From: Thuidium tamariscinum
Taxonomy: Eukaryota > Streptophyta > Bryopsida > Hypnales > Thuidiaceae
NCBI GenBank assembly: GCA_947034885.2
Contig: OX344754.2
Location: 25,169,369 to 25,233,368 of the forward strand
Reading direction: 5' to 3'
Length of the DNA: 64,000 bases
In this document: positions 1 to 64,000 of the stretch, one piece after another
Layout of the letters: every line of letters begins with the position of its first letter
How positions within the stretch are numbered: the stretch's first letter is position 1
The notes under the pieces: model-generated
Seen by the model: only the letters and a program-made list of their open reading frames with translations
What the model was told of the DNA's origin: nothing
Database searches by the model: none
Translations under genes and position numbers: made by a program

Positions 1-3000
1 CAATCCGTTTTAAATGCTACCGTCACATAATTGGAGGTATTGACTTCATTGCGATTTCCAATGCCTTCCCTTGAATCTTCTACAACCTTTGTAGACCTAG
101 TTCGGACCCGGGGTTGCGAAAAGTTGACTTTGTCTGGTCTATGTGAATCCCCAGCATCACCAATAGGTACATTAAGCCTCCTCTTGGTGCTCCCAAAAAT
201 TTCTTCTCCTTCTAGATGAGGTACTCGAGTTCCCACACCATGTGCTTCTGGCAATGTATTCAATGCCTCAGCTATTTTTTTTGGACACCCACTGCGCCTA
301 GCCGCCCTCAACCTCAATTCTCCCTTTGATGGTCCTGACCCACATGCATGTCCTCTAAGGTATGCTCGGTAGTTTGTCATTTGCATCCAAGCTCGAATGC
401 TGTCATCACAAGTGGCGTCGAATAAATTGTTTCCTTTTTTCCCCGACATTTGCAGCCACTTATTATGGATCGTTTTCGACAGATTACAAAAAGGCATGTC
501 TGCCATCTCTTCTAAAGTAAGACCCTAAAATTCCAACAACAAGCAGACATGAATCAAAATACAATTCACACTATTATTATACAAATTATATCTGAAATTC
601 CTCTCTATACTTCTAAGAATTTTAGTATGGTTTAGGAATTATGGATTCAAGGGTACAAAGAAGAAACAAATAGTATTATATAAATTGCAGAAACTGAATA
701 TTTCACTTGAGCAAAAAAATTGGAAATATAGTACCAGCAACTAGTACTTTAAGGGCAACCAATTTTGAACCTTGTAAAATTAACTAGGGTTGGGAATCCG
801 TCGGATCCGACGGATTCTATATATGATACCACTTTACAATACAGTAAAAATACTAAATGATTGAAACTTCAAGCAATTAGCACTTCCATGAATGCCTTAT
901 TGAAAGGTTCATCAAAAATATACTTATAGCTGTTGGATGCAACAACTGTCTCATTGATTCCCTACACTACTTCCTTTAATAAACCTTTTAATTCTCTACT
1001 ATAAATTATCTTACAAGAAAATTTTAAATTATTTGTATTCAAATTTCTGATTATAAAGACATTAAAAGTAAAAAGAATCATCTCTTCTATATAATTGAAG
1101 CAAACAATTGTCTAATTAAATAAGAATACAAAGTATAAATTTTAAACCAAAATAAGATTCACATACCATTGTCATGAAGCCTCCCCATTGTAAATAACGA
1201 AAATGCCAAAATGCCAACCAATGCTCCAAGTGATGAAGTGAGTCTTCCGTTGTAGCTCCAGATGATAGCCACCATGACCGAATTGCAAGATACTGCACCT
1301 CCGCTTCATCCAAAGTTTTGGATTCTTTATATTGCTTACACAGTGCAATGTGTTGATGTTGTAGTCCTTGCTTGATGTGTTTCTGGGTGTGCTTCTGAAG
1401 AGAATTACTCCAATGCAATAGGCATGTTCTCTCGCGATTCTTCATAATGTCATCTCCTGAACCACTACCATAGACAATGCGAACTGCATTCCAATTGGCC
1501 ATTGCGCTATCTGCCATGAATTCTTTAAAATTTGGCTCTGCCACTCCGTGTTTCTCCATTACAGCATTCAATGACCTCCAGAACTGTACTTGAATCTCTG
1601 TATCTTCTGATTGCATATCGCACACTGCAATGGTCATGACCTTCTTGTACTGAGAGTCGTACACGTGGCATGCCATGGTGGTCCAGTCCTTCACGCGCTT
1701 CACGTGGTCGAACATCATCCACGCATTTTGTAGATCACCTTCAGGTTGCATGCGCCTTACCAAGTCCACTCCACTTCCAGGCCCTTCAGTAAGTATTTTG
1801 AATACATAAACCTTCTCTTTGCCTTGGCCTGGGAAGACACTATCGTGTATGAACTCGAACTTTGATTCCTTCTTCATGGTCATGATGTTGTCAATGACCC
1901 CTCCTTGGTTGTTTGATCAGAAAGAGGAGATAATATTTCGTATACTAGGACTACTTAGCAACTGAAAGCGATCCATGACCTCTTCCATTTCTTCTCCCTT
2001 CAATATCTTCTTCTCTCCTTCTCCATGGTGAAAAAGGTGGTTTGTAAGGAAGTCTTTGCTAGCAGATAAAGCTATGGCAGAGTTTGTAGCTGAAGGAGTT
2101 TTGGCAACTTGTTCTGCTATGAGTTCGGTAATTTCTTTTGTAGAATCTCTATACATGCCTTTTGCTACCGGGTGAGAGTGGTTTCCTAGGTGAATAGCAG
2201 CCCTAGTCATATTTGCGTTATCACTGTAGCAGTAGTAAATTCTAGCATCATAGGTGCTCAGGCATGTAGGTATTATTTTGCAAACTTTACAAACTAGTTT
2301 GCAATCTTTTGGTGGAACGACTCCTACTGCAAAAGGAAGTATTGTAGAACCTATCCATTCTGTTTCATTTTTCCTAGAAGTCCTAGACAAGTACTCGCAG
2401 CTAGGGTTTTCACAAATAAGATGGCCAGCACAGAATGACTTACGAAACTTCAAATTGTCCGAGTTGTGGATGTTTGTTGTCACTAGCTTGCACCAACCAT
2501 GTCCGTCGTACCGCTTGTCCATTCCCTCCAAGTTCTTAGCTGCAAATGAAGAAAAAGAGGCACGATACGGCGGTAGTTCAAAGATGGCATCTCCGTCGTA
2601 AGTCGGTGGTAGGAACTCCACTTGGTGGTGCTTCACAGCGTTCATATCTAATGTTGAGAGTTCATTTCTTGAACGGTGAAGACCAGAAAGTCCCTTCAAG
2701 CATTTCATTATACTAGTTATACTCGCCACACTTGAATGACAAACTTGTTGTGAAAAGGTACGTTGCTCAGAAGTACTAGTGGAGGTGTTCTGTATAGAGT
2801 ACGTAAGACTGATGTCATTGGACTCTTTCTTGACGAAGGAAGGTTCCATGTCAGGAGTCAAGGAAGGAAACTCGACTTCAGACTCACTAGATAGTTCAAC
2901 AATAGTCCCTAACAACTCTACCTTTGCTTCAGTAGGCAATTCATTTCGTACTAATGTAGGGAAGCATCCTACAGGAGTAGTAGGATTAGCACTCTCAGGT

Positions 3001-3326
3001 CCAGAAGATCTGTTCACTGTAGAATTATCAGACTGGCGACTTGCTATCTTAGTGGACGAAGCTAACATGGACAAAGGGAGACCGTAAGCCCTATAGTTCC
3101 CAAGACCTAGATACCAGTAATGCCCTTCATCAGAGAGACATTTTGAAAGCGGGATTGACTGAAGTAATTCACCAGACTCAGAATAGAGCTCTTCTTCAAC
3201 GTAGATAGATGACTCTACAAACTTAAATCGAACATGAAGCAAGTGGCTGAATACAGTAGCACGACCTTCTAGGTCTAAAGGAAAGACTAACGGAACCTGA
3301 TGACCATCTACGCGAATGCTTGCCAT
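1..3326 (-). pseudogene. Gene A, left copy: Mutator-like DDE transposase with premature stop
   Basis: This gene is co-linear with the intact-looking gene at 48694-52900. Exon 1 runs from ATG 3326 to 1167, an intron occupies 1166-525 (GT-AG, phase 0), and exon 2 runs from 524 off the left edge, so the SWIM-containing C-terminus is not visible. Codon 470 is TGA (1919-1917) where the right copy has CGC (Arg). The frame is otherwise open on both sides, so the lesion is a single nonsense codon. The zinc-binding region and the D540/D606-type DDE residues are present. The first ~250 residues differ from the right copy clearly more than the DDE core does. Family knowledge places this with plant MULE transposases. 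Loss of function is inferred from the stop. Confidence 0.85.
795..816. repeat. 22-bp perfect palindrome with GTCGGATCCGAC core (gene A intron, left)
   Basis: This is a perfect 22-bp palindrome centred on GGATCC, inside the gene A intron. The right copy has the identical 22 bp at 51208-51229, although the surrounding intron has drifted by roughly a fifth. Confidence 0.9.
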
Positions 3327-4243
3327 GTCGCTCACAATTGCCTAAAAGATAGAAATGTAGGTAGAAATGACTTGAGAGAGTGAAGAAAAGACATATGGAT
3401 CTATATAGGGCTTTGAAGGGGGCATTGATTATCTGTAAATGATGGAAGCTAGGACAATATGGATTAAGGGTGGATGGTTTAAGGGTAGAGGAGCTATAAA
3501 GTTTAAACAATAGTTTTACATGTGAACATTACATTAGAGTTAGTGAATGCAAAGTCTGTACAACAATAATTACTTAGTGTAGTAAAATGAAGCGCCCGTA
3601 ATTTTATATGTACTAATTAGGTTAAATTATAGAATGATCTTATTTGTATTGAATTGAAGCGGACTTAGATATTTTGCCGTTGGATTTGTGGCAGTTGGCA
3701 AAATAATTATTATCCTGGCGAGTCAGTTGAAAGGGCTCCAAGTCTCCAGTAGATCTCATTCAATATACAAATCTATAATTCTACTGACATTGATGGCGTT
3801 GTCCCTTCATGTTGCCTCAAGCAGTGCAAATTTCGAATTTCAAGAATTGACGGCGTTGTCTCTTCATGTTGCCTCGAGCAGTGCAAATTTCGAATTCCAA
3901 GAATTGCCAGAGCTGTCTCTTCAAGTTGCCTCGGGTAGTGCATCCTTCAAATTTTGCGAATTGGCGGCGCCGGAATTGATATGTCATATGACACGCGTGA
4001 AGTACAGAGGCGGCGCCTTGTAGAGAAGTATACAAGGGATTCTTGGAACACTGGAGTTCATTTCATTGTCACCTTCTGAGTGGAGCTTTCGTTTTTGTGT
4101 AGAGCAGGAGTACCTACTTGTTCTATATACTCATGATTTTAGAGCACTCAAGTGCACTTCCTGTCCTCTCGGAGCAAAGTAAGAGTCATAGGAAACACTA
4201 CTCTTTCTTCTATTCTTCTAGGAAAGCTTTGAGGAGAGCGAAG
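3327..4243. promoter_or_regulatory. Divergent promoter region between genes A and B1 (left copy)
   Basis: This ~0.9-kb spacer separates the divergent starts of gene A (reverse) and B1 (forward). A TATA-like CTATATAG on the reverse strand at about 3401-3409 lies ~70 nt upstream of the gene A ATG. The right copy has TATATAAA at the equivalent place. The part nearer B1 carries a three-copy tandem repeat, described separately. No credible protein is encoded here. Confidence 0.55.
3791..3965. repeat. 57-bp tandem repeat, three copies, in divergent promoter
   Basis: There are three head-to-tail units of 57 bp, each containing a TTGCCTCRAGCAGTGCAAAT-like core, with the last unit most diverged. The unit length is a multiple of three, so it yields a spurious repetitive ORF. 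The right copy has only one unit (about 48180-48235). Confidence 0.8.
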
Positions 4244-7200
4244 ATGACTCGTGCGAAGAAGACTGTGTCGAAGCGAGGTCGTGGTCAATCAAGTCAGTCG
4301 CAGAGGTCTCATTCTTTCGAGGGAGAGGGAGGTGATCATTCGAAGAGTACTGAGGACCAGAATGCTGATTCTGTGCAAGAGTACTTGGAGGAGGTGCATG
4401 TCGAGGATGAGGGCACTAAGTCACCGGAAACGTATATTGTAAGTTCATCGCACGCATCTATCTAGTCTCGTGCATTCCAAGTTGTTAGAGTTGTAAACAT
4501 TGAATCAATTCTGTGAACAACAGGTCTTTAGGTGCCGGCGTAGTTGTGCGCAATTATTCCGTTAATAAGAGCTATTGAAGGGGATGCAACAGTAGCAAGT
4601 AGAAACAGAGGAGCCATTCTTGTGCATGTTTGAATGCCAACTATGAGAGCATTGTCAGGACATTGCTTAGAGTAGAAATGACAGAGAGGAATGATTGCGA
4701 ATAACGGTAAATCATATGAACAGTGAGTTCTGATTGAGACTTAGGGTCGGAGGAGAAGCTTAGACATTCAATTGTATAAATAAAAGAAATTCTTTGAGTA
4801 CTATGTCGACAAAGCAGAGAGATTTTCCTATACTCATTGGAACCTGTAGTGAAAATTGAGAGAATTCAGTATCAGGGAAGGTTTTGGGTTTAGAATATTA
4901 AACCAACCATTTCCAACAACGCAATAGGGGCTCAAAAATGGACATGAGAATTCTAGAAAAGTCACTTCTCTCTAATGATGGAGCTTCATGTCATTTTTTT
5001 TATTCTTCAATAAATGGTTGGAGAACAATACTTCATTTATTCCTAGCTAAGTGTCTAGGTGTCTACCAATTTACTTCAAATTAAAAATAGGTCAAATAAC
5101 TGCTACACTCAAAATAATTAAAAATATGAATTCAAGCATTCACTTTAGAGGAAGTAAGATGCACATCAGGAAACCATTTCAATGACTTCATAAATAGAGC
5201 AATGCCATTTTTCAGTTTTATAATTCATACTTCTCTAAATATGCATAGATGCATTCCCAAGTGCAAATGATCACAAACAAGAATTCTAGCCAAGTTTGTG
5301 TTTGAGAATTCGTAACTAATTCAATAATGATCAAAAAATTATGAAATAACTTGTGTTAGATTCCTGATTCATTTCTCTTAAAGTAAAAAATATACTAAAT
5401 TTTTTTTAAGGTCAAGAAATACACCGTAAACCCGGATCAATCCAGAGCTGTTCGGTTTGTTAGCATCCTGGACTCAAGTAAAATTAGTTTTCCAATTTCG
5501 GATCCACGAGGCGAAGCCATGCCAGCGTACAGAAATCAAAAATAGCGTAGATCAAGAACATTCCTCGAGGAATGTTGGGAGAATTTCCACCGTACTTTCT
5601 CAAATTTTGAAGAGGCAAGCTATCGCACCTACCGAATTGAATTCTCTCACAAATTTCCAAAAGTACCCCACAGTATATCAGCGGCCACCCTATTGTGTGC
5701 CTTCATTGGCATTTCGGAAGTCAACGACTGCCGAAAGTTTTGCTCGAAATCTGGGCAAGATTCGGCCCTTAGTGGCGCCGCCACCATTCTAGCGCGCCAT
5801 GCTTGCTTTCTCCTGCAACTACGGGACACCGTCAATCGGGAAGGACTGTGGAAGATACTTTCAGATGACAAATTCGCTGGAATGGTGGCGGCTTGAAATT
5901 AAGCGGCTTGGCGCTCCAAGCCTTCCTTTCGGTTTGATTTTTCTATCTAAAATCATCTTCTGCAGCACTCACATCCCATTCACTCCTCCCAGAGCTCTCA
6001 TTCAGTGTTGTTGTAGATGGCGAGGACTACACGGAGCCGTGCACGACTCGGAGAGAATCCTGAGGAGCAGGTGGCGCAACATGAGGTGATTCGGCCTCAC
6101 TGATTCAATTTTTTTTTGTTTCTCTGAGCCGCTTGGAGTGAGTACAGGCTTGTCTTGCAATCTGGAATGGTTTCACTTTCCCCCTGTGTCCGCGCGCCTC
6201 GTGACACGCCACGCCCATCGCGCCCGCGCTCGCGCTGCCACCGCGCCCGGCGCGCCCGCTACCCCCACGCTCCCGGCGCAACCAGCGCGTCACTAGCGCG
6301 CCACCAACGCGCGATCGTGCCCCTGCATCGTGCTTTGAGAATTTTTGACCGTTGTAAATGCAGAGTGTGGGTAGCACGAGCCAGCTTGAAAAACCAAGTC
6401 GGATCCGACGTGGTTTTCCCGGTTGGCTCGTACTACCCACAGATGAAGTTCAAAATCAGATCTTGCAATTTTTTTCAAGTTCAGTAGGCACCTGGTTGAT
6501 TTCAATTTCTGCATTTCCGATGTCATGGCGGCGTCTGGTTTTGACTTTGAGGTCCAGGTTGATCAAGTTCACGACTGAACTCATTTTATTGTGTAGTTCC
6601 TTTCCAGGTCGATGCTTTGAAACAAATTTCAAATGACGGCATTTCGGGGGTACCACGAGGCACCGCACGAAACCCCGTCGGATCCGACTTTGTTTTTTGC
6701 GGTGCCTCGTGGTACTCAAGAAAGTGCCGTCTTTTCTTAATTCAGTTAATCTGTTGTTCACTTTCAGTTCTTTGTTTGCCGACTTGGAGGCATCTGGATG
6801 TTTCGTTTTTGACTTCAAGCCTGCTGACCTGCGGAGAGGGGAGAGTTCACTGACTGATTCGGTAGCATCTGGAAGTTCCGTTTTTGAATTTGAACCCGCT
6901 GACCACTCAAACTTCAAGTTCTAGTTTGGATTTTGAATCAAGTGACCTGTAGTCAGGGGAGAGTTTAGTGACTGATTCGGTACTGAAACTTATTGAGAAC
7001 CTCAAGTATCAAGACACTAAGTCCGAGAATTTCACATAAAACATACACTGCTGTTTTCAGTTCATGGATACAGATTTGTCTTCATGGATGTCAAGACTTG
7101 CTAGAAGTCCATAATTTAGCCTGTCACTCTAGAAGTAATGGTATGAGAGAGAAATTTTGAAGATTTGCACAACCCTCATGCACTTATTTAAGGAAATTTC

Positions 7201-8289
7201 CAAAAAATAGTGAGAATTTGGGGTACTACGAGCTGCAGCAGAAAACCAAGTCGGATCCGACTTGGTTTTCTGCTGCAGCTCGTAGTACCCCAAAATCTCA
7301 CCATTTTTTGGAACTTGGATGATTCTCGCACTTGAACTGGTCAAGAATATTTTGCTTTGGCAGTACTAAATCATCTTCAGAACGATGAAAGTTCTTTTTT
7401 ATCCTCTACCCCCACATTCTCTAACGTTTTGTTTCTAGGATGTTCCATAATTATCATTGGAACTCTATTTCATTGTCATTTTCAACTCTAGTTTCAGTTG
7501 TCAAAATACTTCACTTGAAGTTCAAACTTTCTACCGTGCTTCTTGAAAGTATATGGAACATACAATCCTATTATCTATACATGCTAACCTTGATTGTTTT
7601 TGGATTAGGCCACTGCTGGAGCTACCAACGTGGGTGAAGGCAGTGAAGAATTTCAACAACAAGTATGCCATCCTACACTTGTCAATTTTCTTGAAGAAGT
7701 GTCTAAATTCTCTCATGATTGGAATAGCTAAGTCATTTGGCAGTATGATGTATTATACATTCAAAAAATTGGCCAAATTTCATTTACTTCCAAATATGAC
7801 TTCAAGATTGATTGTAAAGTGTTGTACTTCATTGTCCAGAGTGACCAAGGAAGGGGCAAACGCCAGAAGGTATTATCTACAGAGAATCAAGGTCCTGTGG
7901 TGCAAGGTGTCCCAAGTATGGAAGTTGGTGGATCCTCTAAGCGACAGAAATCTCCACACTCTGGTGTTTCCCTCTCTACGGATGAAGGCAATTTGCATCA
8001 AAACTTGGTGAGTTTCGATGACGTCATGGATGCTGCAGAGCAAGCCGTTGATGCATTCAAAACTACTATGTTTAGTGGGACTAGGGGCAATGGCCCGTGG
8101 TTCTCATCTTTCAGTGAGGAGGAGGAGTATCCCTCTGATTATGAGCCCTCGAACTCCAACAGTGTAGAGTTTTTTGATTTGTACACAGGGGAGAGTGAGG
8201 TGTCAAATATGGACCTGTTTCAGTCAGATGAAATCATCATCCTCAGCTCTGATGAGGATGAGGATGATGATGTGCAGATCATAGATTAG
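4244..8289 (+). CDS. Gene B1, left copy: short charged protein with C-terminal SIM-like motifs
   Basis: The exons are 4244-4438 (first exon a, 65 codons), 7609-7662 (18 codons) and 7840-8289 (149 codons plus stop). All junctions are GT-AG and phase 0, and the same boundaries hold in the right copy. An alternative first exon b lies at 6017-6085. The product would be 232 or 190 aa. Its N-terminus is short and basic (MTRAKK or MARTTRSRAR), its middle has FDDVMDAAEQAVDAF, and its tail is very acidic, ending IIILSSDEDEDDDVQIID. Two hydrophobic-acidic stretches there resemble SUMO-interaction motifs. I recognise no family. The frame is open although the sequence is quite diverged from the right copy, which suggests it is maintained. 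B2 starts 225 bp downstream. Confidence 0.65.
4439..6016 (+). other. Intron or spacer between B1 first exons a and b (left)
   Basis: This is mostly AT-rich, non-coding sequence. Short ORFs at 5450-5900 show no family resemblance and are not conserved in frame in the right copy. The sequence just before exon b probably includes its promoter or 5' leader. Confidence 0.45.
6017..6085 (+). other. Alternative first coding exon b of gene B1 (left)
   Basis: This exon has 23 codons starting MARTTRSRARLGENPEEQ and ends at a GAG|GTGATT donor in phase 0. It can therefore replace exon a. The right copy has the counterpart at 46121-46053 (MTRTTRNRARESENQ...), also 69 nt. Confidence 0.6.
6170..6340. repeat. 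CpG/GCGC-rich segment downstream of exon b (left)
   Basis: This stretch is extremely CpG-rich, with repeated CGCGC and GCGCC words in an otherwise AT-rich intron. It is positionally equivalent to the larger GCGT minisatellite at 45440-45930 in the right copy, but the sequence is largely different. Confidence 0.6.
6367..6440. repeat. Palindromic hairpin L1 (B1 intron)
   Basis: This is a ~74-bp inverted repeat whose arms carry GTGGGTAGCACGAG and CTCGTACTACCCAC, around the core GTCGGATCCGAC at 6398-6409. There are a few mismatches in the stem. Confidence 0.85.
6650..6715. repeat. Palindromic hairpin L2 (B1 intron)
   Basis: This is a 66-bp inverted repeat with outer arms GTACCACGAGGCACCGCA and TGCGGTGCCTCGTGGTAC that are perfectly complementary, around the core GTCGGATCCGAC at 6677-6688. 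The inner stem has mismatches. Confidence 0.88.
6788..6985. repeat. Tandem repeat of ~100 bp in B1 intron (left)
   Basis: Two imperfect copies each contain GCATCTGGA, a TTCCGTTTTTGA-like word, a GCTGACC word and, after a spacer, GAGTTCACTGACTGATTCGG or a variant of it. The repeat lies between hairpins L2 and L3 and has no coding signal. Confidence 0.6.
7217..7294. repeat. Perfect 78-bp palindrome, hairpin L3 (B1 intron)
   Basis: All 39 pairs match around the centre 7255/7256, with core GTCGGATCCGAC. With small mismatches, complementarity continues to about 7199-7311, where CCAAAAAATAGTGAG pairs with CTCACCATTTTTTGG. A folded strand would have essentially no loop beyond the central GATC. Confidence 0.95.
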
Positions 8290-8513
8290 ATAGACTTGGA
8301 AACCTTAAGAATAGCAAATACTATTCCAGGATGTACCCTCACTAAGGCTAGTTTTATATTGTAAATGTGCTTGATCCTCGCTTTGCAAGTACTATTCTTT
8401 ACTTGAAGTAAAGTATTTTCTTACAAATGTATCAATTTGTTTATATTAAATTTTATTACTGTTTTTGTTCACTGTGAATATTTTATTTATTAAATTTGAA
8501 TTTGTACTCCTAG

Positions 8514-11500
8514 ATGGACATCTCCCCTTCAAAAACCACGAATGAAGAGACAATCTTGGAAACGCCAAACCCTCAAAACTAGAGACAGCCAGAGATTGAG
8601 CAAGGAGAAGGAGAAGGAGATGGAGATGAAGGAGAAGAAGACATGGAGATTGTCATTCAAGACCGTGAGGAGGAGAAGGTGATGTCCGAGGAAGAACTCC
8701 GGCACATTCAAAAAGGTGATGTTGTGAAGCTTTTGGGGCAACTTCGGATGAAGCCTGAGGAGGTATTTCGAATGCACATACCTTTGTGCAGGCTTGTGGC
8801 AATGCCAATGGTCAGACCCGCATTGGCATCTGATATCCTGTAGCTAGAGCAAGAGTTTGCAGGTGGAGGGTACCGAGATGGTGCTGTGGTATTCTATGTG
8901 TCAGCTACAAACGAAGATGGGAACACTGAAGAGTTCACGCAACAGGAGATGGATAGTTGGGACCCCATTTGGAAGGAGAAGAATGAAGTCTTCAAACAGA
9001 AGTTCGAGTCCAAGCCAGAGCTTCAGTTCTTGAAGAACTTGAAGATCTTCATTTGCGATGGGAACCACAGACGAATTGCGTGGATGAACTACATCTCTAA
9101 GCACTCGGAGGAGCATTGCAGTGTCGATTCTATCATGTTAGACACGAAAGGTCGGAATGAACTTGTCATGCAAGTCATGCATGACGTAAACAAGTAAGTT
9201 CTCTCTTTCTTATTGTTTTTATTTTTCCAAAAAATATTCAATTTGAATGTTGTACTTTCTTGGAGGTAGTTTAGATCTTCGGCCTATGTTGCATTGAATG
9301 GTTTTCAGGTCTGTAGAAGACTCCCACGTGAAGACGAACTTGGTACACACCTTGTACCAAATTCAGAAGTACGGAATGCTTCCCATAGCAAAGTTTGCAG
9401 CTCTACTTAGGCCTGCAGAGAGGAAGAGGTGCCTTGAGCACAAGGTCACTAAAAAGTGGTACTCAATTCAACTCGAGGTCTTCACATCTTTCATCTTCCG
9501 AGTAAGCTCCTTCAACTTGTTTTTGGTAAATTTTTTTTTATTTTTAAAAAACCATCAATGTCCATATTGATTTCACATCTATTTGGGATTCTTGTGCAGC
9601 AAGAAATTTCACAAGCTGCAGATGCAGCTGTAAGAAGGTACATGGAGGCCACACAAGAGACTGGAAGTGTACCACTACAAGCAGCAGAAGCAATGAGGTT
9701 GGGAGCAAGGGAACGAACAAAGGCAGCCTGCAGCCATGGTCAAGATGTTCAAATTGCTAGCGGTGGCCAACCCAACAAACGGAGTGGACTTCCTTAAAGA
9801 GGTACAATTCATAATTTTATCTCCAACTTCACTTAAATTCTTCAAAAGTCAGTTCAAATCCGTTTTGAAAAACTAACTGAAATCTTCTTGTAGGTGGAAA
9901 AGCATTGGGGCAACTACGAGGTGCCTGAAATGACTTTGGAGAAGCTCCAGTTGGTCGCCACCTGCAAGATGACTGCAAAGCACAAGACAAAGATACTTCA
10001 ATGGTGGAACTCTTCTACCCCAAACCGCGAATCAAGGAAGTTGCCACCAAAACCTGTCTCTGAACTCTTACTTCCTCAATTTCTGGTGAAGTGCACTTGG
10101 TACGCTGGGGTAAGTGTTCAATATCTAATTCCTTTCATTGAATAACAAAACATGTGGTAGTACTATTTCATTAAAATATTTGGTAATACCACTAAGCTTT
10201 TTCACTATATCCCATTTTTCAGATAGAAGATGTTGTAGTGGAGTTCTTCGACAAAATTGTAAAAGAAGACAACCTTTCCATCGACTACAACGTAAAACCA
10301 GAACCAGAGCGGCTACGAGAGTACATTGAAGGATGGAGGCAGAAGATTTGGGAACATGGCTTCATGAATTACTTCAAGGGCTCGAAGTACTTCAAGAGGG
10401 GCCAGACTTTTTCATCTCACGAAGGCTCTAACGCTGTAGTGCGTAGAGTCCTTTATCGGTATGTCATTTTCTTTACTTCTTGGAATTTTGTGGCATCATT
10501 GTATACTTTGTAATTTTCGAAATTCTATAGCATCTTCTACTTCATTATAAATCTTGAATTTGTATTGTCTTGGCATTTTTCCACCCTTCAAAAAACTGTA
10601 ATTTACAACTTCCATGATATATATTGCTCTTACTCTTTCATTTTGAGATTGAACAGTGCTCCATATAACTCATTATGATTGAATTACAGGTACTTCAAGT
10701 TAGAGCTTGAAGCAAAGGGGGCCATTGCAAAACTGGACCTCCCTCAATTCCTTCCACGCTTCCTCGACCGCAACTCGAGTTCATGCATGTTCAGCCCACA
10801 TCAATTGCGCACCTACACTACTGCTCATCTCTCTGGCGCGGGTTGGTACTTGGACTGCACACTGGAGTTCACCCATAATTCGGAGGCTAAGCTGAGGGCA
10901 TCATTGGAGGGCAAGGGGGTAGTAGATTTGGAGGATGTTGACGAGTTCATCGGCATAGATGATGATGCCAGGAAGAGGGCCATCAACAAGAGGGATGCAC
11001 TGGACCGAAAGAAAGAAGTGAAGAATCAACTCATCGTGGAGGCCAAGGAGAAAAAGCAGGCGGAGAAATCAGCAAAGAAGGCGGAGAAAGAGGCCGAGAA
11101 GGCGGAGAAAGAAGCAGAGAAGGAGAAGGAAGAGAAGACTAAGGCCAAGGGAAAGAAGAAAGTGGAAGAAAAAGGGCAAGTCTTAGCTTCCTCCACTGTG
11201 GATCAAACACAAGGTGGAGTACCAAGGAAAGTCACCATCTCACAACTCACTGAAGATGTCATTTCACGAGTCACTCAAGCCATGGTCCTCTCCGACGATG
11301 ATGTGCCAGAGACTGAGGATTTAATCCTTAATATTTGCATTGAGGACATTGCCATGGATATGGAGGACAAAAGACAGGGTGCCTATGACGAGGTCTTGAA
11401 GTACTTAGTTAAGGTGATCTATTTGAACATCTTTGCTCAAATTTATTTTACTTGTTGTCAATGATATGGATGCAATGTACCAAAGTTGCTAAAATGAAAC

Positions 11501-13229
11501 ATTGAAGCAAAATTTCTATGTGCTCCACAATTACATTTTGTATTTTAGAATTGTTGTATTTGAAAAAATTAGTAAGAAAAGAAGGCAGAATTTACAATTC
11601 CGTCGGATCCGAGGGAATCACCTAAACTACTTTTTTTTTGGTTTTTTTCCTACTCAACGTTACATACTTTCATATGGTTATTTTTTCTCTAAAAATTGTT
11701 GAACATTTTGACAAATGTAATTTCTTTTTCAGCTCAGACTTTTATTTAAATGACCCTAAAATTCCTAATGTTGTACTAAATATTATGAATCTGCTTTGAA
11801 AGGTAGAAAAGTATGCAATACTAATATATTGAAATTCTATTGAAATGTGCTTTTGCAGATGGCAGTGGGCCAAACTCGCATGTTTGAAGGTGTGGCCAAT
11901 GCAAGGGCTGGTGTTGATGTCATCTTCATTGACTGTCTAGAGAACTTGCCTGTGCCAGGCATTTCTCTTACGTCGAAGGAGGTGCCAAATTGGAATGCGG
12001 ATTTAGAAGCGAATGCTTTGCAATCCGCATGCACCTTTGCAGTAGAGCATCTGCACGATGATGGATGCATCATTGTGTTTCACTCCTTCAGCATTGCATC
12101 CAGGGAAGATCTAGCAGGAGTTTGCGAAGCATTTGACTTTAAGAAGAAGAAGGATTGGCTAGGCATGAACCGCATGCATCTCACCTCGCCAACGGACACC
12201 ACAAAGACGGTAATTTCTGTACAAATGCTTAAGTTTTTGTCACCTATCTTCTTTTAAAGTTCTATTCATTGATCTCTAATGTTCTCGTGTCATATATGTT
12301 GCAGACACAGAAGTTTGGAGTCACTCTCCTTGTCAAGGACCTCAAAGCAAAAGGCGAATCCAAATTTGCTTTCAAGCGTACTGAGATGATGAAGAAGGCT
12401 GGGGTGGATGTCGAGAATGATGACATGCTCATGAATTACATGCATGCAGATGACATCTCCATGAATGGGAAGAAGCCATGGAGAGGCCCACGTGAAAAAG
12501 ATCCGAGGTTCTTCACCCTCCTCCTTGAAGCCACAAGCAATGAAGGCGATGTCATTGTGAACTGCACGGCATCCACAGGTTTGTCTCCAATTTAAATATT
12601 TCACACTTCTATGTCATTGTAACAATTTTGTCATCTCTCTAACACATTTTCATTACATGAATGCCCTAGGTGCTTGCATTTTGGCTTGTAGAGGAACTGG
12701 CCGCAACATTCTAGCTTTTGAGGGGGACAAAGATGTTTTCAATGCCATTTTGAAGCCCATGAAGAAGTCATCATCTTCAATGGCAGTGGCTCCAACCCCC
12801 GAGAGAACAGTAGACTTGACAGTGGATGTGCAAGACGCGCCTATTGTGCCTCGCAAGTTTGTTCGCAAGGGAAAATCCAGTAAGTAAGTGGAAACTTCTT
12901 TCATTCTTTATTATTTTTCTTCATATCACATTTGCAAAGACTAATATAATGTCTTCCATTTTTGCAGAGGTTGTGGATTGATCTTGAGAGAGGTCATGGA
13001 ACAAAATCAAAGGCTTGTCGTTAGTCTAGAGAAGCCTTTTGAGCTACCACCCTATGTTGAGCAGATGGCAAGTGCCTTTGCAAATTTTGGTTGTTCCAAA
13101 TCAAAACGACGCAAAGACACTTACGCCCTCAATGTCTTACAGTTTATAGATGCTTCTGCATCTGAGGGACGGGAGTCCTCAGAGTCCTCTACAGGGTCAG
13201 ATTCAGTGACTGAGTCCACAGCCACTTAG
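8514..13229 (+). pseudogene. Gene B2, left copy: ParB-domain/DNA methyltransferase-like protein, disrupted
   Basis: There are ten exons with GT-AG junctions: 8514-9193, 9309-9501, 9600-9801, 9894-10109, 10223-10458, 10690-11413, 11859-12209, 12305-12578, 12670-12883 and 12968-13229. Phases match the right copy exactly. Lesions are TAG at codon 23 (8580-8582), TAG at codon 110 (8841-8843; the right copy has CAG), and a 7-bp insertion in exon 3 near 9727-9737 that shifts the frame. The ParB-like DGNHRRIAW is at about residue 182. The methyltransferase-like region is in exons 7-9, with IDCLENL where the right copy has IDCPENL. Exon 6 has a long Lys/Glu tract. The domain call is inferred from motifs. 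The disruption is seen directly. Confidence 0.85.
11602..11613. repeat. Degenerate GTCGGATCCGAG site in B2 intron 6 (left)
   Basis: This lies at the same intron position as the perfect 22-bp palindrome at 40221-40242. Here one arm has lost symmetry (GAC has become GAG). Confidence 0.8.
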
Positions 13230-13464
13230 ATTCTTGAGATTGACTAATCTCTTGAGTCTTACTATTTTGTATTGTTTGGATTTTATTTGGATTGGATTTG
13301 TGTGTTTTATGGCTACTTCTGGAAGTCTCAAATTTCTCTCTCTATTTATTTGATTTTTGTTTTGAAAACATCTAAGGCAATGGCTCTTGCTAGTTCTCCC
13401 AAAACCTACACCAAAAATAATAAATAAATAAATTTTGAGGCAAGAAGGCAACATGTACAATTCC

Positions 13465-13476
13465 GTCGGATCCGAC
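13465..13476. repeat. GTCGGATCCGAC palindrome 3' of B2 (left)
   Basis: This is the 12-bp core downstream of the B2 stop. The counterpart in the right copy is at 38364-38375. In both, one flank extends with TTCCG while the opposite flank is not complementary. Confidence 0.85.
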
Positions 13477-13799
13477 AAACCCTAATCCTAAACCATCCAA
13501 TTCTTTCTCTTCATTATACATCTCAAAATCAATCTTCTTTCCACAACACCTAGATTGACTTATTTAGTGAATGAGTTGCATCAAATTAGAGTATTTCAAA
13601 TTGATGCCTTTTGTGATTTTAAGGTTTGGGTATTTATGAGATGTTCTTTGTTGTTTTCATTTTGCCTTCACATTCCTTAATTTATCCCTAAACCCTAAAA
13701 GAGATTTAATATTCTAAATTACAGCTAATCGACAATATAAACCTAAGTGCTTTGGTTCTCACAATTAGATTTTATATCTCTACTCTTGTGTATACAATG

Positions 13800-13972
13800 T
13801 CCATGATCATAGGTGTCTACAAAGAGAAAATGAAGAAGAAAACAAAAAGTGACTTCTGTAGTCACATCTTTGAAATAGACATCATATCTTCTTTGTCGCC
13901 TAAACGTTTAAAGTCCACGATCATAGGTACTAAACTCTAATTCTTGTTACCCTAAAATCCACAATCATAGGT
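13800..13972. repeat. Subterminal repeats of left element (3 copies)
   Basis: Three 15-bp copies of TCCAYGATCATAGGT or near variants lie at 13800-13814, 13914-13928 and 13958-13972, all in one orientation and close to the terminal repeat. The right copy has three matching sites at 37868-38041. They are candidate transposase-binding sites. Confidence 0.7.
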
Positions 13973-14003
13973 GGTCAACTCAAATTTTTTTCAAAATTAA
14001 TTT

Positions 14004-14065
14004 CCCGCTCACAAGCTCACAGGCTCACAGGCTCCTGCTCCCCCGCTCGCCTGCTAGCAACCCTG
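14004..14065 (-). repeat. Terminal inverted repeat, B2-side end of left element
   Basis: On the reverse strand it begins CAGGGTTGCTAGCAGGCGAG and continues with repeated TGTGAGC words to GAGCGGG. It matches 37775-37840 base for base over most of its length, which defines the element edge at 14065. Confidence 0.85.
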
Positions 14066-15060
14066 ATCTCTCAACAGGTGTAGTTCTTTGAAACTTTTGA
14101 CAATTACCAATTTTGACACCCTACCAAGGGCTAAAAAATAAGTTTCTTACCATGATTTTTTTTTGGTGAAGTCATCTCTATATTCATAATATATGCTACA
14201 AGTTTCAAGTTAAAATGAACTACCCAAAAAAAGATATACAAAATCTAACAAGATGTGTGGTTATGAGAATTTTTTTACTATTGCCAACTTTGACACCCTC
14301 CCAAGGGCTGAAAATTTGTCTATTTAACATGGAATTATTTGAATAAAATCAACTTTATGTTGATGTTCCAAATTTCAAGTTCAAAACACATACCCCAAAA
14401 AAGATATTCAAAATCTCTCAACATGTGTAGTTGTGAGGTTGAGTTTCTACATTCGTGACAAACTTGGCTCCACAAAATAATACTATACTAAGGACTCAAG
14501 AACTTAATCTCATAACCACACATGTTGTGAGATTTTGTATATCTTTTTTTTGGTAATTCATTTGAACTTGAAATTTGTAGCATATATTATGAACATACAG
14601 TTAAATGCAGCCAAAAAGAATTCATGGTAAGAAACCAATTTTTTAGCCCTTGGTAGGGTGTCAAAATTGGTAATTGTCAAAAGTTTCAAAGAACTACACA
14701 TGTTGAGAGATTTCAAATATCTTCTTCACCAAACCTTTTTTTACCTTGAAATAGTTCGAAAACATATTAAGAACATAGAGATTATTCCTTGACAAAAATT
14801 TCACGGCAAAAGAACCAAGATTCAATCCTTACTCCTAAAAAAGGTGTCAAAGTTGAAAGTAGTGAAATGTTTCTCACCACTACCAACCTTGATAGATTTT
14901 GAATAACTTTTCTTTCCTAAATCTTTTGGCCTTGAAATTTGTCATACATACAATTAACTTCAAGGTTAAGCTGTGGTAAAAATTTTGTGGTTAAATACTA
15001 CTTTTTGAGCTCTCGGGAGGCTTTCAAAGTTGGCCATCCCAAAAAATTTCTCACTGCAAA
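14066..15060. repeat. Cluster of ~190-200-bp satellite-like repeats in both orientations
   Basis: Units sharing GACACCCTNCCAAGGGCT, a CAAGTTTCAAGTT-like word and AAAAAAGATAT occur twice forward (about 14066-14265 and 14266-14460) and about three times reversed (about 14505-14715, 14720-14900 and 14900-15060). The inner forward and reverse units are highly complementary. The left transposon is inserted at the edge of this array. Confidence 0.75.
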
Positions 15061-15440
15061 TTCGAAAAAGACTTTTTTTTTATTGGTACCCCATTGTACA
15101 AAATAAAATAACCAATTGAAAATTTTGCATGCTAAGCCTTATTACTACTTTTACTTTCCAAGGTTATTTCAAATAATTTAGATTGATTTTTCTATTTGTA
15201 CTCATTTACATTCATTTTTTGCACCAAAAATTATAACAATTAGAAAATTGGTACAAAACAAACTATAATTTCTCATGGTGATATAGAATTAAGAGTTTGA
15301 ATTAGAATAAATTTCATATTGTTATTTGAACACTACCCATACTCAAAAGGCTAAAATTAGTTCACATAAGAAGTTTGACCACTTCACAATTGACAAAGTC
15401 CTTAAGGGGTTACAGACCTTCTACCCTATAGAACCCATAA
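15061..15440. other. AT-rich spacer without recognisable feature
   Basis: I see no gene, repeat boundary or RNA signature here. Confidence 0.5.
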
Positions 15441-15444
15441 CTCA

Positions 15445-15655
15445 CTAACCGTCCGCACCCTGACCCTTATGTTGAGGTCCACGCCCTAACACTAACGGTG
15501 AAGTCCGCGCCTACCTATACGCGTCCGCGCCCTGACGTACACGCTGAAGTCCGCGCCCTACTTGTTCGAGTCTGCGCCCTGACGCTGACGGTGAAGTCCG
15601 CACCCTACCTGTACGCGTCCGCGCCCTGACGGAGACGTCCGCGCCCTGGATCTCG
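15445..15655. repeat. GC-rich tandem repeat (GTCCGCGCCCTGACG type)
   Basis: About four imperfect units of ~50 bp alternate GTCCGCGCCCTGACG and GGTGAAGTCCGC words. It abruptly precedes the truncated pol gene and has no open frame of note. Confidence 0.7.
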
Positions 15656-15784
15656 CTTTCTAAGCTGACGTGTCAACCCAAAAAAATCCCACTACTTTGA
15701 AAAATGGAGCCATCCGGTCCGCCTCGCCCGTCCATCCGGGACGTCCGGTGACCTTGACTCGTCCGTTATGACAACTCTGACCCC

Positions 15785-18430
15785 AAATACTCTTTGATGG
15801 TGAAGGAAGAGATTGATAGGCTGTTAGAGGCAGGATTCATTTATCCGGTCAGTAGTTCCGAGTGGGTCTCCCCCATTGTTGTTGTCCCTAAGAAAGTAGG
15901 GGCCGATGGTAAAGTAAAGATCAGGGTCTACCAAGACTTTAGAAAGCTAAATGCGGCAACCAAAAAGGATTACTTTCCTCTGCCCTTTACGGATATCATC
16001 TTAGACCATGTTTCCGGACAGGAGTGCTACAGTTTCCTAGATGGGTTCTCCGGATACAACCAGGTCTTTATTCGATTGACTGACCAACTGAAGACCACTT
16101 TCACCACCGAGTGGGGGACATTTGCCTTTAGCCGGATGCCTTTCGGACTATGTAATGCACCCGGTACATTCCAACGGCTGATGATGGATATATTCCGGGA
16201 CTTTCTCAGACATTTTCTGGAGGTCTTTATTGATGACTTCGCAATATTCGGGGAGAGAGTCCATCATTTGGAATTTCTAGAGAAGACCTTTATCAGGTGT
16301 AGGGAGACCGGATTAAAATTACATCCCGGAAAGTGTTTCCTGGGAATGATGTCCGGAATCTTACTTGGACATGTGGTTAGTAAGAAGGGGCTAGAAGTGG
16401 ATGTAGATAAGGTCCAGGTCATTTTGTCCCTAGTTCCGCCATCATGTGTAAAGGAAGTCCGGGGATTCCTAGGATGTGTAGGGTATTACAGGAGGTTTAT
16501 TGAGGGATATGCCAAACTGGAAAATCCCCTCACTGAACTCCTTAAGAAGGAAGTAGAGTTCACCTGGACGGCAGCCCGGCAAGTTGCCTTCGAAGAACTT
16601 AAGACCAGGTTGGTGAAAGCACCCATACTATCGCCACCCGATTGGTCGCAAGAATTCCACGTGACCCTGGACGCCTCAGGTTGGTGTTTGGGCGCAAGAA
16701 TGTGGCAGGCCAATGACAAATTGGAATGTCCAATTTACTACGCCAACCGGCAGATGAGCCCGGCTGAAAGAAAATACACCACTACCGAGAGAGAAGCTCT
16801 AGCCGTGGTGTATGCATGTAAGAAGTTCTGGCATTATTTGCTGGGGTACAAAGTCATCTTCCACACGGACCATGATTCCCTGAAATACCTGGTAAACAAA
16901 CCGGATCTGTCAGGCCGGATAGCAAGGTGGATCCTGCTATTACAGGAGTTTAACTATGAGGTAATAGTTAAACCAGGGAAAGCCAATGCGAATGCAGACG
17001 TCTTATCCAGACAGCGAGGAGAAGAAGCCATGGAGAGCATAGCAGCAACTTTCTCGGATGAATTCCCTGAGACCGGATCAGTAATACGGGAACCAAGCAC
17101 CATACCTCTTAATAGCTTGGGGGTATTTTATATTGGAGCTGTCGAAGTTTCAGACTTCAAGGACATTATCTAGTATCTGACACACCGCACTTTTCCCGAA
17201 GGGTACAATCCCGAAGAAAAAGTGGTGTTTCAGCAGAAGGCGACACCTTATACTCTGATCCACGGAGTTCTCTTCAAGATAGGCGCAGACGAGAAGATTA
17301 GAAGATGCCTGGAGAGAAGAGAAAGAAAACAAGTGATGAATGCACTTCATTTCGGACCTTCAGGAGGACATTTCGCTGCCAACACGACCGTAAACCGGAT
17401 CCGGATGGCCGGATACTGGTGGCCGTCTATGATCCGAGATGTGAAGACCTTTGTAGGGACTTGTGATCAGTGCCAGAGAACGGGTGCTCTTTCTTTTAGG
17501 AACCACTGGCCTCTAACTCCAATCATCCCTATAGCTCCATTTGAGAAGTGGGGGATCGATTTTATTGGACCTATCAATCCGGTTACGGTCAGAAGAAAGA
17601 GGTATATCATCTTGGCAACCGACTACGCTACCAAGTGGGTGGAAGCCAAAGCAACACGAAAAAACGACGCAAGCACAGCGGCAACGTTCCTATTTGAAGA
17701 AATCATAATGCGGATTGGACATCCTTTGGAGCTGGTGAGTGATCAGGGCACCCATTTTCTCAATGACCTGATCCGGACTATCACCACCACGTACCTGATC
17801 AAGCATCGAAAGACCACATCGTACAACCCCAAGGCTAATGGACTAACTGAACGGGCCAATGGGATAATCGAGCGAAGTCTGAATAAGATGGTGTCGGCTC
17901 ACAAGACGGACTGGGACCGGAAGTTACCCTCAGCTGTCCATGCCTATAATACATCAGAGAAAACCACCACACGGAAAAGCCCATTTTTCCTAGTGTTCGG
18001 ACAGATGGCGTTGCATAAGATTGAGATGGAAGTGGAGACGCATCGGGTGATGGCCGCAAGAAGGGGAGACTGAGACCAGAATCCGGAAGTCCGATTGCTA
18101 GCGATAGAAGATTTAGAAGAAGCCCGAGAGGAGGCTTTGGAATGGACCATTCTGGTCCAGACCAAAAGGAAGAAGGACTTCGATTCAAAATTACCGAAAA
18201 GCAACGGTATCACAGAGGGAGGATTGGTCCTCCTCTATGACAACCAATATGAGGACTTTCCGGGCAAATTGCATACCAGATGGATGGGACCATACGAGGT
18301 AAAAACCATTTACCCCAATGGGTCTTTACAGTTAATAGACCCAGGAGGGGAAGAGTTAGTAACCAGAGTGAACGGTTCCCGAGTAAAGAGGTACAATTTG
18401 GACTCTTTCTCGGAATCCGATTCCGGGTAG
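15785..18430 (+). pseudogene. pol: Gypsy pol: reverse transcriptase, RNase H, integrase (two in-frame stops)
   Basis: This is one continuous frame interrupted by TAG at 17171-17173 and TGA at 18071-18073. In order it carries RT (DFRKLNAATKKDYFPLPF, PFGLCNAPGTFQR and the VFIDDFAIF active site), RNase H (LDASGW, TTTEREALAVVYACKKFW, TDHDSLKYL), an integrase zinc finger ending CDQCQRTG, and the integrase catalytic core with GIDFIGPI, VSDQGTHF and NGLTERANGIIE supplying D, D and E. The C-terminal part contains the GPYEV motif typical of Gypsy integrases. No chromodomain is seen. The element encodes replication enzymes for itself but is inactive here because of truncation and stops. Confidence 0.95.
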
Positions 18431-18517
18431 TAGGAGACCGTCTGTTGCTAAGAGATCACTTAGGAAACCAGTTCTAGGTAAATGTTCACGGGACGTTCAC
18501 AGGTGAAAATGGGGTGA

Positions 18518-21500
18518 TGTGGCAACCTAGAATTCACCTAAGCGGGTTCTTAAGCAAAATACGGGAAGAGGGATCTATTCAATCCCCATTTTTATTTTTT
18601 TTTCTTAGTTTTTACGTACAATTAGGACCAAGACCGGAAACCAGAAAACCCCAGACCGTAAACCAGAAACTACGTTAAGGGACAGCGTAAGAAATCCCGG
18701 ATTCCGCCCACCTAGCGATCGAGACCGGATAGGCAATGAGTGGCTACCGAGTCTAGAGATTGTCGGGATCGCTCCCACGTGACCAGACTAGTTTAAACCT
18801 AACGGTCAGTAATTAATGCCGGAGGAAAAGTATAAGACCAGGGAAGCAGGGCCAGGTCCTGCCACTTGCTTGCACACAGTTCGAGAAAAGGTTTCCGGCC
18901 AGAGATAGAGTACTCGGTCTACAGACAGAGAGAAGGGATAGATAATCTGTTAATCCGGTCTGGTACATAGTTGAGCGATTAGCACTACGCTAGCTGACAG
19001 GTTCTTGAGCGCGGGAGGTTCAGTCAAGTTGGACCGCGCCTAGATAGTGTAGGCGTCAAGTGAGCGATGGCAGAAGGGGTGCAGGAAGAGCTAATTCTAG
19101 CCTTCCAAAATGTGAATCCGGTCGTGCCGACTGACGCAAAAGAGAAGCGGGAACTGGAGGAAGACCTCAGGCAGATGGGCTGTGAGGGGTTCATGGCTCA
19201 CCCTTGGAACCTGAAGGATGAGGCGATGGTGGAAGAGCTACTGACCGGCCAAACCAACGAGCGGAAGGGGACGGTCCGGGCGATGCTAAAGGAGTGGAGC
19301 GCGGCTATGTGGCGTAAGGTGTACGCCTTCAAGCAAGGCGGAGATGCGACGGGCACCCGGACGGACAAATTCCACCAGGGGAAGTTCCGCAGGCCCACCA
19401 ACCTGAAGGACGGCTTTACGGTAGCTGAGTGTGTGTCTGCTAGACACAAGAGGCTACTGCGATTCATGATGGCGATCTTGAACCCGGATAGACCTAGTAG
19501 GATTACGGTCACCGTAGCCAACACTGTCTTTGGTGCGTTGTCGGGAGACAGGAAGATAGATTGGGGGTTAGTTATGAGGGACCGGATGGACCGAATGGTG
19601 AAAGGAATTGGGAAATCTAAACCCTCTCCCATTTCACCATTCCTGTTTCATTTGTATCATTCGTTAGACCTCTTGAGAGAGAAGGAGACGGAAGCTTACG
19701 AGGTAGGGGCTGCATTGATAGAGTATGAGATTGCAGACCCGGAAGCTGAAAATGACCAAGATGATGAGGACTCTGAGGATGAGAGTCAGGAGGGTCATCA
19801 GGGAGGCACACAAGAGGTAGACAAAGCTCTAGAGGTAGGAAGAGAGGATCCACCTCTAGAAACCCCTGTAGTAGCCGGGGAAGCCCAGAGGTTAGATCCG
19901 GTCTGGGAACAAGACCCCTTGCTAAGGATCCTGCGAGACCTGGATGATTTTAGAAAACACCACCTGGAGGAGAGAGGGTTGTTGCGGGGCATAAGCCAAG
20001 CCCTAGGCTCTATCCCTCCCTCCAAGATCATGGAGGTGTTGGGGGAATTGATTCAGGAGGCACATGACAGCCGGGATAGAGAGGAGGTACTCCGGCTGAC
20101 GAATCAGGTCTCAGCCCTGAAGAGGGAGCTCCATCACACTCAGGAGGAGCTGGATGAAGAGAGACGCCTCACCACTTAGGCCCGGAACACTCTCGGAGAA
20201 ATCCGGGAGTTCATCACGCATCCGGGCGAGGTCGTCAACAAAGCTATGCTTTTCGACAGAAAGGTGTTGGAAGCAGGCAAGATGGTGGGTCCTCAGATGC
20301 TTACAGCTCTGGTGGCCTACAACAAGAAAATGGAGGCAGCGCTGGAGAAGTGGCGGTCAGTAGTCACGGAGGTCCAAGCTAGTTCTGCTCCGGTCTCAGG
20401 ACCGGAAGAGCCAAAGATGGAGGAGGAGCAGCCGAAGGATCAGCCACCACCACCAACTGTCGAGGTAGAAGTCGACACATCCGAACCAGCGAAGGAAGAG
20501 GAGATCAGGTCCGAAGCCGTGGCGGAGGAACCTGTCCCACCGACCCGGATTGAAGAGCCCAGGGTTTCTCAACCCGAGAAGACCAAGGAGCCGGAACCCG
20601 AGCCGATTGTGCTGAGGGAGATAATCCAGGGAACGACACCACCAAGGGAGAAGACCAAGTTCATCACCTTGCTGGATGATTCTCCAAGCAAGTCGTCACC
20701 CACGGTCGTCACACAACCGAAGACCGGAGGGGAAGCAAAGGCAACAGTGCAGGTCCGCTCCATACTGAAGACCGGATTTGGATCCGGGTCACCAAGCAAG
20801 GGACCAGCCCGGATTGCCGAGAAAGTGGGAGAGCAGACTCCACAAAGCAAGATAGTGCACCACCCGCCCATCACCGGATTCAAGAAGAAGACCGCGGAGA
20901 CATCCAAGGTGAAGCGGAAGGCCCGGGATGAAGAGGAAGAGGAGTCAGATGAGGAAGATGAGGACTCAGAGGAAGAGACCGACTCCGGTGATGAGTCGGA
21001 ACAGTACTCAGATGCGGATCAGGCATTGGCAGAGACCAAACAGACCAGGGCCAAGGCGCGGGGTAAGACCAAGCCGAAGCTGCAACCCGTCAAGATGTAC
21101 CGGTCCCCGAATAAACAGCCAACCCGGAAGGGTGCATCACCTGTCAAGAGGGCAAGGAAATAGGAGAGCATTAATTTCAGATAGATAGGAAGGCGGCTAA
21201 AACAGGATATATTTAGGTTAGGAACTTTTGAACTTAGACCGGATCCAGATATGTAGGATCTGTGATCCTATTTTGTTGGTAGTTTTGTAGTTTTGTGGAA
21301 GTCAACCCGCCCAAGTTGTAGGAGAATGTTACGTGGCATTCTTGGCGGCTGATGTTGATTCCATTTGCACTTTTAGGTTTTCTTGTATTTTAGTATTTAA
21401 ACCCGGTTCGTAATTGAATCCGGGCGCGCATTATGTTATCTTATTTTCGCAAGTTTTTGTGTTGCAAATACAAGTCAGAACCTTTCTGATTCACTCTGGA

Positions 21501-22430
21501 GTGGACCATGTGCATGGGACCTTGTCAAAGTCTTGTGGTGACGGTTAGGATTGTAGCCTTGTGTAGATAAGTGTGCGCCCGGATGTTCAGTTTATCCAGT
21601 CTCTGGACTTAAAGTGAATTCGGTTTTGATAGGGAATTTGTGCAAGATCTCACAGTGTTTTCTGGAACAGGTCTAGGGAGTATTCGATAGGGATAGACAC
21701 TTGTAGAGTCTGGGTTTGAGATCGGGAGCGTCCGGCCAAATGCCAACTGAATGGTGATCCGGTCTCTGTAGAAGAAAGAAGGACTAAGTGAGGAAATTCA
21801 GCTCTCTTGCATAAGCTACCGCCCTTATTCTACCAGGGATGAGACTAACTGGGTAATCCGTCGTTGTAGCCTTTGTTAGGATTAGGCAGGAGTGCTTGCG
21901 TGACCTGCTGGGTCGGATTAGTCCCGGTCCAGTTGTGAGGTATTCCGATCTGGTTGTAGTAGTAGTTTCTTTTTACTTATAAGTGGAACTTCTGACACTT
22001 TAAAACTTGAAGGGTAGGAGTAAGCTTCCTTCCTAAACGCCCAAACAAGCAGATCCCTCTTGTTATCGAGGTAAAACTTACATTTGGTTACTACACTAGG
22101 GACTGGACCAACTACTAGTATCCGGTCCGTAGCCCCATATCTGGTAAGGATAAGTATAAAGGCGCACAAAATATATAGGTATAATAGATATACAAGTCTG
22201 AAAAGATAAAGAATTGATCTGGCAAAAGGATCTAAGGAAGTCTTAGGAACCGTTGAGACCGGACCGGATTAGTCTTTTGCTTGGGTTTTGTTGTGGTAAC
22301 CACTAACGTGTTCCGGTCTTTCGTCAACTTTCGACCAAATCCTTTGGGAACGATACACGAGTCACTTTAAGGCTAATTTAGTACATTCTAATGCCTTAGA
22401 GAAGGAATTGTGCTTTCCTGTGCTACGACA
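18518..22430 (+). repeat. 3' LTR (3.9 kb) of the Gypsy element, with internal ORF
   Basis: It starts TGTGGCAACC directly after the polypurine-like tract and ends GCTACGACA. It is CCGGAT-rich. The ORF at 19067-21163 lies wholly inside it. The solo copy at 52929-56920 has the same start, end and ORF position. Confidence 0.8.
19067..21163 (+). pseudogene. LTR-internal ORF, copy 1 (unknown protein, one in-frame stop)
   Basis: A 699-codon frame is interrupted only by TAG at 20177-20179, where the relative at 53617 has Gln. The N-terminal ~210 residues form a conserved domain (HPWNLKDEAMVEELL, NPDRPSRITVTVANTVFGAL, SGDRKIDWG, ISPFLFHLYHSLDLL). The middle has a predicted coiled coil (LTNQVSALKRELHHTQEELD) and a Pro/Glu-rich linker, followed by a long acidic tract and the basic end SPVKRARK. 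A similar protein occurs in two further LTR copies. I do not recognise an enzyme. The layout suggests a structural or nucleic-acid-binding TE protein. It is not gag by position. Confidence 0.75.
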
Positions 22431-23533
22431 GGATTCCTCGGCCCCTTTTTGCTTTTTGTGAAAATTGTAAATATAAAAGTCAGTTCCAAGATGGGAACTG
22501 GGAGTTTTCCCTTTGAATTTTTGTGAGTATTCTTCTTGCATTGTCTTGCGTTTTCTATTGATTTCTGGCTGTTATCTCTCTCCCGGGCTTGGCAGGGTTG
22601 TACGGACAAGAGTTAGGAAGGTGCGCGATAGGTTTTTGGGTGATTTCTCCCCTTGGTGTTTTTTTATTTTGGTTTTTAGTGTATGAGAGTGGGTAGTGAA
22701 GAGTTGGGAGTGGACTTCAATTCCTCAGCACCTCTAGAGATTAGTAATCCGAATGAGAAATCTGTTGTAAAGCTTTGTGTTAGGGAGGGATTCCTTAGCA
22801 GGCTAGAACTCCTGGGTGGGAAATCCGGTTGAGTGTCCAAACTCTTGTGAGGTCTCATTGCTGTCATAGCAAACGGAAGAACTTTAGTTGGTGTTGGAAC
22901 GGATAGGTACACTTGTAGCCACCTAACTTCGCATTGCTGAAATTTGAAACCAAGGTCGTTGTAGTATTGAAGGATCGTACGGGGGGTGTTTGCGTGACCT
23001 GTGATCCGGGTTGTTATCCGGGTTGCTGTGAGAGATCAAACCGGGTCCGGTTGAGTGTAGAATTAGGAGATAGTTAAGAGTGGATCTTCAGCCACTATAA
23101 TCTAAGGAAGGAGTGGTGGGCCTACCACTCACAAATACAAGTGGCGAACCTTCTGATGGTGAACAGAAGTAAAATCAAACCGGACGAGAGGATGATGAGT
23201 GAGACAAGACCAGAATAGGTTGGTCTTATAATTGGTGCCCGGAACCGGATATAGGGAGGTTCCGGTGTTTTTGGATAAATCTGATAACCAGGAAGGAATC
23301 CGGATCCGGATAGGTGAAGGATAACGGAGTTGTCATTTTTGCCGTGGGTGTGGTTTTCGGTAGTAATAGTAAACCGGAATTTTTGGAGTTTTGAGACTGG
23401 ATAAGCTTTAGAGTCATAAATAGGCTAGATACTTCACAGGATCTCGTGGGTTCAATCTTTAGAGTCACTTTTGTTATGCTCTATGTGGTTTTGGGGAGTA
23501 TAACAGGGAATTTGTTTGCCTTGTGCTGCGACA
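22431..23533 (+). repeat. Partial, diverged LTR remnant of same superfamily
   Basis: This CCGG-rich sequence ends GTGCTGCGACA at 23533, matching the LTR terminus consensus GTGCTACGACA, and has LTR-like late-region words. Its 5' part is missing where the previous LTR ends. It contains no ORF of interest. Confidence 0.5.
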
Positions 23534-23974
23534 GTTATCTATAACACCCATTCGTCTGGAATATGGTTTTCCAAATAGTCTTATGTTGTACCGAATTCAC
23601 AACCAACCCAAACCATCTACGTCATCAAAAAAATGATAAGCATGGGGGGAGACTCATAATTATGCATATTGTGGTTGCTCAATAGTTTTTCCAAATGTCC
23701 TATAGGGGGAATTTGCTAGATATTTCTTTAAAATTTGGACTTTCTCCATGTTCTCCCTCAAAGCATTATCGTCTTGTCTTAACCATGAGTTTTTTTTGTA
23801 GCTTGAGATCATGTGGCATACGATGAATACACTTCCAGTCTTTGACAACTTTTTGCGATGTCATGAAGTGGGCGAGATTTAATGTATCATTCGAATTTAT
23901 CAAGATACATATGAATTTCAAGCAATTTTTGGAGACAAAGATGACAAAAGGGGTAGTCAATTTTACTCGAGAGC
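23534..23974. other. Intergenic sequence, nothing recognised
   Basis: It is AT-rich and contains only shadow-length ORFs. Confidence 0.4.
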
Positions 23975-24047
23975 TTCTGTTGCTGGGAGTTGAACCCGGG
24001 TCGCTCAGGTGAGAGCCGAGTATCCTAACCATCTAGACTGTTAAATG
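23975..24047 (-). tRNA. tRNA-Glu(CTC)-like sequence, probably a pseudogene
   Basis: The reverse strand reads TGGTTAGGATACTCGG, then the anticodon loop CTCTCAC with CTGAG closing the stem, then GACCCGGGTTCAACTCCC (T arm) and CAACAGAAGC. The D arm, anticodon arm (CTC) and T arm are good. The 5' half of the acceptor stem does not pair with CAACAGA, so this is likely a tRNA-derived pseudogene or SINE head. Confidence 0.55.
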
Positions 24048-24642
24048 CCTATTCAGCTTAAGAGAAATTCAAGAAACAACATGCCAATGCGCTTACAACA
24101 CCTCCGAAGGGGACCATGCCAGCTCAGCACGAGCCAGCCAAGACCACGCGAATGGCCTACTAACCTGCCACATAAGGCGAGGAAACGGGGAAAATCCCCT
24201 ACTGACACCTCGAACACGAGATGAACCCAAACTACCCTTCACAATCAATTATTTATTTAATTCCAATGACGACGAGAGTCGGAATTGGTTTTATGGGTTT
24301 TTAGTGTATATTATGTATATAGAGTTTTTAGTATAGGGCTCTTTACGACGTTTCGGTTCAGCACGACTATTTCATTTTTGTCACGACGAACCGACAGAAC
24401 TTCGTCACATAGGACTGTCTTCACTGTTCAGTTTTGTCACAATGACATGTTCCATTTGGTTTCAAAACCATTGACAAACTCAAGAGACTTATCAAAAGAA
24501 ATCATAAAAAACCTTGGTGTCAAAATGCCACACATTGAACGAAAGGTTCAAAGTTTAAAGATTCATAACTTCTTCATCTAAATTTCAATCACGACCACCT
24601 TTGTTAGATTGAATCTTAAATCAAATAATTTTTTTTGCAGTA
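24048..24642. other. Intergenic sequence, nothing recognised
   Basis: No coding, RNA or repeat structure can be supported in this stretch. Confidence 0.4.
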
Positions 24643-24645
24643 TTA

Positions 24646-25483
24646 GGGCCAGATTGAGCGAATGGTATTCCTTGCTTTCTTCAAATCCGGCCCATGGACT
24701 TTACATTTGAAGCCGGATGGATGTACAACTCAGCCTATGTGTAGACTTAGGTGGCATGGTTTTGGCGCCAAACCATCCGGCCCCAAGGGAGTGATTGGAA
24801 CAAAGTTTTGGTGGCCGGATTTCCCATCTAGGGCCGGATAAGACTCTTTCATTGATCAAAAAATCTCTACCATTAATAATGGAGATTTAGTTTTTCAATA
24901 GACATAATTAAATAAGAAAGTAAAAATTACTAAATAAGAAAATATTTTAATTCTCTATTTTTGAAATATTGAAAATACAAATAAATAATATGTTTTAGAT
25001 AGAAACTTTTATACTTTATATTATATCTTTGAAATTTAAAACTTAAAAATAGAGAATCTATTACGTTTAAAAGAAAGATAAAGAAGCAAAGGGAAAGATA
25101 TGAAGGTTTTTGTAATTTTCAATTAAGCATTGAAAATCCAAGAGCAGATACATTGCAAATCTAGAAAAGAAAAAAATGAAGGTGTTTTGTAATTTTTAAT
25201 TTGGCATTGAGAATCCAAGAGCACATGAATTGCAGATCAAGAAGGAAAGATAGGAAGGTTTTCTGTAATTTTGAACATCAAACATCCTAGAGCACATGAT
25301 TTGAAAATCCGGCCCCAAAATTTGGCCTCAAGGCTTTACATCACTTTGGAATCGGAGGAATGCATTGGAAATCCAACCTTTAATTTAGCCCTAAGGCTTT
25401 ACATTACTTGAGGTCGGATAGAATAATTAGGGCCGGATTGTAGGCCGGATTGAAGCCAAACCCAGTTAACCTTCCAATCGGTC
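24646..25483. mobile_element. Tourist-like (PIF/Harbinger-type) MITE
   Basis: It is flanked by TTA at 24643-24645 and 25484-25486. The ends are GGGCCAGATTGAGCGAATGG and, inverted, GACCGATTGGAAGG, an imperfect terminal repeat. It is ~838 bp, non-coding, with internal GCCGGAT words. The TSD and termini fit Harbinger-type MITEs. Confidence 0.5.
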
Positions 25484-25486
25484 TTA

Positions 25487-27150
25487 GACCCAATATAAAC
25501 ATGTCCTTAATAGCATATCACATGTGTCACTTTCTTTCTTTATATATACTAATGTATCATAAGATATCAATCGTCACTAGTAATGCGAAGAGCAGTGGAG
25601 CCTTAGTATATTAATATATTATTTTTAACATATATTTATTAATTATTATATATAATTTAAAGATATAGTTAAATATGAACATATATGTGTATAATTATAA
25701 CAATTATATTTTATAACTCATATAATTTAAACTTGTAAGCGAGTACAAACATAACAATTTCACTAGAAACAACAAAAAACACAACATTCAAGTAGGCCTC
25801 ATTGTAGACTTCATTGTCGAAGGAGAGGATATGAGTGTAGGACTTATATCCTATAAACCCTACTTAACGTTCATGGATTTTTAATTTGTTACTTTGAAAG
25901 GCATTTATTTTGCAAATTTTACATTCTTCATAAATTGGCTCTACTTTCTCTATAAGATATGGAATTGTAAGCTCTATTAGTTGCTTTATAGAAGTGTGTA
26001 TATATAGATTTTGGTCCAAGCTTGAATCTTTGTGGATTCCTTTAAATGGACTACCTTTTAAATTCTCTTTTAGGTAACTTCGTACTTTTTTCAAACATTC
26101 CCTCTATGAAGTGGTAGTTATTTATAGACAACATGCTCCATGTCAAATACATCCTCAATAATCTAGTAACTTCATATACCAACAAACAAAGGACCAAGTG
26201 ATTTTATCAGAGAATGTATTCAAAGGTCTATCTTATGTCATATATTTCATGATTTTGAGAAGAGATTGAGTCCCAATTTAATGATTAGTCTCAATTTAAT
26301 GAAAGCAAAAAGACTTCTAAATTTAGATTCCATAAGAAAGTGAGACTTTGGAATGTCTCATTTTAACGAACATGTCCTTCTTAATTCTTAAAAATCCATA
26401 CAGATCATATATACATGATTGTACTTGATTTCTATAATATGATTTATGTATTATAAATAAATATGTATTTATGTGTTATGAGTTACTTATTTATGACAAC
26501 ACATGCATCATTGGATTGATAATTTGACTCTAAAAATCTTTCATGTTGAACATCATTACAAGATTTGAACTTTATCATGTTCAAATACGACATCATGCAT
26601 GTACAATATATGATTAAGATGTGGCTTTTTAGGCATATAGGAGGTGTATTTATGATCCAAGACAGAGCATGCCATGCGTCATTGAATCCAATTCAACGTA
26701 AATACAAATTTTCATTACAGTAGTATATCTCAATTCAAACCCTTCCTATATCAAATATGCTAAAACACCATGTTATGATCCAAATTGGGCTTCCGAGACT
26801 TTTTAAAGTTAAATGGTTAGAATAGCAACTATAGCCACAAAATGTTGTCTTTTGTATATTTGATACAAGAGGTGCATGAATTGAAGTATACAACAATAAA
26901 AAAAGTTTGTATTAAGAATGAGTTGCATGCAATGACACATGGCATTGCCAATTTGGATTGTTGAGGCACCTAATATATGCCTTAGAAGCCCCATTTTGGT
27001 CATGTATTCTACTAGTGTAAGGCTGTATTTGAGCATGTTAAGGATGGGATATTGGAATGACATCTAAATGAAAAATGCTAATCACTGAATTATCAATCCA
27101 ACGGTGTATGTCTTGCCATATTTCAATACATAATTTGTATCCTAAGAGTG
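25487..27150. other. AT-rich intergenic region
   Basis: I find no supported gene. Short ORFs on both strands have low-complexity or leucine/isoleucine-rich translations typical of AT-rich spacer. Confidence 0.45.
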
Positions 27151-29038
27151 AAATACGGGGGCCTTTTAAGGGTCACTGATTTTATTCATTTGGTGCTGTT
27201 AAGGGTTTTGCGCAGTTAGGACTGGGGTTTCGGGTTCGTGAGAGGTGGAAGTACAGTATTGTGTGTTGAGCAATACAGGGAGGGTACGCCACGTAAGTCA
27301 TCAAAGTCGAGACCGCCATCGTGGTTGAAGAGCGGTGTCCCTCCCTAGCGCTAGAGTAGTGATGGTCATCACGTAAGCACTGCGCTTTTACGTTGTGATC
27401 GGGCGATTGCTTTCCTGCGACTATCGCCTCTCTGCTGTGCGCGGGCTTGATTTTGTTTGTGTTCTCGTTTCAGTTTCAGCGTGTGTTATGGTTTTGGCTT
27501 TTTCTGTCTGTTTCTCTTGATCATGTCCCTGGTACTCAATTTGTTGCACAAGTTTCGAAGCGAACTGGACCGCTGCACAAATTTCAGGGGTTGGAGGGTG
27601 AATTGCGGAAGTTGAGGCATCTTGCGTTCCTTTGGAACACTCTTTCGCACTGCGGACATTGCGGTGTAATCGGGATGCGGCATCCTTGACGTGGATCGTT
27701 GTGTGGAGGACAGGACATGTTGTGAACGGCAAGGTAGGCTGTTGTCCTATTCGGTATGCTGTTGTCCTATTCGGGGCCGCGGAGAGGAGAGGAGGTTTAG
27801 CGATTAGGGCCGTCAATGATTCACGGTGGGCTTAGGGTTTAGTGCTGGTGGTGGGTTGGCATCGAGGTGAGGGGTTGGCTTTGGAATGTTGTCTCTGTTT
27901 GCATTGTGTTCTGATGTGCCGCGAGAGCACTTGCGCCTGAGTCAAGTTTTGTCAAGGTCTTTAAAAGATTTTCGGCTCATCTTGTGCTTATTTCTTGTAA
28001 GTTTTTGGTCGTGAAAGATAACCTTCCGTGCTTGTGTTTGTGCTGGATGCGTGCACGATGGATGTGTCCTTGTGTGTCAGTTGGATTTTGTGAAGGTAGA
28101 ATGGAGTTTGAGTTTGTTCTTAGCGTAATCTTTTCATGGAAGTGATTCCTTGAGGAGTTCCTCTTGACAACCTCCTCACTTCGAGGTGAATGGATGGTAT
28201 GGAACAGGGCGGCTTGGAAGAGCAGGGGCTTGGCGGATTGGGAGTTTGAGGCGTGAGCGGTTGCGGATTTGTTGGAGGTGGTTGGAATTTCAGAGTTGCG
28301 GTTTCTGGGGGTTTTGGTCGTGGTCGGTGCTGTGTTTGTTGAGGAGTTCGTGCGTCCTTGGTTGCCGTTTTGGAGTACCTGAGGTATCGCCCATACTCAA
28401 GGTGCTTCATCCGACTCATTTGAGTTGTAACTTATCGTCAGACTGTACCGCACTTGCAACTGCCAGGACGTCGTCGGACTCGGCGTCCGGAGTTTGCACT
28501 GCGTCACTGCGCCCGGGGGTGGTGGGTGGGCATCGAGGTTAGGGTTTACTGGATTAATGTTCGGACCCAGCGTTTGGTTGTACTTGTATCCAGTTTTTGT
28601 GATGGGCGATGAACAGAAGGCCGTTTTGTTCAGTGTGGTTTTCTCTTGCAATTTCAGAGCCGGTTTGCGTTTCCAGGTGACGTTGATTGCTTGGCCGGTG
28701 TCTGCCGGCCGTCCATGTTTCAAGTCTCTATGGTGAATGTCAGGGTGATCATTTATGTTCTTGGAGTATTAGTTGAGGCATGATTCGGGAGGGCTGAGAA
28801 GTGGCTGTCGTGCGCGCCGTGAGCTTTGATTGTGGTGTGGCAGCTGATTTGACTCTTTTCTGCTTGTTGTCTCTGCCGGGGTTTGTTTTGGCTGAGCTGA
28901 GTTTTGTATGCGTGTCGAGCACTGCTCGCGCTTACGTGTGACAGCGTTCTGATGAATTGCTGCTGAGGTTGCATGTTACAGGAGGTGGTCACGTAGGTAG
29001 CATAGACGTGCTGAAAGGGTTATGCGCATTTCAAGACA
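27151..29038 (+). other. GC-richer upstream region of the nuclease-kinase gene
   Basis: Base composition shifts sharply from the AT-rich flank. A GGTGGTGGGT..GGCATCGAGGT word with following AGGG occurs near 27846 and again near 28518, suggesting an internal duplication. No protein family is recognisable in any frame. It may hold the promoter, 5' leader or introns of the gene that starts at 29039. Confidence 0.4.
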
Positions 29039-31132
29039 ATGGATACCGAAATTGAAGAGGTGAAGCAAAAGATCAGTGAACTAGAGCAAAAGATCAGTGA
29101 AGCAGAGCAAGAGATCAAAGATGTGGAAGGACGACTGACGAAGGCTGCCCTTTCCGATGTCGCTTACTGGCGGTCAAAGGAGAAGCAACTGTGGACAAAG
29201 GAGAAGCAACTGCGGACAGAGAAGAAGCAACTGCGGTCAAAGGAGAAGCAACTGCGGAGAGAGAAAATGCTGCTGCTCAAGGCTGATATTTCAGGTGAAA
29301 TCACTTGTCCTAACACTTACTGCATTATCCACTTGACTATATCCAATTCTTCCCTTTGGCTAGGGTTCCTATTAGTATCTCGTCCGGTTCATATTCTTGG
29401 GGAGGGTTTAGTTCATAGTTATAGAATTAGGGTTAGCATAGGAGTAGCACCTCCTACCGGTGTAATTCTCCTTCTTAACTTGGTAGCTTAATCAATACCT
29501 TAAGCCCTGAAGCATGCATTCTTACAGGCTCCTGCTCCTCGTATGTTTTTGACAGGGATGGGTATGGAGAAACGAGTAGATGAATCGGAAGCTCTCCCGG
29601 ATCGGAAGATTAGGCGTAAGATGGCATACACGACTTCCATTCCAGTGGAGGACACTGACGCGGAGATCTTGTGGAAGAATGCAGTTATGGATATAGTTCC
29701 TTGTTCTATAGTGTCTGTTGACGACTTGCTCGATCCAGAAAGGCCGCTGGTGGCAGATTTGAGATATCTGGAGCTGCTGCGTGTTGGAAGGACCATATCG
29801 CTACGCGATATTGTTGACATGAAGAACAGTCGGAAGGCGAAGGAGCATGATTTGGAGAGATGTTATTACGGCCTTGCCCTAACTATAATGCAGGCTTCCT
29901 TTGAAGGGCAGCAGGACGTTTGTGTAGTGTCTGAAGATCACACGAAAGGTGACGGTGCACGGGGAGACCTGCGGCTTTATGTCAACGGTAAGGAGTGTCC
30001 TTCAGAGATGAAGGCTGTAAATGGCTCATCAAATCCATCGACTGATCCGACAGGAATTCATAACAACAAGGCCGCGTTTGGCAAGCTCCTCAAGATAATT
30101 TGGAGCAAGTTTGTCAACTGTGATGGTGGATCTCAAACTTTCATTTGCACATTCCTGAATCGGATTGAGTGCCTCTGGTTTGTGAAGTTCGAATTTGAAG
30201 GGGAAAAGCTGAAAACAGTGGAAGTTGCGCCTGAGATTCCAGAGAAAGGTAGGCCGGCACGTGCGGTGATATGCGGTAAACTCGATGACATCATAGACAT
30301 TTCTCCAGTTAATCGAGTTGATACGTTGGCCGACTTGTTGGATTTAGAATTGCCACTTGGTTTTAAGTACATGACCAGGTACATAGATACTTTGTGCCGG
30401 ATCAGGGATGTGCCATTAACCGATGTTGTCTTCAAGATGCGTAGTGGTGAATGCTTAGACATGAAGGGAGCAAGGATCATTGCTAGGGGTGGGAAATCTC
30501 TAATCCTTCAAGTGGGAGCCGAAAATGCAGTGGTCAAGGTTGGGCCTCGTGAGTGCATTGATGTGGAAATTAGCATCCACAAACTAGTGGATCACCATGT
30601 CCAGAATATTAGATATATGGTGGATGGTGTAGCTGGGTCTGTAGAGGGAGCGGGGAAGCTAGGTTTCATCAAGCTGCAAGGCCTTGGCAGATTCGTTTCC
30701 GACATTTTGTGGGACAAACTTGGAGAATACTGGACATCGATGGCGAGAGCTCTATCTGGGCTACATGCACGCAAGGTTCTGCATCGGGATATCAAGCCAG
30801 ACAATATGTTATTCATTGGTAAGCAGCTGGTTTTAAATGATTTCGATGTGAGTTGCCCTTCCTATGATTTTCTGAAGGTGTTGCAGTATGTGGGGACTGC
30901 ACCGTATAGGTCATTTTTTTGGAAGAAGGGAGAGGCATTCGTACCTGCAGATGATTGGGTTTCTTTAGGTAGGTCCTTTGTATCGTTACTCCAATTGCCG
31001 GAAGGGTATGATAACTTGGATTGTCTAGTTTCTCACCCGAAAATCCCCGAGGACATGAGAGAGAAGTTAACCGCTGCTATGAAATCTGCGGCAGCACGAG
31101 AGACGGGGTTTCTGGATTCTGTGAGACAGTGA
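29039..31132 (+). CDS. Coiled-coil / PD-(D/E)XK nuclease / protein kinase fusion (Crinkler-type effector-like)
   Basis: Two exons, 29039-29294 and 29556-31132, are joined by a GT-AG phase-1 intron and give ~610 aa. Exon 1 is a charged coiled coil with repeated KEKQLR units, a signature seen before the nuclease in Crinkler-type (CR) proteins. Residues ~223-238 read GDLRLYVNGKECPSEMK, fitting the D...ExK core of PD-(D/E)XK nucleases. The C-terminal half is a kinase: Lys in AVVKVG, catalytic loop VLHRDIKPDNML (H495-R-D), LNDFDVS in place of DFG, then DDWVSLGRSF. CR proteins of this architecture are known to have arisen from selfish elements and to act as nuclear effectors or conflict proteins. 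The role here is inferred. The frame is intact, with no neighbours of related function. Confidence 0.75.
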
Positions 31133-31490
31133 GAAATGACTTCATTGGTGGGTCCACACATCTTATCTGGGTTGCAATGCCATGCCTTTTTTGTAAAACC
31201 TTTTGGAATATATGAATTAGATTACTTTTTTAAGACTTTGTAACCTTTCGAATAGTATCTTACTCAGTAGATAAAATTTGGAATCTCTAGAGGGCTGCTC
31301 CGCAGTCCTCCAAGGACCCCGCAAATAGTGGTTTTTTTCACTTAACTAATTGTTTTTCCCCTGTTCCCGTTCACCTTCAATTATGATGTCGGACGCTCGT
31401 CAAACGCTTGTCAGTGGCTCAAAATCCAAGTAAAAAATGTTTAATAACCAAGATTATGATGTATTAAAGCACCATAACCCTAATTATTAA
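31133..31490. other. 3' flank of nuclease-kinase gene
   Basis: This is presumably the 3' UTR and spacer. No distinct signal is seen. Confidence 0.35.
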
Positions 31491-32307
31491 CCCCTAAATG
31501 CCCAAGCCTTTCCAAGTGTGTTTTGACTATGAAAAAAGCATATTGGCTTGTACTCTTCTCTAATGAAGCAAATTTCATTTTTTTCAAAATCCAACCATAT
31601 GGATGTTTAATGAACTTGTTTACTATTGAGCACACCAACTTTGAGTACAAAATTGCATACAAGTTGTAAGATTATAACAAGAGAAGTGTACATTTTGTAT
31701 ATTTAGTATATTGGATTTTTCCACAATGTTTTACAAATTTGCATATAAAAGTTTTTTGGGACTCAAGGTGACATGAACAACTACTAAGTGTGTTAGAACA
31801 CTAAAATGTACTTCTAGAAAACTTAATTTCACTTGAAAAGCTATTAAATTCATTACACAATCTACCTTGCAATTGGTGAAATGCAATTTTTTACTTCAAG
31901 TAGAAATGGAAAATAGATCCAAATCAACATTATAATGTTAAAATTTTCAACAGTGAAAATCATGAAAACGCTTTACTCTTTTCATTGGGACAATTTTCAA
32001 AGCAAATGGATACATACAATTTTTTAGATCTCAAATCAAGTGAAATTGGCAAGCTCAGTCTATGTCAAGCTGGGAAATGAAATAAAATTGACAAGATTTA
32101 CTCTCCACTTATGGTACGTATATGACTTTGAAGACCTTTCCATAATCAAATATGTAGTTTTTTCAGTGAAAAATGAAAGTTTTCTATACTTAACCTTCAA
32201 AACTGCCTGGAAAAAAATTGAAAACGGTCAAAGGAATTAAACCACCCGCCCAGAAAAAAGCTTGAAATTTCAGATCGACCGTATATGGTCCACTGGGCAG
32301 TTAGGGG
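31491..32307. mobile_element. MITE-like element flanked by TTAA
   Basis: The left end TTAA-CCCCTAAATGCCCAAG mirrors the right end CTGGGCAGTTAGGGG-TTAA with one mismatch and one gap. The interior is ~817 bp, AT-rich and non-coding. TTAA could be a piggyBac-type target, or TAA a Harbinger target. Confidence 0.45.
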
Positions 32308-32311
32308 TTAA

Positions 32312-34780
32312 GGTAGAACAACCCAATTCCACCATTCACCCAATTCCGTTGCCCACACTATGGCTCCAATTCTGTCAACTGTAAAATCTATTTCCATTCA
32401 CTTTTCAGACAATTTTCTAAAGGGGTAACGTGTCAAATCTTCATTGGTGGGAACTGAAGTGCCAATAGATACATAATAAGATGGTAATGGGTTGTTCACA
32501 TGACTTTTTTGCCCCACTTTATGGACAATTTTGTAATTTCAGGGCAACCCACTTCAAAAACTCACAGAAATTACAATTTTGATTGGAAAATTATAATTCC
32601 ACTTGGATTTGACTCATGAAACAAGCACAAACTTCTGAAAAATATGAACCTCTCTTAGAATTTGCCCTAAGATAGTTAGATCAAAAATCAGGGTGGTGAT
32701 AGGTAGTTCCATCTTAATCACTTTCTATTTGGATGTAACTTCCGCTCAATCCAAATTGTTGAAATAAACACAAATGTCCCAAAATAGTCCAATGGCTTTT
32801 TACAAATCTTTTTTTTCTATGCCAATATGAGAGACTTGTTTTGTAAACATGTGAAGTGGTAAAAAATTAGAGGAGAACCTCTGTATAGAAATGGGTTAGT
32901 AATAGGTAGAACAATGCAAGTGGGATATGTAAATTAGATTGAGTAGGAGCTCCACCACTCAAAGTGAAGTGAAAATAAGTGTATTAAAAGTAGAAGTTTG
33001 GTCCCCATTTAGGCATAGTAAAATAACTTTTTTGAAATAACTTTGGACTAAGAAAAGTTGGACAGTCAATTTAAGTTTCATATCCAATTTTTGTTTTGAG
33101 ATTTTAAGCCTTTGATCAAAATTTATGGACAAATTTCAGACCGGATGTTTTAAAGTGTCAAAGAAATGTTCTTTAGGTAACTTGACCTTTATTTCCTATA
33201 GAATTTGACTTTAATTAAATTAAAAGTAGAAATCTTGACCTTAGATCTATTTTGAATGAAAATAAATGGTAAATTTGACCATTATTTGGTTCGTCAAGAT
33301 TCCTTCAATTTGTGCCTTTTTTCCTTTTATTATTTTGATTCTTGAAATTTAATCTAATTTTTACAAAGCTTGGACTAAATAATTTTAACTCTATAATAAT
33401 CTTATATTTCAATTTTTGGTATTTTTTCTAATTTTTACCAAGCCTAGAGTGAATAACTTAAGCTCTCTAATAACTTGATGGTTTAAATTTGTACTAATTT
33501 TAATGCAATGTAAACTATTGTAGAAAATAAAATGAAAAAAAATGGATTTTTGAAGATCTAACCTCAAATTTTATCATATTTATAATTTTTCTTTCATGAG
33601 GGTGCTCAACCTCCCTACTCCATAAAAATTGAAGTCGTAGGAGATGAAGTTGTCCTGCCTTTCTTTCCTCCAACTTTTCTTTATTATGGATTTTCTTTTT
33701 CCTTTAAGGTCTTCTTTATAATTTGCTTTTTCCTTCTTAATGGCCGTTTTAATACCATTCTAGAAAATTTAGGGACTAAATTATCTTTAATTCTATTTCC
33801 TTGTCTTCTTCTACTTGTTTTTTATACTAAATTATTGAGCTTTGGAGTTTGTAACAATTCCTCAATTATTTTATACTCTATTCTCTCCCTCTAAGTATCA
33901 AGCCTAGCCTTCAAACCTTGATTCAATACGTTTGAGAATTGTTGTACATAGCAACAACCAAGCTTGAGTTCCAACTTTTGGATGCAAGCAATTGAAGTTC
34001 TCCATGGAGCTAGAAGGTCCTTAGTGAGTGTTGGTGAAGCTTGGCCTTGTAAATTGAGTTCTGATGATTGACTTGTAAGTTGAATTAGGGGCCAGGGGTC
34101 CGAGCGGCTGGTCTCTATCAACTGTGATAGATGGAGCTGTGCAGTTCTCATGTCGAATGCAGCGAGGCCGACCTACAATAATCACTCACAGTAACTGTGG
34201 TGAAAGGCATCATCTGTAACGGGCACACAGATATGCGGATTCCAAATTCCACTCCGACTTCAACATAATCTTCATCGTACCTCAACTTAAATTGATAACA
34301 TTTTAAAAAAATTCACAAGAGAGAACAATTTTAACAGGTCGCACAAATTTTTTGGCCATTTCTGTCAACGGAAGGATTTTAAGATTGTAAGCTATCACGA
34401 CATTGCTAACCTATACAACGGCATTTGATTTCCTATGCAACCTAGTGCGCTCTAAAAGAATCTCATAATTGCAGCCAACATAAATCTACTAAACCGCAGC
34501 CTCATTGTCCAGATCCTTCACTCTACATCACGCACGTAATGTCAAGTAAGAGAGCAAATCACTTCAATTTCAATTTGCTTCATGTTGTACCTCCTTAGCT
34601 CGATTTTCGATAAGCAAAACAACAAACAAGCTTGTCGCATCCACCATGGTCAGAATGTAGAGTCCCCCTCCCAAATTTAAAGAAACTACTTGTGACTGAG
34701 TCACGCTCTTCGTACTGTTTACCGGCAAGAAGTAGCTACAATATACAAGGAATAAAGCCGAAACAGAGGTTCCGTGCTTC
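32312..34780. other. AT-rich intergenic region
   Basis: No gene, RNA or clear repeat can be supported here. Confidence 0.45.
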
Positions 34781-34784
34781 GGTG

Positions 34785-34960
34785 GCGGGTTGAGGTTCGG
34801 AACCTAACCTGTCTGGGATTAGGTTCGTCCTCGTTTCGACTTAGGTTCGGAATGGAGTGGTTTTTGCAATATTCTGTGTCGGGATCAGAATTGCAGTGAA
34901 AACCGAGGCTGAGGTTCGACATCGAACCTGCAGGCATTTAGGTTCGCCATAGAGATTCAA
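34785..34960. repeat. Cluster of AGGTTCG heptamers upstream of host gene
   Basis: At least five AGGTTCG copies plus inverted CGAACCT copies lie within ~170 bp (for example around 34794, 34820, 34843, 34912 and 34940), some forming GGTTCGGAACC-like inverted pairs. They lie 250-430 bp upstream of the inferred host-gene start and may be regulatory. Confidence 0.4.
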
Positions 34961-35213
34961 GTGCTGAAGCTTGAACGTAAACAAACTCGGTGTGCTTGCG
35001 TTTAACAAGACCAACACGCACACTGGCAGGATTTGCTGACTCAAGCGAATTGCTTCGATCGAAACTGGACGGGACTCTTAATTCAATTACAAAATTGATT
35101 CTGTTCCAACGTCGCCGTTCTGTGATCTCCTTCGTTTAGCATATTAGGTTTATTGATTCATGGAAGTTTTGACGTAGAGCAGAGCGTTTGTTGACGATTG
35201 GTCATGCTTCAGC

Positions 35214-37774
35214 ATGAAGGTGAGCAGCTTTTCTTTTCATAGTTGAAGTCTTTTTACACAATTGAAATCTGTTTGGAATTTCATTGTGCTTTTGAGCTCA
35301 ATTGTTGGAATTTTGCTGTGGAGCTCTGTCTTTGGTGTCAATGTTGCGTTGTTTTCATGAGCGGTCTTGAGAACTGAGGAAATTTTGTAAAGTGAATTCA
35401 TATATGTAGGTGATGTTGTTAGATTTGTCGCATTCTGAGCTGGTCGAGTTGGTCTTCTGTGAATTTTTGGCAGCGTCATAATCAGCCTAATGGAGGCGAG
35501 ACTTCTGAAGGCTTGCATCAGTCAAAGGCCCGTCGGACATCGCCTGCGGGACGGAGAGTTAGTGATGAGGAAGGGTTGGGGGATCTCGATTTGAATGCTA
35601 CTCCTCTAGGATTCGACCTCAATGCTCCTGTGGAAGAGGAGGAACTCTTGCAATCGAACAGTGATTGGGTGAGTGTACATCAAGATGTCGAGAGCAAGCC
35701 TGACATTGCCGAGGCAGCGCGATTAAATCCTCTCCCGTCAGAAGTTACATCACTTGATCACGCAGAGGTGGAAGATGTGCCTCTCGTAGGCCAGGCCAGT
35801 GTGCAGGTGTTGATTAAGTCGGAGGAGGTCTATGAACCTCGTCAACCAATCCCTGGTGAAGATTATTGTTTCTCTGCCCTATCCGATAAGATTTGCAATC
35901 TTCTCTTGATACCGTTCCAGATTGTACACACTACCTAGTATCGAGTTTAGATTGCAACTTATAAAGGTTGTTTGAAACTTGAAAGGCATGCCTATATCTC
36001 TGGCCCACATGTTTTAACACTAGATGAATAATTCTGGATGTTTAAGATGTTTGTTGCTCTTAGATCTCAGTTTATTACGACGATGATATAATTGGTTTGT
36101 CAGTATTCAAAGATTTTTGTTTGCTTTTTAGTTTGAATTGATCTCTCAGTTGCGCTTTAATTCCATCCTTTTGTATGGGGAAGCAGATACCGTTGATCAT
36201 AGTCCGAAAGAGGGAGAGGGATCAGATCAAGGGGAGTCCCGGTTTGTGAAAGTAGAGGAAGTCGAGGACCTAGAGGAGAAACCCCCAGTTGTAGTTCCAA
36301 CGGTTCTCTGTCGGCCATTTGAGTCTGTATCCTTTCATTTACATCGAGGATCTAGCTTTCTAGGAATAATTAGGCATCAGAAAATCCACGACAATGGTCT
36401 TAACTCTTTAACACCCAAATTCTATTTTGAAATTTTGCACAATTTTGTTGTAGGATTATTATTTGAAGGTTTTATTTAAAGATTCAAAAGCATTCATTAC
36501 TTTGGATGAATGAGAATTTACTTGGACAAAACATTTCCCTGAAGCTCTCTGTTCATCGTTCACAATATGGACTTCGGAGCACTCAGACTTACATAACATC
36601 CTCTCTCCTTGCTTTATTTATTCATTCATTTATTTATTTGTGCCATATCTTAACCATATATGCTACAGTTGAGCATCACCGCTGCTGATGAAGGTACGAA
36701 TATCTTGGTTACTTAATCTCTTCATGCATATGTACTGGTTGTTGCACGGTCATTTTAATGCCATTTTCTACAAACTACTTCGAGTCGATTTGTGTCCACT
36801 GTCTTTTGTTGTCTTGGGCAGGGGTTGCTGAAAATATCCCCTTCGTGTTTGTTTCCAGATTTAGAAATCTTGAGATCTGTGTGGAGCGCATGGCAGCAGG
36901 AAGATGCAGAGGTTTTAGATATGACAATGGCAGACTCCTTAGAGGAACTAGGAAAACATGCTTTGAGTCCTAATCGGTATCTCCTTCTGAGTTCTATGTA
37001 TGTATCCAAGAGACTTCCGGAAGCCTTTTGCTTACCTCGAACATTCAAGGTGATCCCTTATTGCTCGTTGTTTCTAATATCCTTGAAGGTCCTGGAGGTT
37101 TTCAACGAAGAGATACACATAAATCAGTTAACATCTTCGATTCCAATTGCTCTATAGGTTCTTTATTGAATTCTTTTTCGTGAAAGTTCTCTGTAGGGTG
37201 TGCCTTTCCTGTCCTATTCTTAGGCGGTTGCCTTCCTCTCTTTCTAAAACTTTATACCTCAAATGGTACAGGTCTTGATTTCTTTCTTGGAATCTGCGGC
37301 GGTGCAAACAGTGGTGAAGCGTCAAAGTTTGCTGCCAATATTGGCATGCAAACTCCTCTTTCGAGCTTTGCAGGAGAATCTGATTGGCCCATTGAGTTTG
37401 TGCAGGTTCGTCATCCGAACTGGAGTATAAATCTATAGACACCTAATGCTTTTCTGTCATTGGAGTGCTGATCAATACGAAATACTTTAATTCACATTCA
37501 ATTTAGTTAGGCATTTCTTGGTTCAAAAACTGTTTGGTGGTTTGGGGTTTAGGAAACAAAAGTTTGCTTTTAGGATGTATGAGGGTATAGTTGATGGAGA
37601 GGTTTTCAGAAATTTGTTTGTGTCGATCGCGTCTGATATCGAAGTGGAAGGGGATGACTTTATGTTGGAATCTATTCTGTTGCATGTTTTAAATTCCCTT
37701 TGTAGACCTCTGTAGATATTAATAAGGTTACCCTCTGTTTTGCGGTTGTGGACTATCCACGATGCCATTCTTTG
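35214..37774 (+). pseudogene. Host gene, 5' part, interrupted by the transposon (EAR-motif protein)
   Basis: This is a multi-exon plant gene. Supportable coding exons are ATGAAG (35214-35219), 35474-35855, 36187-36326, ~36669-36693 or longer, 36822-37049, ~37272-37400 and ~37509-37720. A last exon beginning near 37725 is cut at 37774. The protein has DLNATP and DLNAP, matching EAR repression motifs, then acidic, Lys/Glu-rich segments and a helical region (LPILACKLLFRALQENLIG). I do not recognise the family. The exon sequence ending at 37774 continues in frame at 57445 once the element and one target copy are removed, so the gene was intact before insertion. Exon joins around 36693 and 37720 are uncertain. 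Confidence 0.55.
37765..37774. repeat. Target site duplication, left side of right element
   Basis: CCATTCTTTG lies immediately before the terminal CAGGGTTGC, and the same 10 bp follow the other end at 57435-57444. Ten bases falls in the 8-11-bp range of Mutator elements. Confidence 0.9.
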
Positions 37775-37845
37775 CAGGGTTGCTAGCAGGCGAGCGGGGG
37801 AGCAGGAGCTTGTGAGCCTGTGAGCCTGTGAGCGGGAAATTTATT
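37775..37845 (+). repeat. Terminal inverted repeat, B2-side end of right element
   Basis: It starts CAGGGTTGCTAGCAGGCGAG, followed by GAGCAGGAGC and three GTGAGC repeats. It is nearly identical to 14065-14004 on the reverse strand. Confidence 0.88.
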
Positions 37846-37867
37846 TTAGAAAAAATTTGAGCTGACC

Positions 37868-38041
37868 ACCTATGATCGTGGATTTTGGGGTAACAAAAAT
37901 TAGAGTTTAGTACCTATGATCGTGGACTTTCAACGTTTAGGCGACGAAGAAGATATGATGTCTATTTCAAAGATGTGACTACAGAAGTCACTTTTTGTTT
38001 TCTTCTTCATTTTCGGGTTTGCATACACCTATGATCATGGA
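37868..38041. repeat. Subterminal repeats of right element (3 copies)
   Basis: ACCTATGATCRTGGA occurs at 37868-37882, 37912-37926 and 38027-38041. A diverged version, TCCACGGTTATAGGA, occurs near the opposite end at about 57230. Confidence 0.7.
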
Positions 38042-38363
38042 CATTGTATACACAAGAGTAGGCATATAAAATCTAATTGTGAGAACCAAAGCACTTAGGT
38101 TTATATTGTCGATTAGCTGTAATTTAGAATGTTAAATCTTTTTTTACAGAGATAAATTAAGGAATGTGAAGGCAAAATGAAAACAGCAAAGAACATCTCA
38201 TAAATACCCAAACCTTGAAATCACAAAAGGCATCAATTTGAAATACTCTAATTTGATGCAACTCATTCACTAAATAAGTCAATCTAGGTGTTGTTGAAAG
38301 GTTGGAATAATTTTGAGATGTATAATGAAGAGAAAGAATTGGATGGTCAATATGTAAGGGTTT

Positions 38364-38375
38364 GTCGGATCCGAC
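38364..38375. repeat. GTCGGATCCGAC palindrome 3' of B2 (right)
   Basis: This is the 12-bp core in the B2 downstream region, equivalent to 13465-13476. Confidence 0.85.
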
Positions 38376-38611
38376 GGAATTGTACGTGTTACCTTCTTGC
38401 CTCAAAATTTATTTATTGAGTTTTTTTTGGTGTAGGTTTTGGGAGAACTAGCAAGAGCCATTGCCTTAGATGTTTTCAAAACAAAAATCAAATAAATAGA
38501 AAGAGAAATTTGAGACTCCCAAAAGTAGCCATAAAACACACAAATCCAATCCAAATAAAATCCAAATAATACACAATAGTAAGATTCAAGAGATTAGTCA
38601 ATCTCAAGAAT

Positions 38612-41600
38612 CTAAGTGGCTGTGGACTCAGTCACTGAATCTGACCCTGTAGAGGACTCTGAGGACTCCCGTCCCTCAGATGCAGAAGCATCTATAAACT
38701 GTAAGACATTGAGGGCGTAAGTGTCTTTGCGTCGTTTTGATTTGGAACAACCAAAATTTGCAAAGGCACTTGCCATCTGCTCTGCATACGGTGGTAGCTC
38801 GAAAGGCTTCTCAGGACTAACGACAAGCCTTTGATTTTGTTCCATGACCTCTCTCAAGATCAATCCACAACCTCTGCAAAAATGGAAGACATTATATTAG
38901 TCTTTGCAAATGTGATATGAAGAAAAATAATAAAGAATGAAAGAAGTTTCCACTTACTTACTGGATTTTCCCTTGCGAACAAACTTGCGAGGCACAATAG
39001 GCGCGTCTTGCACATCCACTGTCAAGTCTACTGTTCTCTCGGGGGTTGGAGCCACTGCCATTGAAGATGATGACTTCTTCATGGGCTTCAAAATGGCATT
39101 GAAAACATCTTTGTCCCCCTCAAATGCTAGAATGTTGCGGCCAGTTCCTCTACAAGCCAAAATGCAAGCACCTAGGGCATTCATGTAATGAAAATGTGTT
39201 AGAGAGGTGACAAAATTGTGACAATGACATAGAAGTGTGAAATATAAAAATTCAAGACAAACCTGTGGATGCCGTGCAGTCCATTATGACATCGCCTTCA
39301 TTGCTTGTGGCTTCAAGGAGGAGGGTGAAGAACCTCGGGTCTTTTTCACGTGGGCCTCTCCATGGCTTCTTGCCATTCATGGAGATGTCATCTGCATGCA
39401 TGTAATTCATGAGCATGTCATCATTCTCCACATCCACCCCAGCCTTCTTCATCATCTCAGTACGCTTGAAAGAAAATTTGGATTCGCCTTTTGCTTTGAG
39501 GTCCTTGACAAGGAGAGTGACTCCAAACTTCTGTGTCTGCAACATATATGACACAAAACATTAGAGATCAATGAATAGAATTTTAAAAGAAATAGGTTAC
39601 AAAAACTGAAGCATCTGTACTGAAATTACCGTCTTTGTGGTGTCCGTTGGCGAGGTGAGATGCATGCGGTTCATGCCTAGCCAGTCCTTCTTCTTCTTGA
39701 AGTCAAATGCTTCGCAAACTCCTGCTAGATCTTCCCTGGATGCAATGCTGAAGGAGTGAAACACAATGATGCATCCATCATCGTGTAGATGCTCAACTGC
39801 AAAGGTGCATGCGGATTGCAAAGCATTCGCTTCTAAATCCGCATTCCAATTTGGCACCTCCCTCGACGTAAGAGAAATGCCTGGCACAGGCAAGTTCTCT
39901 GGACAGTCAATGAAGATGACATCAACACCAGCCCTAGAATTGGCCACACCTTCAAATATGCGAGTTTTGCCCACTGCCATCTGCAAAAACACATTTCAAT
40001 AGAATTTCAATATATTAGAATTGCATACTTCTCTACCCTTCAAAGCAAATTCTTAATATTTAGTACAACATTAGGAATTTTAGGGTCATTTAAATAAAAG
40101 TTTGAGCTGAAAAAGAAGTTACATTTGTCAAAATGTTCAACAATTTCTAGAGAAAAAAAAAACATATGAAAGTATGAAATGTTGAGTAGGAAAAAAACAA
40201 AAAACAAAGTGGTTTAGGTGATTCCGTCGGATCCGACGGAATTGTAAATTCTGCCTTGTTGTCTTACTAATTCTTTCAAATACAAAAATCCTTCAATACA
40301 AAATATAATTGTGGAGTAGAGAGAAATTTTTCTTCCATGTTTCATTATAGCAACTTTGGTGTTTAGCATTCATATCATTGACAATAAGTAAAATAAATTT
40401 GAGCAAAGATGTTTGAAGAGATCACCTGAACCAAGTACTTCAAGACCTCGTCGTAGGCACCCTGTCTTTTGTCCTCCATATCCATGGCGATGTCCTCAAT
40501 GCAAATATTAAGGATTAAATCCTCAGTCTCTGGCACATCATCGTCGGAGAGGACCATGGCTTGAGTGACTCGTGAAATGACATCTTCAGTGAGCTGTGAG
40601 ATGGTGACTTTCCTTGGTACTCCACCTTGTGTTTGATCCACAGTGGAGGAAGCTAAGACTTGCCCTTTTTCTTCCACTTTCTTCTTTCCCTTGGCCTTAG
40701 TCTTCTCTTCCTTCTCCTTCTCTGCTTCTTTCTCCGCCTTCTCGGCCTCTTTCTCCGCCTTCTTTGCTGATTTCTCCGCCTACTTTTTCTCCTTGGCCTC
40801 CATGATGAGTTGATTCTTCACTTCTTTCTTTCGGTCCAGTGCATCCCTCTTGTTGATGGCCCTCTTCCTGGCATCATCATCCATGCCGATGAACTCGTCA
40901 ACATCCTCCAAATCTACTACCCCCTTGCCCTCCAATGATGCCCTTAGCTTAGCCTCCGAATTATGGGTGAACTCCAGTGTGCAGTCCAAGTACCAACCCG
41001 CGCCAGAGAGATGAGCAGTAGTGTAGGTACGTAATTGATGTGGGTTGAACATGCATGAAGTCGAGTTGCGGTCGAGGAAGCGTGGAAGGAATTGAGGGAG
41101 GTCCAGTTTTGCAATGGCCCCCTTTGCTTCAAGCTCTAACTTGAAGTACCTGTAATTCAATTATAATGAGTTATATGGAGCACTGTTCAATCTCAAAATG
41201 AAAGAGTAAGAGCAAAATATATCATGGAAGTTGTAAATTGCAGTCCTTTGAAGGGTGGAAAAGTAGCCAAGACAATACGAATTCAAGATTTATAATGAAG
41301 AAGAAGATGCTATAGAATTTCCATTATTAAAAAGTATACAATGATGCCACCAAATTCCAAGTAGTAAAGAAAATGACATACCGATAAAGGACTCTGCGCA
41401 CCACAGCGTTAGAGCCTTCGTGAGATGAAAAAGTTTGGCCCCTCTTGAAGTACTTCGAGCCCTTGAAGTAATTCATGAAGCCATGTTCCCAAATCTTCTG
41501 CCTCCATCCTTCAATGTACTCTCGTAGCCGCTCTGGTTCTGGTTTTACGTTGTAGTCGATGGAAAGGTTGTCTTCCTTTACAATTTTGTCCAAGAACTCC

Positions 41601-43311
41601 ACTGCAGCATCTTCTATCTGAAAAATGGGATATAGTCAAGAAGTTCAGTTGTATTAACAAATATTTAAATGAAAACAACTACCACCTGTTTTGTTATTCA
41701 ATGAAAGGAATTAGATATTGAACACTTACCCCAGCGTACCAAGTGCACTTCACCAGAAATTGAGGAAGTAAGAGTTCGGAGACAGGTTTTGGTGGCAACT
41801 TCCTTGATTCGCGGTTTGGGGTAGAAGAGTTCCACCATTGAAGTATCTTTGTCTTGTGCTTTGCAGTCATCTTGCAGGTGGCGACCAACTGGAGCTTCTC
41901 CAAAGTCATTTCAGGCACCTCGTAGTTGCCCCAATGCTTTTCCACCTACAAGAAGATTTCAGTTAGTTTTTCAATACGGATTTGAACTGACTTTTGAAGA
42001 ATTTAAGTGAAGATGGAGACTAATTACTGAATTGTACCTCTTTAAGGAAGTCTTCTCCGTTTGCTGGGTTGGCCACCGCTAGCAATTTGAACATCTTGAC
42101 CATAGCTGCCTTTGTTCGTTCCCTTGCTCCCAACCTCATTGCTTCGGCTGCCTGCAGTGGTACACTTCCAGTCTCTTGTGTGGCCTCCATGTACCTTCTT
42201 ACAGCTGCATCTGCAGCTTGTGAAATTTCTTGCTGCACATGAAACCCAGATAGATGTGAAGTCAATATGGACATTGATGATTCTTAAAAATAAAAATGTA
42301 TTTATCAAAAACAAAATGAAGGAGCTTACCCGGAAGATGAAAGATGTGAAGACCTCGAGTTGAATTGAGTACCACTTTTTAGTGACCTTGTGCTCAAGGC
42401 ACCTCTTCCTCTCTGCAGGCCTCAGTAGAGCTGCAAACTTTGCTATGGGAAGCATCCCGTACTTCTGAATTTGGTACAAGGTGTGTACCAAGTTCGTCTT
42501 CACGTGGGAGTCTTCTACAGACCTGCAAACCATTCAATGCAACATAAGCCGAAGATCTAAACTAGCTCCAAGAAAGTACAACATTCAAATTGAATATTTT
42601 TTTGAAAAATAAAAACAATAAGAAAGAAAAAACTTACTTGTTTACGTCATGCATGACTTGCATGACAAGTTCATTCCGACCTTTCGTGTCTAACATGATA
42701 GAATCGACACTGCAGTGTTCCTCCGAATGCTTAGAGATATAGTTCATCCACGCAATTCGTCTGTGGTTCCCATCGCAAATAAAAATCTTCAAGTTCTTCA
42801 AGAACTGAAGCTCTGGCTTGGACTCAAACTTCTGTTTGAAGACTTCATTCTTCTCCTTCCAAATGGGGTCCCAACTATCCATCTCCTGTTGGGTGAACTC
42901 TTCAGTGTTCCCATCTTCGTTTGTAGCTGACACATAGAATACCGCGGCACCATCTCGGTACCCTCCACCTGCAAACTCTTGCTCTAGCTGCAGGATATCA
43001 GATGCCAATGCCGGTCTGACCATTGGCATTGCCACAAGCCTGCACAATGGTATGTGCATTCGAAATAACTCCTCGGGCTTCATTCGAAGTTGCCCCAAAA
43101 GCTTCACAACATCACCTTTTTGAATGTGCCGGAGTTCTTCTTCTGACATCACCTTCTCCTCCTCACGGTCTTGAATGACAATCTCCATGTCTTCTTCTCC
43201 TTCATCTCCATCCCCTTCTCCTTGTTCAATCTCTGGCTGCCTTTGGTTTTGAGAGGATGGCGTTTCGAATATTGTCTCTACTTCTGTGGTTTTGGCGGGG
43301 GAGATGTCCAT
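38612..43311 (-). CDS. Gene B2, right copy: ParB-like domain plus N6/N4 DNA-methyltransferase-like protein (one nonsense codon)
   Basis: There are ten exons: 43311-42638, 42522-42330, 42232-42038, 41945-41730, 41617-41382, 41149-40426, 39980-39630, 39536-39263, 39171-38958 and 38873-38612. They give 1,112 codons plus stop, with all phases consistent. The only lesion is TAG at codon 628 (40782-40780), where the left copy has CAG. Residues ~176-195 (FICDGNHRRIAWMNY) match the ParB-like nuclease fold. Exon 6 carries a Lys/Glu tract. Exon 7 has DVIFIDCPENLPVPG, in the place of methyltransferase motif IV. The exon 8/9 junction has DCTASTGACILA...GRNILAFEGD, resembling motif I. Motif IV before I is the beta-class order. 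ParB-methyltransferase fusions are known in phages. DPPY is replaced by DCPE, so catalysis is uncertain. Confidence 0.8.
40221..40242. repeat. 22-bp perfect palindrome in B2 intron 6 (right)
   Basis: It is symmetric around GGATCC with core GTCGGATCCGAC at 40226-40237. The left counterpart (11602-11613) has one arm mutated. Confidence 0.9.
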
Positions 43312-43535
43312 CTAGAAGAACAAAGTTCAAGTTTAATAAATGGAAGGTTTAGGGTAGACAAAAAAAATATGAATTGCTTGACCAAAGTGATGGATCAATG
43401 AATAGGAAAATGGTTTACTTCAAGTGGAATATTGTACTTGCAATTGGATTGTCAAATACATCTACAAAAATGATGTAGTTTGAATAAAGATAAAGTCTGG
43501 CCTGGTATATAGTGTTTTTTAAGACAAAACTCCAC

Positions 43536-46500
43536 CTAGTCTATGATTTGAACATCCTCATCCTCATCCTCATTAGAGCTGAGGATGATGATTTCATCTG
43601 ACTGAAACAGGTCCATATTTGACACCTCACTCTCCCCTGTGTACAAATCAAAAAACTCTACACTGCTGGAGTTGGAGGGCTCATAATCAGAGGGATACTC
43701 CTCCTCCTCACTGAAAGATGAGAACCACGGGCCATTGCCCCTAGTCCCACTAAGCACAGTAGTTTCGAATGCATCAACGGCTCGCTCTGCAGCATCCATG
43801 ACGTCATCAAAACTCACCAAATTTTGGTTTGCATCACTTTGGTCAAGTGAAATGGACACCCCTGGCTGTGGCCACATCTGGGGCTGGGATGGTCCATCAA
43901 CGTCCATATCAGGGATAGTCTGCTTCACAGGACTCTCTTCCTCAGAAGATAAAACCTTCTGGCGTTTGCCCCGTCCTTGGCCGCCCTGGACAACAAAAGA
44001 TTATGTTTAGCATTCATTTAGGGTACATGATTCTAAGCAACTGAAACAAGGCCTACATCAAAATGCCCAAGATCTATTCAAATTCAAAGTGAATACATTT
44101 AACACTTCAAATCTTGCCATCAGAGTCTACTCATCTGGAATCATAATAAGTAAGACACAATTAACTTCAGGGTTATGAAGGGTCATGATTAGTATACCTG
44201 TTTCTTCAATCCTTCATTGTCCTTTGCAACGGTCGTATCTATAGCTCCGGTCTGAACCAAAAACAAATTATATAAGTCCAAAAATAATCAAATAAATATT
44301 ATTTAAATAAATAAATAAAAATCAATCATTATGAAATAGTAAAAACTTAGGGTAGTATGAGGTGACTTGGAAAACCAAGTCGGATCCGACTTGGTTTTCC
44401 AAGTCACCTCATACTACCCTAAGTTTTCACTGTTTTTTAGGAAATATCCTCAAATTCTGTTCAGCACCAAGTGTAAGCAAGAAAATTCACACATATTCTG
44501 TGAAATGCAATCTCTTCAGAGCATAGAGTGGAAAACCGAGGTCTTCTTCGAATATTGAAAGACTCCAATGCAAGTACTGTGAACTAAAGAAGATAATACT
44601 GAGAGATTCAAAATCAAATACAGGATCTTTAGATGTAATCCGAGTCTGAAGAAAGTAACTAGACCGGATATGTTCAACAAACGATTTTGCATCACGAGAA
44701 AAAAAAAGGTCAGTGCCGTGGGTAGCACGAGGCCCGCCGTAAAACCAAGTCGGATCCGACTTGGTTTTGCGACGTGCCTCATGCTACCCATGGCACTGAC
44801 TGTTTTTTGAATGTATCTGAAATTAAACGAGAAAGACACATCTCAAAAGAACCACTAAAACTGATCAACGCACAAGGCAGCAGGAGTTTGGCAGTCCCCA
44901 GCAGGAGTTCGGCAGGAGTTCGGTAGTTCGGCTTGAAGACATGTTCCTGTTCGTAAGACTCAATTTCGAAATTCAAAATTTTTTTTTAAGAGATCCGATC
45001 CTTGCAATCCGTATGGAGTTTAAAAAATCAGTGAGCCCCGTGGGTAGCACGAGGCCCACGGCAAAACCAAGTCGGATCCGACTTGGTTTTGCGGTGGGCC
45101 TCGTGCTACCCACGAGGCTCACTGCTGAACTGAATCTATTTGGAATCTTACTGATTTCCAAAACACTGAACGTTGTTGATGTAACCGCAACTACCCCGCA
45201 CACCCCAAACTGCATCCCCGAAGTAGATGATACTTGAGTCATTTTTTAGTTTCCACGACTCTGCTTATTAGAAGAAATCAGAAGTTCTTAAAGACTCAAT
45301 GCAAGCGCCGTGATCCTGAAAAGGAAATAGAGAGTCTCTGTGGGTACCACGAGGCCTCGCTTAAAACCAAGTCAGATCCGACTTGGTTTTCAGCTCAGCC
45401 TCATGGTACCCACGGAGTCTCTCATTTTTTGGAAAACCTGCAGACCAGCATGCTCAGCGCGTCCTCAGCGCGTCCTAGACGTCCCCAATGCGGCCCCAGC
45501 GCGTGACGGTCGACCCGCTCTCCCTCTCCCCAGTTCGTGGCGCGTCCGCAGCGCGTGGCACGTCTCCAATGCGTGACGCGTCGAACCGCTCTCCCTCTCC
45601 CCAGTGCGTGGTGCGTCCACAGCTCGCGGCGCGTCCGCAGTGCGCGTGGCGCGACCTTGTCAGAAAACGTGCATCCTTCAGCGTGCTCAGCGCGTCTTCA
45701 GAGCTTCCTCACGCGTCCCCAACGCGTCCTCAGCGTAGCCAGTGCGTGGCGTGTCCATGCAACGCGTGGCACGTCCATGAAGCGCATGGCGCGTTCGCAG
45801 CACGTGGCGCGTCCATGGACTGGACCCGAGCGTGGCGTGTCCGTGTGCGCGGCACGACTCTAAGTCTAACGCGTGACTCCTCTTCAGACCCTGGCGCAGC
45901 GTGTGCACCGTGTGCACAACTTGGCGCAGCTGGACTTACATCGAATTGCAAAAACGAACAACTCGGCTTCATCTAGGACAGGATGAACGCAATGGTGACC
46001 GCAATGGTGCTCACGAGTACAATTGAATTCAAAGTCTGTGAGTTTGAGGTACCTTAGGCTCCGCAGCTTGTCCGACTTGATTCTCAGATTCTCTTGCGCG
46101 GTTGCGGGTCGTCCTCGTCATCTGCATCGATTTCGAGTGAGCTTGAGAAAACTGAGTGGAGTGTGAGTGAGCTTGGTTGTGGATCACTTGAGATTAGTAT
46201 TAGAAATCTGTAATGAAATTCGGGGCTTGGCGCGCTGGCTGCTCCTTCTGTCACTCTCTGCTTTCCAGCGTTTTCAGGAGCAAATAGCAACTTGAAAGGT
46301 GCCTTGGTGCGGGAATCGCCACGATATCCTGAAATTCCTGCTCCAGCGGTGGGTGCGCGCGTGGACAGACTTGGATTCGCAGGAAACCAGGCAGACCACG
46401 AAAGAAATGGCAACTTGCCGGTTGCTGGATCCGTGACTCGAGGAATTTCACGTGATTCTCGAGCTTGGCGATTCGGTATCAGGCTGGGTGATTCATGATC

Positions 46501-47884
46501 TTTGTCTTTTTCTCGGATACTTTTTAGATTTCGACAGTTGGCGTTCAATTTGGTAGGTGAGAATGTTTTGGCAACATTCTTGAACTCGTTGATACTATTT
46601 TCAATAGGAGGATTTTTTGGATTCATGGTGATCACGGCTGTCTAAAACAGTGATTCTGGAATCCCAGATCTTTCCCTTGGAAGCTATAAATGACTTAAAC
46701 CCTTAAAAAAATTTTGAATTTGAGGACCAGAACCTGAAGACTGAAATAGCAGGAACAAGGAACTAGAGATAAGGAAATTAATCAATTTCTTCCATTTGCT
46801 CATTGGGAATTCTCTCATTTTCAATGAAATTATTTAATTATTATCTTATGAAATAGACGCTGTTGTTTGGTGGATATGTTATTAGTAAGGTAAAGCCATC
46901 TACTGCCTACAAAGAATTGACACCCATCTCCATACTGAAAGGATACAGATACTTCCAATCGAGGCTAAAAGACTTATTCAATCAAAGTTTGGAATGTACT
47001 TTTACCCAATTTTCGTGGTTACTTCTAACAAGGTCATGACACATGTCCAAAAGCATCATGAAGTAAGAGAAAAGTATTTACTTGGAAAAAAACATTGACT
47101 GTGATCAAAATTATAAGACTCAGAACATTGGCTGTAGACTCAAAGGAATTATTAGACTTTCAGAAAAGGAAGATATCTCATTATTGGTAATAAGAGTTTG
47201 AAAAATTTGCAATATCCATGTTTTCTACCTTGCTATGTCAAATTTTTTTTTATCTAGGCTCAAATTTTGGTACAATGTGTTCTTGGGTTGATTAAGTGAT
47301 TGGATATAGGTGGCTAATCCTTATCTAAACTTCTTTCTCAACACAAAGCATCAATCAGAATTTCTTAGATCATACAGATTGAAGTTTCTAAGTTATGTTT
47401 CTACTCTCCTATTTTCACTGTAAGCAATATCCTTGTGTTGCTTATAAAGTTGGCATTCAGACATCATAAAATATGTTCTTCAAAACTAAGATAGTACATT
47501 GTTCAAAAGAATGGCTAATCTCTATTTACTTTCAATAATTGCATATCCTTCAATGGCTCTAAATAACAAAAATTGCAATGACCACTTGCAAATCTCTCAA
47601 TGGCTTGCTATACACTGAATTGATTTAGTGCTTACAACTTTGACTACAAGGAATAGAAATGTTTGAAGGGGTGCGCGTAATAGACAAACCTTGGATGTTT
47701 CTTGGGACTGTGTGCCTTCGTCCTCGTGATGCATCTCCGTTGGGTACTCCTGCACAAGATCTGCGTTTTCGCCTTCAATGTTCACTGAATGTTCACCCGC
47801 TTCTATCTCAAAACTAAGAGACTTCTGCGACCCACTTAGTTCACTACGACCTCGCTTTGAGAGTATCTTTTTTGCACGAGTCAT
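43536..47884 (-). CDS. Gene B1, right copy: short charged protein with SIM-like tail
   Basis: The exons are 47884-47690 (first exon a) or 46121-46053 (first exon b), then 44251-44198 and 43985-43536. All are phase 0 with GT-AG junctions, and exon lengths equal those of the left copy (195, 69, 54 and 450 nt). The frame has no stops. The N-terminus is basic (MTRAKK via exon a or MTRTTRNRARE via exon b), the middle has FDDVMDAAERAVDAF, and the end EIIILSSNEDEDEDVQIID resembles tandem SUMO-interaction motifs. Exon 3 differs strongly from the left copy between residues ~60 and 90. The family is unknown. It lies immediately upstream of B2, and its long first intron holds the hairpin array. Confidence 0.65.
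44342..44427. repeat. Perfect 86-bp palindrome, hairpin R1 (B1 intron)
   Basis: All 43 pairs match around centre 44384/44385. The core is GTCGGATCCGAC with flanking AAAACCAA and TTGGTTTT. It is followed by CTGTTTTTTAGG. Confidence 0.95.
44709..44800. repeat. 92-bp near-perfect palindrome, hairpin R2 (B1 intron)
   Basis: The outer arms GTCAGTGCC and GGCACTGAC pair, and inner GTGGGTAGCACGAGGC pairs with GCCTCATGCTACCCAT with few mismatches. The core is at 44749-44760, followed by TGTTTTTTG. Confidence 0.92.
45029..45124. repeat. 96-bp near-perfect palindrome, hairpin R3 (B1 intron)
   Basis: CAGTGAGCC pairs with GGCTCACTG, and GTGGGTAGCACGAGGCCCAC pairs almost fully with its partner arm. The core is at 45071-45082. 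Confidence 0.93.
45331..45422. repeat. 92-bp palindrome, hairpin R4 (B1 intron)
   Basis: The outer arms around GTGGGTACCACGAGGC and GCCTCATGGTACCCAC pair. The core is the single-mismatch variant GTCAGATCCGAC at 45371-45382. It is followed by CATTTTTTGG. Confidence 0.9.
45440..45930. repeat. CpG-rich minisatellite (CAGCGCGTCC / GCGTGGCGCGTCC type)
   Basis: About 500 bp of short, irregular tandem words such as CAGCGCGTCCTC and GCGTGGCGCGTCC lie inside the B1 intron between exon b and hairpin R4. The long ORFs across it, in several frames, are composition artefacts. Confidence 0.8.
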
Positions 47885-48693
47885 CTTGGCTCTCCTCAAA
47901 TCTTTCCTAGAAGAATAGAAAAAGAACCCTGTTTCCTATGACTCTTACTTTGCTCTAGGACAGAGTGTGGAGTGGAATGTTCTACAATCATGAGCTCATC
48001 AAAGATACACCTAATTCTGCTCTACTCACAAACGAGAGATCCACTCCAAGAATAACCCTGAAATGACTCCATCTCTTCCAAGAGTTCCCTAAGTACTTGT
48101 CTTCCTCAACGCCGCCTTTGCACATCTCGGCTTCACGCGTGTCGGATGACTTAACTGTTTCGGCGCCGGCATTTCCAAAATTTGAAAATTGCACTGCCCG
48201 AGGCATCTTGACGAGACAGCGCCGCCAATGTCAGTCGAAGTACAGATTTGTGTATTAAAAGAAATCTGTTGGAGCCGTTTCAAATGAGTCGCCAAGATAA
48301 TAATCTTATTATATGCCACAGCTCCAATGACTGAATATCTTAGATTAGAAAGTTCTATAAGATAATTTTAAAATTTAGCCCCTAATTAGTACATGAAGAA
48401 TTGCCGGTGCTTCAACTAATTACACCGTCGTAAAGATAGTATAGGACTGTACTATATACTTTGTATTCACTAATGCTAATGTGACGGTTACTTTTGAAAT
48501 GATTGTTTAGCTTCATAGACCCTCTATTGTATACACCATCAATCCTCAAGCCTAAGCCATATTACCCTAAACCACCATCATTTACAAGTAATGAATGCAC
48601 CCTTGAGAACCCTATATAAACCCATATGTTTTTTATTTCACTATGTAAAGCAATTTTACTCTTCTTTGGGTCTTACTCTAGATTGTGAGCGAC
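47885..48693. promoter_or_regulatory. Divergent promoter region between B1 and gene A (right copy)
   Basis: TATATAAA at 48613-48620 lies ~80 nt upstream of the gene A ATG (48694). The region carries one unit of the 57-bp repeat that is tripled in the left copy. An in-frame GTG at 48685 is not taken as the start because ATG 48694 matches the left copy ATG at 3326. Confidence 0.6.
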
Positions 48694-51600
48694 ATGGCAA
48701 GCATTCGCGTAGACGGTCATTCGGTTCCTTTAGTGTTTCCTTTAGACCTAGGAGGTCATGCTACTGTATTCAGCCATTTGCTTCATGTTCGATTCAAGTT
48801 TGTTGAATCATCCATCTATGTTGAAGAGGAGCAACGTTCTGAGTCTGGTGATTTACTTCAGTCAATCCCGCTTTCAAAATGTCTCTCTGATGAAGGTCCC
48901 TGTTGGTATTTAGGTCAGGGGAACTACAGGGCTTATGGTCTCCCTTTAACTATATTAGCTTCATCCGTTGAGATAGCTAGTCGCCAATCTGATAATAGTA
49001 CTGTGAACAGACCTTCTGGACCTGAAAGTACTAAGCCTACTATACAAGTAGGATGCTCTCCAGTATTTGTACAGAATGAGATGTCTGTTGAAGCAAATGT
49101 AGAGTTGTTAGGGACTATTGTTGAACTCTCCAGTGAGTCTGAAGGGAAGTCTCCTTCCTTAACTCTTGAGATGAAACCTTCCTTGGTGAAACACGAGTCC
49201 AACGACATCAAACTTTCGAACTCCATACAAAATACCTCCACCAGTACTTCAGAACAACGTACCTTTTCACAACAAGTTCATAGTCCTAGTGTAGTTAGTA
49301 CAACAAGTATAATGAAATGCTTGAAGGGACTTTCTAGGCTTCACCGTTCACGAAATGAACTATCAACATTAGATATGAACTCCATCAAGCACCAACGAGT
49401 AGAGTTTCTACCACCCACTTACAATGGAGATGCTATCTTTGAACTTCCGCCTTGTCGGGCCTCTTCTTCTTCATCTGCAGCAAAGAACTTGGAGGGAATG
49501 GACAAGCGGTACGATGGACACGGGTGGTGCAAGCTAGTGACAACAAACATCCACAACTCGGACAATTTGAAGTTTCGTAAGTCCTTCTGCGCTGGCCATC
49601 TGATTTGCGAAAACCCTAGCTGCGAGTACTTGTATAGGACTTCTAGGAAAAATGAAATAGAATGGACGGGTTCTACAGTATTTCCTTTTGCAGTAGGAGT
49701 TTCTCCACCAATTGATTGCAAACTAGTTTGTAAAGTCTGCAAAACAGTTCCTACATGTCTTAGCACTTGTGTTGCTAGAATTTACTACTGCTATAGTGAT
49801 AACTCAAATATGACTAGGGCTGCTATTCACCTAGGAAACCACTCTCACCCGGTAGCAAAAGGCATGTATAGAGATTCTGCAAAAGAGATTACCGAACTCA
49901 TAGCAGAACAAGTTGCCAAAACCCCTTCCGCTACAAACTCTGCCATAGCCTTATCTGCTAGCAAAGACTTCCTTACAAACCACCTTTTTCACCACGGAGA
50001 AGGAGAGAAGAAGATATTGAAGGGAGAGGAAATGGAAGAGGTCATGGATCGCTTTCAGTTTCTAAGTAGTCCTAGTATACGGAATATCATCTCCTCATTC
50101 CGCTCAAACAACCAAGGAGGGGTCATTGACAACATCATGACCATGAAGAAGGAATCAAAGTTCGAGTTCATACACGATAGTGTTTTTCCAGGCCAAGGCA
50201 AAGAGAAGGTTTACATCTTCAAAATGCTCACTGAAGGGCCTGGAAGTGGAGTGGACTTGGTAAGGCGCATGCAACCTGAAGGTGATCTACAGAATGCGTG
50301 GATGATGTTCGACCACGTGAAGCGCGTTTGGGACTGGACCACCATGGCATGCCACGTGTACGACTCTCAGTACAAGAAGGTCATGACCATTGCAGTGTGC
50401 GATATGCAATCAGAAGATACAGAGATTCAAGTACAATTCTGGAGGTCACTGAATGCTATAATGGAGAAACACGGAGTTGCGAAGCCAAATTTTAAAGGAT
50501 TTATGGCAGATAGCGCAATGGCCAATTGGAATGCAGTGCGCATTGTATATGGGAGTGGCTCAGCAGATGACATTATGAAGAATCGTGAGAGAACATGCCT
50601 ATTGCATTGGAGTAATTCTCTTCAGAAGCACACCCAGAAACACATCAAGCAAGGACTACAACATCAACACATTGCACTATGTAAGCAATACAAAGAATCC
50701 AAGACTTTGGATGAAGCGGAGGTGCACTATCTTGCAATTCGGTCATGGTGGTTATCATCTGGAGCTACAACAGAAGACTCACTTCATCACTTGGAGCATT
50801 GGTTGGCATTTTGGCATTTTCGTTATTTACAGTGGGGAGGCTTCATGACAATGGTATGTGTCCATGTGAATCTTATTTTGATTTATAAATTATATTTTGT
50901 ATTCTTATTTAATTAGACAATTGTTCACTTGAATAATACAGAGGGAATGATTCTTTTTACTTTCAATGTCTTTGTAAAAAAATTCAAGAACACATAATTT
51001 TCCAATGCTTTTAAAGATATTTTATAGTAAAAATTGGAAAGACTTTAAAAGGAAGTAGTATAGGGAATCAGGGAGGCATTTGTTTCATCCAATGGCTATA
51101 AGTATTTTTTTACAAATCTTATCGTAAGGCATATGTGGAAATACTAACTGCTTGAACTTTCAATCATTAAGAATTTTTATTATATTATAAATTGATATTA
51201 TATGTAAAATCCGTCGGATCCGACGGATTCCCTCACAACCTCCACATTTAGAAAAATATAATGTTACAAGGTTCAAAATTGGTTGCCATTAAAGCACTCT
51301 TTGATGGTACTCTATTTCCAATTTTTTTCTCAAGTCAGATATTTGGAAATCCCAAACCCATAATACTATTTAATTCTTCTTTGTGATTGTACTTCCCTAA
51401 ACCCTAAACCATACTCAAATTCTTAGAAGTATAGAGAGCAATGGTCAATATAATTCTTATAATAATAGCAAATTGTATTTTGATTCATGTTTGCCTGTGG
51501 TTGGAATTCTAGGGTCTTACTTTAGAAGAGATGATAGACATGCCTTTTTGTAATTTGTCGGAAACGATCCACAACAAGTGGCTACAAATGTTGGGGAAAA

Positions 51601-52900
51601 AAGGAAACAACTTATTCGATGCCACTTGTGATGATAGTATTCGGGCTTGGATGCAAATGACAAACTACCGAGCATACCTTAGAGGACATGCATGTGGGTC
51701 AGGACCATCAAAGGGAGAATTGAGGTTGAGGGCGGCTAGGCGTAGTGGGTGTCCAAAAAAAATTGCTGAGGCATTGAATACATTGCCAGAAGCACATGGT
51801 GTGGGAACTCGAGTACCTCATCTAGAAGGAGAAGAATTTTTTGGGAGCACAAAGAGGAGGCTTGATGTACCTATTGGTGATGCTGGAGATTCACATAGAC
51901 CAGACAAAGTCAACTTCTCGCAACCGCGGGTCCGAACTAGGTCTACAAAGGTTGTAGAAAATTCAATGGAAGGCACTGGAAATTGCAATGAAGTCAATAC
52001 CTCCAATTATGTGACGGTAGCATTTGAAACCGATTGTGACACATCCAAGTGGCACATTGCAAGGATCAGCCACAAATCAAATGCAAGATGCTGGGCTCAA
52101 CAACGGACATCAAACATCAAGTGTACCTCAAGGATTGCCAAGGGTGGAAAAGGAACCCCTGCTCCTACTTATCGTGGTAGGAAAGAAGAGTATGGAACTA
52201 AGCGCCCGGTGGTCGTGGATTTTTGGTTTTGTTGGGATGACATTGAACGATGTGTGAAAGGTACAAAGAGGAAGTGGGTCATTGATAGGCCAGAGCTGCC
52301 TGAAGTTTGGCCTATTCTAATGGGACCAATTTGAATCGTGAAGAAACCTTACTGCTACAACATGCAGGCTTCCGTCTTCAAGAACGGCCTACATTATCGC
52401 CACGTGAACTTTTTTCCATGTCTAAGATTTTTGAGCCTATCTTCTTCACTCAACCATGTCCACCAAATGCAGATGTGCACCCTACTGTGAGGAACAACCG
52501 AACAATCAAAAGACTTGCAAATCCTCCAACCGTAGAACAACGCAACAAATGGGAAAGTGCTTCAAATATTATAGGGGAAATTCTAGGAGTGACCCTCGTA
52601 CCTCTTCCTGGACTTGGTGCAATAGTGGTGCTACAGACTGGAGTGGAGTCCAACAAAAACGTATATCGAGTTACTATGGGTACATTCCCTACATGCACAT
52701 GCCCTGACTTTGTCAATATGATAGTATCTGCTATGGGAGGCCGAGCACAATACGTGAATTGTAAGCACTTGTATTATTTGTATAGGTATTTCTGCAAGAT
52801 GGATATTCATGATGACAAATTCATTCATGCACCTAGTTATAGCTTTAATGACTTGAAGCTACTCCTAGTTCGGGCACGGATCATCATTATTTCAAAGTAG
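48694..52900 (+). CDS. Gene A, right copy: Mutator-like DDE transposase with zinc finger and SWIM motif
   Basis: Exon 1 is 48694-50853, a GT-AG phase-0 intron spans 50854-51512, and exon 2 starts at 51513. The frame runs to a stop at 52334, but the conserved C-terminus continues in another frame to 52900, so a frameshift or unseen small intron lies near 52300-52334. Residues ~299-386 hold Cys/His pairs (CENPSCEYL, CKVCK, GNHSHPV) like GCM/WRKY-type fingers of MULEs. The DDE core shows MMFDHV (D540) and MADSAMANW (D606), then CLLHWSNSL. CTC...CKH near 52694-52768 fits a SWIM finger. Family knowledge says such proteins bind the terminal repeats and catalyse transposition. Length is ~1,180 aa if the frame is rejoined. 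Confidence 0.85.
51208..51229. repeat. 22-bp perfect palindrome (gene A intron, right)
   Basis: It is identical to 795-816 of the left copy, with core GTCGGATCCGAC, in an intron whose remaining sequence has drifted. Confidence 0.9.
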
Positions 52901-52923
52901 ATATGATTAGTTTCTTGGAGTGT

Positions 52924-52928
52924 AGTAC
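52924..52928. repeat. Target duplication of solo LTR (left)
   Basis: AGTAC precedes TGTGGGAACC, and the same 5 bp follow the LTR at 56921-56925. Confidence 0.88.
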
Positions 52929-55900
52929 TGTGGGAACCTAGAATACAGGTTTTTAATATTTAGTATAGAATTAGAAATAAGGAAGCTAATCTTAGAGAAA
53001 TTTTTCGATTCTTTGGTCAAGAATAGGGAAAGTTAGTAAGATTAGGAAGAGGTGGAAGTTGGAGACATCCAATTGGGATAATTAGGTTAAGAAAGGGAAG
53101 TAGAAACCCTTACCTAACCGGAAAATCCGGAACCGGATTGAGGATCTGGGGTTCAGCCCTAGGATCGTGGAAGGGTCCAGGTGTCATCCTAAAGCCACCA
53201 CCAGTTGTCCAGGAGCCAACGGAACCCTAACCGGCAAAGACGGCGCCGCCGGGAGAAATTAGATGAAACCCTAACGGTGGGACATCCGGAAATCACGGAA
53301 CTGTCAGTTAAACGGCTAGTTCTGGGATTCCAGGGGTCATGGCTGATGGAGGGGTCGTCACTCTCATTTGGTGACGATTCATTTTGGTGTTTCTTGAGTG
53401 TGTTTTTGAGAGCTCTTTTGTGTTGCAAGTGCGGGAGTTTGAGTCTTTTAGGGCTACAGAGTTTTCGGTTCCTGTATCGCGGAAGGGCGCATGGCCGACT
53501 TGAAGTAAGAGGGTTTTGAGTGAGCACCTCGTGGTTCTTTGAGCGCTGGTTGCGTTTTGAGGGTTTTGTGGTGAGATAATCCGTCTTGGAACCTTGAGCG
53601 CCTATCTGAGTGAGAGATGGGGAAGTCCAAGGAAGCAGAGGATCCGGTTTTCGTGAACCTAAAGTCCGTAACTCCGGGAGTGCCCAAGGATGCCAAGGAG
53701 CGCGCTTATTTGGAGGAGGACCTGACCCAGATTGGCTGCCTAGGGTTGCTGCAGCGCCCATGGAACCTCAAAGACGAAGACATGGTCCGGGAGGTGATGG
53801 AGGATCAGTCCAGTGAGTGGAACCGGACTGTTAGGGCGCTTCCTAACCGGTGGACAGCAGAGCTGTGGAGGAAGGCGTATGGGTTTCCTAAGGAGGGAGA
53901 AGGAGGAGCCTCAAGGACGGACAAGTTCTTGAAGGGTAAGTTCTCCAAACCACCGCATCCTAAGGACGGGTATACAGTCACGGAATGTGCAAGCAAGAGG
54001 GATAGGAGAGTGCTTGAATTCCTAACTCCGATTCTGTATCCGGAAAGGCCAACCCGGATTACAACCACGATAGCCAACACGATCTTTGGGGCATTATCTG
54101 GGGACCGAAAGGTTAGTTGGGGAATGGTAATCCGGGATCATGTAGGAAAGTTAGTAACCTTGGCCGGAAAGTCTAAACCCACTATCCTTAGTCCTTTTCT
54201 CTTCCATCTATATCACTCTCTTGATTTGCTAAGGGACAGAGAGGCCACTATGTACAAGTCCGCTTCAGTGATGCTGAAGTTTGACATCAGTCCTCCCCCA
54301 GAATCGGAAAGTGAGGAAGAGAGAGAGGGAAAGGAAGGTTCAAAAGGACCAGGATCTTCAGAGAAGGAGAGAAAGTAAGAGAAGGTTCCTATTTCAAGGA
54401 AGGGAAAGGAGCCAGAGGTTGAGGAAGTGAAAGAGGATCCGGTCTGGCCGAGTGATAGGAAGGAGGATCCGTTAGGAATTGTTATTGCGGATTTGGAGAG
54501 GATCCGAAAGGATCAGAGTGGGGAAAGAGAGGAAGTCCGGAAGGCATGTAGACTGCTGGGAAACATCAGTCCCTCTGTTTTGTGTGAGAGAATAGAGGAA
54601 CTTCTCAAAAATCAAGATATTGGGAAGTGGGAAAGCCGGATTGCGGAATTGTCCACTCAGGTTAGGGATCTCCAATGTCAGTTGGAGAAGAAGTCAAAAG
54701 AGTCTAGGAGGCTGTCGGGTGAGTCCCAAGCAATCCTCAAGCGGATCCGGGATTCTATTAAGATTCCGGGCGATGTACTTAACAAGGCAAAATTATTTGA
54801 TGAGGAAGTGCATAAGGCAGGGCCGGCAGTGGCTTCTAAGATGGTGAAGGTGTTAGTGGAGTTTGGTGAGAGGATGGAGAGAACTCTGTTTGAGATCAGG
54901 GAGGCTTTGCAAGGGGCTGGGCTGTATCCGGATCCGGAAACGGGGAAGGAGTCCAGCCAGGGTAAGGAAAGTGTAATCCCGGTTCCTGAATTCAAAGTGG
55001 GTTCTCCACTTGATTCTGGGAAATCCAAGGGCAAGGGTTCAGTGGAAGAGAAGACTCCACAGGCGCCCAAGGCAGCTTCCCGACTTGATCTTGATGTGGG
55101 AGAAGGGGCAACACCCGGATCCCAAATCCGAAAGCAAGTCCAAGCGGAAGACCAGGATCAAGAGACGCCTCCGAGCAAGGTATCCGAGAAATCTCCCAAG
55201 GTTCCTAGCACAATGAAGAGGAAGGCTACAGCGAAGCGGTCGAGGGAGAGTCCCATTGAGCTGGAGTCAGACCAAGATGAGTCCCCAGAGCAGAGCGAGC
55301 ACGAAGAAGAGGAGTCAGATTCGGAATCAGGATCAGGATCGGAACCGGAACCGGAACCGTCAGACCCGGCGAAAATCACGCCTTCGAAATCTGCGGGGAA
55401 GGGTAAGATTGCTGCCACGCCTTCCAAGGGCAAAGCAGCTGCGTCGGCAAAGGTTTCCACCAGTAGGAAACAGCCAGCACGCAAGGGAGCCGCCAAGCAT
55501 GCGGATTCCCCCAAAAAGCGGATGAAGAAGTAGTTAGGAATAGAAAGTAGAGTAGGTAGAGAATTTTGAGGAGCAGACTTAGTGGAAAAGGTGGAAAGTT
55601 ACCTTTCCAGTAGGTAGGAAGCAGTTAGCAAGGTGCTTTTGACTTAGAATGCACCTGGTCAGTCAGATCCGGATTTTTCGGATCTGAGATCCACTTTTTT
55701 CGGGTCCAGTTGGGTGGATAGGAAAGTGACTTTTGTGGATAAGGAATGCCACCTGGCATTCTCTTGTCCTCTGATTTTGTTCCCTTGGGGCTTTTAGGGT
55801 TCCTTTGGGTTGGTATTTAGGGGTGGCTGTTAGTTGGTTGCCCCGGGTGTTCCTACTTCTGCTTTTCCTTTCATTTGCAATCTGATTTCCAGATTTCTAC

Positions 55901-56920
55901 TTTGTAAGAGTTGCTCTGAACAAGTCTCGACTCTGGATTGGTATGCCGTGCAATGCTAGAACCATTGGATAGTGCGAGGTAGCTGGGTTTGTAGGCGTTT
56001 GGATGAGGTGTCTCCCCCAGACTTTGTCTGAATCCGGTTTCGGGAAATTGAAGTGATTTGGTTGAGGCTACTAGTGTATTAGGATTGAAGTCTAGCTGCT
56101 GCAGTCACTTGGAGGCTTCTGTGTGGGAAAGCCGCTCTTAGATTGGGTGTGTTCTGCTAGGAGAGTGGGCGCATGCCAATTGACGTGTTGTTGAGGTCCT
56201 ACTATAACCGGAAGTGAGGGATGTGCAGACAGTTAGGATCCCCTAGTTATCTGGCTCCTAGATTAAGCCTTAGGAACTGAGTTTGGGTGAGTCTGTCATT
56301 GTAGTAATGTGGGGTTTGTAGGGGTTTCCTGAGTGACCTGCTAGTTGGGATTGCAATCCGGATTAGTTGTGAGGAGGAACTTGCAGCCTATTTCTTTTAT
56401 GTCTTTTGTTATTTTCCTCTTTTAGTGGAACTCCATTCACTATAATCCTGAGGAGGGTAGGATTCAACGCATCCTTCCTAAATGCCAACCGCGGACCCCT
56501 CTAATACAGAGGCTAAACTTCATTTGTTACTTGAGTGATTGGATCCGGAAACCGGATCCGGAAGAGGTACAGAGTTTGGGCACTCCTTTCGGTTCCTAAT
56601 CCGCCCAGTCGGATACTGTGAGTCCGGATAGGGGAAGGTACAGAGTTTGGGCACTCCCCCCTGTTTGGAGGTTGTTGTGAGAGTGGTAAAGTATGTATGA
56701 ATGGTGAGAAAGGCAATCTAAAGGAATGCGGATGTTGTGAGGAAGTTTCCGATTAGGAATCCGGTTACTGTTGTCTTGGGGTTGTTTTCCGCATCCTGTT
56801 ATTCCGGATATCTTGAGGAATCTACGTAAAATCCTGTGGGAACGATACACGAGTCATTTGAACGGTGTTAACGCCAAATTAACACCTACAGACGGATTTG
56901 TGCTTCCTTGTGCTACGACA
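52929..56920 (+). mobile_element. Solo LTR (3,992 bp) with internal ORF, inserted downstream of gene A
   Basis: It starts TGTGGGAACCTAGAAT and ends GTGCTACGACA, flanked by the 5-bp duplication AGTAC. The termini match the Gypsy LTR at 18518-22430. There is no internal domain, so it is a solo LTR left by LTR-LTR recombination. It lies only ~30 bp beyond the gene A stop codon. Confidence 0.88.
53617..55533 (+). pseudogene. LTR-internal ORF, copy 2 (one in-frame stop)
   Basis: A 639-codon frame is interrupted by TAA at 54376-54378. The N-terminal domain matches the copy at 19067 (RPWNLKDEDMVREVM, RPTRITTTIANTIFGALSGD, LSPFLFHLYHSLDLL). A coiled-coil middle is followed by an acidic Ser/Glu/Asp tract and the basic end SPKKRMKK. 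The order of conserved domain, coiled coil, acidic tract and basic tail is kept in all copies although the sequence is well diverged, which suggests function in active relatives. The start ATG is chosen by alignment with copy 1. Confidence 0.75.
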
Positions 56921-56925
56921 AGTAC

Positions 56926-57369
56926 ATTCATGTTGTATTCTTTACATGTGCTACAAATGAAATTATGAAGTGATGGAGCCCAATTATGAATATTGACCGT
57001 CTTTGGAGTACATTTATATTATTCGAATTTCTTGTTCTATCCATTTTTTTCAGTTGCCCATTTTCATTCCATCCAATCGAAAAATTCCTAAACCCTAGAA
57101 CAAGGCACATGAGTCTTTTGTATTTGAAGTGTTTGCCTTGTTTTTTCCCCAAACCCCCAAATCCTAAATCCCAAAACTTAAATGTATAGATGATATTCTT
57201 AATGGTCCAAAAATATGAGATTTCACGAAAATCCACGGTTATAGGAGACACGGTCATGGGTAGCAAAATTTACTATAAATAGTAATTTTTTGTTGAATTT
57301 TGGAAAAAAATCTGATTGAAAAAAAATTCTAGTCCAAATTTCTCAAAAAGAGGCTACTTCATGCTCACC
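56926..57369 (+). other. Non-coding A-side end of right element
   Basis: This ~450 bp between the solo LTR and the terminal repeat is AT-rich, with one diverged subterminal repeat near 57230. It holds the 3' flank of gene A. Confidence 0.5.
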
Positions 57370-57434
57370 GCTCACAAGTTTCCCGCTCGCAGCTCACAGG
57401 CTCACCGCTCCACGCTCGAACGCTAGCGTCGTTG
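57370..57434 (-). repeat. Terminal inverted repeat, A-side end of right element
   Basis: Read inward on the reverse strand it starts CAACGACGCTAGCGTTCGAG, then GAGC, GGTGAGCCTGTGAGC and GAGCGGGAAA, paralleling the opposite end with several mismatches. Confidence 0.82.
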
Positions 57435-57444
57435 CCATTCTTTG
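57435..57444. repeat. Target site duplication, right side of right element
   Basis: CCATTCTTTG repeats 37765-37774. Confidence 0.9.
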
Positions 57445-58036
57445 ATGTTGTACACTCATACAGATAATTATTCGGGGCTTAGAAGTCAGGTTCATCTCTT
57501 AAACTATCATTTATATATTCTGTATTGGCTTGCAATCTCGCGTACTTGCCCTTTCGATTCTGATAAGATAATCATTGCCAGACTCATCCAAAGAGTGCTT
57601 GAAGTAATAATGGTATTTGTTGGTTTGACGTATGGATTTTTGCCTTGGCATAAATTGTTATTCATCGTGTTTACTGTTTTTGATGTGTGTCAATCAGGTC
57701 TATCTTTTGGATTCTACTGGCTCACGCGCTTGGGTCGATCATGAAGGATGTAAGGAGTTTGTCTCTAACGTATTTACGGCCTTTCCTGATTCAGTGCTTG
57801 TAAGTGAGCTGGTTTGCATATGTAATAGTATCTTCTCTTGTACATTAATAAGGGTTCCATAGTTTGTGTTTGTTTAAAGACTTCGGACAAGTTAACTCCT
57901 AGAAAATTTGTACTTCTCTGACATATTCTAATGACTGTATTGAACGTTGGTCTTGGTATTTCCCGGTGGCCTAGGATGTTTCTACGATCATTGAGGACAC
58001 CATTGGTCCGAAATTTGGAGAACAAGGGTAAGCTCA
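57445..58036 (+). pseudogene. Host gene, 3' part beyond the transposon
   Basis: The interrupted exon resumes at 57445 (LYTHTDNYSGLRSQ) and ends at a CAG|GTTCAT donor near 57489. The next exon, about 57699-57799, encodes VYLLDSTGSRAWVDHEGCKE in matching phase 0. A third exon, about 57975-58027, encodes DVSTIIEDTIGPKFGEQG before a GTAAGC donor. The rest is cut by the LTR that starts at 58190. The family is not recognised. Together with 35214-37774 this reconstructs one transcription unit on the forward strand. Confidence 0.55.
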
Positions 58037-58189
58037 TTAGACTTTTTTTCGACATATGTTTCCTCTTGTTTACTGTTACGGAATCTGCTCTTGAAATGGA
58101 TTGCATTTTCTTTCTAGACCTTTGGCCTCATCAACATTGAATCCTATGTACTGCCCGAGTCTTTTAGGTTGTCACAATGATTAGCACTC

Positions 58190-60792
58190 TGTCGTGCGCG
58201 CAGTCTAGCAGAAAGCACCTTTATCACACCCAAACGTGATAATATGACACGGAATATCGTCCCAAGAGATTCCAGACGTTACTAATAGTTGCGTTTTTCG
58301 GTTTTTCGGTTTCTCGGATCAAAACACCCCAAGTTACTACTCTTAATCCGGAATACCAACTTGTCTTCCGGACTCTTTTTTCCGGATCCGTCGTTTCTTT
58401 CCGAATCCGTATCTCAACTATGACTGGATCACTTTCTCGGATCCGGATTTCACCTTCACTCGGATCCGTCTCAATCCAGATTCCGGTTCCGTCACTCAAT
58501 AATCGGTTTTTGATACCCCTGTTTTACCCTCAGGGAGTCCTCTCTTGATCTTTAGAGGGGTAGGGACTTACCACTCATAAACCTCACGCTCTCTCCTCTC
58601 AAACAAAACACACGAAAACACCAAAATATATCCGGTGTTGCATTAGGGCCGGAACCGGATCCTCACAACTTCCCGGATAACTCTAGGCCAATCCGGTTAG
58701 CAGGTCACTCAGGATTACTTCACTTGCCCTTACTACAACGACGGATTCAAACACCCCTAAACCCGAAAGGACGTATTCTCCTAGCTCTTCGGATCAACTC
58801 AGTGGTTGGCAGACCTTCCGGTGGACGGAACTTTCCTATGGCGGCTGCTGAACTCCGCACGAATCCGCCCCTGCGATTCCGGAACCTCCTCCTCGTCACT
58901 CTTGGACTCACACCGGATCACCGTTCCGGAAAATTAAAGGCTCCACGCTCAAACTCACGATTCAAGATCCTAACTCTCGGAAATTGGTCACTCAGTTCGG
59001 ATCTCAAGTGCCTCAGAATCCGGATTCCTCCTCACCCGTCCCTCTTGCCTCTCAATACTCCAACAAACACACAAAGACAGACTCAAACACAAGTCGGAGC
59101 TAGAATGTCCATCCGCTGGCTCAGATTAAAGAAGGGAATGAAATACAATGGAATATGCACTAGGAAGGAATGACAGGCCAACTAACTTACCTGGCCCTTA
59201 AAAGCCCAAATCAAAACAAAAGTCAAAGCCTAAAAACAGAAACGGAATGCCAACAAGGCAACAGAAAATCCGCAACAACCAATCGGAGCCCAACCGGATT
59301 ATCCGGAAAGGTCCGGCCAGTTGATCCTAAAGTTCCGGATCGGGGCCCACACCCGGGAAATCCGTCCAGGAAACTTCCGTCCAAAAACCAAAATCCTAAC
59401 TATGTCCTATTTACGCGCCCGCTTCGATGTAGTACCCTTGGGCGGGACTGAGCTCCTCCGCGTCGATGCCTTGGGAGGAAGGGCCTTCTTGGTGGCGGAT
59501 CGAGTCTGCCTTGGCTGAATCGGAACCGGTGGGGTTCCGCTGTCTTCCGTTGATGTCTCTTCCGAATCCGCCTCGGTGCTTTCCGACTGCTCCACTTGCT
59601 GAAATCTGCCTTGCTCCCCTTCTTCATCACGAATGATGATAGACGGATCGTCTTCCCTATCCAAGTCATCCAGGATGACTGTCTTGCCACGCGGATCCTG
59701 GACCGGAACTCTGTCTGGCTCGTTCATGTGGATGAACTTCTCCGGATTCCCCCTGGCCGGATTCTCCCTCGCCGGATTCGATGGTAAGGCCTTCATCCGG
59801 ATCTCCAAGTCGATCCGCGGGGATGCCCTCTTCTCCTTTGGTTCCGTCGGTGTGTTTGACGGTCCGGCTGCATTCGGATCCGGTCCGAGCTCGCCGAGGT
59901 TCTTAATGACCGGCGAGTTTCCGAGCAACCTCCGATCCGTCGACATCCGTCCTTGCGCTTCGGGGCTGAAGTCCATGTAAACCTGCTGGTCAAGCAGGTT
60001 CGATAAGCCATCCCCCAACTCCGGATTGAGGGCCGCAATCAAGGCCCTCATGTCCTTCAGTACCCCCTCCATCTTGGCCTGGTAATCCACCAAGATGGTG
60101 AGGACCTTGGATCCGGTGACGTGTCCTTCCGTCATCAGCTGGGCGGAAAACAATTTGACCTTGACCACTGTATCCGCCGGCTGGGCCACCAACTCCTGCA
60201 GGTTCCGAACCAAGGAGGTGGCCTCCGCAATCTTCCCGTTGGCGACACTGAGGTCACTCTCCAGATATGTCACCGTGTTCTGGAGCCCATTCCACTCCTC
60301 TTCTGCCTTCTGCCGTCCTTCCTCGGCCACCCGGATCTGACCTTCCGCCTGTCGGATCCGGTCCGCCTGGATCCGGGCTTCGTACTCCCATTTCCGGATC
60401 TCCTCCTCCTTCTTCCGCAACACCTCCTGAGTCGGAAGGTGGTCGAGGATATCCGGAATCTCCTCGACCTTCACTCCGCCTAGCTTGGTGGAGATCTGCT
60501 CGAGGATGGCCTCGTTGTTGTTGCTGTCCGCGTGGGCCATCATCGCGTGCCGGATGATGGTGTCGAAGTGGTCCCTCTTCTTCTTTCCCAACACCGATCC
60601 GGTCGGATCCGGGTTGGGGTTGCCCCTCTTATCCGGCGTGGTGGACTTCATCCGTTCTGGCTTCCGTTCCGGCTGGCTGGCCGGTTTCTGCTCCTGGGGG
60701 TCTTCGTCCATCCGCTCGTCCTCCGGGTCTTCCGGCTCCTTGTCTACCTCATCCGTCAAGCCATACTTGAGGATCTGAAGTCCCGTCTCATA
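58190..60792 (-). mobile_element. Reverse-oriented LTR (3' part), cut by a CACTA element
   Basis: The boundary TGTCGTGCGC at 58190 is the reverse complement of the LTR 3' end consensus. The body is CCGGAT-rich. It is truncated at 60792, where CACTACAA begins. A target duplication partner is not in the window. Confidence 0.7.
59407..60792 (-). pseudogene. LTR-internal ORF, copy 3 (5'-truncated by CACTA insertion)
   Basis: It has 462 open codons. Residues corresponding to the N-terminal ~208 of copy 1 are absent because a CACTA terminus interrupts the frame at YETGLQILKYGL, which aligns with AYEVGAALIEYE of copy 1. The remainder keeps the coiled coil, acidic Glu/Asp tract and basic end TSKRARK. 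No stop interrupts it, unlike the other two copies. Confidence 0.75.
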
Positions 60793-61450
60793 CACTACAA
60801 AAAAACAGTGGCATAAATGACTGTGAAAAATGACTCAAAAACAATCATTTCGGACCGAAATGACTGAAAAACGACTTCGGGCCCTGCAGTCATTGTGGAC
60901 AAGTCATTTTGGAAATGACTCTGGGTGTATTATCACCATCCATTTGGTGAGTGGATGAGTAACACATGGATCTGTCCAAGGGACATTTCGGTTTGGGAAC
61001 CAAAATTTTTTAAGGGAAGGGCGGGCAGTTGACCATTTCTATGGGAATTGAACCTAGGTGGCCGCCCACGTCAGCGATTTTTGCAGTCATTTCGAAGTTG
61101 CGATATAGTCATTATTCTGTTGACGTGGCAGTCCACGTCGGACTATTTTGTAGTCATTCTTCAGTTGTCAGATAGGCGGACTTCTGCTGACGTGGACAAG
61201 AATATCGGGGAAATAGTGAGTCATTCTCAAGTTGCTATACAGTTGTGTTGCAGTAAAAATTGGTGACTTCTGCTACCTCATTGTGAAGGGTTCAGCAGTT
61301 GTATCTCATTCATTTTATAGACATTTTCAAGGTTTCCGGTTAGTCATTTCCTAGTTAATTCTGTGTTCCAATGTGGTTCTCTTTGACCCATTCGTCAATC
61401 CCATTTGGGCCATCCCAGTCATTTTGAAGTCATACGTAAGTTCAGCTGCA
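60793..61450. repeat. CACTA subterminal repeat region
   Basis: At least ten copies of (C/T)AGTCATTNN or its complement AATGACT occur in ~650 bp, the usual binding platform of CACTA transposase accessory proteins. Confidence 0.75.
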
Positions 61451-61977
61451 GTAGTGGAATGGGTGCATAGTTCAGACTTCAAGTTCATTTCTTGAGATGG
61501 CGGAAAGTCATCACACAGATGAGGATGTCAGGCATGACAGTTGAGACTCAGTCACCAACATTTCATCAGTTCTACTCCATGACTACAGTGTACTTGGTCA
61601 CTATGACATTCAATATACCTATACCAACAAAGTGAAGGACAAAATCCTATATCAAACAAGTAGAAGGCATTCACATGGGATGATAAAGCAATATGCATTC
61701 CATACTGACAATATACCAATGCACTCAAACAAGAACGTAAGAGAGTCGTGAAGCTGATATTACCTTAATTCTCACAACACATTGGAAAATGCAAACACAT
61801 TGTACAACTTCAATTGTACTAAACAATAGTACAGTACTGAATCTGACCCCTAGGATGGAATCAGCCGTCGGTTTAGGGTTTAGCTATAATATTTACAATA
61901 CCATTGTCATTATAAAACCGTACTCCAATCGGCAGAAGTCACTGGCCCACCCAAGTACCGAAGTCTATGTTGCAACC

Positions 61978-63530
61978 TCACATTGTAATCTTCAGGTACT
62001 TCTGATCCCACATTGTACAAGTGCCCTTACAATCTTCAATCTTCGATTGATTATCATCTGAATTTGGAAACATCAGCGCCACGCCAGGGTGCAGAACCTC
62101 CTTAACATCAACCTTGAACCACGTCTCTGGAATTTCAGAGAAATGGAACTTGTGTTTGCCTGGGATATCGATAATCTTGCCCACAGCCACTTTCTGCCTA
62201 GTCGCCCGCGGGTTGATGAGATAAACTTCGTTTCCGATCCGATACTACAAAGATGCCGATAACTCATTAGCGAGGAACAAAGCAAAATTCAGTCAAACAT
62301 TCTACTGAATGGTAACTTCACAACTACTTCCCTATGACTTCCATGTAACTTTCACGTAACTCTCATCTGACTTGTGAATGACTGAAACACATTTAGTGAC
62401 TGAGATTTCACTTCATTGGGAGGCAAGCATTTTACTATTGAACATATTGTGCACAAAATACCAAGTACGACCTTTCGCTCAATCTGCATTGGGAAAAACA
62501 AGGCCCCATGCAACTTCTGAAGCCTCGAAATAAGTATAACGTCGTGAATTCATTAGTAACCCACCTTTATAAGCACGGGAGCTGAATTACACCAAATTGT
62601 AGGAAAATGAAGAGGGCCACTCAACTGTAACTTTTAGACGACTACGCCGTGACTTCTACGTCACTCACTGATGGTGTGACAAACCCCTAATTGACTGTAG
62701 AGTGACTAAAACTACACTACACAATGACTTTGTGAAATAGAAAAAGCATTCTGGGCTTTAGGGAATAATAAGCGCACCTGCTTCGTGGATGCTGCGGTCC
62801 CTTTTTTTTCTGTCCCTCCAACTGCCCTGGGCTTGGCCTCCCGTTTCTGCCCCTTGCCCTACACAAAATGCACATCAACAGAATATCAGATACGAAGATC
62901 AATGGAAGGTGAGGGGACGCATGCATGCGTGCAACCCAATGGAGGGTGTGTCCCCTCACCTTCCACAATGTCCAAGAACTCATATGTATGTCCTCTTCGT
63001 CGTCTTTCCAGCATTTGGGACATGGATTCGTTGACAATTTGTGGATATTTGGAGCGGAAAGCTGCAACATCCCCGCATTGGTCAAAAGCCTCCAGTAACG
63101 GCCACAAGTACCGTTTCAAATATTCTTTGTCATCTGCCAAGTTGCACATCCACTTCACGTAGAAAGGGGTACTGATGATGACATTAGCATCTGGATTGCA
63201 CTCCACCCTACTTGCCTTACTATCTACAATTATTGTATTGGCTGCATTGAAATTGGGCCAAGTTGCATACACTGCCTCTAATTGTTTTCCCCACTTACTT
63301 GAGGTACCTTTTTCAGCATGGCTACTTTCACCATGTTCACTTGACCACGAAAATAGAGGGGCTGCTATGACACCCTTTAACCCCTTCAACATTGTAGGCA
63401 GCACGTCATCCATGTGTTCCCTACTGCCACTACCCCAGAATGCGACAATGAAACTTTGAAAGCAGCGAGTAAGGAACGATTTCAGCCAAGGACGGAAAAC
63501 TACTCTCCTGGAGGTAGTTCCTGTACTACT
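61978..63530 (-). CDS. CACTA-borne gene with FCP1/NIF-like phosphatase domain (5' end lost)
   Basis: The exons include 63530-62960 (5' truncated by the LTR), 62858-62778 and 62244-61978 (stop at 61978). Others may exist near 62300-62770, because phases do not join directly. The first exon reads FRPWLKSFLTRCFQSFIVAFW, LFSWSSEHGE, NTIIVDSKASR and LADDKEYLKRYLWPLLEAF. These match the middle and end of FCP1/NIF HAD-type phosphatase domains. The catalytic DxDxT would be upstream and is missing. The last exon (VAVGKIIDIPG, VKEVLHPGVALMFP) resembles the C-terminal domain (DUF8039-like) of plant En/Spm-associated proteins. It may be a captured host gene or an accessory ORF. Confidence 0.55.
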
Positions 63531-64000
63531 TGTCGTAGCACAAGGAAGCACAAATCCGTCTGTAGGTGTTAATTTGGCGTTAACACCGTTCAAATGACTC
63601 GTGTATCGTTCCCACAGGATTTTACGTAGATTCCTCAAGATATCCGGAATAACAGGATGCGGAAAACAACCCCAAGACAATAGTAACCGGATTCCTAATC
63701 GGAAACTTCCTCACAACATCCGCATTCCTTTAGATTGCCTTTCTCACCATTCATACATACTTTACCACTCTCAAAACAACCTCCAAACAAGGGGGAGTGC
63801 CCAAACTCTGTACCTTCCCCTATCCGGACTCACAGTATCCGACTGGGCGGATTAGGAACCGAAAGGAGTGCCCAAACTCTGTACCTCTTCCGGATCCGGT
63901 TTCCGGATCCAATCACTCAAGTAACAAATGAAGTTTAGCCTTTGTATTAGAGGGGTCCGTGGTTGGCATTTAGGAAGGATGCGTTGAATCCTACCCTCCT
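63531..64000 (-). mobile_element. Reverse-oriented LTR (3' end), running off the window
   Basis: It begins TGTCGTAGCACAAGG, the reverse complement of the LTR end, and is nearly identical (a few substitutions) to 56920-56451 of the solo LTR, including the duplicated CAGAGTTTGGGCACTCC word. It interrupts the NIF-like exon of the CACTA element. The predicted target copy is CTACT (63526-63530). Confidence 0.85.

Follow-up and report, generated by a model that had tools for sequence, protein, structure and literature searches.

We analysed 64,000 nucleotides of a Thuidium tamariscinum contig (the window) and found two copies of a transposon carrying a ten-exon gene, which we call gene B, together with a 12-bp palindrome, GTCGGATCCGAC, dispersed through the non-coding DNA of the same copies. 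The version of this palindrome found with gene B elsewhere in the genome differs from one gene B clade to another. We put at about even the chance that gene B encodes a sequence-specific DNA-binding factor by which its family of TIR transposons recognises itself. Such a product would serve a Mutator-like family of plant TIR transposons as an accessory protein, and would recognise element copies by binding the palindrome of its own family, of the general form N-TCGG-NN-CCGA-N.

The element is larger than the preliminary description of this DNA had supposed. Copy 2 extends from 37775 to 57434 and contains gene B2, a second gene (gene C), the transposase and a nested LTR-type insertion. It starts with CAGGGTTGCTAGCAGGCGAGCG and ends with CGCTCGAACGCTAGCGTCGTTG, its ends at 37775 and 57434 are related and inverted, and a 10-bp target site duplication, CCATTCTTTG, lies on its left (37765..37774) and right (57435..57444). 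BLAST homology with copy 1, which lies in the opposite orientation (1..14065) and has its other end beyond the left edge of the window, breaks off exactly at 37775 in copy 2 and at 14065 in copy 1. Gene C is represented by an acidic C-terminal ORF on the minus strand (43536..44000) and probably has an upstream exon near 47597-47935. The transposase (48694..52900, plus strand) comprises exons at 48694-50850 and 51513-52334, with borders placed by eye, and a SWIM-like C-terminal ORF in another frame (52304-52900). Mutator-like elements (MULEs) make target duplications of about 8-11 bp, and CCATTCTTTG falls within this range. The description of the element as Mutator-like is therefore upheld in part, by the duplication and the inverted ends; against it, no Pfam MULE domain was matched up to E 10, and SWIM (E 0.10-0.15) and Smr (E 0.07-0.17) remained below the Pfam cut-off.

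Gene B2 occupies 38612-43311 on the minus strand and has GT-AG borders at its introns. Its exons 1 to 5 lie at 43311-42638, 42522-42330, 42232-42038, 41945-41730 and 41617-41382, and exons 6 to 10 at 41149-40426, 39980-39630, 39536-39263, 39171-38958 and 38873-38612. Gene B1, in copy 1 (8514..13229, plus strand), has the same ten exons, and the two copies are 93% identical across 6.2 kb. The motifs reported earlier for B2 were all recovered, with FICDGNHRRIAW in exon 1, IDCPENL in exon 7 and DCTASTG/ACILACRGTGRNILAFEGD across the exon 8/9 junction, but both reading frames are broken: B2 has a single in-frame stop in exon 6, while B1 is interrupted by two stops in exon 1 and put out of frame by 7 bp in exon 3. 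We agree that the shared ten-exon structure is not an assembly chimera, since gene B has many relatives elsewhere in the genome; their exon layout, as read by tblastn, is similar across the subfamilies read. The comparison of B1 with B2 gave a dN/dS of 0.139, even though both copies are broken. When B2 was compared with the locus L126 over the methyltransferase exons, leaving out exons 2, 3 and 10, pS was 0.66 and pN 0.16. MULEs are reported to acquire genes often (PMC6446971), and gene B could on that account be a host gene that was captured and is carried along with no role of its own. The low dN/dS, the similar exon layout and the palindrome matching described below already disfavour such a capture, which we find hardly credible.

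At no more than one mismatch, the window holds 13 sites of GTCGGATCCGAC, 11 of them exact, where 0.11 would be expected, and none of 100 shuffles reached 13. All 13 fall within the two copies of the element, and none overlaps a modelled coding exon; the four further sites that appear when two mismatches are allowed each lie outside the elements. In copy 2 the palindrome occurs 3′ of gene B2 (38364..38375), in intron 6 of B2 (40226..40237), in the transposase intron (51213..51224) and at the centres of four hairpins, three of them centred on GTCGGATCCGAC (44334..44435, centre 44379; 44700..44808, centre 44749; 45029..45124, centre 45071) and one on the single-mismatch form GTCAGATCCGAC (45325..45427, centre 45371). 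Copy 1 has sites in its transposase intron (800..811), in intron 6 of B1 (GTCGGATCCGAG, one mismatch, 11602..11613) and 3′ of B1 (13465..13476), as well as intergenic palindromes within 6366..7294 that are centred on GTCGGATCCGAC at 6398, 6677 and 7250. Since the intergenic palindromes form the centres of hairpins of 76-110 bp, they might be structural, as foldback or MITE-like repeats or sources of small RNA, and not protein sites at all. However, the core stays constant while the hairpin arms vary among sites, and the intronic sites and those of subfamily F1 share the core and a few bases in otherwise unrelated flanks, so that we regard a purely structural origin as very unlikely.

Genome-wide, GTCGGATCCGAC occurs 655 times against a single occurrence of the reversed word. 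Among the first 50 of these 655 sites, all on one contig, 48 fall into 10 clusters, each of 2-7 sites. A 24-mer led to four loci in three separate places, and every one of them contains gene C and/or gene B. At another locus, L005, we found nine TCGGNNCCGA sites, seven of which are exactly CTCGGCGCCGAG in unrelated flanks, so that here too the core persists as its surroundings diverge. CTCGGCGCCGAG is one palindromic version of NTCGGNNCCGAN. All 11 loci of subfamilies F1 to F3 carry CTCGGCGCCGAG (exactly in 9 and with one mismatch in 2) and lack GTCGGATCCGAC, while all 18 loci of subfamily F5 carry GTCGGATCCGAC (16 exactly, 2 with one mismatch) without CTCGGCGCCGAG, as do both window copies. 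L012 has neither word in its 3.6 kb, but the longer L036 (F4), of 6.8 kb, has a single GTCGGATCCGAC site. In the gene B tree, one split with a support of 98/100 separates the two word groups. A third word, CTCGGATCCGAG, which we had picked as a control, occurs at 292 places; both of the CTCGGATCCGAG clusters fetched hold another gene B subfamily, with CTCGGATCCGAG as the sole version. Among the first 50 of these places, 29 are clustered, in five groups with 4-7 sites each; three 74-bp pairs account for 6 more, and the other 15 stand alone. GATC is present in two of the three words and absent from CTCGGCGCCGAG. The trees contain about two changes of word, so the independent contrasts between clades and words are few, and many of the loci are near-copies; one later tree, which kept 17 of 35 rows, carries a long-branch warning.

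The presence of different palindrome versions in different clades suggests recognition, and perhaps protection, by the element of its own DNA. The earlier proposal that the protein binds its own DNA thus gains strong indirect support from the clade-matched palindromes, dispersed across element introns and intergenic DNA; binding itself, like the identity of the binding domain and any protection from silencing, is something we infer. The palindromes could instead be bound by the transposase or by the product of gene C, for assembly of the ends or control of promoters, while gene B does other work and matches the words through joint inheritance. These genes do travel together, gene C lying beside gene B in five loci (L044, L045, L126, L002 and L003), and some palindromes sit in the transposase intron or in the stretch that separates the divergent genes. 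Others are found in gene B introns and 3′ of gene B, and the two window copies still share their word with a dS of 0.277 between the transposases and only 0.084 between the gene B copies, which is weak evidence against this alternative. We consider it possible but rather improbable.

The C-terminal part of the gene B product has, judged by its sequence, an amino-methyltransferase-like fold. Exons 7-9 of B2 (38958..39980, minus strand) encode a permuted domain of this type, in which motif IV (DCPENL, exon 7) precedes motif I (DCTASTGAC, exons 8-9). Against a gathering cut-off of 26.7 bits for PF01555 (N6_N4_Mtase), two relatives from the moss Ceratodon purpureus, P0001 and P0002, scored 30.4 and 35.0 and subfamily F1 scored 27.1; F2 (26.2) and window B2 (20.5, E 5e-4) fell below it. 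The permuted order and the passing scores bear out the earlier term methyltransferase-like. Motif IV of N6_N4_Mtase enzymes reads [DSN]PP[YFW], with an aromatic residue. The Ceratodon relatives have kept the aromatic residue (DTPF and DQPY), and in all six subfamilies read in the T. tamariscinum genome, at one or two copies each, it is replaced by Glu: the motif is DMPE in F1, F2 and F3, DCPE in F5 and B2, DCLE in B1 and DCQE in the F7 locus L044, while a second F7 locus, L045, has a stop there and retains the E. Because none of the subfamilies read here retains this residue, the suggestion that the protein may mark its own DNA by methylation is doubtful for this genome.

An active N4C or N6A amino-methyltransferase, acting on the palindromes or the element to protect it against silencing, would have to tolerate D-x-P-E as a variant. 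In its favour are the three scores above the cut-off, the intact motif in Ceratodon, the strong constraint on exons 7-9 and the GATC within two of the words; the uniform Glu, a motif I that departs from the usual form and the lack of GATC in CTCGGCGCCGAG speak against it, and we judge such an enzyme unlikely. As the aromatic residue has been lost and purifying selection persists, we would expect the domain of the self-recognition factor to have a non-catalytic or altered role, perhaps in holding S-adenosylmethionine or DNA, and not in ordinary N6A or N4C methylation.

Exon 1 of B2 (42638..43311, minus strand) contains CDGNHRR, and DGNHR is conserved in 30 of 33 exon-1 rows (DGNHK in L027 and L033, NGNHR in L023). 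A ParB domain had been claimed here, and profile tests failed to find one; the resemblance to ParB is confined to the D-G-N-H-R motif and its setting. Pfam ParB_N gave no match up to E 10 in any member scanned, although most matches above 0.1 are removed by the HMMER filters. The probability from hhalign was 0.2% against 78 ParB sequences, and no ParB match appeared in NCBIfam, PHROG or PDB searches. DUF1015 was matched at E 0.05 by two of five exon-1 queries. The pLDDT was 44.7 for the predicted model of exon 1 and averaged 34 for the AlphaFold2 model of P0001, values too low for either model to inform on a ParB fold or a Rossmann core. ParB and parS offer a likeness in that their sites are palindromes scattered along the DNA and in a motif of the D-G-x-x-R type, and differ in that gene B lacks a ParB profile match; we know of no partition role for gene B, nor do we think one likely. 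P1 Dmt, a candidate fusion of ParB with a methyltransferase, was rejected because it consists of D12 plus C5.

P0001 (M758_1G295400) and P0002 (KC19_7G101700) are hypothetical proteins that carry PF01555 and belong to the same family as the gene B protein. P0001, found by a search with the exon-1 region, aligns to B2 in its N-terminal, middle and methyltransferase parts; P0002 (661 aa), found with a two-row profile, has no N-terminal part. When the full length was used with evenly spaced words, none of 7990 candidates from the protein database reached E 0.001; the probable reason is that low-complexity words had taken up the list. Viral contigs yielded no relative of gene B, and a Burkholderia plasmid ParB query was likewise without match. 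In phage and plasmid tblastn searches (the best 25 of 264 and 15 of 521 records), matches were confined to the methyltransferase region and the sequence close beside it. More tentatively, a phage- or bacteria-type amino-methyltransferase lineage may have been made into a transposon self-address system, in which a protein whose active site has been recast as D-x-P/Q-E reads the clade-specific palindrome and protects, modifies or otherwise handles its own copies alone, in the way that parS is read by ParB or a target site by a modification enzyme; protein and address would then co-diversify into recognition groups.

The closest parallel is VANC of Arabidopsis. VANDAL MULEs carry the further accessory genes vanB and vanC (PMC6446971). 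VANC21 binds DNA of its own VANDAL family at a short motif located in introns and between genes, and related VANCs have other targets (PMC5735166). The gene B element resembles this system in having a MULE-type accessory gene beside others, short motifs in the family's own introns and intergenic DNA, and a motif and protein that diverge together (PMC5735166, PMC10398659, PMC13317346). A family-specific short motif in the non-coding DNA of the same transposon is indeed present here, and by analogy copies bound at their palindromes may escape silencing. However, the VANC target is YAGTATTAY and VANDALs are called non-TIR, whereas our candidate target is a 12-bp palindrome and the element has inverted ends; the VANC domains DUF1985 and DUF287 were not among the Pfam matches of gene B.

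Two other systems invite comparison. The TET/JBP dioxygenases of fungal transposons are also a DNA-modification enzyme family carried as DNA-transposon cargo, with a proposed escape from silencing, but they are another enzyme family in other hosts, and the retrieved text mentions no palindromic address (PMC12730594). N4CMT of bdelloid rotifers is a eukaryotic, intron-containing, permuted PF01555 amino-methyltransferase, but its gene belongs to the host, and the protein includes a chromodomain and deposits 4mC at transposons (PMC8885841). The gene B domain, by comparison, is transposon-borne and without the catalytic aromatic residue. Searches of the open-licence PMC literature turned up no plant transposon with a protein of the ParB or methyltransferase type.

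If gene B is indeed a self-recognition factor, plants would have evolved, at least twice, a factor encoded by a transposon and able to locate its own family through a short non-coding word, and the two types, gene B and VANC, would share no detected domain. It would offer a second system beside VANC for examining how selfish DNA evades silencing without harm to the host, with three protein-word pairs available for specificity swaps. The series DTPF, DQPY, DMPE, DCPE and DCQE would also provide a natural record of how a DNA methyltransferase turns into something else.

Gene B of copy 2 (B2) occupies 43311-38612 on the minus strand, where it is the sole gene, and comprises ten exons with GT-AG splice borders. 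The preliminary description had stated that this ten-exon structure is common to the two transposon copies; gene B of copy 1 (B1; 8514-13229, plus strand) indeed has the same exon plan, with 93% likeness across 6.2 kb. The motif positions described for B2 are also correct: FICDGNHRRIAW lies in exon 1, IDCPENL in exon 7 and DCTASTG/ACILACRGTGRNILAFEGD across exons 8-9. Both genes are broken: exon 6 of B2 contains a single in-frame stop, whereas in B1 exon 1 contains two and exon 3 is frameshifted by 7 bp. Over 1105 codons they differ by 56 synonymous and 30 non-synonymous changes (dN/dS 0.139), and the transposase exon gave a dN/dS of 0.197 over 718 codons. When the methyltransferase exons 7-9 were compared with a copy of subfamily F5 (L126; 238 codons), pS was 0.66, with dS near saturation, and pN was 0.16. 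Whatever the role of the gene B protein, its function has been maintained.

The homology of the two copies ends exactly at 37775 and 14065. Copy 2 starts with CAGGGTTGCTAGCAGGCGAGCG, has a related inverted sequence at its other end (57434) and is flanked by a 10-bp duplication, CCATTCTTTG. Because of its inverted ends, the length of its duplication and a CxC...CxH pattern, we call the element Mutator-like, but with reservation, since the transposase of copy 2 (48694-52900) has no Pfam MULE match; its SWIM match is weak. The gene B half (7832-14065) is 93% alike between the copies and the transposase half (1-3840) 86%, the middle being diverged, which suggests exchange of the gene B cassette between elements. 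Since dS is 0.084 in gene B as against 0.277 in the transposase, the gene B half was apparently shared or exchanged more recently between these two elements. The neighbouring gene C (43536-44000, minus strand, in copy 2; 7732-8289 in copy 1) encodes an acidic protein in which the stretch LVSF-D-DVMDA-ERA is conserved. It was present in all seven loci checked (L001-L004, L044, L045 and L126) and adjoins gene B also in subfamilies F5 (L126) and F7 (L044, L045).

The window has several other features. An LTR-type insertion (52929-56920; start TGTGGGAACC, end CTACGACA, 5-bp duplication AGTAC) is nested in copy 2, and no polymerase was recognised by eye among its listed frames of at least 120 aa. 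Segments 56451-56924 and 63527-64000 form an inverted pair (474 bp, 99% alike, 6.6 kb apart) and probably belong to related LTRs that are oppositely oriented. Read by eye, an apparent multi-exon plant gene (35423-37430) lies directly left of copy 2, which stands beside or within its 3' part; retrotransposon frames resembling reverse transcriptase, RNase H and integrase (15758-18073) adjoin copy 1; and a 542-aa frame at 29504-31132 has a protein-kinase-like HRDIKPDN stretch.

Among about 5.8 billion proteins, the only relatives of gene B found were two, both from the moss Ceratodon purpureus (P0001, M758_1G295400; P0002, KC19_7G101700), which by itself makes a moss host likely. A search of the Thuidium genome with P0001, in which 40 of 2030 first-look candidates were scored, gave at least 40 exon-1 places; as these were listed without the window's own two copies, the family is larger than the listing. 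Identity was at most 47% among the matches listed (at most 43% in exon 1), so that P0001 itself is absent from them. Sixteen of the best 40 exon-1 places, many of them near-copies, fall on one of the 19 contigs of the assembly (C11; 17.5 of 363 Mb), an enrichment on one chromosome.

Against the PF01555 cut-off of 26.7 bits, P0001 (30.4, nearly the whole profile), P0002 (35.0) and F1 (27.1) scored above, whereas F2 (26.2) and B2 (20.5) scored below. PHROG DNA methyltransferases (best E 1.9e-6) and Helicobacter DpnA (5hfj; E 5e-4) also match gene B, whose order is permuted, motif IV preceding motif I. Amino-methyltransferases of such type use an aromatic residue in motif IV. This motif reads DMPE in F1 (L035), F2 (L038) and F3 (L037), DCPE in F5 (L126) and B2, DCLE in the broken B1 and DCQE in F7 (L044), a second F7 copy (L045) having a stop inside the motif with the E kept; the Ceratodon relatives have DTPF and DQPY. 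In F4 the motif was unreadable, no methyltransferase exon being found within its 6.8 kb. Because the aromatic position holds glutamate in each of the six subfamilies for which it could be read, from one or two copies apiece, we take this as a probable loss or change of catalysis.

The ParB domain that had been proposed for the protein was not confirmed. ParB_N matched none of the gene B members scanned, and NCBIfam, PHROG and PDB searches returned no ParB match and nothing under E 0.02. An eight-row profile aligned to 78 ParB sequences by hhalign gave a probability of 0.2% (reversed control, 0.1%), and DUF1015 matched the DGNHR stretch at E ~0.05 in two of five exon-1 queries. AlphaFold2 models, built from alignments of only four and two rows, reached pLDDT 34 and 45. 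DGNHR is present in 30 of 33 exon-1 rows, and the ParB likeness of this motif and its surroundings (IPLCR, VRPAL, GYxDG, FYVS, CDGNHR) is suggestive only. On the Burkholderia plantarii plasmid bpln_1p (L042), a PF01555 methyltransferase lies, unfused, ~1.5 kb from an annotated ParB-family protein, which itself matches PF02195 only at E 0.003.

The question of what a gene B-type protein might bind prompted a search for palindromes. The 12-bp word GTCGGATCCGAC occurs at 13 window sites, of which 11 are exact and two have a single mismatch, against 0.11 expected from shuffles, none of 100 of which reached 13. Every one of the 13 falls within an element copy and outside the modelled coding exons; at two mismatches there are four further sites, all outside the elements. 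The 13 sites are distributed over intron 6 of gene B, the sequence 3' of this gene, the transposase intron and the intergenic region. Intergenic sites are the centres of 76-110 bp hairpins; intronic ones have just a few bases in common apart from the core. Genome-wide, the word has 655 occurrences versus one for its reverse, and of the 50 occurrences that head the list, which are all on contig C1, 48 fall in 10 clusters of 2-7, two being isolated. Gene C and/or gene B was present in four of four loci fetched by a related 24-mer, which represent three separate places (L001 overlaps L002). A duplicate of the window region ~232 kb downstream, on contig C6 near 25.41-25.45 Mb, is suggested by the way in which 24-mer sites are spaced. 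TCGGNNCCGA occurs 110 times in 36 family loci (152 kb) against 0.6 expected, a count that is not independent given many near-copies and four loci overlapping others.

Word version follows protein clade. In 30 loci retrieved by exon 1 (L005-L034), CTCGGCGCCGAG was found in 11 of 11 F1-F3 loci (nine exact, two with one mismatch) and GTCGGATCCGAC in none, while GTCGGATCCGAC was found in 18 of 18 F5 loci (16 exact, two with one mismatch) and CTCGGCGCCGAG in none. The F4 locus L012 has neither word in 3.6 kb; the longer L036 has one GTCGGATCCGAC. CTCGGATCCGAG, searched as an intended control, occurs at 292 places versus four for its reverse, with at least five clusters of 4-7 sites listed; in each of the two fetched, gene B is present and belongs to a new subfamily (F7), and the word version is CTCGGATCCGAG alone, in seven and six copies. 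Occurrence of this word is not confined to clusters: among the first 50 places listed, 15 are isolated and six lie in 74-bp pairs. In a 33-row tree, with bootstrap not fully settled, the word versions form one split (support 98/100); a 17-row tree (17 of 35 available rows), which carries a long-branch warning, explains the three words by two changes, the minimum number. Since the word has changed only a few times on these trees, the match is a strong correlation in which independent contrasts are few.

An element-encoded DNA-binding factor with the palindromes as its sites would be the simplest account, and we infer that the word may be bound by gene B rather than by the transposase or the gene C product. 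Neither a protein nor a word of this kind was found in the open-licence papers searched. Among the VANC proteins, the anti-silencing factors of Arabidopsis VANDAL transposons, VANC21 binds YAGTATTAY, and motifs of this type lie in VANC21 and VANB21 introns and upstream of VANA21 and are enriched in that family (PMC5735166); VANC causes methylation loss at its family, related VANCs acting on other transposons (PMC5735166; PMC10398659). The layout of sites is the same as in this element, but the protein is different. We regard the element as MULE-type, with a putative sequence-specific accessory factor that is built from a protein lacking the known VANC domains.
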